This document shows, in pieces, positions 1-36,555 of a DNA stretch of 36,555 nt. Position numbers and translations under genes: made by a program. The stretch is taken from NCBI GenBank assembly GCA_029261395.1, contig JAJDBJ010000031.1:1-36555 (forward strand), in the 5' to 3' direction. The notes beneath the pieces are model-generated. The model had not been told where the DNA came from and did no database searches. It was given only the letters and a program-made list of their open reading frames with translations. The stretch is from Nitrospinaceae bacterium (lineage in GTDB: Bacteria; Nitrospinota; Nitrospinia; Nitrospinales; Nitrospinaceae). The number at the start of each line of letters is the position of its first letter. Position 1 is the first letter of the stretch.

Positions 1-3000
1 CCATCGATTCCCGGCAGGCCCACGTCCAGAATAATAGCTGTCGGTTGTTTTTCTTCCGCAAGCTCAAGGCCCATCTCCCCGTCCCCCGCCACTATGGGAT
101 CAAAACCCTTCCTTTTGGCCGTTTCAGAAACAATTTTTGAAAAACGGGGATCATCTTCAATGATTAAAATGGATGGAGAAACCGACCGCTTGCGGGACTT
201 GCCCTGTGATTGCGGCTGGGGTCTTGGAAACTTCACGCGGTCCTCTTGTGTTTCCGGGGTAAAAAGTTTTTCAGGAAGGTAAACCGTAAATGTACTCCCC
301 ACACCATCCTCGCTTGACAATTCAATTTCTCCACCCAGAAGACGGGCCAGCTCTTTTGAAATCGAAAGCCCCAGTCCGGTGCCGCCGTATTCCCGGCTGG
401 TAGTGCCGTCTTCCTGCCGGAAGGCTCCAAATATCTGACCCTGTTTCTCTTGAGAAATCCCTTTGCCGGTATCTGAAACGGAAATCCCGATAACATTTTG
501 ATTGTTTAACTCCGCCCGGGAAAATTGCGCCCCGGATTCGACCGGATGGAATTTGAGGGTGATACCGCCTTCTTTAGTAAACTTGAACGCATTGGACAGA
601 AAGTTTTTAATAATCTGTTCCACCCGTTGGGAATCCGTCCGGATATGAGACGGCATTTCCGCGCTGATTTCTGTTTTAAACTCCAGCCCCTTTAGTTCCG
701 CCATGGATAGGAACATTTTCTCCAAAGAACCGGCCAGGTCGGCAAGGCTCACCTCTTCCACATGAAGCTCCATTTGGCCGGCTTCCACCTTGGACAGGTC
801 TAATATGTCATCAATCAGGCTTAGAAGATCTGAGCCCGCACCATGGATCGTTTGGGCAAATTCGACCTGTGTTTCGGTAAGATTTTTTTGTTTATTCCCA
901 GCCAGTAATTGGGACAATATCAGCAGGCTGTTGAGCGGGGTTCTCAATTCATGCGACATGTTGGCCAGGAACTCTGACTTATATCGACCTGAGACTGCCA
1001 ATTCCTCTTTTTGTTGTTCCAGATCATGCGCCTGCTCTTTGAGGTGTTGATTGGTTTGCCGCAGTTCTTCCTCTGTCTGCTCCAATTCCTCTTTTTGTGA
1101 AATCAGCTCTTCCGATTGCACCTGGGTTTTTGCAAGCAGTTCAGCCGCTTGTTTACGGACTATCGCGGAATTTAAGGCGATTGCGATACCCTCTCCAGCT
1201 CGATTTAAAAACTCCCATTGCCGGTCGCTGAGTGGATTAAAGGATCCCAACTCCACCACTCCCATCACAATATCCTCATGTAAAAAGGGAATAATCATGA
1301 GATGGGTGGGCACAGCGTCACCCAATCCGGAAATCACCCGGATATAGTCCTCGGGAACATTATTGATCACAATGCTTTTCTTTTCCAGGGCCGCCTGCCC
1401 CACCGGACCTTCTCCGATCTTGAATTCCTTTGAAGTATTTTTCTTCGGGGTAAAGGAAAAACCGGCTGTCATCTTCAAACTATCGGACTCGGCCAGGTAG
1501 ACCGCGCCAATATGCGCTTCCAAACTTTCAGCCAGAACGTTAATGATATTTTGAGCCAACTCAACACTATCCTGGTCGCCACGTATTTTGTCATTCAAGG
1601 TCGCAAGATGGGTTTTTAACCAGTTCTGTTCTTCCAGATCCTGGTTGATCCTGGCAATTTTTTCCTCCGACCGTTTCCGCTCAGTGATATCGCGGCAGAT
1701 TCCGACATACATCATCTTGCCGCCCGCCTTCATCTCGTTAACAGCCAGGTCCAGGGGAAAGACGCTCCCGTCCTTGCGTTGGCCCATTACCTCGCGGCCG
1801 ATACCGATAATTTTGGCCTGCCCTGTTTCCTTATAATTTCCGAGGTACCCGTCATGTTCGTGGTGATAGGGCTCGGGCATCAGCATCTTGACATTCTTCC
1901 CGGACACCTCGGACGCGGCATAACCGAACGTACGCTCCGCCGCCGGATTAAAAACATCGATCATACCTAGATCGTCGATGGTGATCAGCGGATCGACCAC
2001 ACTTTCCAAAATAGCCCGAGTGCGCGCCTCCTCTGCCTGCAACGCCCACTCTGCCTGCTTGCGTTCGGTGATATCGCGACACACCCCGATATACATCGAC
2101 TTGCCGTCAATCTTTATCTCGTTAACGGACAGGTCTATGGGAAAGACGGAGCCATCCTTGCGTTGGCCCATCACCTCGCGGCCGATACCGATGATTTTGG
2201 CCTGCCCCGTCCGTTTGTAATTTCCCAGGTATCCGTCATGTTCGCTGTGATAGGGCTCGGGCATCAGCATATTGACATTTTTCCCGATCACCTCGGATGC
2301 AGAATAGCCGAACGTGCGCTCCGCCGACGGATTAAAGGATTCGATTACACCCTGACTGTCTATCGAGATTAGCGGGTCCACCATGTGATTTATAAGGGAG
2401 AAGTTCCGGGCTTCCTTTTCTTGCAAATCCGCGATCAATCCAAAGACCATTTCATTAAAGTTATGCGTCAAGATTCCAATTTCGTCTTTGGCGCCTCCTC
2501 GCAGTCTTTCCTGTTTCAGGTCGCCTGCAACAACTTTCCTGGAAAATTCGGTGATTCTTCGCAAAGGTCTGGTGATCGAAAAAGTAACAGGCAGGGCTAT
2601 AAGAAAACCAATGATGGTACTCACAGTGAGCGTAGCCCAGAAGATATTGACCCCCATATTTGAGAGTCTTTTCACCTCATCCAGATCAAATTGCAGTAAT
2701 ACCTGTTGGTTCTCGGACATTTCGCTGAGTAGAGTATTAATGGCAGAGGCGGTGGGCGCGGCTTTTTCCGACAAAATTTTATTGGCGAACGCAAGTTGTG
2801 AGCTTCTTGAAAGAGTTTCAATTTCAATTTGGTATTTTCTGAACTTCTCCAGCTTTTCATTGATGTCCCGAAACCGCTCGACGTTTTCAGGGTTGGTCCA
2901 TCTCGCTGAAAGTTTTCTCAGGGCCTCTGCAGACGAATCAATTTCTACTAGCCAGGCCTGCCGCCGTTCCTGTTTAAACTGGTCCTCACCCAACAACAGC

Positions 3001-3221
3001 CAGCCCCGCAAAGCGGCCAATGAGTGGTTTACCCCATTGAGCATCATGAGGCTATTTCGCGCGGTAGGGACCCGCAAACTCTCTACCCGGTCGTTCAAAG
3101 ATTTAGTCTGCTGGAATATATTTAAAATGAACAGGATGCTGGCAAAGAAGACCAGACCTATTCCAAAAAACCCCAATCCAATTTTCACACCCACTCTTAA
3201 GTTTTTTAACCCACTGAACAT
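1..3221 (-). CDS. Membrane hybrid histidine kinase (4HB-HAMP-PAS-PAS-GAF-HisKA-HATPase-REC), 3' end beyond window
   Basis: Multi-sensor hybrid histidine kinase, open at the left edge; about 1073 residues are visible. Order: TM1 (about 11-32), four-helix-bundle-like periplasmic region, TM2 (about 187-211), HAMP, PAS1 (about 275-385), PAS2 (about 403-513), GAF (about 530-680), coiled coil, HisKA with phospho-His757 in MSHELRTP, HATPase (NFLSNAFKF, DTGKGI, GGTGLGLS), then a REC domain (IIEDD; Asp in ILDVGLPGIDG) cut by the edge. PAS1 and PAS2 keep FixL-like His328 and His456 plus the IIGIGR arginine. The ATG at 3221 follows AGAGG by 6 nt and an in-frame TAG lies just upstream. The N-terminal half is a paralogue of the 572-residue protein at 13349-15067; the GAF-to-REC half is a paralogue of the kinase at 6046-11052. 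Family assignment is firm; heme binding is inferred. Confidence 0.93.
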   Translation of the reverse strand, partial: MFSGLKNLRVGVKIGLGFFGIGLVFFASILFILNIFQQTKSLNDRVESLRVPTARNSLMMLNGVNHSLAALRGWLLLGEDQFKQERRQAWLVEIDSSAEALRKLSARWTNPENVERFRDINEKLEKFRKYQIEIETLSRSSQLAFANKILSEKAAPTASAINTLLSEMSENQQVLLQFDLDEVKRLSNMGVNIFWATLTVSTIIGFLIALPVTFSITRPLRRITEFSRKVVAGDLKQERLRGGAKDEIGILTHNFNEMVFGLIADLQEKEARNFSLINHMVDPLISIDSQGVIESFNPSAERTFGYSASEVIGKNVNMLMPEPYHSEHDGYLGNYKRTGQAKIIGIGREVMGQRKDGSVFPIDLSVNEIKIDGKSMYIGVCRDITERKQAEWALQAEEARTRAILESVVDPLITIDDLGMIDVFNPAAERTFGYAASEVSGKNVKMLMPEPYHHEHDGYLGNYKETGQAKIIGIGREVMGQRKDGSVFPLDLAVNEMKAGGKMMYVGICRDITERKRSEEKIARINQDLEEQNWLKTHLATLNDKIRGDQDSVELAQNIINVLAESLEAHIGAVYLAESDSLKMTAGFSFTPKKNTSKEFKIGEGPVGQAALEKKSIVINNVPEDYIRVISGLGDAVPTHLMIIPFLHEDIVMGVVELGSFNPLSDRQWEFLNRAGEGIAIALNSAIVRKQAAELLAKTQVQSEELISQKEELEQTEEELRQTNQHLKEQAHDLEQQKEELAVSGRYKSEFLANMSHELRTPLNSLLILSQLLAGNKQKNLTETQVEFAQTIHGAGSDLLSLIDDILDLSKVEAGQMELHVEEVSLADLAGSLEKMFLSMAELKGLEFKTEISAEMPSHIRTDSQRVEQIIKNFLSNAFKFTKEGGITLKFHPVESGAQFSRAELNNQNVIGISVSDTGKGISQEKQGQIFGAFRQEDGTTSREYGGTGLGLSISKELARLLGGEIELSSEDGVGSTFTVYLPEKLFTPETQEDRVKFPRPQPQSQGKSRKRSVSPSILIIEDDPRFSKIVSETAKRKGFDPIVAGDGEMGLELAEEKQPTAIILDVGLPGID
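1681..2386 (-). repeat. Tandem duplicated PAS-coding unit (384-nt period)
   Basis: Two consecutive PAS-coding units, 1681-2002 and 2065-2386, align base for base with a constant offset of 384 nt (128 residues) and are mostly identical by eye. The predicted heme-ligand His codons (1854-1856 and 2238-2240) are 384 nt apart. Further copies of the unit occur once each in the genes at 6046-11052 (about 9200-9525), 11233-13092 (about 11798-12120) and 13349-15067 (about 13910-14225), making a five-copy coding repeat family in the locus. Confidence 0.85.
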
Positions 3222-3417
3222 ATTTAACCTCTGCTAGTTAGATTATTGCATCAGAGACGTATTTCTATTGGTATAACAGAATGGAAGGCGAGTACTTTAG
3301 ACATTGAACTTAAACTCAGGTGATCCGCCAGCCCTTGCGGCCAGGTAATCCGGCAAAACGTTAATTCAATAAATTAGGTACACTTGGCAGGAAACTTTTT
3401 TCTACCCCTTCTCTATC

Positions 3418-3446
3418 AGTAGAGGGCATTGTTGATTGAAAGTCAA
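3418..3446 (-). promoter_or_regulatory. Shared sigma70-like promoter element, copy 1
   Basis: On the minus strand TTGACT (3446-3441) is followed by exactly 17 nt and TCTACT (3423-3418). The spacer carries AATGCC just before the -10 box. It lies about 200 nt upstream of the hybrid kinase start at 3221. The same element with the same spacing occurs at 15293-15321 and 19500-19528, each time upstream of another sensor gene. Confidence 0.6.
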
Positions 3447-3568
3447 AACTGAATTATTTACCTGCACCACAAAAAGAGTGCTTGCAGGAAAAGTACCTAG
3501 CCCGGCAAAGTAGAGATGGGGAGTAAAGCTTTTTGGAGAGTGTCAGGCATGCCTGTGCCCATAAAAAG

Positions 3569-3735
3569 ATGAAAACTGTGGCTATGGTTTTGGGTCTCTT
3601 GTTGCTGATGGGGGTGGTAAGAATTCCAAAAGGGTCCGGAAGGCGATTGTTGTGAGGGTTTATTTTTTCGATTTTTGCATCGAGCACCAGGCCCGTTATC
3701 TTTCACTTGGCAAATATAACACCTGCTTTTTCTTC
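3569..3735 (+). pseudogene. Decayed copy of the 125-aa two-Cys protein gene (cf. 19873-20250)
   Basis: This intergenic stretch on the plus strand is recognisably homologous to the start of the gene at 19873. An ATG at 3569 opens MKTVAMVLGLLLLMGVV, matching the membrane anchor of the intact protein (GTGGC..T.GTT.TGGGTCTCTTGTTG at DNA level), then stops at TGA 3653-3655. In another frame from 3670 it continues DFCIEHQARYLS, matching NFCMEH-ARYLS of the intact protein, and similarity fades by about 3735. A frameshift, an in-frame stop and loss of the C-terminal two-thirds mark it as a remnant. Like its intact relative, it lies divergently from a sensor kinase and its TTGACT/TCTACT promoter. Confidence 0.65.
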
Positions 3736-3772
3736 ACAGGTTGTTTTGTTTTACTCATCAGCCATACATTAC

Positions 3773-4528
3773 TCAAACCATCTTAATGGTTTCCAAGAGA
3801 TCTAAAGTTCCTGAAAAATCGCCTTCCTTGATTAATTCTGAAAGGCGCAACTCCAGAAGTTTTCCTTTTTCAATTAAAGCGCTCAGGCTAGCTAGCTGTT
3901 TTTCCAGCTCAGAGATATCACCTTTTTCAATACTTTCTACAAATCCCATAAACATTTGAGTAGGAATGGCTATTTCAGAAAAATTATCCCCAGCGGTATC
4001 CAAAAACAATTCATTTTTATGCGTATTTTTTTCATAAATTGTTTGCGCTTGCTTGCGAATATCAATTTCATGGTTCGCTTCTTCTACCTTCTTTTTTAAC
4101 TCCGCAACCCGAGTACTGACAAGAGCTTTCTGCTTATAAAGCTCAAGGAAAACACCGACTTTACTTTTTAATATTTTGGGGTCCACCGGTTTAAATAGAA
4201 AGTCCACCGCCCCGGCCTCGTATCCTTTAAATTTATATTCCTCTTTCTCATTTAACGCAGTTATAAAGATAACAGGAAGATATTTGGATTTTTTAATTCC
4301 CCGTATTAATTCTGCCACTTCAAAGCCGTTCATTACTGGCATTTGGACATCCAAGAGGGCTAAGGCAAAATCATGCTTTAAAATCAACTGCAGACCTGCT
4401 TCGCCGGAAGTGACCGAGTAAATATCACATTCAAAATCATCCAATACAGCTTCCAGAGCCAAAAGGTTTGCCTGTTTGTCGTCAATGGCGAGGATTTTAG
4501 GTCTTATCTTTTTATTTATTTTTGGCAT
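3773..4528 (-). CDS. Receiver-domain protein with coiled-coil C-terminus
   Basis: A 251-residue soluble protein. An N-terminal REC domain (about 8-125; AIDD acidic pair, phospho-Asp in LLDVQMPVMNG, KPVDP at the conserved Lys) is followed by a helical, charged tail without an enzymatic output. The REC is a close paralogue of the N-terminal REC of the hybrid kinase at 16566-19283 (shared INKKIRPKIL and KFKGYEAGAVDFLFKP). The tail ends with a segment resembling that kinase's extreme C-terminus. The ATG at 4528 is preferred because AGG lies 7 nt upstream; a TTG two codons earlier has no proper ribosome site. It follows cheB by 34 nt, so it is probably co-transcribed with cheR-cheB and may be a phosphate acceptor or adaptor. 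The function is inferred. Confidence 0.85.
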   Translation of the reverse strand: MPKINKKIRPKILAIDDKQANLLALEAVLDDFECDIYSVTSGEAGLQLILKHDFALALLDVQMPVMNGFEVAELIRGIKKSKYLPVIFITALNEKEEYKFKGYEAGAVDFLFKPVDPKILKSKVGVFLELYKQKALVSTRVAELKKKVEEANHEIDIRKQAQTIYEKNTHKNELFLDTAGDNFSEIAIPTQMFMGFVESIEKGDISELEKQLASLSALIEKGKLLELRLSELIKEGDFSGTLDLLETIKMV

Positions 4529-4562
4529 AAACAAACCTAAAAAGGTGAGTAATAATTATTTG

Positions 4563-5156
4563 TTAAAGAGTAGCTGAGCCCTTATCCAAATCCTTGAGAA
4601 ACCGGCCAATCTGTTCCGGGCTATATAGATAATCAATATTAGTTGTTTCCATAGCCGATCGAATCATGGTTTCCCCGTCAGCTTTTAACGGGTTTTGCAC
4701 AATGGTAAGGCCTCCTTTTGCCTTAATTTTCATCAAGCCATCACTCCCATCCCTGGAAGCTCCAGACAAAATAATTCCGATGAGCTTTTTCCCAAAGCAA
4801 TCGGCGGCGGTTTCAAATAATTCATCAATAGAAGGCCTTGCATAGTTTGTCATGTCCGAAGTGGAAAGGCAAATTGTCTTGTCTTTATCAACCAACATAT
4901 GGTAATCGGCTGGAGCCAGAAATACCTTACCCGCGACAAAGGGATCTCTATCGTTGGGTTCATAAATTTTCAATGCCATTTCAGGAGAACCCAAAGCTTT
5001 ATGGAACTCAACGCCACCGCTACTCCTGTGGAGAGCAACGGCGATCGGTATTGAAAAATCAGAGGGCAAGGCCGAAAGAATTGCACAAAGAGGGGAGATA
5101 GAGCCCGCCGAACCCCCAATCACTATTCCTTCAAAACCACTGGTCGATACATTCAT
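4563..5156 (-). CDS. cheB: CheB-type protein-glutamate methylesterase domain, no receiver
   Basis: A 197-residue protein formed only of the CheB methylesterase/deamidase domain. The Ser-His-Asp triad is visible: Ser16 in IGGSAGS, His43 in VALHRSSG and Asp136 in LSGASRDGSDG. Classical CheB is about 350 residues with an N-terminal receiver that gates the esterase; that receiver is absent, so control must come from elsewhere, for example the REC protein encoded 34 nt downstream. It starts 19 nt after cheR. No cheA, cheW or methyl-accepting chemoreceptor is encoded in the window, so the substrate is unknown. CheB/CheR domains fused to or beside multi-sensor kinases are known in other bacteria. 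The domain call is firm; the target is open. Confidence 0.9.
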   Translation of the reverse strand: MNVSTSGFEGIVIGGSAGSISPLCAILSALPSDFSIPIAVALHRSSGGVEFHKALGSPEMALKIYEPNDRDPFVAGKVFLAPADYHMLVDKDKTICLSTSDMTNYARPSIDELFETAADCFGKKLIGIILSGASRDGSDGLMKIKAKGGLTIVQNPLKADGETMIRSAMETTNIDYLYSPEQIGRFLKDLDKGSATL

Positions 5157-5175
5157 ATGATCTCTGAATCTCTCT

Positions 5176-6045
5176 TCATTTTACCATCCTATTGAATGAT
5201 TCAGATGGAACTTTTCGGTAAATCTTTCCATCCCTATTAAGATACTTGAAGTGTTCTTTATTGGCGCTCCTCATAATGCTTTCCCTCAACCCCATACAAA
5301 GAAAACCATGCTTCTGAAGGCTGTCATAAAACAGCTTAATCACACGCCTTGTCAAAACTTCATTAAAATAAATCAAGACATTGCGACATAGAATCACATG
5401 AGCTTCAACAAAGGTTTCATCCACGGCTAAATTGTGATCAATAAACAGAATATTTTTTTTAAGCTTCTTATCCATTATGAAATCCATGTCTTGAACAGAA
5501 ATATATTCTGAAAAGGATTTCTTACCTCCCGATTTAAGATAATTTTCGGAGCATGTCGATAAATTCCTGCTCAAATACTTTCCACCCTTTGCAATTTCCA
5601 AAGCCTTGATATTTATATCTGTCGCATAGATCTGGGTTTTTTCGTATAAATTTTCCTCTTCAAGCAATATCGCCATGGAGTAGACTTCCTCGCCTGTGGC
5701 GCATCCCGCATGCCAGATTTTTAAGGACGGATATGTTCTCAAAAAGGGAACCACATCATTGCGAAACGCCTTATAAAAAGAAGGGTCTCTAAAGTGCTCC
5801 GTCACGTTTATTGAAAATTTGGGTAATATGCTTTTAAAAAACAGTTCATCCCAAATCATTTTATGCTGTAATTCTGAAATATTTCCCAAATTTTGATCCT
5901 TTACCATTTTCAAAATTTGTCTTTTCACTGACAATCGGGAATAACTCCTGAAATCGGAACCATATTTCAAAAAAATTGCTTCGAGCAATAGCCTGACTTC
6001 GATATCCTCACTATCATTTTCATTATCCAAATGCATATTATCCAC
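5176..6045 (-). CDS. cheR: CheR-type SAM-dependent protein-glutamate methyltransferase
   Basis: About 289 residues, typical for CheR. The N-terminal helical domain is followed by a Rossmann-type SAM-binding core with the motif WHAGCATGEEVYS, an acidic TDIN segment and the late motif CRNVLIYFN. It should transfer methyl groups from SAM to receptor glutamates. It begins with GTG directly after the TGA of the 1668-residue kinase (stop at 6046-6048), preceded by GGGGGA, which implies translational coupling to the kinase. An ATG three codons in (6036) is an alternative start. No MCP is encoded in the window, so the methylated partner is unknown; HAMP-containing sensors of this locus are candidates by inference only. 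Confidence 0.92.
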   Translation of the reverse strand: MDNMHLDNENDSEDIEVRLLLEAIFLKYGSDFRSYSRLSVKRQILKMVKDQNLGNISELQHKMIWDELFFKSILPKFSINVTEHFRDPSFYKAFRNDVVPFLRTYPSLKIWHAGCATGEEVYSMAILLEEENLYEKTQIYATDINIKALEIAKGGKYLSRNLSTCSENYLKSGGKKSFSEYISVQDMDFIMDKKLKKNILFIDHNLAVDETFVEAHVILCRNVLIYFNEVLTRRVIKLFYDSLQKHGFLCMGLRESIMRSANKEHFKYLNRDGKIYRKVPSESFNRMVK

Positions 6046-9000
6046 TCATCCCCCTAAGCCTGTTTTTTTAAACAAAATACTCATCTGAGCGAATAGTTTA
6101 TTTTGATCAACGGGCTTCGCGAGGTAATCGCTGGCTCCAGCATTGAGACACTTTTCCTTGTCAGTTTTCATGGCTTTTGCAGTAATGGCAATAATAGGGA
6201 TATCCCTGAAGTTTTTATCTTTTCTTATTTTCCGGATCGCCGTATAACCGTCCATTTCCGGCATCATGATATCCATCAAAATTAAATCGGTGTCCGGGTT
6301 GGACTTAAGAATATCTATGGCTTCCCGACCGTTCCGGGCGACTATCACGTCGGCCTCTTTTTCTTCCAATAAATGAGTTAGGGCAAAAACATTTCGCATG
6401 TCATCATCGGTCAAAAGAACCTTTTTCCCCTGAAAATTATAAACTTCATCCTCAACTGGAGTGGGATCGGGCTCCATGACCTCTTGCTCCGAATAATCCC
6501 TTTCTTCCAAAGAGTCCGTTTCCTCCAAAAACTGTTTTGCGCCGTAGAGATATGCATTGATTTCATCCAAAAGTCTTTCAGGGGATCTCGCTCCCTTAAC
6601 AATGATGCTTTTGGAAAAGCCCGCCAGCTCTTCTTCCTGGCTTTGGGTAAGACTCATTGCCGTATAAATAATCACCGGCACTTTAGGCAGGGTTTCATCG
6701 ATTTTAATTTCATGCAGAAGATCAAATCCAGACTTATCCCCTAAACCCAAATCCAAAGTCATGCAATCGACCTCATGTTTTCTTAATACCTGAATGGCTT
6801 CATCCACCGTTGCCGCACTCAAAAAGTTGACGTTCTCACTATCCAGAAGTCCAATAATACTTTTCCTCATATCCTCATCATCTTCGACCACCAAAATTTG
6901 TTTGATCTTCTTTTTCAAAAGGCCGACTACTTCTGTAAAAATGCTCTCAATTTTTTCCATATCAACCGGTTTCTTTAAAAAACCAGTGGCACCCTTTGTT
7001 AAAGCTTCCTTGGCTTTTTCGTGATTCGCTGAAATGAAATAAACCGGAACGCCCCGAGTCGCGGCATTGGCCTGTAGTTGTCTCATCACCTCCAGGCCAT
7101 CGATTCCCGGCAGGCCCTCGTCCAGAATAATAGCGGTGGGTTGTTTTTTTTCCGCAAGCTCAAGGCCCAGTTCCCCGTCCCCCGCCACTATGGTATCAAA
7201 ACCCTTCCTTTTGGCCGCGTCAGAAACGATTTTTGCAAAACGAGGGTCATCCTCAATAACTAAAATGGATTGAAAGACCGGCTCACTGGGGTGCCTGGCC
7301 TGTGATTTCGGCAGGGGCACTGGAACCTTTACGCGGTCTTCTTCTGTTTCCAGTGTAGAATGTTTTTCAGGAAGGTAAACCGTAAATGCACTCCCCATTC
7401 CTTCCTCGCTTGATAATTGAATCTCTCCACCCAGAAGACGGACCAGCTCTTTTGAAATCGATAGCCCCAGTCCGGTGCCGCCGTATTTCCGGCTGGTGGT
7501 GCCGTCTTCCTGCCGGAAAGCTTCAAATATCTGATCCTGTTGTTTCCTGGTAATTCCCTTGCCGGTATCTGAAACGGAAATCCCAATAACATTTTGGTTA
7601 TTTAACCCTGCCCGGGAAAAAGGAACCTGCGATTCGACCGGATGGAATTTAAGGGTGACGTTTCCTTCTTCAGTAAACTTGAACGCATTGGACAAGAAGT
7701 TTTTGAGAATTTGTTCCGCCCGTTGGAAATCCGTCTGGATATAAGATGGCATTTCCGCGCTGATTTGTGTTTTAAACTCCAACCCCTTTTGTTTCGCCAC
7801 AGGCAGAAACGTTTTTTCTAAAGAAGCGGACAGGGCGGTAAGGCTCACTTCTTCCACATGGATTTCCATTTTACCGGCTTCCACCTTGGACAGGTCTAAT
7901 ATGTCATTAATCAGATCTAGAAGGTCCGCACCCGAGCTATGGATCGTTTGGGCAAATTCGACCTGTTTTTCGGTGAGATTATTTCGTTTATTTTCAGCCA
8001 GCAATTGGGACAATATCAGCATGCTGTTGAGCGGGGTTCTCAATTCATGCGACATGTTGGCTAGAAACTCCGATTTATATTTATTGGCAACTTTCAATTC
8101 CTGCATTTTGATTTTTAACAGACCGCCTTTTTTCTCGACCTCACCTTTTTGCTGTACCAGATCACGCGTCTGCTCTTCGAGGTATTGATTGGATTGCCGC
8201 AGTTCCTCCTCTATCTGCTCCATCTCCTCCCTTTGTGCAATCAGCTCTTCCGACTGCGCCTGGGTTTCTGAAAGCAGTCCAGTCATTTGTTTACGGGCCA
8301 GTGCGGAATTTAAGGCGATTGCGATACCCTCTCCAGCTTGATTTAAAAACTCCCATTGCCGGTCGCTGAATGGGCTAAAGGACCCCAACTCCGCCACTCC
8401 CATCACAATATCTTCATGTAAAAAGGGAATAATCATGATATGGGTGGGCACAGCGTCACCCAACCCGGAAGTCACCCGGAGATGGTCTTTAGGAACATCA
8501 CTGATCACAATACTTTGCTTTTCCAGGACCGCCTGCCCCACCAGGCCTTCTCCAATCTCGAATGTTTTTGAAACATTTTCCTGATGGGCAAAGCCTGCTG
8601 TCATCTTCAATTTATCCGACTCGACCAGGTAGACCGAGCCAATGCGCACTTCCAAAATTTCAGCCAGAACGTTAATGATATTTTGAGCCAACTCAACACT
8701 GTCCTGGTCACCGAGCATTTTGTTATTCAAAGATGCAACCTGGGTTTTTACCCAGTTCTGACGTTCCAGATCCTGGTTGATCCTGGCAATTTTTTCCTCC
8801 GCCTGCTTGCGCTCGGTGATATCCTGTGCGATGCCGGCAAACCGGAAAATGTCTCCTGAATCGTTTCGCACCGGCAAGCCCTCCGCATGAATCCAGCGGA
8901 TCGACCCATCAGGGCGGATGATTCGATAATCCAAATCAAAATTGCCCGCCGCCAAATCCTCAAAATTGAACAGCCCCAAAACCCGGTCGCTGTCTTCAGG

Positions 9001-11052
9001 GTGAAGGGAGGGACCCCAGTCCATGATATTATTCATCAAGTCTTCACAGGATCTGCCCCATACCGTTTCATACGCGTCGCTGATGTAAATCATTTCAGTG
9101 ACCTCCGCATTGATGATCCAGAAGACCTCATGAATATTTTTCGCCAGCTGGTTAAACTTTTCTTCGCTGTCCCGCAATCTCTGCTCGGCCTGCCTGCGCT
9201 CGGTGATATCCCGGCAGGTACCGATAAACATTGTCTTATCCCCCACCTTCATCTCGTTAACAGCCAGGTCCAGAGGAAAGACGCTTCCGTCCTTGCGCTT
9301 ACCCGCCACCTCTCGGCCACTACCGATGATTTTGGCCTGCCCTGTTGCTCTGTAGTTTCCGAGGTATCCGTCATGTTCGCTGTGATAGGGCTCCGGCATC
9401 AGCAGATTGACATTCTTCCCGATCACCTCGGATCTGGAATAACCGAAGGTGCGCTCCGCCGCCGGGTTAAAATCCTCGATCCTACCCTGATCGTTGATCG
9501 TAATCAGAGGATCAACCATATTCACCAAAATACTTTGAGCGCGCGCATCCAGGCTGTTATAGGCATCCTGCAGTGCCGCCTCGGCCATTTCAGCTTTTAA
9601 GGTGCGGTCTTTGTTTTTTTGAACGAGTTGAGCCAACTGGGCTAAAAGAAAGGATGCAAAAACTCCAAAAACAAGGACAACAGTGGGGGTCATCGACCCA
9701 TGGGCCTTCAACCATTGGGGTTTGGGCAGAGCAACAATTCTCCAGGAATTGCCATGAAATGTGATAGGAGTAGAAAAAAGCCATCGATTGCCTTTGCCCT
9801 CCGGTAAAAAATCAAAGTTACCGGAAGTATTCGCCTCCACCAATACCAGGTCAATTCCTTCAGCCTTTTGTTTCGTTGTCAAACTGCTTAATAGCCGATC
9901 AGGGTCCACTACCTTATGAATGAAACCCTGAAATTGGCCCGCATGAAATATAGGGGCCGTGATAAAAAATCCTTTGCCCCCCTGTACCAATTTGCGGGTA
10001 CTGCTGACTACTATCTTTTTTTCATTCCGGGCTCGCATCAGGTTGGCCCCCAGGCCCTCTATTTTGGACAGATCCAATCCTTCTGCGGCTTCATTGCCTT
10101 CCAGTGGGGCAACCCAGCGGATTCGAAAATCAGCATCCACCCATTCGAGCGCCCTGACACTAAAATGATGTTCAACATGGAGACCTGCGTCGGACAGCCA
10201 TTCCTCTTTCGCCGGGGCTCCTCCCACTTCCCAGCGTTTGGTCAGGCGTGTAACGCCCTGGGTTAACGACTCCAGAGTGGAAATAAACTGGCTCTTGATA
10301 TGGAGAGTATTTGTTTTTATTTCTTTTTTAATTGCTCTTACTTCATCCGTTACTACCGCCTGCCATAGAAGCAGAGTAATAGTCAGGGCACCCATCCCGA
10401 CAAGGATGGGTGCCCATTTTGGAGTTTTATTTTCGCTGGCAATATCGGCTTTCCAGGCAAGTAGAACTATTCCCAGCCCTATCAAGATAAATTCTGAAGC
10501 AGTGTGCACTGCCATCCGTGTCAGGTTGCTCCAACCGTAGGCGGTTTCCATGCTAATTAAATAACCGCCAAACGCCGCCAGTCCCAAAGCAAAAACAAGT
10601 CCTCCAATAATCGCTATTGCTATGGAATGTTTTTGGAGTTCATTTCCCTTGCCCAAAATTAAAAAGGAAATGCCGGTTAGAAGAAAACAAAACGCCGTAT
10701 TCGGAGCCATGCGGCCCGGATGAGATGTTTCAACAGTGATATAAGCATCCATCAGGAGCTGGTCGATGCCAAAGTCCACTCCAAACATATATTGAATCAG
10801 GGTCATACTTCCCAGCAACGCAAGGAATCCGCTCGTAATTCTGGTAATCCAGGTCTTGGACCCGTAAGCGGCTATGAGTCCAGCCCCACCAAAAATAAAA
10901 CCAAGAGCGGTGTTGTACTGCATGGGCGCAAAGCTGGGATGGACCTGAATCAGGATGGGGATATGCGCATACCATCCAAAGATAACCATCCCACCCAGCA
11001 ATAAAGAGCTGAAGCCGAGGAAAGGAATGATTATATAAGTGGAAAATTTCAT
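6046..11052 (-). CDS. Large membrane multi-sensor hybrid histidine kinase (7TM-CHASE-like-PAS-PAS-GAF-HK-REC-REC-REC)
   Basis: A 1668-residue kinase. Residues about 1-225 hold roughly seven membrane helices. A large extracytoplasmic CHASE-like segment (about 225-460) and a further TM helix follow, then a FixL-like PAS (about 510-625, His560, IIGSGR), a second unrelated PAS with PAC (about 640-760), GAF, coiled coil, HisKA (His1002), HATPase (NFLSNAFKF, DTGKGI, GGTGLGLS) and three receivers (acceptor Asp in ILDEGLPGIDG, in TLDLGLGDKSG, and Asp1594 in LMDIMMPEMDG). The ATG at 11052 is chosen over an upstream TTG (11091) because CCAGG precedes it and it begins the first TM helix. From the GAF onward it is nearly the same as the left-edge kinase. 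cheR follows without a gap. No HPt domain is present; the one in the kinase at 16566-19283 could serve as relay (inference). Confidence 0.93.
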   Translation of the reverse strand: MKFSTYIIIPFLGFSSLLLGGMVIFGWYAHIPILIQVHPSFAPMQYNTALGFIFGGAGLIAAYGSKTWITRITSGFLALLGSMTLIQYMFGVDFGIDQLLMDAYITVETSHPGRMAPNTAFCFLLTGISFLILGKGNELQKHSIAIAIIGGLVFALGLAAFGGYLISMETAYGWSNLTRMAVHTASEFILIGLGIVLLAWKADIASENKTPKWAPILVGMGALTITLLLWQAVVTDEVRAIKKEIKTNTLHIKSQFISTLESLTQGVTRLTKRWEVGGAPAKEEWLSDAGLHVEHHFSVRALEWVDADFRIRWVAPLEGNEAAEGLDLSKIEGLGANLMRARNEKKIVVSSTRKLVQGGKGFFITAPIFHAGQFQGFIHKVVDPDRLLSSLTTKQKAEGIDLVLVEANTSGNFDFLPEGKGNRWLFSTPITFHGNSWRIVALPKPQWLKAHGSMTPTVVLVFGVFASFLLAQLAQLVQKNKDRTLKAEMAEAALQDAYNSLDARAQSILVNMVDPLITINDQGRIEDFNPAAERTFGYSRSEVIGKNVNLLMPEPYHSEHDGYLGNYRATGQAKIIGSGREVAGKRKDGSVFPLDLAVNEMKVGDKTMFIGTCRDITERRQAEQRLRDSEEKFNQLAKNIHEVFWIINAEVTEMIYISDAYETVWGRSCEDLMNNIMDWGPSLHPEDSDRVLGLFNFEDLAAGNFDLDYRIIRPDGSIRWIHAEGLPVRNDSGDIFRFAGIAQDITERKQAEEKIARINQDLERQNWVKTQVASLNNKMLGDQDSVELAQNIINVLAEILEVRIGSVYLVESDKLKMTAGFAHQENVSKTFEIGEGLVGQAVLEKQSIVISDVPKDHLRVTSGLGDAVPTHIMIIPFLHEDIVMGVAELGSFSPFSDRQWEFLNQAGEGIAIALNSALARKQMTGLLSETQAQSEELIAQREEMEQIEEELRQSNQYLEEQTRDLVQQKGEVEKKGGLLKIKMQELKVANKYKSEFLANMSHELRTPLNSMLILSQLLAENKRNNLTEKQVEFAQTIHSSGADLLDLINDILDLSKVEAGKMEIHVEEVSLTALSASLEKTFLPVAKQKGLEFKTQISAEMPSYIQTDFQRAEQILKNFLSNAFKFTEEGNVTLKFHPVESQVPFSRAGLNNQNVIGISVSDTGKGITRKQQDQIFEAFRQEDGTTSRKYGGTGLGLSISKELVRLLGGEIQLSSEEGMGSAFTVYLPEKHSTLETEEDRVKVPVPLPKSQARHPSEPVFQSILVIEDDPRFAKIVSDAAKRKGFDTIVAGDGELGLELAEKKQPTAIILDEGLPGIDGLEVMRQLQANAATRGVPVYFISANHEKAKEALTKGATGFLKKPVDMEKIESIFTEVVGLLKKKIKQILVVEDDEDMRKSIIGLLDSENVNFLSAATVDEAIQVLRKHEVDCMTLDLGLGDKSGFDLLHEIKIDETLPKVPVIIYTAMSLTQSQEEELAGFSKSIIVKGARSPERLLDEINAYLYGAKQFLEETDSLEERDYSEQEVMEPDPTPVEDEVYNFQGKKVLLTDDDMRNVFALTHLLEEKEADVIVARNGREAIDILKSNPDTDLILMDIMMPEMDGYTAIRKIRKDKNFRDIPIIAITAKAMKTDKEKCLNAGASDYLAKPVDQNKLFAQMSILFKKTGLGG

Positions 11053-11116
11053 AATTTTTTTACCTGGTATTCTTAGCCTGCGGTTGCGCAAGACAGGCTT
11101 TGGCTTTTTTTGCTAA

Positions 11117-12135
11117 GTGGTTCCATTCGGGTGATACCGTACGTGAATGCCGCTCAATTCTTTTGGGATCTTTGCCGGCCCCTTCCCATTCCTCCGCCTT
11201 CTATTCAAAAGCTGGGTTCTCTTTCGCTAATCTTATTTTTTGGATTCCAGTAATTCCGCCAAACGGGCCCTGGCCCGGGAAGAATTAAGATTGATCGCTA
11301 TGGCTTCCACCGCCTGGTTTAAAAATTCCCTATGATCTTGCTGGATTTCATCCAGGGAGGCTAGCTCCAGAACCCCGATCACTTCCTCTTCAAATACAAT
11401 AGGGGTTACCAGCAGGTTCCTGAGCGGGACATCGACCAAACCGGATTGGACCCGGATATAATCATCCGGGAGATCCCTGACCAGAATACTTTTCTTTTCC
11501 AGCGCGGCCTGGCTCACCAGCCCTCCCCCTTTCTGATAGTGATCGGAGAGTTTCATTCCCTGGTGATAGGCATAACCGGCGGCAAACCGCATTTCTCCAT
11601 TCTCAGATAAATAGACGGCCCCGACCTGCATGTTTAAGCGGTCGGCGAGGTAGTTGATGATATTTTGCGACAAGGCGGCCTCGTCCTGATCCCCCCGCAT
11701 CGTGTTGTGCAGTTCCGAAAAACCGGTCTTGAGCCAATACTGTTTTTCTAAAGTCGACCGGCTGTCTGCCAACTCCTGCACCGCCTTTTTCCGTTCGCTG
11801 ATATCGCGGCAGGTACCGACATACATTGTTCTGTCCCCCACCTTTATCTTGTTAACGGCCAGGTCCAGAGGAAAGATGCTTCCATCCCTGCGTTTACCCA
11901 CCACCTCGCGGCCGATACCGATGATTTTAGCCTGCCCTGTTTCCCTGTAATTCCTGATGTACCCATCGTGTTCGCTGTGATAGGGCTCGGGCATCAGCAT
12001 CTTGACATTCTTGCCGATTGCCTCGGACGTCGAATAACCGAACGTGCGCTCCGCCGCCGGATTGAAGGATTCGATCATGCCCTGATCGTCGATCGTGATC
12101 AGAGGATCGGCCACACTTTGAAATATGGCGTTGAA
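11117..12135 (-). repeat. Duplicated PAS-GAF-plus-3' block, copy A
   Basis: This block contains the PAS and GAF codons, stop and about 115 nt of 3' non-coding DNA of the gene at 11233-13092. It matches 13234-14235 closely with few gaps. In the non-coding part both copies keep CCATTCGGGTGATACCGTAC and GAATGCCGCTCAATTCTTTT. Similarity stops just past the non-coding segment and at the upstream edge of the PAS, where the two proteins switch to unrelated membrane regions. Confidence 0.75.
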
Positions 12136-13092
12136 CTCTTTTGATCTTTCTTCAAGTATTTTATTTTTTTCTTTTTTCAACTCACCCAAAGCTTGCGCTT
12201 CCTGATATAAGCTCTTTACAAATTCCAACGCTAATCCTACAAATGGAACCAAATAGGAAAGAATCTTCAGGAAATGGGCTACATTAAAAGCGTTGTCAAA
12301 AAGAGCGCTGGAGCCAAAGGCCATGTAAAGCTGAGTGGATATGTTCGGAATACAACTGATCACAATGGCATGGGAGAAAAAACTGCGATCCTGTTGATAA
12401 TATTTGGGGAAAATGAAAATAAAACCAATGATGTAAAGAACGAGCGGGGCCACATCCCAGGGCCGTGTCACAAGCGATTGAGGGAAAAGTGTTTCTGGAA
12501 GTTGATTGCTGGTGGCGCAATAAGTAATCAGCGCATAGGCCAGAAAGCCGAAGAGCAAGCTCATTCCCAGGACAAAAGACAAACTCCCTTTAAATTTCCG
12601 TGTTTGGTTGGATAATAATAATCCCGCGCCAATAATCAAAATAATGGCATTAAATACCCGGCTGACAGCCCAGGTAAATGGGATAAGGTTTTGATGATCC
12701 GCGGTGGCCTCAATCAGCCGGTCGGCGACCAGCGTGTGAAAGGCATCCATGCACCCGGCACAAAAAAGGGCCATGCCAATAATGGGAATGGAGACGTTGC
12801 GATTCACATAAAATAAACAAAAACTTAAAATAACGGTAAAAATTGCCGAACAAAAAGCGCTCCATTCCAGAATGGTATGGGTAAAGCTTCCCGAAAGAGA
12901 CTCAAATAATGAATCGATCAATTGCTGGGGCGCCAACCCCACAGAAGCGGCAGGATCAAAAGGACGTTCTTCAGAACCAAAATCGATTCCGAAAAGATTC
13001 AGGATAAAGGGGGCAATACAAATTGCGACCACAGTTAAAATTACCGGAGTGGGCAATTTATCTCTATGTAAAAAATTAGGCGCCTCAGCCAT
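11233..13092 (-). CDS. 7TM MASE-like membrane sensor with FixL-like PAS and GAF, no output domain
   Basis: A 619-residue protein. The first ~295 residues contain about seven to eight hydrophobic helices resembling the MASE3/MASE4 class of membrane sensor domains (GCMDAFHTLVA; VAHFLKILSYLVPFVG). A PAS follows (about 320-435; His375 in SEHDGY, Arg in IIGIGRE), then a GAF domain (about 450-605). The protein ends in LAELLESKK, just where its kinase relatives enter the coiled coil before HisKA, so it has sensing modules but no kinase, cyclase or DNA-binding domain. The ATG at 13092 follows GAGGAG by 5-6 nt. It lies between the other kinase-less sensor (13349-15067) and the large kinase (11052), with about 180 nt to the latter. 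It may hetero-dimerise with a full kinase through matching PAS-GAF surfaces (inference). Confidence 0.88.
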   Translation of the reverse strand: MAEAPNFLHRDKLPTPVILTVVAICIAPFILNLFGIDFGSEERPFDPAASVGLAPQQLIDSLFESLSGSFTHTILEWSAFCSAIFTVILSFCLFYVNRNVSIPIIGMALFCAGCMDAFHTLVADRLIEATADHQNLIPFTWAVSRVFNAIILIIGAGLLLSNQTRKFKGSLSFVLGMSLLFGFLAYALITYCATSNQLPETLFPQSLVTRPWDVAPLVLYIIGFIFIFPKYYQQDRSFFSHAIVISCIPNISTQLYMAFGSSALFDNAFNVAHFLKILSYLVPFVGLALEFVKSLYQEAQALGELKKEKNKILEERSKEFNAIFQSVADPLITIDDQGMIESFNPAAERTFGYSTSEAIGKNVKMLMPEPYHSEHDGYIRNYRETGQAKIIGIGREVVGKRRDGSIFPLDLAVNKIKVGDRTMYVGTCRDISERKKAVQELADSRSTLEKQYWLKTGFSELHNTMRGDQDEAALSQNIINYLADRLNMQVGAVYLSENGEMRFAAGYAYHQGMKLSDHYQKGGGLVSQAALEKKSILVRDLPDDYIRVQSGLVDVPLRNLLVTPIVFEEEVIGVLELASLDEIQQDHREFLNQAVEAIAINLNSSRARARLAELLESKK

Positions 13093-13233
13093 TTTTACTC
13101 CTCAGGATTTCTGATTTTCAGCCGTTTGCTTCCGGGAGATAATGAAACTCATCCAAGGAACAATCCAATGCTGAATTCATTTCGATTGGATCAAATAACC
13201 TATGCGTTAGCAGAGCGAAAGGTTTCTTTCCCG

Positions 13234-14235
13234 GTGGTCCCATTCGGGTGATACCGTACAGGAATGCCGCTCAATTCTTTTTGGGCCCTTGCCGGCCCTT
13301 GCCATTCCGCAACCTTCTATTTAATGATTGGACTCTCTTTCGCTAATCTTATTTTTTGGATTCCAGCAATTCCTCCAAACGGGTTCTGGACCGGGAAGAA
13401 TGAAGATTGATCGCTATGGCTTCCACGGCCTGGTTTAAAAACTCCCTATGATCTTGCTGGATTTCATCCAGGGAGGCCAGTTCCAGGACTCCGATCACTT
13501 CCTCTTCAAATATAATAGGGATTACCAGAAGATTTCTGGGCGAGGCATCGATAAAACCGGATTGGATCCGGATACTATCGTCCGGGAGATCCTTGATCAG
13601 GATACTTTTCTTTTCCAGAGCGGCCTGCCCCACCGGGCCTTCCCCTTTCTGATAGTGTTTGGTATTTTTCATTCCCTGGTTAAAGGCATAACCGGCGGTA
13701 AACCGCATTTCCCCATTTTCAGATAAATAGATGGCCCCGATCAGCACGTTTAACCGGCCAGCGAGGTAGTTGATGATATTTTGCGACAAGGTGTCCTCGC
13801 CCTGCTCCCCCCGCATCATGTCGTGCAGTTCCGCAAGACCGGTCTTGAGCCAATTTTGTTTTTCTAAAGTCACCCGGCTGTCTACCAACTCCTGTACCGC
13901 ATTTTTTCGTTCGGTGATATCGCGACAAATACTGACATACATCGTTTTGTCCCCCACCTTGATCTCGTTAACAGCAATCTCCATAGGAAAGACGGTACCG
14001 TCCTTGCGCTTCCCTGTCACCTCGCGGCCAGTACCGATGACTTTAGCCTGCCCCGTTTCCCTGTAATTCCTGATGTACCCATCGTGTTCGCTCTGATAGG
14101 GTTCAGGCATCAGCATCTTGACATTCTTCCCCATTACCTCCGACGCCGAATAGCCGAACACCTTCACCGCCGCCGGGTTGAATATTTCGATGAGCCCCTG
14201 ATCATTTATCTCTATCAATGGGTCCATGATGTTAT
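13234..14235 (-). repeat. Duplicated PAS-GAF-plus-3' block, copy B
   Basis: Partner of the block at 11117-12135. It spans the PAS and GAF codons and 3' flank of the gene at 13349-15067. The conserved non-coding flank (about 13234-13348) carries the same CCATTCGGGTGATACCGTAC string, showing that the duplication extended past the stop codon or has been maintained by gene conversion. Confidence 0.75.
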
Positions 14236-15067
14236 ATAGAAGAGCGAAATTCCTGGCTTCCTTTTCCTGCAAATCCGTGATCAACCCAAAGGCCATTTCA
14301 TTAAAGTTGTGCGTCAAGATCCCAATTTCGTCTTCGGAGTCTCTTTGCAATCTTTCCTGGTTCAGATTCCCAGCCGCAACTCCCATGGAAAATTCGGTGA
14401 TCCTTCGCAAGGGCCGGGTGATCGAAAAAGTAATGGCCATGGCGATAAGAAAACCAAGAGAGACACTCACAAACAGAGTTGCCCAGAGCAAACTCATCCC
14501 CCTGCTGGAGAGCCTTTTCGACTCCTCCAGATCAAATCGCAGTAATACTTGTTGGTTCTCGGCCATTTCGCTGAGTAGCGTATTAATGGCAGAGGCGGTG
14601 GTCGCGGCCGTCTCCGACAAGTTTTTATTGGCCAACGGAAGCTGTGAATTTCTTGAAAGGCTTTCAATTTCTTGCTGGTAGGCTCTTAACTCTTTCAACT
14701 TTTCTTTTATGGTCCGAAACCGCTCTACGTTTTTAGGGTTGGTCCAGTGCTCGGAAAGTTCATTCAGGATCTTTTCAGCCGAATCTATATCTTTCGACCA
14801 GGCCTGTTGGCGTTCCTGTTTAAAATGCTCTTCACCCAACAACAGCCATCCCCGCAAAGCGGCCAATGAGCGGTTTACCCCGTTGAGCATCTTGAAGCTA
14901 TTTTGCGCGGTAGGGGTCCGCAATTCCATCACCCGGTCGCGTAGCTCCTCGGTCTGGTTGAGTAAATTAAAAACGAACAGGATGTTGGCAAAAAAGATCA
15001 AACCGATGACCACAAACCCTAATCCGATTTTTTCACCGACTCTTAAGTTTTTTAACTTACCAAGCAT
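13349..15067 (-). CDS. 4HB-HAMP-PAS-GAF membrane sensor without output domain
   Basis: A 572-residue protein with TM1 (about 11-32), a four-helix-bundle-like periplasmic region (about 33-185), TM2 (about 187-211), HAMP (about 212-265), a FixL-like PAS (about 275-385; His328 in SEHDGY, Arg in VIGTGRE) and GAF (about 400-560), ending LEELLESKK. There is no MCP signalling hairpin and no kinase. Its N-terminal half, ribosome site (AAAGG, 6 nt before ATG 15067) and upstream DNA are paralogous to the left-edge kinase, which carries a second PAS and a full kinase. Its C-terminal half matches the neighbour at 11233-13092. It could act as a regulatory partner of a kinase, or be a truncated derivative. 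Domain calls are firm; the role is open. Confidence 0.88.
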   Translation of the reverse strand: MLGKLKNLRVGEKIGLGFVVIGLIFFANILFVFNLLNQTEELRDRVMELRTPTAQNSFKMLNGVNRSLAALRGWLLLGEEHFKQERQQAWSKDIDSAEKILNELSEHWTNPKNVERFRTIKEKLKELRAYQQEIESLSRNSQLPLANKNLSETAATTASAINTLLSEMAENQQVLLRFDLEESKRLSSRGMSLLWATLFVSVSLGFLIAMAITFSITRPLRRITEFSMGVAAGNLNQERLQRDSEDEIGILTHNFNEMAFGLITDLQEKEARNFALLYNIMDPLIEINDQGLIEIFNPAAVKVFGYSASEVMGKNVKMLMPEPYQSEHDGYIRNYRETGQAKVIGTGREVTGKRKDGTVFPMEIAVNEIKVGDKTMYVSICRDITERKNAVQELVDSRVTLEKQNWLKTGLAELHDMMRGEQGEDTLSQNIINYLAGRLNVLIGAIYLSENGEMRFTAGYAFNQGMKNTKHYQKGEGPVGQAALEKKSILIKDLPDDSIRIQSGFIDASPRNLLVIPIIFEEEVIGVLELASLDEIQQDHREFLNQAVEAIAINLHSSRSRTRLEELLESKK

Positions 15068-15292
15068 ATTTAACCTTTGTTAGTTCGGGCCGGTCACTGT
15101 TTCAGGATGGGATTGAAGGTTTCGATCATCCCCGCGGCGGTGATCCTAGTCATCACATCCACGGTGTTATTCCCGATAGTTTTCCAGATGAATTGCCGGA
15201 ACCTTGCGGCCAGGAAATTCGCAACAATGCCAATTCAAAAAACCACTTTCTTCGGCATACCAAATAGAAAACCGCGTAACCCCCCTTATATC

Positions 15293-15321
15293 AGTAGACG
15301 GCATTATATCTTGAAAGTCAA
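15293..15321 (-). promoter_or_regulatory. Shared sigma70-like promoter element, copy 2
   Basis: Minus strand: TTGACT (15321-15316), a 17-nt spacer ending in AATGCCG, then TCTACT (15298-15293), about 225 nt upstream of the 572-residue sensor gene. DNA between this element and the gene also resembles the region upstream of the left-edge kinase (CCTTGCGGCCAGG around 15204-15216 versus 3334-3346), so gene and promoter were duplicated together. Confidence 0.6.
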
Positions 15322-15487
15322 AGCCCGAAATCGCACTATAGCCAAATAGGCTGAATTCGGCTGTGAGTGATGCGGCCGACGCACTCTTTTCATGAATTAT
15401 ATGAATTTTTAGGCTATTTTAAAGGAAGGAAGGGGTAGGGTCGGTCTTTTCCGCGCGCCACGAAATTAACTTCTACCGGACTGTAGT
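15322..15487. other. Intergenic stretch, no gene seen
   Basis: AT-rich spacer between the HD-GYP gene and the shared promoter. Together with 15068-15292 it makes up about 420 nt without a convincing open frame. I saw no clear terminator hairpin after the HD-GYP gene. Confidence 0.5.
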
Positions 15488-16543
15488 TTAAACCAACGCG
15501 TTTATTTCTTCCGGAAAATCGGCAAATTGCTCTTTAATCGCCATAATATCAGTGAGGATTTTTTTAAACGCCACTACCACCTGGGGATCAAAATGTTTGC
15601 CACTTTCTTTCTCAATTAACTCTACTGTTTTATTTACAGACCAGGCTTTCTTGTAGGGACGCTCCGAAGTCAGGGCATCAAACACATCGGCAACCGCCAC
15701 GATCCTGCCCTCCAGAGGGATTTTATCTCCTTTCAACCCTTTAGGGTAACCGGAACCGTTCCATTTTTCGTGGTGTGTCATCGCAATAGTCTCGGACATT
15801 TTCATTAATAGAGATGTTCCTCCTGAAAGAATTTCCCCTCCCATAGTGGTATGCGTTTTCATGACTTCCCACTCACTGGGATTCAGCTTTCCGGGTTTCA
15901 GGAGAATATTATCCGGGATTCCTATTTTTCCGATATCGTGCATGGGCGCCGCATGGAAGATCTGGTTGACCCACTCCGCGTCGATGTTAAGTGCCTCGGC
16001 AATCAGGCGGGCATAATGGCCCATTCGCAGGACGTGCATACCGGTCTCGTTGTCCTTGAACTCGGCGGCACGGCCCAGACGCTGGGTTATTTCCAGGCGG
16101 GCTTGATTAAGTGCTACGGTCCGTTCATGTACTTTTCTGTCCAACTGGCGGTTCTGATCGTAAAGCGCCAGATGAGTACGGACACGAGCCAGTACGATTG
16201 ATGGGTTGATCGGTTTATGAATATAGTCCACCGCCCCCATATCCAACCCCCGCTTTTCATCTTCGGCTTCTCCCTTGCTGGTGAGGAATATGACGGGTAT
16301 CTTCGCCGTGCGCGGGTCGGACTTCAACTGACGGCAGACCTCGTAACCGTCTATACCCGGCATCATGACATCCATTAAAATCAAATCGGGCTTGGGGCTT
16401 CCCTTCGCTATCTGTAACGCCTTCTTTCCGTCAATCGACGCCATTACTTTATAGTTGTCCATCAACACCCAACGTAATACCTCTATATTGTCAGGGACAT
16501 CGTCTACAATCAGAATTATTGGCTTATTCATATTTTCGCTCAT
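15488..16543 (-). CDS. Response regulator with HD-GYP domain (predicted c-di-GMP phosphodiesterase, RpfG-like)
   Basis: A 351-residue cytosolic protein. REC (about 8-125; LIVDD, acceptor Asp in LMDVMMPGIDG, KPINP) is joined by a helical linker to an HD-GYP domain with His202-Asp203 in MHDIGKIGIPD and the HHEKWNGSGYP signature. Metal-dependent hydrolysis of cyclic di-GMP is the known activity of this family, and the signature is intact. The ATG at 16543 is chosen because GAGG lies 6 nt upstream; the open frame reaches further into the upstream gene. It starts 22 nt after the stop of the REC-HK-REC-REC-HPt kinase, so the two almost certainly form an operon and a phosphorelay pair (inference). 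The likely output is lowering c-di-GMP, which commonly favours motility. Confidence 0.93.
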   Translation of the reverse strand: MSENMNKPIILIVDDVPDNIEVLRWVLMDNYKVMASIDGKKALQIAKGSPKPDLILMDVMMPGIDGYEVCRQLKSDPRTAKIPVIFLTSKGEAEDEKRGLDMGAVDYIHKPINPSIVLARVRTHLALYDQNRQLDRKVHERTVALNQARLEITQRLGRAAEFKDNETGMHVLRMGHYARLIAEALNIDAEWVNQIFHAAPMHDIGKIGIPDNILLKPGKLNPSEWEVMKTHTTMGGEILSGGTSLLMKMSETIAMTHHEKWNGSGYPKGLKGDKIPLEGRIVAVADVFDALTSERPYKKAWSVNKTVELIEKESGKHFDPQVVVAFKKILTDIMAIKEQFADFPEEINALV

Positions 16544-16565
16544 TTTGACCTCAGACAAATCAACA

Positions 16566-19283
16566 TTACTCTTCATGGTTAGATTTAAACTGCAACTTTT
16601 CCGTAAGTTTTCCAATCAATTCCAATGCTCCATCAAACTCATAATTATGAATCATCTTTTTTAATTCTGTTAACTGAGAGCGATACGCTTCGACTCCCGC
16701 CAGACCTGGCATCGATGCCACCAAATCCAGCGCCATCGTATCGCTTCTAATCAGCAACTGAGCCAGATCTTGCAACCGTACTGCAAGCTCCGTGGTATCG
16801 ACTTTCACTTCCGTACCATTAGTTTTATTCTGCGCTTCGAGATACTTCTTAAGGTTGAATATAACTGTCGAAAGAGCCTCATCAACTTTATCAAGTCTAA
16901 CTTCGACCTCCGTTTCCGGCCTCTGCTCATGACATACCTTTTCTAATTCGTGGGCCGTCTCTTGTACCTTTCTTGCGCCGATGTTGCCAGCGACACCCTT
17001 CAAGGTATGAGCGAAACGCTCCAGCGCTCTCATATCCCCGTCTTGATGTACGGCCCAGAACCGCTCAACAAAATCTTTCTGGCCGTCATAGAACATGCCC
17101 AGCAATCGGCGATACAGCGTCTTGTTATCCTGCGCGATGATAAGCCCCAATTTAACATCGATACCCTCGAGTTCCGGTAACTCCAGCTCTCCTTCTTTAA
17201 CTGGGGGCCTTAATTTACCTGTCTGCTCTTTATTGATTGAGCCACCCGGTTTGATCCATTTAGCCATGATGGCATACAGGTTTTGCACATCGATGGGTTT
17301 AACTACATAGTCGTTCATTCCCGCTTTCTGGGTAGCCTTACGGTCTTTGTCCATGGCATTTGCCGTCATAGCTATAATGGGGAGTGTTTTGAATTTCTTT
17401 TGTTTACGAATTTCGCAAGTTGCCGTCAGACCATCCATTTCCGGCATCTGCACATCCATGAGCACTCCATCGAAAGTCTCGGTTTGCAACATCTCCAATG
17501 CCTCTTGGCCGTTATTGGCCACTTGTACCAGAGCGTCGATGCCTTTTAGAAGTTCCAGCGCAAGCTCCTGGTTGATGGCGTTGTCCTCCACTAAAAGAAT
17601 GCGGACACCAGTGATCTGCTTGATATGATCAGATTCCGAAATTGATTTTTCGGTCGGCTGGGCCTTCGGTTTTTGACTCTGAAAGAGCGAAAGAATGGCG
17701 TTGAACAAATCAGAATGGGATACGGGCTTAGTCAAAAAAGGCCCACTCCAGCTTACTCCTGCACTTTTTTCGACTTCCCCCCGACTTCTGCCGGAGACAA
17801 TAATTATTTTTGGTTTTTTTGTTAAATCGGGATCTTCCTGGATTTTTTGCGCCAGATCGGTGCCTTTCATATCGGGGAGCTGCCAATCCAAAATAGCCAA
17901 GTCGTAGGCTTTTCCTTCTTTTCCAGCCTGTTCTATCTCGTGTAAAGCCTGCTCGGAATCCGTACAACTGGTTACCTGGAACTTTTTTATTTTCAGCAGA
18001 CGCTCCATAATTTTGAGTGCAGGGAGGTTATCGTCTACCGATAGGACGCGCAAACCCTCCAATTCGGGAGGAACAAGGTTTTCCGGATTTGATTTTTCGG
18101 CAACCTTGAATCGTGCTGTAAAGTGAAAAGTGCTCCCCTTATCCAGCTTGCTATCTACCCAAAGGCGGCCGTCCATCATTTCTACCAACCGTTTACAAAT
18201 AGACAGTCCCAGACCGGTCCCTCCATATTTTCGTGTAGTGGATGGATCCGCCTGTGTAAATGGGTGAAACAATTTGGAAGCCTGTTGTTCGGACAAACCA
18301 ATCCCGGTATCTTGAATGGAGAAACGAAGAATGACATCGGTACCCATTTTCTTTTCTATTTTGACAGTCATCACCACCTCTCCCCGTTTGGTGAACTTGA
18401 TGGCGTTACTCAATAGATTTAAAATAACCTGACCGAGTCGCAGGGGATCCCCAATCAAGTTTTGAGGTACATTTGGCTCGATATAAAAGAGCAACTCAAG
18501 CCCCTTGTCTTGGCACTTGAGGGCTTCTTGGTTGGCCATGTCTCCTAATATGGATTCCAGAGCGAACTCCACCTTTTCCAAGCTGAGTTTGCCGGCTTCA
18601 ATTTTGGAGAAATCAAGAATATCGTCAATGATGGCCAGCAGGTTGTCCGAGGAATATTGGATTTTTTTCAGAAAATCGGATTGTTTGGAGTTCAACTGAG
18701 TTTTCAGAGCCAGTTTTGTAAAGCCCATAATAGCGTTCATGGGGGTCCGGATTTCGTGACTCATGATTGACAAAAAGTCCGACTTGGTCTGGTTTGCCTC
18801 TTCCGCGGCCTTTTTGGCATACCCCAAAGCTTTAACCTTTTCTTCAAGTTCAAGCTTTTGGTTTTCAATAATTTGCTTACTACGATAAAGATCAAGAAAA
18901 ATACGGACTTTGCTTTTTAGAATTTTTGGGTCCAGCGGTTTGAATAGAAAATCCACCGCTCCAGCCTCGTATCCCTTGAACTTATATTCCTGTTTCTCAT
19001 TTAATGCGGTTACAAAGATAATAGGAAGGTTTTGGGATTTTTTGATGCCCCGTATCAGTTCCACTACTTCAAAGCCGTTCATATCGGGCATTTGAACGTC
19101 CACCAGGGCCAGAGCAAACTCATGCTCTATGACCAACTTTAAACCTGCATGCCCGGAAGTGGCTGAGTGCAAGTCACAATCAAAATCAAAATCATCAAAC
19201 ACGGCTTCCATAGCCAAGAGGTTTGCCCTCTTGTCGTCAATGACGAGAATTTTAGGTCTTATCTTTTTATTCACCTTTGACAC
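16566..19283 (-). CDS. Soluble hybrid histidine kinase REC-HisKA-HATPase-REC-REC-HPt
   Basis: About 905 residues with no membrane segment. Order: REC1 (about 8-125; KFKGYEAGAVDFLFKP), coiled coil, HisKA (His176 in IMSHEIRTPMN), HATPase (NLLSNAIKF, DTGIGL, GGTGLGLS), REC2 (LSVDD; LDWQLPDMKG), REC3 (LVEDN; LMDVQMPEMDG) and an HPt domain with phospho-His in FAHTLKGVAGN. It therefore holds a complete BarA/ArcB-like phosphorelay and takes its input through a receiver rather than a sensor domain. The start is uncertain: TTG at 19286 and GTG at 19283 are both possible with no strong ribosome site. GTG aligns with the ATG of the paralogous REC protein at 4528 and is used here. The next gene is the HD-GYP regulator. 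Confidence 0.92.
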   Translation of the reverse strand: MSKVNKKIRPKILVIDDKRANLLAMEAVFDDFDFDCDLHSATSGHAGLKLVIEHEFALALVDVQMPDMNGFEVVELIRGIKKSQNLPIIFVTALNEKQEYKFKGYEAGAVDFLFKPLDPKILKSKVRIFLDLYRSKQIIENQKLELEEKVKALGYAKKAAEEANQTKSDFLSIMSHEIRTPMNAIMGFTKLALKTQLNSKQSDFLKKIQYSSDNLLAIIDDILDFSKIEAGKLSLEKVEFALESILGDMANQEALKCQDKGLELLFYIEPNVPQNLIGDPLRLGQVILNLLSNAIKFTKRGEVVMTVKIEKKMGTDVILRFSIQDTGIGLSEQQASKLFHPFTQADPSTTRKYGGTGLGLSICKRLVEMMDGRLWVDSKLDKGSTFHFTARFKVAEKSNPENLVPPELEGLRVLSVDDNLPALKIMERLLKIKKFQVTSCTDSEQALHEIEQAGKEGKAYDLAILDWQLPDMKGTDLAQKIQEDPDLTKKPKIIIVSGRSRGEVEKSAGVSWSGPFLTKPVSHSDLFNAILSLFQSQKPKAQPTEKSISESDHIKQITGVRILLVEDNAINQELALELLKGIDALVQVANNGQEALEMLQTETFDGVLMDVQMPEMDGLTATCEIRKQKKFKTLPIIAMTANAMDKDRKATQKAGMNDYVVKPIDVQNLYAIMAKWIKPGGSINKEQTGKLRPPVKEGELELPELEGIDVKLGLIIAQDNKTLYRRLLGMFYDGQKDFVERFWAVHQDGDMRALERFAHTLKGVAGNIGARKVQETAHELEKVCHEQRPETEVEVRLDKVDEALSTVIFNLKKYLEAQNKTNGTEVKVDTTELAVRLQDLAQLLIRSDTMALDLVASMPGLAGVEAYRSQLTELKKMIHNYEFDGALELIGKLTEKLQFKSNHEE

Positions 19284-19499
19284 CAACTGTTTTAAAAAGT
19301 TTCAAGTCGTCGTTATAAGCTGAGTTCCTATCAGATTCACTGATAAACACCGCCCATCTGATCCGGATAATATAAAAAACGCTTTTGTTTTTCGCCTTTT
19401 ACGATCGAATTATAAAACCCTCATCCGATCATAAAGGGGTGCTGGGGAGTCAGCATACCCTACTAAAAAATATGGAATTTCCAGGCTATTGTTTATTCT

Positions 19500-19528
19500 A
19501 GTAGAAGGCATTATTGTCTGAAAGTCAA
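19500..19528 (-). promoter_or_regulatory. Shared sigma70-like promoter element, copy 3
   Basis: Minus strand: TTGACT (19528-19523), 17 nt including AATGCCT, TCTACT (19505-19500), about 220 nt upstream of the soluble hybrid kinase. It is the third exact-spacing copy in the locus. Flanking DNA toward 19620 also resembles 3447-3520 (GAAAGTCAAAACT and AGCCC.GC..AG), so the divergent intergenic region as a whole is a duplicated unit. Confidence 0.6.
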
Positions 19529-19872
19529 AACTAAAACTACACAATCAAGACCTGCCCCGCCTCACGGTAATAGTTCTCACAGAGCAAGTATTAAGCCCAG
19601 CGGAGCCGAGAATTCTCCATACTCTAATAATGTTCCATTGTTCCGAACGTCTCACCGGACGGGGCTTGGATCAATCTCTTTCGATCCAGAGATACTCACC
19701 TAAAGCGCCGACGATGAGTAGAGTTTGATCAAGAAGATTGTAGACGGATCGATGGACATTGCCACATCAGCATCCCTTGCCAGACCATTCTTTCCCGTTG
19801 TAAAAAGCTGAACTGCCTAAATCGTTACTCCCCTTACCTCAAATCCGCTTTCTCTCCTGCTATACTGATTCT
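19529..19872. other. Intergenic region upstream of the 125-aa gene
   Basis: About 340 nt without a supported gene. On the minus strand short stop-bounded frames around 19700-19815 read as protein-like (for example GLARDADVAMSIDPS) but have no start context and could be remnants or chance. A 6-bp inverted repeat TGGATC/GATCCA (about 19669-19690) is the only local symmetry I noticed. Confidence 0.35.
19861..19866 (+). promoter_or_regulatory. Possible -10 box six bases before ATG (leaderless arrangement)
   Basis: TATACT followed by 6 nt and then ATG at 19873, placing a predicted transcription start on or next to the start codon. No Shine-Dalgarno sequence is present and the -35 region is poor. 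The gene at 20701 on the other strand shows the same TATAAT-N6-ATG layout. Confidence 0.35.
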
Positions 19873-20250
19873 ATGAAATCAGTTAAAAAAATCACACTTG
19901 TGGCGATCGTTGTGGGTCTCTTGTTGGTTGCGGGAGTAGTGTTGTATATGAAGGATTCCCAGACGGTGCAGGAGGCTAAGATCGTAAGGGCCTATGTCGT
20001 CAACTTCTGCATGGAACACGCCCGCTATCTTTCCAGGAAAGAGTTCGATCAACGCTTCCCCAAACTGGCCGCGAACCCCGACTGGTTCTACTGGCCCGGC
20101 GAGGATTTGAAAAGCGGCACCTTTCAGTATCCAATGACTCTCCCCGTTCCTTCTGCCCCCGGCGATTCCAAATTCTCTGAATTCATGCCCGTCATCTATT
20201 CCTACTCCGTGAGGAATCCCTGCCAGACATTCAACACGGAAGTTTTTTAA
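19873..20250 (+). CDS. Hypothetical membrane-anchored two-cysteine protein
   Basis: A 125-residue protein I do not recognise. One N-terminal membrane helix (about 7-26, KK before it) should leave the rest outside the cytoplasm. Two cysteines, Cys46 in VVNFCMEHARYLS and Cys117 in RNPCQTF near the C-terminus, could pair. A decayed copy of its first half lies at 3569-3735. The lipoprotein at 22886 has a similar plan (VKNFC near the anchor, a Cys in its last 20 residues, Tyr-Ser just before it), so the two may be distant relatives. It is transcribed divergently from the soluble hybrid kinase across a 590-nt gap and converges with the DCC-family gene 20 nt downstream. Confidence 0.75.
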   Translation: MKSVKKITLVAIVVGLLLVAGVVLYMKDSQTVQEAKIVRAYVVNFCMEHARYLSRKEFDQRFPKLAANPDWFYWPGEDLKSGTFQYPMTLPVPSAPGDSKFSEFMPVIYSYSVRNPCQTFNTEVF

Positions 20251-20269
20251 ACGGTCCCCGTTAATCAGT

Positions 20270-20701
20270 TTACGAGTAAAAACGATCTTCAAATTCAGGG
20301 TCGGGTAAGCGGCAGGTGTCGTATTTGCCGAACCAGCGGGTGCGGTTTTTGGCGATGATGTCGTAAATGAAATCGCGGATGAAAGGCGGGATGACGAGGG
20401 CGATCATGCACAGCGGCCACGCACCGCCGAGGTATTTGGATATGCGTATCACGGCGGTCGATTTCACTGTCAACCGCTTCCCCTCCAGCAACATCATGGA
20501 GTCCATCGCATCGGGATTCTTTCCATGTTGCTTTAATACGGCGCGGCCATAATCCGATTGCAGGGGCGCCAGTTTCAACCGGCCTTTACGATCACGGGGT
20601 AAAATAAAATTCACACTCCCGTTACAGAGTTTGCACACGCCATCGAACAGCACCACTGGCGGCGAATGCGTATCGCCTTTCTGTACAGTTTCCTCAGACA
20701 T
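20270..20701 (-). CDS. DCC-family (DUF393) putative thiol-disulfide oxidoreductase
   Basis: A 143-residue protein. The N-terminal FDGVCKLCNGS segment with Cys23-x-x-Cys26 and the following RDRKGRLKLAPLQS are typical of the DUF393/DCC family, named for its Asp-x-x-Cys-x-x-Cys pattern and annotated as thiol-disulfide oxidoreductase-like. A hydrophobic stretch (about 88-105) and a basic C-terminal half complete the fold. The ATG at 20701 is preferred over an upstream in-frame TTG (20734) because a TATAAT box lies between them, six bases before the ATG. The substrate is unknown. Confidence 0.85.
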   Translation of the reverse strand: MSEETVQKGDTHSPPVVLFDGVCKLCNGSVNFILPRDRKGRLKLAPLQSDYGRAVLKQHGKNPDAMDSMMLLEGKRLTVKSTAVIRISKYLGGAWPLCMIALVIPPFIRDFIYDIIAKNRTRWFGKYDTCRLPDPEFEDRFYS

Positions 20702-20707
20702 AATTCC

Positions 20708-20713
20708 ATTATA
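20708..20713 (-). promoter_or_regulatory. -10 box immediately upstream of the DCC-family gene
   Basis: On the minus strand TATAAT ends six bases before the ATG at 20701, with TTTGCA 16 nt upstream as a weak -35. This would start transcription at about the A of the ATG, giving a leaderless or nearly leaderless mRNA, in line with the lack of a good ribosome site. Confidence 0.4.
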
Positions 20714-20789
20714 CCCTTCTAGCCTCCGTTGCAAAAATATCGATTTGGGTACTCAGATCTCAATCTGACGAAACGATCTGCAAAAAAGA

Positions 20790-20817
20790 AAACCCCGAAA
20801 ATTGCTTTACGGGGTTT
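20790..20817 (-). terminator. Rho-independent terminator (minus strand)
   Basis: An 8-bp stem AAACCCCG/CGGGGTTT with a 12-nt loop. Read on the minus strand the stem is followed by TTCTTTTTT, a good terminator tail; on the plus strand the tail is weak. It follows the short minus-strand open frame at 20837-21031 and would insulate the DCC-family gene from it. Confidence 0.6.
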
Positions 20818-20836
20818 CTCTATGTGGTGCTGTCTG

Positions 20837-21031
20837 TTAACGGTTCATGAGCTTCCAGTTGTGTTCCGCGCTGACTGACATGGCCGCTTCGTTTTGACTC
20901 CACGGGGCGATGGTGTTGACCCCTTGCCCCTGATAAAAATCATTGAAGAACAACAGTTCTCCCTGACCTTTACCGCCCCCGCCTTTACCCAATCTATCCT
21001 GATTTTGGATTCCATTTAATGGCGAATTCCC
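20837..21031 (-). pseudogene. Possible gene remnant or small non-ATG ORF ending at a terminator
   Basis: A stop-to-stop frame of 64 codons on the minus strand with protein-like composition: a Gly/Lys-rich stretch (LGKGGGGKGQGELLFF), then NDFYQGQGVNTIAPWS and a charged end, closing 20 nt before the terminator at 20790-20817. There is no ATG in frame before the last third; a TTG at 20992 or an alternative start would be needed. Position and terminator suggest the 3' end of a former gene, but a genuine short ORF is possible. I do not recognise a family. Confidence 0.3.
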
Positions 21032-21079
21032 TTAAGATGTATTAGTTATTCATGGAGCCTTGGGTGGAGAATAAAAAAT

Positions 21080-21280
21080 ATGAGTAAGAAAATACAAGCA
21101 ATCGTCATGCTGGCAACAGGAGGCGCTCTGTTCTTCTGGGGTTATAATATCAGCCAATCGGTATCCTCCAAACTCGGTCAAGCGCTGAACGGTGCCCCGC
21201 CCGACAAAGCCATGATCATGATGGTCCTCGGCGGCCTGTGCGCGGCTTTTGGATTTTTTAAGCTATTTAAAATACGGTAA
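21080..21280 (+). CDS. DUF3185-like small membrane protein
   Basis: A 66-residue protein with two membrane helices (about 6-24 and 44-62) joined by a short loop containing a GAPPDKAM segment. Length, helix spacing and the xPxDK motif before the second helix fit the DUF3185 family, whose function is unknown. A GGTGGAG ribosome site lies about 10 nt before the ATG. The cupin gene begins 20 nt downstream on the same strand, so the two are probably co-transcribed. Confidence 0.75.
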   Translation: MSKKIQAIVMLATGGALFFWGYNISQSVSSKLGQALNGAPPDKAMIMMVLGGLCAAFGFFKLFKIR

Positions 21281-21300
21281 TGATTATTTGAGGAAACTCC

Positions 21301-21660
21301 ATGCCCGAATTTATTGAGTCACCTAAAATTATTGAAGCACCGGGGAATATACCCAAAATCATCAAAGAGTTTTTCGGTTGCGTGAACAGCGGTACTCAGG
21401 AGATCAGCATTGCCAAGATGGAGAGTCCTGCGGACTGGAAAGAACCGGGTCAGACTCCAGAATTCGATGAGTACACCATAGTGCTCAAGGGCATTCTTTT
21501 CGTCGAAACGAAGGCAAAGATTTTCGAAGTCAAAGCCGGACAGGCAATCATGACTCACAAAGGAGAATGGGTGCGCTACAGCACACCGGGCGGAGCGGAA
21601 TACATCGCCGTATGCCTCCCCGCGTTTACGCCGGATACGGTCAACCGCGATGAGGAATAG
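21301..21660 (+). CDS. Cupin-domain protein
   Basis: A 119-residue protein predicted as a single small beta-barrel. The segment EFDEYTIVLKGILFVETKAKIFEVKAGQAIMTHKGEWVRY, read in parts, shows the two cupin motifs: the E..Y.VL.G turn and the V.AG..... P/K.G strand pair. The usual metal-binding histidines of cupin motif 1 are largely replaced, so metal binding is uncertain. GAGGA lies 6 nt before the ATG. The substrate is unknown. It converges with the membrane-protein gene, whose stop is 9 nt away. Confidence 0.75.
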   Translation: MPEFIESPKIIEAPGNIPKIIKEFFGCVNSGTQEISIAKMESPADWKEPGQTPEFDEYTIVLKGILFVETKAKIFEVKAGQAIMTHKGEWVRYSTPGGAEYIAVCLPAFTPDTVNRDEE

Positions 21661-21669
21661 CGGTCAGGG

Positions 21670-22056
21670 TTACAAGGGTTGCGTGTCGCCGAGAGAATAA
21701 CGAACCACGTCCACAAAATCTATCGCCAGGGATATCGAGTTAATAACAATTACCGAGATCAGCCAGTATTGCAACCACCCTGCCGTATCCCCGACCACTT
21801 GCATGTACCAAACCACTTGCGGCGTCCAGGCGATCAGATGTCCCATCCCCAACAATCGGACAAATCCCCTTTTGACATAAATGCCCCACATTATGAAGAA
21901 GGCGGCCATCATAGAGACCAGGGCCAGTTGGCCTTCCATCGTGCGGATAAAAATCATGCCGCCGCCTATGTTGACCAGGGCCAGCAATCCCAACCACAGA
22001 GGCCAGGGAAACTTCATTCCCAAAATCTTCTTGTTAAACTCAATGAATGATTTCAT
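21670..22056 (-). CDS. Hypothetical four-helix membrane protein
   Basis: A 128-residue protein with about four hydrophobic helices (about 17-36, 42-62, 67-86 and 93-115) and short loops. No family is recognised. The ATG at 22056 is preceded by GAGG with a 4-nt gap. It is divergent from the tag gene and convergent with the cupin gene, so probably a single-gene transcript. Integral membrane location is the only supported statement. Confidence 0.65.
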   Translation of the reverse strand: MKSFIEFNKKILGMKFPWPLWLGLLALVNIGGGMIFIRTMEGQLALVSMMAAFFIMWGIYVKRGFVRLLGMGHLIAWTPQVVWYMQVVGDTAGWLQYWLISVIVINSISLAIDFVDVVRYSLGDTQPL

Positions 22057-22125
22057 GGCGCCTCACACTGTTTATAGTTCAACTGGTTTGTCGCCGGCGC
22101 CGGGGTAATCTTACAAAATTCTATC

Positions 22126-22154
22126 GTGACATTGTTTTGATATATTTATAAAAT
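22126..22154 (+). promoter_or_regulatory. Sigma70-like promoter for the DNA glycosylase gene
   Basis: GTGACA (22126-22131), a 17-nt spacer, and TAAAAT (22149-22154), about 30 nt before the ATG at 22184. Both boxes match the consensus at five of six positions. Confidence 0.5.
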
Positions 22155-22183
22155 CAGGCTTTTAACAAATAAGACCTCTATTT

Positions 22184-22747
22184 ATGAAAATTCGATGTGA
22201 ATGGGTGGGCTCCAAAAATCCGCTGATGGTGACCTACCACGACAAGGAGTGGGGAAAGCCCGTAAAAAATGACCGAACACTGTTCGAGTTTCTTATCCTC
22301 GAAGGGGCGCAGGCTGGCCTGTCCTGGGAGACCATCCTCAACCGGCGGGAAAACTACCGTAAAGTTTTCAAGGAATTCGATCCCGAGCAACTGGCCCGCC
22401 TGACTGACAAACAATTAGAAAAGATTTTGAAGGATACGGGAATTATCCGTAATCGGCTCAAAGTCTACTCCGTACGAATCAACGCCCTCGCATTTCTGGA
22501 AGTCCGCAAAGAGTTCGGCACCTTTAGAAAATACTGTTGGTCTTTTGTAGGCGGTGAACCCATTATTAATCAATGGAAAAATCTTTCCGAGATTCCCGCC
22601 ACCACCCCAGAGAGCGATACCATGAGTAAGGATATGAAGAAACGGGGATTCAAATTCATCGGTAGTACCATCTGCTACGCCTTCATGCAGGCAACGGGAA
22701 TGGTGAACGATCACACCGTCGATTGCTTCCGATACACTTTAAAATAA
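22184..22747 (+). CDS. tag: DNA-3-methyladenine glycosylase I
   Basis: A 187-residue base-excision repair enzyme of the Tag family that removes 3-methyladenine from alkylated DNA. The zinc-binding set of E. coli Tag is present at matching places: Cys5, His19 in YHDKEWG, His177 and Cys181 in VNDHTVDCF. The active-site segment FLILEGAQAGLSW supplies Glu40 and Trp48. Length equals the family norm. It stands alone on the plus strand with its own promoter. A weak 4-bp GC stem followed by TTTTTCTT (22774-22798) may end the transcript. Confidence 0.95.
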   Translation: MKIRCEWVGSKNPLMVTYHDKEWGKPVKNDRTLFEFLILEGAQAGLSWETILNRRENYRKVFKEFDPEQLARLTDKQLEKILKDTGIIRNRLKVYSVRINALAFLEVRKEFGTFRKYCWSFVGGEPIINQWKNLSEIPATTPESDTMSKDMKKRGFKFIGSTICYAFMQATGMVNDHTVDCFRYTLK

Positions 22748-22885
22748 GCTCTCTACTCATAATTTTTTTCCCTACCCCCTTCACAAACGGGTTTTTCTTA
22801 TTGTATTATATTGCTGAAAATTGCCCTGATTAAGGGTATTAATCACGACCCGTTTCGCGGTCCCTTATTTCAAATATGCAGACCT

Positions 22886-23335
22886 ATGAGTCCAAACAAA
22901 AATTTCAGATTGCTCAACCCTTTTCAATTCCACATAATTAAATTTCTGGTATTCGTAATAATTGCCGTGTGTTCATTATTTATATCTTCCTGTGGAGGCG
23001 GTGACGCCAAACTGAAGGTTAAAAATTTCTGCACACAGGTTAAAGTTGGGGAGTCGATTATGGGTGTTGTCGCTCGCGCAGGAAAGATTGATTTTGACAA
23101 GTACTGGTTGGAAAAATTTGATGCGGAACCTTCCAAGGGCGAGAACCTCGGCATCATCCGACCTCGGGACCTTGAAAAGAAAACCGAGAAGCTAAAAAAA
23201 TTTAAGGACCCGCAAACCTGGGAGCATGGACAGTTCAAAGCCATGATTCAGGAGTTGGGCTATTCCCGTCATGTCTGTACGGTTGATTTTACCAAGGGGA
23301 AAGTTCTCAAAAAAGAGATCCTTTCTGTTGATTAG
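22886..23335 (+). CDS. Hypothetical lipoprotein with two cysteines
   Basis: A 149-residue protein. A hydrophobic signal (about 17-35) ends in a lipobox LFISSC with Cys36 as the lipidation site, followed by GGGD. The mature part is charged, has Cys49 in KVKNFC and Cys131 in HVCTVDF, and no recognised domain. The ATG at 22886 gives a normal lipoprotein signal; the frame stays open to a TTG at 22811, but that would place 25 residues before it. No strong ribosome site is visible. It may be a distant relative of the 125-residue protein at 19873 (same placement of two Cys and nearby Tyr/Phe), which is inference from visual comparison only. Confidence 0.7.
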   Translation: MSPNKNFRLLNPFQFHIIKFLVFVIIAVCSLFISSCGGGDAKLKVKNFCTQVKVGESIMGVVARAGKIDFDKYWLEKFDAEPSKGENLGIIRPRDLEKKTEKLKKFKDPQTWEHGQFKAMIQELGYSRHVCTVDFTKGKVLKKEILSVD

Positions 23336-23724
23336 CAGAAATTTTTTCATTTGATAATAAAATTGGAAGGCTTTTTAGAACCCGGCTGAGGCCATCATAT
23401 CGGTGAAATTGGGCGAATTCAGTTGCGACGGATAAAACTCCAGATCGCCTCTAAATCACTACCTTTAAAGTGCTTTGCCCCTATTAGCCGCTATTGCACC
23501 GCCTCGCGCTTTTTTTTTCATTTAACTTTCCCTAAATCAATCTCTTTGGGGGCAAAATATCCAATCCTCATCCAATTAAAGAAATACCTCTATATTGGGT
23601 GATTAAGCCTGCGATATAAATGTAAATTTATGGAAAATAAGGGTTTCCATTTTTGAAATGGGCATTAGAATGTAAGAGATACCCCTTTAATAAATCTAGT
23701 CGTTCTAAAACTTCTTTTTTATAG
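23336..23724. other. Intergenic region upstream of the response regulator pair
   Basis: About 390 AT-rich bases without a supported gene. Short minus-strand stop-bounded frames near 23380-23495 read as plausible C-terminal peptides (for example GSDLEAIWSFIRRN before a stop) but lack starts and may be decayed coding DNA. A 6-bp inverted repeat CCATTT-TTG-AAATGG lies at 23647-23661, about 65 nt before the regulator gene, and could be an operator or chance. Confidence 0.35.
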
Positions 23725-24180
23725 ATGAGTATGCAGATGACACTCAATGGATTGCACCCCATCCTGATTGCTGAGGATGATGAAGATGATTACCTGTTGA
23801 CTATTGAAGCTTTAAAAGAAGCCGGTGTCGACACGCAAATCAAGTGGGTCAAAGATGGCGAAGAGCTTATGGATTACCTTGAGCCCATAGGAACCACGAT
23901 AAAGAAATCCTGTCCTGAGTTCCCCAGTTTGATTTTACTGGACTTGAATATGCCCCGCAAAGATGGGCGCGAAGTGTTGGATGAGATCAAAAAAAATAGT
24001 ACTCTTCGCAAAATACCTGTTGTTGTTCTGACCACCTCCAAGGCTGAAACGGACATCAATCATGCTTATGATTTGGGAGTTAATTCCTATATTCAAAAGC
24101 CGGTTCGGTTTAGCGAGTTTGTTGATGTCATCAAAGTTTTGTCTCATTATTGGTTTCAAATCGTTAAACTTCCAGATTAA
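23725..24180 (+). CDS. Rcp1-like single-domain response regulator
   Basis: A 151-residue stand-alone REC domain with acidic cluster AEDDEDD, phospho-acceptor Asp73 in LILLDLNMPRKDG, Thr in VVLTTS and Lys in YIQKPVRF. The GREVLDEIK and KIPVVVLTTS segments are characteristic of the Rcp1/CheY-like class that often partners phytochrome-type or other soluble kinases. It has no output domain. The downstream REC-kinase gene starts 17 nt after its stop, so the two form an operon and probably a phosphotransfer pair. There is no clear ribosome site at ATG 23725; ATGs at codons 3 and 5 are alternatives. Confidence 0.9.
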   Translation: MSMQMTLNGLHPILIAEDDEDDYLLTIEALKEAGVDTQIKWVKDGEELMDYLEPIGTTIKKSCPEFPSLILLDLNMPRKDGREVLDEIKKNSTLRKIPVVVLTTSKAETDINHAYDLGVNSYIQKPVRFSEFVDVIKVLSHYWFQIVKLPD

Positions 24181-24197
24181 ATTCGTGTCCCAGGCCT

Positions 24198-25505
24198 ATG
24201 AATAAAGAGGGCATTAAAATTCTTCTTGTTGAAGATGATGAGGATGATGCTTTCTTTATCAAGGATTTGATTGCCGAGAGAGAGCTCTATCCTCGACCGG
24301 TTATTAAGCACGCGCTTAATCCCCAATCCGCTCTGGATTTCCTTAACACCACATATTTTGATGTTTGCCTTTTCGATTTCCGTTTAGGTGAAATGGATGG
24401 CATCGACCTGCTTCGGATGGTCCGTCAAAAGGATATCGCCACTCCTATTATTTTCCTGACCAGTCAGGGAGATCAGGAGATTGCCGTGAAAGCCATGAAA
24501 AGCGGCGCTACAGACTACCGCACCAAGGGAAGCCTGACATCTGAATCCCTATTTCAATCCATTCGATTCGCCATTCAGCTCAGAAAAGAGGAAGAGCGCC
24601 GCCAGCAGGCGGAAGAGCAACTGAAAAAATATAACGAGGAATTAACTCGGGCCAATAGCGATTTGCAAGTTTCCATGAAGAAACTTCAAAACGCTCAGGA
24701 TCAGATTTTAAGATCTGAAAAGTTAGCCAGCATTGGACGTTTGGCGGCAGGGGTATGCCATGAACTCCTCAACCCACTGAATATCATTTCCGGCCATGTT
24801 CAGGCTCTGCTGTTGGAGCGAGAGCAAGACACGGAACTGAACCTGGATTTGGTATCGATCATGGAGGAAATTGGAAGAATCGAAAAAATTGTCGGCGGTC
24901 TTCTGAAGTTCTCCCGTAAAGAAGATATGGAGCTGACTTTTGTTGATATCAATGAGGAATTGGAGTCTGTTCTTTCCATTATGGAAAAGGACATGCAAAT
25001 CGACAATGTACATGTGATGCGTGAATTCAGCTCAGACCTGCCGCAGATCAAACTTGACGCCAATCGCATGCGCCAGGTATTTCTCAATCTAACCAACAAT
25101 GCACGCCACGCGATGGACCGAGGCGGCAACTTGACGGTGACTACAGAAACCTATGTCAAGAAGCAAAAACAAAACCGGCGTAAAACCGACCTTAATACGC
25201 CTCCAGATGCCATCCCTGTCATTCAGGAGCACTTTATACGAATCAAGTTTGCCGACACCGGAACCGGTATCAAAAATGAGGATATGGTAAAACTATTCGA
25301 TCCCTTTTTTACCACCAAACCAGAGGATCAGGGGACGGGGTTGGGTCTTTCCGTGTGTTACACCATTATAGAAAAACATTCCGGGACCATTGAAGTCGAA
25401 AGTAAATATGGAGAGGGAGCCACCTTCACCATTGATCTTCCGTGCACCACCCGCCGCGAAGACGATGAAAGCTCCATGATAAACAGCACCCGACACAGTT
25501 CTTAA
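24198..25505 (+). CDS. Soluble REC-histidine kinase (NtrB-like core)
   Basis: A 435-residue cytosolic protein. An N-terminal REC (LVEDDEDD, acceptor Asp60 in LFDFRLGEMDG) is followed by a coiled coil (about 130-172), a HisKA domain with His188 in GVCHELLNPLN and a HATPase domain (LTNNARHAM, ADTGTGI, GTGLGLSVCYTI). The receiver at the N-terminus means it takes its input from another phosphodonor, possibly the regulator encoded just upstream or one of the phosphorelays in the sensor locus (inference). The REC Lys position reads YRTKGSL, a common variant. The gene ends 11 nt from the stop of flgL on the opposite strand with no terminator between them. Confidence 0.92.
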   Translation: MNKEGIKILLVEDDEDDAFFIKDLIAERELYPRPVIKHALNPQSALDFLNTTYFDVCLFDFRLGEMDGIDLLRMVRQKDIATPIIFLTSQGDQEIAVKAMKSGATDYRTKGSLTSESLFQSIRFAIQLRKEEERRQQAEEQLKKYNEELTRANSDLQVSMKKLQNAQDQILRSEKLASIGRLAAGVCHELLNPLNIISGHVQALLLEREQDTELNLDLVSIMEEIGRIEKIVGGLLKFSRKEDMELTFVDINEELESVLSIMEKDMQIDNVHVMREFSSDLPQIKLDANRMRQVFLNLTNNARHAMDRGGNLTVTTETYVKKQKQNRRKTDLNTPPDAIPVIQEHFIRIKFADTGTGIKNEDMVKLFDPFFTTKPEDQGTGLGLSVCYTIIEKHSGTIEVESKYGEGATFTIDLPCTTRREDDESSMINSTRHSS

Positions 25506-25516
25506 TAAATTACAGG

Positions 25517-27034
25517 TTATCGCAGGAAATCCAGTAGGCTGGGTTGCAGAACCCGCGCTGAAGTGTTCAGAGTAGCCTCCAACGCCAGTTGCAAAGCGGC
25601 GACATCGGACGCATCCTTAACAAAATCCGAATCCTCCACTGCCGATAATTGAGCGGTTTCGCTCACCTCATTCGCACCATGACCGATTTCCAGTGTATCC
25701 ATAGTCCGTACCAGGGCTCCATATTCGGCCCGGGCAGAATGGACTGTATCCAACGCCGCATCCAGGTTTTCAAAAGAAGCCAGGATACCGGCACTATCAT
25801 TCCTTTCGAGGGCCTGCCTCAGGGTATCCAGCGCTGTAAAGACATTGCCGCCGCCGATTCCCAGGAGAGATGCGGTATTGCCTCCGGATACTTCGCTGAT
25901 CACGGCAGTGGTCGCCGAATTATTGGAAACAACTTGCAGGGCGTTGCCCTGACTGTTGATACTGGCTGTAACGTTAACCCCGGCACCATTGATTGCAGTC
26001 AATACATCTCCCACCGTCGTGGCGGCGCTCAAGTCAACCGTTGCCGAAAGGGAGCCATTCACAATATCAATCTGCCCCAACGTCAATCCACTGCCGCCGT
26101 TAAGATCCGAAATCAGGGTCGCAGTGGTCAATACTGGATTCAAATCGGATCCCGTGATATTTCCGTCATTTGTGCTTAGAATACCGAGGTCTTGCGCGGT
26201 AGTGCTACCGGATTCGGTAACGGTCAGGGATTGCAAAATAGTTCCACTGCTATCGGTGATCTGTAAACCTGTTTGGCTCGAATTCAAAGATGCTGTGAGA
26301 TTAGCACCCAGGTTAATGGCCGTAATGACATCGTTGACCGTATCTCCAGCAGCCACAGTGACAGTCGTAGTATTGCCAGCCCGGTCAGTAATATCGAAGG
26401 ACCCCAGGGCTACCCCGGCACCGCCATTCAAATCCGATAGCAGAGTGTTGACATTCAAAGCGGCATTCATATCGGTCCCGAAAACTCCAGATCCCGGACG
26501 GGTAATCGGAACTGTCAGAGTGGATCCCACTTCCACTTCAAGCGTATCGGAATTACCAGAATATATTGCACCCAGCCCGGAACCGTTGGCTTGATAAGGG
26601 GCGTTCAAGATATCTGTTCCACCAAAAATATAATGGCCTTTTACCTGAGTGTTCGCTTCCTGAATGGCCTGATCCAGGATGGATTGTATTTCCAACGCTG
26701 TAATGGCTCGCGTTTGCGCATCGCTGGCAGCACCCAGACTCCCCTGCGCCAGTTCCCTGGCACGCGTAATGCCCAGACCCACCGAATCCAACGCTGTATC
26801 GGCGGTATTCAGGAACAATCGGTTATTGTCTATATTTCTGCCGAATTGCTGGATCTGCGCGATAGAACTACGGAGCGATAACGTATCCTGCATTCCCAAA
26901 GGATCATCGGAAGGCTTATTGATTCTCTTTCCCGTCGCGATACGCTGGTTAGCTTCAAACAAATCTTCTGTGATACGAAATATATTCTGGAGCGCGTTGC
27001 TCTGTTGAATTTGATTGGTGATTCGCATTACCAT
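25517..27034 (-). CDS. flgL: Flagellar hook-filament junction protein FlgL (HAP3), enlarged
   Basis: 505 residues, against a little over 300 in E. coli. The N-terminal flagellin-like helices (MRITNQIQQ...NQRIATGKRINKPSDDP) and the C-terminal helix ending ARVLQPSLLDFLR are typical. The extra length comes from two flagellin IN-type repeats (about 193-262 and 302-370), each opening with T-L-[LI]-S-D-L-N-G-G-[AS]-G and containing a V-x-D-V-[IL]-T-A-I-N segment; such repeats occur in surface-exposed parts of FliD and flagellins. The ATG at 27034 has GGGAG 6 nt upstream. It is the last gene of the flgJ-N-K-L group. Confidence 0.93.
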   Translation of the reverse strand: MVMRITNQIQQSNALQNIFRITEDLFEANQRIATGKRINKPSDDPLGMQDTLSLRSSIAQIQQFGRNIDNNRLFLNTADTALDSVGLGITRARELAQGSLGAASDAQTRAITALEIQSILDQAIQEANTQVKGHYIFGGTDILNAPYQANGSGLGAIYSGNSDTLEVEVGSTLTVPITRPGSGVFGTDMNAALNVNTLLSDLNGGAGVALGSFDITDRAGNTTTVTVAAGDTVNDVITAINLGANLTASLNSSQTGLQITDSSGTILQSLTVTESGSTTAQDLGILSTNDGNITGSDLNPVLTTATLISDLNGGSGLTLGQIDIVNGSLSATVDLSAATTVGDVLTAINGAGVNVTASINSQGNALQVVSNNSATTAVISEVSGGNTASLLGIGGGNVFTALDTLRQALERNDSAGILASFENLDAALDTVHSARAEYGALVRTMDTLEIGHGANEVSETAQLSAVEDSDFVKDASDVAALQLALEATLNTSARVLQPSLLDFLR

Positions 27035-27071
27035 AACCGTCTCCCGCTCTTATTTGAAATTCAATATGAAC

Positions 27072-28745
27072 CTATATTCTTTGCAAGACGTCAAACATTT
27101 CCTCAATGACTGTTATCATCCGTGCCGATGCCGCATAGGCCTGCTGGAATTTAATTAAATTGACCATTTCTTCATCCAACGAAACACCTGAAATACTTTC
27201 GCGTTGGGAATTCAATTGAAGCATGACCCCTTCCTGCTGGCCCAGAATCGATTGAGAGGACCGGGACCCGGCTCCCAATCCGCTGACCATGGAATTATAA
27301 AAGTCATCAAAGGTTGAGGTTCCCGCCCCTGGAGTAAAGGCTCCCGAGCTGAATACCAGACTGTTCTGAATATTCGAAATATTCAATGCATTCTGGCCAT
27401 CTCCGGTGCCGGACAATCCAGCCGCAATTTTTGAGGTGTCATTCAGTACGGTGCTGGACAGGGCCATAGTCATCGCCGCATCTTCTGAAACTGAAATATT
27501 TACCGTGTCCCCGGCAACAGGTACACCTCCGGTGGTTATTGCCAAACCATTGGCGATATTAACGGTTCCGCCTACCGCTAACCCGGTCGCAACCGTTTGA
27601 TTCGTCGTTAAATTGAATACATCAAATGTTCCCGCTCCTGTGAACTGAATTTGAAACTTGTCAACTGTAACTGTCGATGGACTGGCATTGATCGCTGTGA
27701 CCGTGCCGGTTCCTGAATTTTGGCTCCCGATGCTAACCGTGGGAGTCAACGTTTCAAAAAACAAATTTCCTGAACTGCCATCAAGTCCCACACCCTGCAA
27801 ATGAACTGCATTGACTTGCTCCATCAATCCCGCCGCAAGGCGATCCAATTGATCAATAAGACCCAGCGTTTCCACGTCCCTCATATCGAGATAACCACGC
27901 ATTTCACCGCCTTGAATCTCTGCGGTTACATTGGTGGTGCCTCCCATGCCATCGTCCACCCGAATATCTTTAAAACCCCGATTATCCAGGTTGGCTGACG
28001 CGCTGAGATGAAACACCGTAGCGCCTGCCACCAACGGACTGCCACCGGAAAGGGTGAGCACCGTATTATTGTCATTGGTATCGATGAGCTGGACATCCAA
28101 CTTTTCAGATAGCTGTTTGATTAAAAGATCACGTTGGTCCCGCAGGTCATTTGCAAATGTATTGCCATTCTCAAGTTGAATAATGGACTGGTTTAATTTA
28201 GCAACCTCATCCAGCATACTGTTGATTTCCGTCACTTGCCCCGCAACAGCATCGTCCAGATTCATCCTCTGTTGGAGTAGCGATGAGCCCAACTGATTGA
28301 ACACTGTCGCTAGCGTTCCCGCTGCCGAAAGTACCGCATTGCGCGCTGACAAATTAGTCGGATTGGATGCAAGATCGTCAAAAGCCAGAAAAAACTCGCT
28401 CATTGCGTTATTGAGGCTGACTCCTGAGCTTTCATTGACAATTGTTTCCAGCCGCTGAAAGAAAGTATTTCGGATATCAAAATTACCCAACATACTGCTT
28501 TCGCCTAAAATCTGATTGAATAAAAACTGATCGAAATCGCGAGTTACGCTAGTCGCTCGAACTCCCGTACCTAAAAAGGCCAGGCCCACTCGACGTGGTC
28601 GATTAACTTCCAACGTCACTTCCTGACGAGAGAAGCCTTCGGTCTGAACATTAGAGATGTTGTGACCGACAACTTCAATCGCCGTCTGGTTGGTCTGCAA
28701 TCCTAATTTTGCCGTATTTAATACACTGAAGATATTTGCTGTCAT
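27072..28745 (-). CDS. flgK: Flagellar hook-associated protein FlgK (HAP1)
   Basis: 557 residues, a normal length. The N-terminal rod-family motif (NTAKLGLQTNQTAIEVVGHNISN) and the C-terminal FlgK/FlgE helix (LDEEMVNLIKFQQAYAASARMITVIEEMFDVL) are intact. It forms the first hook-filament junction layer after export by the flagellar type III system. The middle region is Thr/Val/Gly-rich and surface-type. It sits 32 nt after flgN, its export chaperone, and 37 nt before flgL, its junction partner. Confidence 0.96.
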   Translation of the reverse strand: MTANIFSVLNTAKLGLQTNQTAIEVVGHNISNVQTEGFSRQEVTLEVNRPRRVGLAFLGTGVRATSVTRDFDQFLFNQILGESSMLGNFDIRNTFFQRLETIVNESSGVSLNNAMSEFFLAFDDLASNPTNLSARNAVLSAAGTLATVFNQLGSSLLQQRMNLDDAVAGQVTEINSMLDEVAKLNQSIIQLENGNTFANDLRDQRDLLIKQLSEKLDVQLIDTNDNNTVLTLSGGSPLVAGATVFHLSASANLDNRGFKDIRVDDGMGGTTNVTAEIQGGEMRGYLDMRDVETLGLIDQLDRLAAGLMEQVNAVHLQGVGLDGSSGNLFFETLTPTVSIGSQNSGTGTVTAINASPSTVTVDKFQIQFTGAGTFDVFNLTTNQTVATGLAVGGTVNIANGLAITTGGVPVAGDTVNISVSEDAAMTMALSSTVLNDTSKIAAGLSGTGDGQNALNISNIQNSLVFSSGAFTPGAGTSTFDDFYNSMVSGLGAGSRSSQSILGQQEGVMLQLNSQRESISGVSLDEEMVNLIKFQQAYAASARMITVIEEMFDVLQRI

Positions 28746-28777
28746 AACTTACACCATCCGATTAAAGGCTCTTTGTT

Positions 28778-29278
28778 CTACGCATCTGTATTAACCACCC
28801 GACTTCCCATAGTCGGCTCACTTATTTGCCCGTTGGAATAATAAGGTGTATATGCCATGTCCAACTCGTACAACCATGACATGGACTTTTTCATTGCCAG
28901 GGATGACCTGTTGATCAATTGTTTATTTTCCATATTCATCTCATTGATTGTATGGATTTGCTCACGGATTCTTTCACGACATGTGGTCATTCGACTTGCC
29001 CATGGATTATCTTTTAATCCGATGACTGCCTTGAGGGTCACATCAGATTGAAGACGCTCGAATTTTGTGGCTAAAGTCTGAACAATCTCTTCCCTTTTAT
29101 GGTTTATCTCGTGGACTCTGGCTAACAATAATGATTTTCTTTCCAAAGCATCCTCCAGTTTCTCTCTGGAGTATTCGGAAATGCTGTCTCGCTCTTCTTT
29201 CATAACTCCTATAAGCTCATCGTATAAACTTATTTTTTGAACCAGAACTTCGTCCAATGTTTGGTATAGATCACTCAT
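28778..29278 (-). CDS. flgN: FlgN-type flagellar export chaperone
   Basis: A 166-residue, mostly helical and charged protein with the FlgN pattern: LDEVLVQKISLYDELIGVMKEERDSI at the N-terminus, a long coiled coil, and a C-terminal region with MENKQLINRSS. FlgN binds FlgK and FlgL before export. The reading frame overlaps the end of flgJ by 8 nt, indicating translational coupling. Sequence is divergent, as usual for this family, but the place between flgJ and flgK supports the call. Confidence 0.85.
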   Translation of the reverse strand: MSDLYQTLDEVLVQKISLYDELIGVMKEERDSISEYSREKLEDALERKSLLLARVHEINHKREEIVQTLATKFERLQSDVTLKAVIGLKDNPWASRMTTCRERIREQIHTINEMNMENKQLINRSSLAMKKSMSWLYELDMAYTPYYSNGQISEPTMGSRVVNTDA

Positions 29279-29741
29279 ATTGCTTGGCCCCTAGTAATTT
29301 ATTCGAACTTGTAGTTGGCGGGCTGGAAGCCTTATCCAGCCGGCTCAATTGGTAAAACAAACTATCTGCAAGACCGATCCCTTTATTCTTTGCCATTTCA
29401 CTTGCAATTTCCTCATCCATCATAGATTCATATTGCTGAAGAGAAAAACTATTCAATAAATCAGATTTATGAACGGTTTGCCTCATGGCTTTCAACATTT
29501 GATGAATCAGTATGGCTTCAAATTTCTTGGCCACTTCCATCAACTCTTTATCTTTATTATTGCGATCGGTGGAGGCATCCTGTTTCATTGAGAGCAACTC
29601 TGTCCCATTGGCTTGTTTACCCTCAAGACGATTCTGTGTCCCTGTCAATTGTCTGGCCTGGGACGCCAGTCCCTTCAAAGGAAACGACTTGCTCTGTTGA
29701 GCCAGAGAAGCACCAAAATTTAATGTGGAAATCGGTTCCAT
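29271..29741 (-). CDS. flgJ: FlgJ-like rod-binding protein (no muramidase domain)
   Basis: 156 residues. The segment about 65-140 (KKFEAILIHQMLKAMRQTV ... YESMMDEEIASEMAKNKGIGLADSLFYQL) is the rod-binding domain of FlgJ. The peptidoglycan hydrolase domain found in E. coli FlgJ is absent, which is common outside gamma- and betaproteobacteria; the wall-cutting enzyme must be elsewhere. Start ATG 29741; a GGAG lies about 12 nt upstream, which is far. A sigma-54-type promoter lies 55-70 nt upstream, making this the first gene of flgJ-N-K-L. Confidence 0.88.
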   Translation of the reverse strand: MEPISTLNFGASLAQQSKSFPLKGLASQARQLTGTQNRLEGKQANGTELLSMKQDASTDRNNKDKELMEVAKKFEAILIHQMLKAMRQTVHKSDLLNSFSLQQYESMMDEEIASEMAKNKGIGLADSLFYQLSRLDKASSPPTTSSNKLLGAKQYE

Positions 29742-29795
29742 TTAATTTATTCACTCCTGCGTTATGAGATTATCCACTCCAGCTATCTCTGAATT

Positions 29796-29811
29796 TGCAA
29801 GGGTGATGCCA
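29796..29811 (-). promoter_or_regulatory. Sigma-54 (-24/-12) promoter for flgJNKL
   Basis: On the minus strand TGGCATCACCCTTGCA has the sigma-54 layout: TGGCA at -24, TTGCA at -12, with GG and GC separated by exactly 10 nt. It would start transcription about 40 nt before the flgJ ATG. Sigma-54 control of hook and junction genes is known in many bacteria. Confidence 0.7.
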
Positions 29812-29944
29812 AACAGGGAGGCAAAGCGGGCCTCATAACTCTATGTATTATATGGCTTTAATGGCATCCGACCGGGTGGCAAATGTCATAGAGAACTCAA
29901 GAGGGGAAACAGGAAAATTTTGCCTAGCTTTGGGTAGGCACTTT

Positions 29945-29967
29945 CCTCCCGGTGATTGGACGGGAGG
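29945..29967 (-). terminator. Hairpin just after flgI (weak terminator or attenuator)
   Basis: A 7-bp GC-rich stem CCTCCCG/CGGGAGG with a 9-nt loop, 11 nt after the flgI stop. There is no T-run on the minus strand, so it is more likely a 3'-end stabiliser or partial terminator separating flgF-I from flgJ-L than a strong rho-independent terminator. Confidence 0.4.
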
Positions 29968-29978
29968 GAATCCCTAAA

Positions 29979-31097
29979 CTATATAATCTCCAGTTCCGCA
30001 TGCAGGGAGCCGGATGCCTTGATGGCTTGCAGAATGGAAATCAAATCTCTGGGTGTCACGCCTATGGCGTTCAGGGCATTGACCACTTCACCGATTCCAA
30101 CGCCTTTGGGTACGACTAAGAGTCGATCTTCTGACTCTTCCACAGTTATTTCGGTACGTGGTACTACCGTTGTTTGTCCGAGCGATAAAGGTGCGGGTTG
30201 CGATACTTCGGGCGACTCTGTTATCTGTACGAACAGATTTCCATGCGCCACTGCAACCGTTGAAATACGAACCTTCTCACCCATCACCACCGTTCCTGTT
30301 CTTTCATCAATGATTACTTTTGCCACGGTATCCGGTTCTACATCGAGAGTTTCTATTTTGGTCACAAATCCGGAGACGTTGTTAATATAAAACTTTGGAA
30401 CCTTGACCCGTATGGTTCTACCATCGACCGGCTCGGCAAAAACATCTTTCATTTTAAAATTGATAGCCTTGGCAATTCTTGAGCCTGTGGTAAAGTCGGT
30501 AGTCTTCAACGATAGTGAAATCTCTTTCTTGCTGTTAAAAAAGTCCGGGAGTTCTTTTTCAACTGTCGCTCCCCCTGTAATTCTGCCCACATTGGGATGA
30601 TTTTTCTGCACTCCCTGGGACGCGCCTTGAATTGAGAATCCTCCAATGGAAACAGGTCCCTGTGCTACCGCATAGGTAATGGAGTCCGTTCCCTTCACTG
30701 GCGTCATCAATAAGGTACCCCCCTGGAGACTGCGGGAATCACCTAATGAAGAGACCACCACATCAATCCGATCACCCTGGCGCGCAAACGCAGGCAACTC
30801 CGACGTTACCATTACAGTAGCCGCATTTTTAAATTGTAGCTGGTTTATCCGGTCCTGAGGAATAGTGACTCCTAATTTCTGGAGCATGTTGACCATTGTC
30901 TGGATGGAGAAGAAAACATTTGTGGCCTGGTCACCGGTATTGGCCAAGCCAATCACCAAACCAAATCCGATCAGTTTGTTGCCCCGCACTCCCTCTACAT
31001 TGACCAGATCCTTGATCCGCGCCGCCTCCGATATGGGCGTCCAACCTGTCATGGAAATAAAGATAGTGACCAATAGTATAGAAAGACTTTTCTGCAT
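29979..31097 (-). CDS. flgI: Flagellar P-ring protein FlgI
   Basis: 372 residues, family-normal. It has a Sec signal peptide (about 1-25, ending SEAARIKD), then the conserved opening RIKDLVNVEGVRGNKLIGFGLVIGL and the C-terminal LVVPKGVGIGEVVNALNAIGVTPRDLISILQAIKASGSLHAELEII. It forms the periplasmic P ring around the rod. The ATG at 31097 is chosen over an upstream in-frame start (31154) because GGAG precedes it and the signal peptide starts there. It follows flgH by 34 nt. Confidence 0.96.
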   Translation of the reverse strand: MQKSLSILLVTIFISMTGWTPISEAARIKDLVNVEGVRGNKLIGFGLVIGLANTGDQATNVFFSIQTMVNMLQKLGVTIPQDRINQLQFKNAATVMVTSELPAFARQGDRIDVVVSSLGDSRSLQGGTLLMTPVKGTDSITYAVAQGPVSIGGFSIQGASQGVQKNHPNVGRITGGATVEKELPDFFNSKKEISLSLKTTDFTTGSRIAKAINFKMKDVFAEPVDGRTIRVKVPKFYINNVSGFVTKIETLDVEPDTVAKVIIDERTGTVVMGEKVRISTVAVAHGNLFVQITESPEVSQPAPLSLGQTTVVPRTEITVEESEDRLLVVPKGVGIGEVVNALNAIGVTPRDLISILQAIKASGSLHAELEII

Positions 31098-31131
31098 TCC
31101 GGTATCTCCAATATATCTAATAAAACAATAT

Positions 31132-31845
31132 TTAAAAGGGCCATACCCAGGCAAAGAACCGCATCAACCAGCCCACATTCTGCTCATCAGAGATCACTCC
31201 TTTGCCGGTATAAATTATGTTTGCGTTGGCAATTTGCTGTGAGGAAATGGAATTGGCAAATCCAATATCCACCCTCCGTATTAAACCGGTAAGGACCATC
31301 ATTTGATCTTCATTATTCACGGTTACCGTGCGTCGGCCTTCTATACGAAAAACTCCATGAGGTAACTCCTCCTTAATTACCGCCGCCAAGGTACCTGTCA
31401 TGCTTCCGCCACGGGTCGTGGTTCCTGAGCCATTGGTCGACCTTGAGCTTTCAGCCTGCACTCTGGGATCAAAGGGATTCTTAAGTCCCAGGAAATTGCT
31501 CATCCCATAATCAGTGGGCAATCCCAGGACGGTACTGATCCCCAGATCAATTTGTGAATCTTTGCTAATCCCTGTAGTTGCGGAATTGGTAGACTCAAAG
31601 GCTTCTTCCAATTGAACCGTCACGATATCTCCTACCTGTTTGGCCTTGGTATCGGCAAACAAAAGGTTCTCCGAAGTCTCTCCCGGCCACAGGGATCCAT
31701 CCAATGGAATATATTTCTCTGTATCCTCAAATATAGGCTCCGTAAGTACTGTTTCCGACGAATTCCCTAAGTTCGTGCCGCCCGCGCATGAAACCAGCGA
31801 AACAACAACAAATGCGTATCCTAATATCTGAAAAATATTTTTCAT
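31132..31845 (-). CDS. flgH: Flagellar L-ring lipoprotein FlgH
   Basis: 237 residues. The lipoprotein signal ends with VSLVSC (lipid Cys at about 20) and is followed by the FlgH core: GSLWPG, DTKAKQVGDIVTVQL, the NPFDP region, IEGRRTVTVNNEDQMMVLTGLIRRVDI and the C-terminal IIYTGKGVISDEQNVGWLMRFFAWVWPF. It builds the outer-membrane L ring, which with flgI implies a Gram-negative, diderm envelope. It lies between flgA and flgI with short gaps. Confidence 0.96.
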   Translation of the reverse strand: MKNIFQILGYAFVVVSLVSCAGGTNLGNSSETVLTEPIFEDTEKYIPLDGSLWPGETSENLLFADTKAKQVGDIVTVQLEEAFESTNSATTGISKDSQIDLGISTVLGLPTDYGMSNFLGLKNPFDPRVQAESSRSTNGSGTTTRGGSMTGTLAAVIKEELPHGVFRIEGRRTVTVNNEDQMMVLTGLIRRVDIGFANSISSQQIANANIIYTGKGVISDEQNVGWLMRFFAWVWPF

Positions 31846-31862
31846 TAGCGATTAATACCGAC

Positions 31863-32606
31863 TTAGAAGTTAATCTCGATAGTCCGTGAATCTATAACTG
31901 TGCCCAAAATTATTTTTCTACTTTGGAGATTTTCAACCCTTACCGTATCATTTTTAAAACCGTTCTGGCGCATCACTCCCGGCGCCGTCACACGTAAAGA
32001 TCCTTTATTGGCAATGATAAGAATCCGGTCACCATTTTTCACCAGAGGTATTTTTTTCACCATATGCGTCAGTATTGTTTCGCCTTCCTCAAGGTTCCTT
32101 ATCAAACGATGGCCCACAATATCCGTCTCGTCAGATATTATATTTCTCAGGACTTGATCCGATTTCAATTGCGTTAATTCAACATCTCCCGGCTGTAGTA
32201 CATGGCCCATTTTTAATGAACGAATGGGACGATAAACATCATAAGTGATTTTGACATCCGCGTAGAGACGCAGTCTTTTTCGGGTCTCTCCCGACATCCT
32301 TACCATGCACATAAAGTAAACCCTTCCTATTCTTTTTTTGCGACCGGGCAACTTGCAATCTACCGTTACATTTCCCTGCGGAAGCAAGATATGATTCCCT
32401 TCATAGGTGATTTTCATACCTAAGCGATCTTTATTCCACTCCAGAGTATCCAACATATAATCTCGACCTATTTTTTCGATGTCCTCTACTTTCAACATTT
32501 GCCTTGCGGCCCATACCGTATTCCCAATTAAACCTAGCAATAGAACCATTGCCATTCCAATTAAGATAATTGAGTAGTTGGATTTAAATAATTTTTGAGT
32601 CTTCAT
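31863..32606 (-). CDS. flgA: Flagellar P-ring assembly chaperone FlgA
   Basis: 247 residues. An N-terminal signal/anchor (about 12-33, ending VWAARQ) is followed by the FlgA domains, including an SAF-type segment (SLKMGHVLQPGDVELTQLK ... GHRLIRNLEEGETILTHMVKKIPLVKNGDRI) and the C-terminal GSLRVTAPGVMRQNG and RKIILGTVIDSRTIEINF. FlgA helps FlgI assemble into the P ring in the periplasm. It starts only 3 nt after the flgG stop with no strong ribosome site, so translation is probably coupled. Confidence 0.94.
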   Translation of the reverse strand: MKTQKLFKSNYSIILIGMAMVLLLGLIGNTVWAARQMLKVEDIEKIGRDYMLDTLEWNKDRLGMKITYEGNHILLPQGNVTVDCKLPGRKKRIGRVYFMCMVRMSGETRKRLRLYADVKITYDVYRPIRSLKMGHVLQPGDVELTQLKSDQVLRNIISDETDIVGHRLIRNLEEGETILTHMVKKIPLVKNGDRILIIANKGSLRVTAPGVMRQNGFKNDTVRVENLQSRKIILGTVIDSRTIEINF

Positions 32607-32609
32607 AAT

Positions 32610-33398
32610 TTATCGTTTCAAGTTACTCGTTATTTGCAGCATTTCATCTGCTGTTTGAACTGTACGAGAATTGATTTCGTATGCTCGTTGCGCGGTAATT
32701 AAATTTACCATTTCTTCGACAACGCTGACGTTGGACAATTCCAAAAATCCCTGCGTCAGTGTTCCCCGGTCCTGCAATCCCGGGGTTCCTATAATCGGGG
32801 AACCTGAGGCCCCTGTTTGCAGGAATAAATTGTTTCCAACAGCTTGCAAACCCGCTTGATTTTGAAAAGTTGCTATTTGAAAAGTTCCAACGATGGCGGG
32901 AACCGTTGTCCCCGGCTGGGTGATGGATACGGTTCCCGTAGGCTCTATGGATATGTTTATTGCATTATTCGGGATTGTTATCGTGGGTTGTATTAACTCG
33001 CCTTCTGAAGTCACGAGTCGTCCCAACTGATCTAATTTAAATGTTCCTGCCCGGGTATAGGCAAAGTTCCCATTGGGTTGCAGAATCTGAAAGAACCCCT
33101 TGCCTTCAATAGCAATGTCCAGCGGATTTTGTGTTTGAGCGAAATCACCCTGCAGAAATATTTTCTGCACAGCTGCGGGCTTAACCCCTAGCCCCAGTTG
33201 GATTCCAGTTGGAATTTGATTTCCTGAATTAGAAAGTGTACCCATCAATTTTAAATTCTGGTACAGCAAGTCCTCAAAATCCGCGCGGCTTCTTTTAAAT
33301 CCTGCCGTATTTACGTTTGCCAGGTTGTTGGCGATTACGCTGACGTTCAGGTCTTGGGCTCGCATTCCGGTTGATGCGATATACAATGAGCGAAGCAT
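32610..33398 (-). CDS. flgG: Flagellar distal rod protein FlgG
   Basis: 262 residues, family-normal. The N-terminal rod motif ([47 protein letters not shown], in parts) and the C-terminal [35 protein letters not shown] are intact. It makes the distal rod on which the P and L rings sit. AAGGA lies 6 nt upstream of the ATG. It follows flgF by 35 nt and is coupled to flgA. Confidence 0.97.
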
Positions 33399-33433
33399 AT
33401 TTTATCCTTTGGTGGTACTGCCTGTTATTCTCG

Positions 33434-34225
33434 TTATGCTACCCGTCCCAGACTGTTGACCGATTGTTCGTCTGCTTCATCTATTGACTGGATGATTTTC
33501 TGATACGCTTCAAGTTGCCTTACCGTTTCAATCATCTGAGTCATTTCGTGGATAGCATTTGCATTGCTATTTTCTGTAAATCCCTGGAGTACCTTAGCGT
33601 CATTTACCAAAATCTCTTTAACCGATGGGTCGGATATTTTGTAGAATCCTTCCCCTTCTTTTTTCAGGGCATTAAGATTATTGAAATTCACTATTTTTAA
33701 CTGCCCCAATGGATCCTGGTCAATTTCGATTCCACCAAACACTGATCCATCTTGATTTATAGAGATTTGTTTTGTACCGAAGGGGATTAAAATAGGTTCT
33801 TCACTCCGAGTCATTAACATATTGCCTTTCTGATCCACCAGCTGTCCCGAACCGTCCAGGCGAAAGTTCCCATTGCGGGTATATCGTTCTCCCTCTGGAG
33901 TATTGACTACAAAAAATCCTTCTCCCTCAATGGCCACATCCAAAGGATTATCGGTTTTGATTAATGATCCCTGCTCAAAATTAGTTAAGGACTGAGTAAC
34001 CTGAACATAGGAAACTGCTGGATCAGTTCTACTAAATGGATTCACCATTGTTGTATCGAATCCACTTTGGTTTGGTTGCTGGAAAGGAGTTTTCTTCTCC
34101 TCATAAATCAGCATATCCTTTTTAAATCCCTGGGTACTGATATTGGCAATATTGTTACTCAGCACATCCAACTTCTTGAGTTGCTTGGTTCCGCCGGATG
34201 CCGCTATATATAATCCTTCCATCAT
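33434..34225 (-). CDS. flgF: Flagellar proximal rod protein FlgF
   Basis: 263 residues with the rod-family N-terminus (MEGLYIAASGGTKQLKKLDVLSNNIAN), the central AIEGEGFFVVNTPEGERYTRNGNFRLD and the C-terminal helix (NANAIHEMTQMIETVRQLEAYQKIIQSID). The start at ATG 34225 (or the adjacent 34222) is chosen because AAAGG precedes it; the longer open frame begins 18 codons earlier without support. It is first in the flgF-G-A-H-I group and divergent from the rhodanese gene. Confidence 0.94.
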   Translation of the reverse strand: MMEGLYIAASGGTKQLKKLDVLSNNIANISTQGFKKDMLIYEEKKTPFQQPNQSGFDTTMVNPFSRTDPAVSYVQVTQSLTNFEQGSLIKTDNPLDVAIEGEGFFVVNTPEGERYTRNGNFRLDGSGQLVDQKGNMLMTRSEEPILIPFGTKQISINQDGSVFGGIEIDQDPLGQLKIVNFNNLNALKKEGEGFYKISDPSVKEILVNDAKVLQGFTENSNANAIHEMTQMIETVRQLEAYQKIIQSIDEADEQSVNSLGRVA

Positions 34226-34262
34226 TATTTTTACCTTTTCATTTTGGTTTTTTATATTATTA

Positions 34263-34278
34263 AGCATATTCCATACCA
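34263..34278 (-). promoter_or_regulatory. Candidate sigma-54 promoter for flgFGAHI
   Basis: On the minus strand TGGTATGGAATATGCT keeps the invariant GG and GC 10 nt apart and lies about 40 nt before flgF. It deviates from TGGCAC and TTGC at several other bases, so it is weaker than the flgJ site. Confidence 0.35.
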
Positions 34279-34471
34279 AACTTAATCAATTGTTTTTATT
34301 AAGCTTATTTAACGCTAACCCTTTTAATATAGGGATTTATGAGTTACCCCCTTTTCTCCAACCTTCATCGAAATGTACAGAGACAGGCTTCCCCGGCAGA
34401 ATTTTCCCAATTTTTGGGTACAGGAGCGTTTCTTTCCTATCCAGTTCGTTTCATTTTGAAGCGGGCAATCA

Positions 34472-34480
34472 TGTTATAAT
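34472..34480 (+). promoter_or_regulatory. Extended -10 promoter for the rhodanese gene
   Basis: TGTTATAAT carries the TGn extension and a perfect TATAAT box, 36 nt before the ATG at 34517. No good -35 box is visible, as expected for an extended -10 promoter. Confidence 0.5.
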
Positions 34481-34516
34481 TTTTATTATTTTTTTAATGC
34501 TTAAGAGAGGAATTCC

Positions 34517-34831
34517 ATGGAAAAAATTAGCATCGATAAACTACACGATTTGATTCCTGACATGGGAGAGGAACATTTGATTTTGGATGTACGAACCCCT
34601 AAGGAATTTTCTGAGGGAAGTATTCCTGGAGCAAGAAATCAAGATCACGAAAGCGTAGATTCTATTGCAGATGAATTAAAAAATTATAAAACGGTTTACG
34701 TTCATTGCAAAATGGGGGGAAGAGCTCAGAAAGCCGCAGAGGAACTTGAGATGGCTGGGCTCACCAATATTGTGTGTGTCAGCCAGGGGGGAATGCACCG
34801 TTGGATGGAGATGGGCTGGGAAGTCGAATAG
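34517..34831 (+). CDS. Single-domain rhodanese (sulfurtransferase)
   Basis: A 104-residue cytosolic rhodanese domain with LDVRTPKEFSEGSIPGA (cradle motif), the catalytic loop Cys64-KMGGR in VHCKMGGRAQKAA, and the final GGMHRWMEMGWEVE. It transfers sulfane sulfur via a cysteine persulfide; the acceptor is unknown. AGAGGA lies 6 nt before the ATG. The gene is divergent from flgF and convergent with nxrC, sharing a terminator with the latter. No functional link with nitrite oxidation is shown by the sequence. Confidence 0.93.
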   Translation: MEKISIDKLHDLIPDMGEEHLILDVRTPKEFSEGSIPGARNQDHESVDSIADELKNYKTVYVHCKMGGRAQKAAEELEMAGLTNIVCVSQGGMHRWMEMGWEVE

Positions 34832-34860
34832 GTTTTATTTAAGAATAGAGAACAAAGAAA

Positions 34861-34894
34861 AAACCCGGAAGATGATTTCTCATCTTCCGGGTTT
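34861..34894. terminator. Bidirectional rho-independent terminator between rhodanese and nxrC
   Basis: A perfect 15-bp stem (AAACCCGGAAGATGA paired with TCATCTTCCGGGTTT) with a 4-nt loop. On the minus strand it is followed by further Ts (GGGTTTTTTCTTT), a strong terminator for the nxr operon. On the plus strand it is followed by TTTAACTTTT and can end the rhodanese transcript. Confidence 0.92.
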
Positions 34895-34918
34895 AACTTT
34901 TCAGAAACAGTTAAAAGC

Positions 34919-35932
34919 TTAGTATTCCAGAGTTTGCCACTGGGTTACAGCTTTTTGACCATTTCGTTCTTTATTACCACCATTCCAGATAGCGATAGCC
35001 ATCGGAGCTTTACCACCGGAGAACTGGGTATCATTATTGTCTTTAGTTTTCAAAGCACGTTTGAAAACTACAGCCCAACGATTGTTACTCCAGTTTCCTT
35101 TTCCGTCTACATCCTGATGAGCCTGAGTGGTCAGGGTGCTAAAACCCTCAGCATTCAGATCTTCAATTGGAGAACGTCTCATAGAGGCGTCCGACAGGAT
35201 GTTGTGTGTAGCTCGACCTGGGTTGAAAACACCTTCGTTTTTACCCATGCCGAAATCTACCATCGTGCCGCGATTGCCGATGTTCTGAACCCCACCCGTA
35301 TGAACGCCGCCTTTACCACGGCTGTCCTTACTACCGGACTGACCAGAGGCCAGCTCGGACCTCAATTGGAGCATACCATCCGGCTCATAAATGTAGTAGC
35401 TTCCGCTACCCATAACCATATAGTCATAATGATCTTCTACGTCCTGCATTCCTTCATTACCAGCAGATCCAGCACCCTCTTTATCCCAGGTAGCTTTCCA
35501 TTGCCAGATATTGACGCGTTCACCCTCTCCACCCATGGTGAAAGGAGGCTCTTCGCCAGACTGATTTACAGGAAACATGATAGCCGCTTGATCTTTATAC
35601 TGCTGAGATTGGACCATGATGTCGTTACGCGTCGGATCAGTCCATTCCAAGTGAACAGCGATTTCTTTGCCATTCGTTGCAGCTTTCGCAAACACATACT
35701 TCGTCTGCGGATTAGGCCACATTGGATTGGTAATCATTTGAGGATCCATATCGATAATAACGTGCTTCAGAGCCGTCGGGCCATAACGCTCAGACCAGAA
35801 CAGGCTAGAAGGATCGACAGGAATCTCCCCTTTAACTTTAACCGCTTTAATAGTAGCCGCTCCAGCAGTCATTGCCATACCAAGCACAAATGCGGCAACC
35901 AAAGCGAAAATGATGCTTTTGTTGGTTTTCAC
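34919..35932 (-). CDS. nxrC: Putative nitrite oxidoreductase gamma subunit (EB_dh-type heme b protein)
   Basis: 337 residues. A Sec signal peptide (about 1-26, cleavage near AGA-ATIK) points to a periplasmic location. The mature part has features of the EB_dh heme-b-binding gamma subunit of type II DMSO-reductase-family enzymes: SLFW near the start, AVHLEWTDPTRND, AIMFPVN, and the C-terminal W-x-V-x-F-K-R-A-L and P-x-A-I-A-I-W-N-G motifs. It is the gene right after nxrB and is closed by a strong terminator, which supports the call as the electron-transferring gamma subunit. It starts with GTG, preceded by a strong AGGAGG site. A 338-codon open frame on the opposite strand is a shadow. Confidence 0.82.
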   Translation of the reverse strand: MKTNKSIIFALVAAFVLGMAMTAGAATIKAVKVKGEIPVDPSSLFWSERYGPTALKHVIIDMDPQMITNPMWPNPQTKYVFAKAATNGKEIAVHLEWTDPTRNDIMVQSQQYKDQAAIMFPVNQSGEEPPFTMGGEGERVNIWQWKATWDKEGAGSAGNEGMQDVEDHYDYMVMGSGSYYIYEPDGMLQLRSELASGQSGSKDSRGKGGVHTGGVQNIGNRGTMVDFGMGKNEGVFNPGRATHNILSDASMRRSPIEDLNAEGFSTLTTQAHQDVDGKGNWSNNRWAVVFKRALKTKDNNDTQFSGGKAPMAIAIWNGGNKERNGQKAVTQWQTLEY

Positions 35933-36005
35933 AGTTTTCCTCCTGTTTAGCAGTTATCGGATTTGTCAGACATAACCCAAGTACATTAAGTAGAGCTAAC
36001 TGCCG

Positions 36006-36030
36006 TCCGGAGCGGGAAACCCGCTCCGGA
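36006..36030 (-). promoter_or_regulatory. Strong intercistronic hairpin between nxrB and nxrC
   Basis: A perfect 11-bp GC-rich stem TCCGGAGCGGG/CCCGCTCCGGA with a 3-nt loop, 21 nt after the nxrB stop and about 73 nt before the nxrC start. No T-run follows, so it is not a normal terminator; an mRNA processing or 3'-protection element that sets subunit ratios is the likeliest role. Confidence 0.7.
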
Positions 36031-36051
36031 AGCAGACATTGTTGCTCAGGC

Positions 36052-36555
36052 TTAAATTGCGCCTGGATGTTCTTCAGGTCTGACGTAGAAAGGCTCTTCA
36101 ACCGTTACACGGATGATTTCTTTACCCTTCCGGTTAAACCCGATGATCGTGTCATTGTACATCTCAAACTTCTTACCGTGAATGTTGGTCTCGAAAATTT
36201 TCGGACCGGGCTCACGTTTCCATTTGAAGATGATCCGCTGCGTGGTTCGGAACAACTGTAAGAGACCAAGAAGATCACGATCAGGAACCATGTACTGGTC
36301 GATCGCGTGATCCACACCAGGACCAAACATTTGTTGCGAGTACGCACGAGGAACGTGTCGAGACGGTACATAGTAACCGTTCGGCTCCGTACCAAACTGC
36401 GGATACAACGGCAGAGCTACTTTCCGGTCCCGAATCAGATAATACTGGGGGTTATCCGGATCATGCGCCCATTGACCGTTAGAACCAACTTTTACCAGAC
36501 CCTGCAGTCGAATTTTACCAACACAGGCCGCCATACAGCGGGTTTCCATCTGGTC
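36052..36555 (-). CDS. nxrB: Nitrite oxidoreductase beta subunit, C-terminal part (5' end beyond window)
   Basis: The last 167 codons of a gene that enters from the right edge. It begins in the final cysteine group of the ferredoxin-like domain (DQMETRCMAACVGKIRLQG) and continues with LPLYPQFGTEPNGYYVPSRHVP and the C-terminal part FNRKGKEIIRVTVEEPFYVRPEEHPGAI. This pattern fits the four-cluster Fe-S beta subunit of nitrite oxidoreductase, related to NarH, which carries electrons from the molybdenum alpha subunit. The apparent ATG at 36549 is internal, as the frame continues to the edge. nxrC follows downstream. Confidence 0.88.
   Translation of the reverse strand, partial: DQMETRCMAACVGKIRLQGLVKVGSNGQWAHDPDNPQYYLIRDRKVALPLYPQFGTEPNGYYVPSRHVPRAYSQQMFGPGVDHAIDQYMVPDRDLLGLLQLFRTTQRIIFKWKREPGPKIFETNIHGKKFEMYNDTIIGFNRKGKEIIRVTVEEPFYVRPEEHPGAI

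Follow-up and report, generated by a model that had tools for sequence, protein, structure and literature searches.

Two adjacent genes, p619 and p572, derive from an ancestral gene that ended in PAS and GAF domains with its stop codon at the GAF/S-helix boundary and that was duplicated together with the DNA behind the stop. The copies were joined to two different membrane modules and have since remained under purifying selection. In our estimation, there is a probability of about 0.45 that the two genes encode sensor-only proteins kept by selection, paralogous to the cluster's hybrid kinases K1 and K2 and acting via mixed complexes with them; the partnering, suggested by sequence comparison, is plausible but unproven. 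The window (the whole stretch of DNA analyzed) is a contig of 36,555 bases. The minus-strand gene order is 906-aa kinase, RR-HD-GYP, p572, p619, K2, CheR, CheB, 253-aa receiver protein, and K1, and the features are as follows.

11233 to 13092, minus strand: p619, with MASE3 (aa 70-286), FixL-type PAS (319-431), and GAF (469-602); stop at aa 619, after LLESKK.
13349 to 15067, minus strand: p572, with 4HB_MCP_1 (7-173), HAMP (215-259), FixL-type PAS (274-384), and GAF (423-556); stop at aa 572, after LLESKK.
3 to 3221, minus strand: K1, a 4HB-HAMP-PAS-PAS-GAF-S-helix-HisKA-HATPase-REC kinase truncated by the end of the contig and a candidate partner for p572.
6046 to 11052, minus strand: K2, a membrane/CHASE-PAS-PAS-GAF-S-helix-HisKA-HATPase kinase with three REC domains, the next gene 3' of p619; candidate partner.
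5176 to 6045, minus strand: CheR-type methyltransferase, directly 3' of K2.
4563 to 5156, minus strand: protein with a CheB-type methylesterase domain.
3773 to 4534, minus strand: 253-aa receiver protein, the REC domain of which is 80.7% identical at the DNA level to a REC domain of the 906-aa hybrid kinase.
15488 to 16615, minus strand: RR-HD-GYP protein.
16566 to 19286, minus strand: 906-aa hybrid kinase, REC-HisKA-HATPase-REC-REC-Hpt, without a sensor domain, two genes upstream of p572.

The same contig also carries genes resembling the beta and gamma subunits of nitrite oxidoreductase.

Both genes are complete open reading frames of 619 and 572 aa with ATG starts, and a GAGGAG motif (13098-13103) lies 5 nt ahead of the p619 start. 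Pfam assigned MASE3, PAS, and GAF to p619 and 4HB_MCP_1, HAMP, PAS, and GAF to p572. These data agree with the original prediction of two proteins with intact start sites, differing membrane modules, and nearly the same PAS-GAF end: residues 291 to 572 of p572 align without gaps to residues 338 to 619 of p619, with 218 of 282 positions identical (77%). The Pfam search retrieved no HisKA, HATPase, or other output domain in p619 or p572, which thus lack the HisKA/HATPase_c output of a sensor histidine kinase. An alignment of eight sequences, including p619, p572, and five GAF kinases (K1 and K2 of the window, plus L161, L162, and L163, each from a different genome of the phylum), showed that p619 and p572 terminate at the end of the C-terminal helix of the GAF domain. 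Past that column, the five kinases run TQxQxEELxxQxEE..., an E/Q-rich S-helix that is present in K1 and K2 and absent from p619 and p572, and then enter HisKA, which bears out the earlier claim that the two proteins stop where homologous kinases continue into a coiled coil and HisKA. In the AlphaFold2 model of p619, which is good for the GAF domain only (MASE3 and part of the PAS domain are of low confidence), a confident GAF core closes with a helix at 585-617. Foldseek matched the whole model to phytochromes and DosP, a result whose meaning is limited to "PAS-GAF" given the weak model outside the GAF domain, and the GAF sequence gave only a weak match to solved structures. Six-frame comparison of the DNA 3' of the two stops found no kinase match, ruling out a hidden kinase remnant or a frameshift beyond the stop.

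Self-comparison of the window indicated how the two genes came about.

11117 to 12087, minus strand: copy 1 of a duplicated block, covering the p619 PAS-GAF, the stop, and about 115 bp of noncoding 3' DNA.
13234 to 14203, minus strand: copy 2, covering the p572 PAS-GAF, the stop, and about 115 bp of 3' DNA.
13905 to 15085, minus strand: 5' part of p572 (4HB-HAMP-PAS plus about 18 bp upstream), homologous to K1 at 2059-3239.

The copies are 85.8% identical over 971 bp that extend past the stop, where 97 of 116 positions still match, and the shared end is thus not due to chance. Since the homology runs through the stop into noncoding DNA, the common ancestor was already kinase-less before the copies parted. 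As to the shared tail itself, we found no Rfam match indicative of a conserved RNA, no more terminator-like matches than expected by chance, and only two copies in the genome, those behind p619 and p572, so that it is not a dispersed repeat. The 5' part of p572 is 78.4% identical to K1 at the DNA level, and its 4HB-HAMP-PAS portion shares 69% of its amino acids with K1, whereas the N-terminal half of p619 has no match to K1. Sliding identity places the junction near 14200, and p572 is a mosaic, because its PAS-GAF end matches p619 while its 4HB-HAMP-PAS matches K1.

An assembly artefact, in which near-identical repeats were misjoined into chimeric ends, might be suspected in a draft genome with repeated modules and a contig that ends inside K1. 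However, kinase-less and kinase copies have exact runs of only about 20 to 36 bp in common, and the post-stop DNA is unlike any kinase copy, so that we consider misjoining very improbable. The main rival explanation, somewhat unlikely in our view, is that p619 and p572 are by-products of modules having recently been duplicated and shuffled locally, a process in which the FixL-type PAS served as a recombination hinge, the kinase halves were lost, and the leftover open reading frames are barely functional and await decay or recycling. Several observations fit this scenario. The density of duplication is very high (at the DNA level, 84% identity between K1 and K2 over GAF-HK-REC, 78-83% among the FixL-PAS copies, and 81% for REC), p572 is a mosaic, PAS-like debris is found 5' of p572 at 15068-15200, and a third gene, that of the 253-aa receiver protein, is also without its kinase, since no kinase follows its REC domain and the L163 counterpart is a 618-aa REC-HK.

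The selection analysis argues against this scenario. The dN/dS ratio of p619 versus p572 since their split, computed from residue 291 of p572 onward as the whole-PAS dS of 0.70 is inflated by the mosaic junction, was 0.43 (bootstrap, 0.29 to 0.67), clearly below 1, which, for two young paralogues, is moderate and not strong evidence of selection. For the GAF domain alone the ratio was a mild 0.58, which would suit by-products, and for the intact kinase pair K1/K2 it was 0.40. The reading frames have stayed open since the shared truncation: the 119 differences over 282 codons include neither an indel nor a stop. When as many changes were simulated under neutrality, 3.4 stops were expected, and the probability was 0.03 of finding none and 0.0006 of an amino acid identity this high. 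These sequence data support the view that p619 and p572 are maintained genes and not simple debris, as had been proposed, with a truncation older than the duplication and a reading frame constrained since.

No full-length orthologue of p619 or p572 was found in 60 relatives or in 77 genomes of the phylum (76 other Nitrospinota genomes), and a peptide-pattern scan of 85k species retrieved no full-length relative. The search for orthologues with the same end point, proposed with the original prediction, thus came back without a full-length one, and long-term conservation is absent. Genes from about 19,900 rightwards are syntenic with three genomes of the same genus, mostly at 60-93% identity, but the DNA around these syntenic genes contains no counterpart of the cluster, and the CheR orthologue is also missing. 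Because the congeners are syntenic alongside but without a counterpart, gene order identifies the cluster as a lineage-specific island with shuffled modules; the absence of p619 and p572 from congeners is also compatible with their being by-products. Relatives of the MASE3-PAS half of p619 nearly all carry a kinase, so that the kinase-less state is derived. The exceptions are MASE3-only proteins of 312-313 aa in five Brasilonema/Scytonema-type cyanobacterial genomes, which have a common ending and dN/dS ratios of 0.04-0.19; the conservation of these output-less relatives speaks for maintained sensor-only proteins.

The GAF tree shows at least two further origins of kinase-less GAF proteins within the phylum. 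(i) In L157, a 594-aa 4HB-HAMP-GAF protein stops at the column of the alignment where p619 and p572 do, and its GAF domain clusters with that of a kinase from the same genome (86/88 support); that the same end point evolved there speaks against by-products. (ii) The Amt-GAF protein of L160 (625 aa) lies 54 bp upstream of a 1,595-aa GAF kinase, and the two GAF domains are sisters (97/95 support). In addition, L158 has a HAMP-GAF-PAS protein upstream of another kinase. The strongest independent evidence for a co-sensor role is this recurrence beside or paired with kinases of the same genome.

The PAS domains of both proteins are of the FixL heme type. The heme pocket of FixL contains a His and an Arg, and both proteins retain the heme His and the Arg 20 residues on (HDGY...IGIGR in p619 and HDGY...IGTGR in p572). 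The match to BjFixL (1dp6; E = 1.3e-32) and this spacing confirm that FixL-like residues are kept, and the predicted PAS heme would probably bind O2. The phylum includes marine nitrite oxidizers, to which O2 sensing is physiologically central. Retained heme-PAS residues would also be expected of passive O2/heme buffers or membrane scaffolds that pass no signal to a kinase, but such proteins would have no need of a complete GAF domain or of two distinct membrane sensor modules, which makes such a role scarcely likely.

The reading of p619 and p572 as sensor-only partners of K1 and K2 is based on (i) the near-identical FixL-PAS modules of K1, K2, p572, and p619 (65-75% amino acid identity), (ii) the whole 4HB-HAMP-PAS that p572 and K1 have in common, and (iii) the kinase-less GAF proteins that arose independently elsewhere in the phylum, including two whose GAF domain clusters with that of a kinase from the same genome. 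The earlier proposal of pairing through matching PAS-GAF surfaces holds for the PAS domain and much less so for the GAF domain, since the GAFs of p619 and p572 share only 44-49% identity with their K1 and K2 counterparts, and the GAF tree does not resolve a sister relation between them. This difference weakens GAF-mediated pairing, and, judged by identity, better candidates would be the PAS domain and, for p572, 4HB-HAMP. Against partnering, histidine kinase dimers usually need DHp too, which p619 and p572 lack.

A different partner has also been considered, namely, the 906-aa hybrid kinase or the RR-HD-GYP protein, giving a split sensor/kinase or a c-di-GMP branch. The former is a kinase without a sensor domain on the same strand and close upstream, but there is no common docking domain and the sensors have no S-helix. 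Furthermore, related Nitrospinota loci also have a GAF-kinase gene followed by CheR and CheB, and in L163 a REC-HK comes next, without kinase-less sensors. We therefore regard this alternative as quite improbable.

If p619 and p572 partner with K1 and K2, each protein would sense by its own membrane module, MASE3 in p619 and 4HB-HAMP in p572, and its heme PAS would read O2. The near-identical FixL-type PAS would let them assemble with K1 and K2 into mixed dimers or larger complexes, and p572 might pair with K1 also through 4HB-HAMP. A mixed complex would have only one S-helix/HisKA strand, so that trans-autophosphorylation would not occur and the missing strand could not receive CheR/CheB methylation. 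Kinase output would then be expected to fall or be retuned when sensors are abundant, or a second input would be fed into a neighboring kinase dimer. More speculatively, and with rather low probability, p619 and p572 may represent a co-sensor class recurring in Nitrospinota: kinase-less membrane-(PAS)-GAF proteins, ending at the GAF/S-helix boundary, that join CheR/CheB-regulated GAF hybrid kinases in mixed complexes, providing several interchangeable membrane inputs and an O2 check per kinase while escaping S-helix methylation. If the partnering is real, a histidine kinase system can gain inputs by keeping kinase-less duplicated sensor halves that are usually dismissed as truncations. The pair would also offer a clean natural test of whether PAS, HAMP, and GAF contacts suffice for mixed sensor complexes without DHp.

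Several known systems resemble p619 and p572 in part. (i) FixL oxygen sensors (PDB 1dp6; NF041777) share the PAS homology and the spacing of proximal His and distal Arg, but FixL is a kinase, whereas p619 and p572 have no HisKA/HATPase and an added GAF domain. (ii) The N-terminal MASE3-PAS half of p619 is homologous to MASE3_PAS_HK (NF047874; profile positions 14-387 of 655), but its 77.8 bits fall far short of the curated 560-bit cut-off because the HK half is missing. (iii) The accessible text on Bacillus cereus describes RsbK as a CHASE3-HAMP-GAF-S-helix-HK-REC kinase (PMC4574943, PMC12848376) that is silenced when the CheR-type RsbM methylates its S-helix (PMC4574943). K1 and K2 have the same order of membrane sensor, GAF, S-helix, HisKA, HATPase, and REC, although the contig ends within the REC of K1, and the linked CheR gene lies directly behind K2, here with CheB as well. 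In contrast, p619 and p572 end before the S-helix, and that text describes no kinase-less RsbK paralogue. As RsbM methylates the RsbK S-helix, p619 and p572 would, by analogy, lack the predicted methylation-target segment as well as the kinase. (iv) MopJ of Caulobacter, which acts on the DivJ kinase (PMC4432633), is likewise a PAS protein without an output domain; it alters the pathway of a histidine kinase complex to which it binds. However, it consists of a single PAS_5 domain (165 residues) and is not a truncated kinase paralogue, whereas Pfam finds PAS/PAS_9, membrane, and GAF domains and no PAS_5 in p619 and p572. (v) The ChrS pseudokinase of Corynebacterium glutamicum (ChrS_CA-fs), whose truncated form gave no clear heterodimer in two-hybrid assays (PMC9491836), a finding that weakens the case for partnering, and the RetS-GacS heterodimer (PMC4866733) are cases in which a noncatalytic or inhibitory sensor paralogue alters the output of a related histidine kinase and heterodimers are invoked. 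These proteins retain DHp or the whole kinase, whereas p619 and p572 lack S-helix, DHp, and CA. None of RetS/GacS, the ChrS pseudokinase, and MopJ combines the absence of S-helix, DHp, and CA with a membrane module, PAS, and GAF; the initial statement that this is not a described system thus holds only in part, for the architecture, since the three systems are related precedents.

The signalling cluster at 1-19286 is a lineage-specific island located at the contig end. Three same-genus genomes are syntenic with the window from ~19,900 rightwards, and no counterpart of the cluster was found in the DNA fetched from them. At the right end of the window, flagellar genes lie near genes similar to the gamma and beta subunits of type II DMSO reductase (nitrite-oxidoreductase-like; 34919-36549).

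The GAF-HK-REC portions of the GAF hybrid kinases K1 and K2 (1-1691 and 7097-8823) share 84% DNA identity, and their membrane modules are unrelated to each other; the N-terminal modules have thus been swapped around the FixL-PAS. Upstream of K1, 3414-3447 matches 15289-15322, upstream of the kinase-less sensor p572 (85%), a short match that is possibly an upstream or regulatory relic common to both genes. Directly upstream of p572, 15068-15200 contains PAS-like debris (the frame reads ...RITAAGMIETFNPILKQ*), which weakly matches the K1 PAS region (E=0.002).

The cluster contains a third de-kinased gene:

3773-4534, 253-aa receiver protein

Its REC is 80.7% identical at the DNA level to the N-terminus of the 906-aa hybrid kinase, but HisKA and HATPase are lacking. 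The tail of the receiver protein is similar to the very C-terminal end of a REC-HK that occupies the corresponding position in the Nitrospinota locus L163.

Kinase-less proteins were also observed elsewhere. Brasilonema/Scytonema-type cyanobacteria (L029, L030, L031, L034, and L038) encode ~312-aa MASE3-only proteins with the common ending ...LSESR* and dN/dS values of 0.04-0.19; no kinase was found downstream in the three loci read (L029, L031, and L038). In the Nitrospinota locus L160, the gene at 6634-8511 encodes a protein that combines Amt (ammonium transporter) with GAF and lacks a kinase; a 1595-aa GAF hybrid kinase is encoded 54 bp downstream, and the GAFs of both are sisters.

Follow-up and report, generated by a model that had tools for sequence, protein, structure and literature searches.

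Duplication and domain shuffling have been described as usual routes by which two-component genes evolve, for example in the myxobacteria (PMC4603909), while the discussion of that paper terms domain shuffling a rare event. The sensors described there resemble those of the locus examined here in being paralogues with common segments and different input halves. The locus differs from them, as far as that account describes them, in that the copied segment also brings 3' spacer DNA and that two of the products lack a kinase. It lies in the window, a stretch of 36,555 nucleotides that makes up a whole contig of a Nitrospinaceae bacterium (JAJDBJ010000031.1). Its sensor genes and the segments discussed below, with the tools by which they were delimited, are as follows.

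3 to 3221, minus strand: gene g1, 4HB-HAMP-PAS-PAS-GAF-HisKA-HATPase-receiver, cut by the contig end, with segments in common with genes B and g5 (blastn, Pfam)
6046 to 11091, minus strand: gene g5, CHASE-PAS-PAS-GAF-HisKA-HATPase-three receivers, the downstream neighbour of gene A (blastn, Pfam)
11117 to 11232, minus strand: untranslated tail 3' of gene A, copy 1 (blastn self-match and alignment)
11233 to 13092, minus strand: gene A, 619 aa, MASE3-PAS-GAF (Pfam, translation)
11236 to 12087, minus strand: duplicated PAS-GAF coding segment of gene A (blastn self-match and alignment)
13234 to 13348, minus strand: untranslated tail 3' of gene B, copy 2 (blastn self-match and alignment)
13349 to 15067, minus strand: gene B, 572 aa, 4HB_MCP-HAMP-PAS-GAF (Pfam, translation)
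13352 to 14203, minus strand: duplicated PAS-GAF coding segment of gene B (blastn self-match and alignment)
13905 to 15085, minus strand: 4HB-HAMP-PAS segment of gene B, 78.8% identical to 2059-3239 of the histidine kinase gene g1 (blastn)

Two described systems come closest to the products of genes A and B. Over 117 residues the PAS domain of gene A matches FixL chains from solved structures (E 1e-32), and the alignment includes the histidine of the HDxY stretch, which we take to be the heme ligand. Judged from this similarity, the PAS domains of A and B are FixL-like and may bind heme. Unlike FixL, neither gene encodes a HisKA or HATPase kinase domain recognizable by Pfam, and their scores of 141.7 and 126.5 bits are far below the FixL equivalog cut-off of 850 bits. 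The second system is the family of MASE3 PAS histidine kinases (NCBIfam NF047874), whose profile is matched by residues 70-447 of gene A with 77.8 bits; however, this score is below the 560-bit cut-off, and the match ends with the PAS domain and includes no kinase.

The earlier note on this DNA had described a repeat of about 1 kb that takes in PAS, GAF and stop codon and continues for about 115 nt of 3' sequence, and a comparison of the window against itself confirms it: positions 11117-12087 and 13234-14203 are 85.8% identical over 971 columns with one gap opening (blastn, E 0). Read on the minus strand, the block covers the PAS-GAF end of the coding sequence with its stop codon and extends about 115 nt past it. 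The stop codons of the two genes align, and the likeness continues to 11117 and 13234, with 97 of the 115 aligned tail sites identical and one gap. The block ends sharply: identity in 60-nt windows drops from 0.88 to 0.42 at one end and from 0.73 to 0.47 at the other. With identity only 0.42 at 11120-11061 and 0.47 at 12140-12081, the limits fall at about 11117 and about 12087. The right ends given earlier, 12135 and 14235, had been set some 30-50 nt too far. Both strings quoted as identical do occur in each copy.

The tail was found at E ≤ 0.001 in only these two places of its own genome, and the seven further matches at E ≤ 10 are each 14-21 nt long. Because the genome holds only two copies, a dispersed genomic repeat is ruled out. 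Among the 77 genomes of the phylum that were searched the only positive was the bacterium's own, and none of the other 76 contains a copy. Decayed coding DNA of a kinase linker was likewise rejected as a source of the tail, as a tblastn comparison of nine proteins of the window with five spacers returned no match in 11092-11232. A pattern scan for terminators found none within the tail.

The tail is not detectably slower in its evolution than the neighboring silent sites. Differences are present at 18 of its 115 aligned sites, which corresponds to a Jukes-Cantor distance of 0.176 (95% interval 0.10-0.28), and the adjoining linker and GAF coding sequence has an NG86 dS of 0.201 (0.12-0.29), with changes at 10 of 56 fourfold sites (Fisher P 0.83 for 18/115 versus 10/56). 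Against all fourfold sites of the block, of which 22 of 90 are changed, P is 0.15. A tail that evolves like silent sites fits the prediction of a plain segmental duplication, and the recent duplication suggested in the earlier note is supported by the equality of flank divergence and synonymous divergence in the adjoining coding part. That note was also right that the untranslated DNA is about as alike as the coding DNA. Changes in the coding part are fairly frequent, with dN 0.122 below dS 0.281 over the whole block (NG86) and both reading frames unbroken, and equal likeness of the two kinds of DNA is expected from drift after a recent copying event. The differences are unevenly spread along the tail: with the gap counted, columns 1 to 70 hold 16 of them and the remaining 46 columns 3 (post hoc Fisher P 0.022). 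This unevenness counts against a reading of uniform drift.

We consider it likely that the PAS-GAF end of a sensor gene was copied together with about 115 nt of spacer, which has since drifted at the rate of silent sites, and that this was one of several segmental exchanges. The segment copied next to itself would have comprised the last part of a sensor gene, PAS-GAF with its stop codon, and the spacer following it; genes A and B would thereby have come to differ in their membrane sensor halves and to agree in their PAS-GAF ends. In this event the spacer would have been carried along passively. In the exchanges among the four paralogous sensor genes, of which this copying would be one, homologous recombination probably acted through the PAS repeats. 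A search of the 11 other genomes of the family yielded no orthologous locus, which counts against this reading as regards the direction and the date of the copying.

A contrast within the block bears on an alternative history. The PAS part has a dS of 0.47 (0.28-0.73), higher than the 0.20 (0.12-0.29) of linker and GAF, with the order reversed in 1 of 300 bootstraps; a single event followed by uniform drift does not predict this. If the duplication were older, and gene conversion between the two neighbors had afterwards homogenised the GAF end and the tail, this would account for the contrast and for the lower level of divergence in the tail. Nevertheless, a maximum chi-square test for a breakpoint, made on 213 same-residue codons with 38 silent differences, gave P 0.68, and in its silent sites the PAS of gene B stands far apart from all other PAS copies, so that the PAS may be the anomalous part of the block. 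We regard such a two-step history as unlikely. The gene conversion suggested in the earlier note, which would here have affected the GAF end together with the tail, is possible, and so is an exchange of the PAS.

Functional readings of the tail fare less well. The last 46 columns, the best-kept part, lie nearest to the next genes (gene A just downstream of the tail of B, and g5 just downstream of the tail of A). The distal tail could be a promoter or operator that serves the next gene and has been kept in both copies, and the duplication would then have placed a shared cis-regulatory site, these last 46 nt, before A and g5. The support is the same post hoc P value; however, no sigma-70-like site occurs on the minus strand within either tail, the overall divergence of the tail is neutral, and the distance from tail to next start is unequal between the two copies. 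Both the promoter or operator reading and that of a shared control element appear very improbable to us. That the tail holds a conserved RNA element, as the earlier note also suggested, or a structured 3' end is scarcely credible, even though it contains long identical strings and only 3 of the 19 differences fall in the last 46 columns. The longest identical run is 20 nt, an ordinary length (P 0.36), and the absence from the other genomes of the phylum also speaks against such an element. That flank and synonymous divergence are equal is the first half of what the earlier note had named as speaking against it. The other half, a lack of compensatory changes, has a divided answer: a two-sequence consensus fold has 27 pairs, in two of which both bases differ between the copies and still pair, but 18% of 500 column shuffles reach as many such pairs and 58% reach the consensus fold energy, in a test whose power is low since only two sequences exist. 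Folded singly, the two tails do no better than shuffles (z 0.00 and -0.56). Rfam returned no match at gathering score in the searched DNA, and a lax search gave four below-threshold matches, all to families of eukaryotes or viruses (E 1.9 to 9.5). The suggestion of an RNA element is thus left unsupported.

The likely reading, segmental copying with passive carriage of the spacer, places the A/B block in a mosaic. The four paralogous sensor genes of the cluster have PAS, GAF, kinase and 4HB/HAMP segments in common, and in the self-comparison by blastn the pairs are g1/g5 for GAF-kinase (about 86%), B/g1 for 4HB-HAMP-PAS (79%) and A/B for PAS-GAF-tail (86%). Changes at fourfold sites number 10 of 55 in the g1/g5 GAF, 16 of 87 in the g1/g5 kinase and 16 of 76 in the B/g1 4HB-HAMP, giving Jukes-Cantor distances of 0.21-0.25, close to that of the A/B GAF. 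PAS pairs are more diverged than these segments. So is a pair of REC segments (3773-4534 and 16566-19286; 16 of 38 fourfold sites changed), which is the older pair, so that not everything arose from one event. Five FixL-like PAS copies (1674-2005, 2059-2336, 9197-9532, 11788-12119 and 13905-14210) all retain an EHDGY stretch. Nucleotide and codon trees of these five copies disagree, and for this reason we claim no order of events; one large duplication of the cluster, followed by deletions through the PAS repeats, is possible. Collinear untranslated matches also occur upstream of g1 and B (34 nt at 85% and 41 nt at 78%), which reveals that the carrying along of spacer DNA is not peculiar to the 3' tail.

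Within the spacer upstream of gene B, 24 nt (15110-15133) are 91.7% identical to PAS coding DNA at 12059-12082; they lie near the point where the B spacer exceeds the g1 spacer in length and are perhaps a small inserted PAS fragment. CheR and CheB genes are located between the two large kinase genes (4563-6045, Pfam). The contig end falls inside the g1 kinase gene (1-3221), in sequence that is repeated at 7097-8080.

The genes A and B probably encode accessory sensors. Most likely both proteins act as sensors in the membrane, have no kinase output of their own and modulate the kinases of the cluster, perhaps through heterodimers or by competition for ligand. The best match of gene A in another genome of the family is partial and 40% identical. 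Among the MASE3 relatives, which include Nitrospina records, 6 of the 15 inspected (of 48 found) have a kinase-like C terminus as judged by eye. Of 22 GAF matches in the phylum's other genomes, 20 fall within open frames of at least 900 aa, and the frames of the other two have 597 and 563 aa; long forms thus prevail, and short ones may exist. Searching the literature for kinase-less PAS-GAF partners gave no paper that contained four or more of the five terms, a result that says little.

The duplicated tail is thus most simply explained as a leftover of a fairly recent duplication, and the locus by ordinary duplication and domain shuffling. Where untranslated DNA common to neighboring paralogues diverges as silent sites do, no function need be invoked to explain it. 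Domain shuffling among sensor genes is seen at this locus in compact form, with FixL-like PAS repeats that link varied membrane inputs to GAF ends or kinases.
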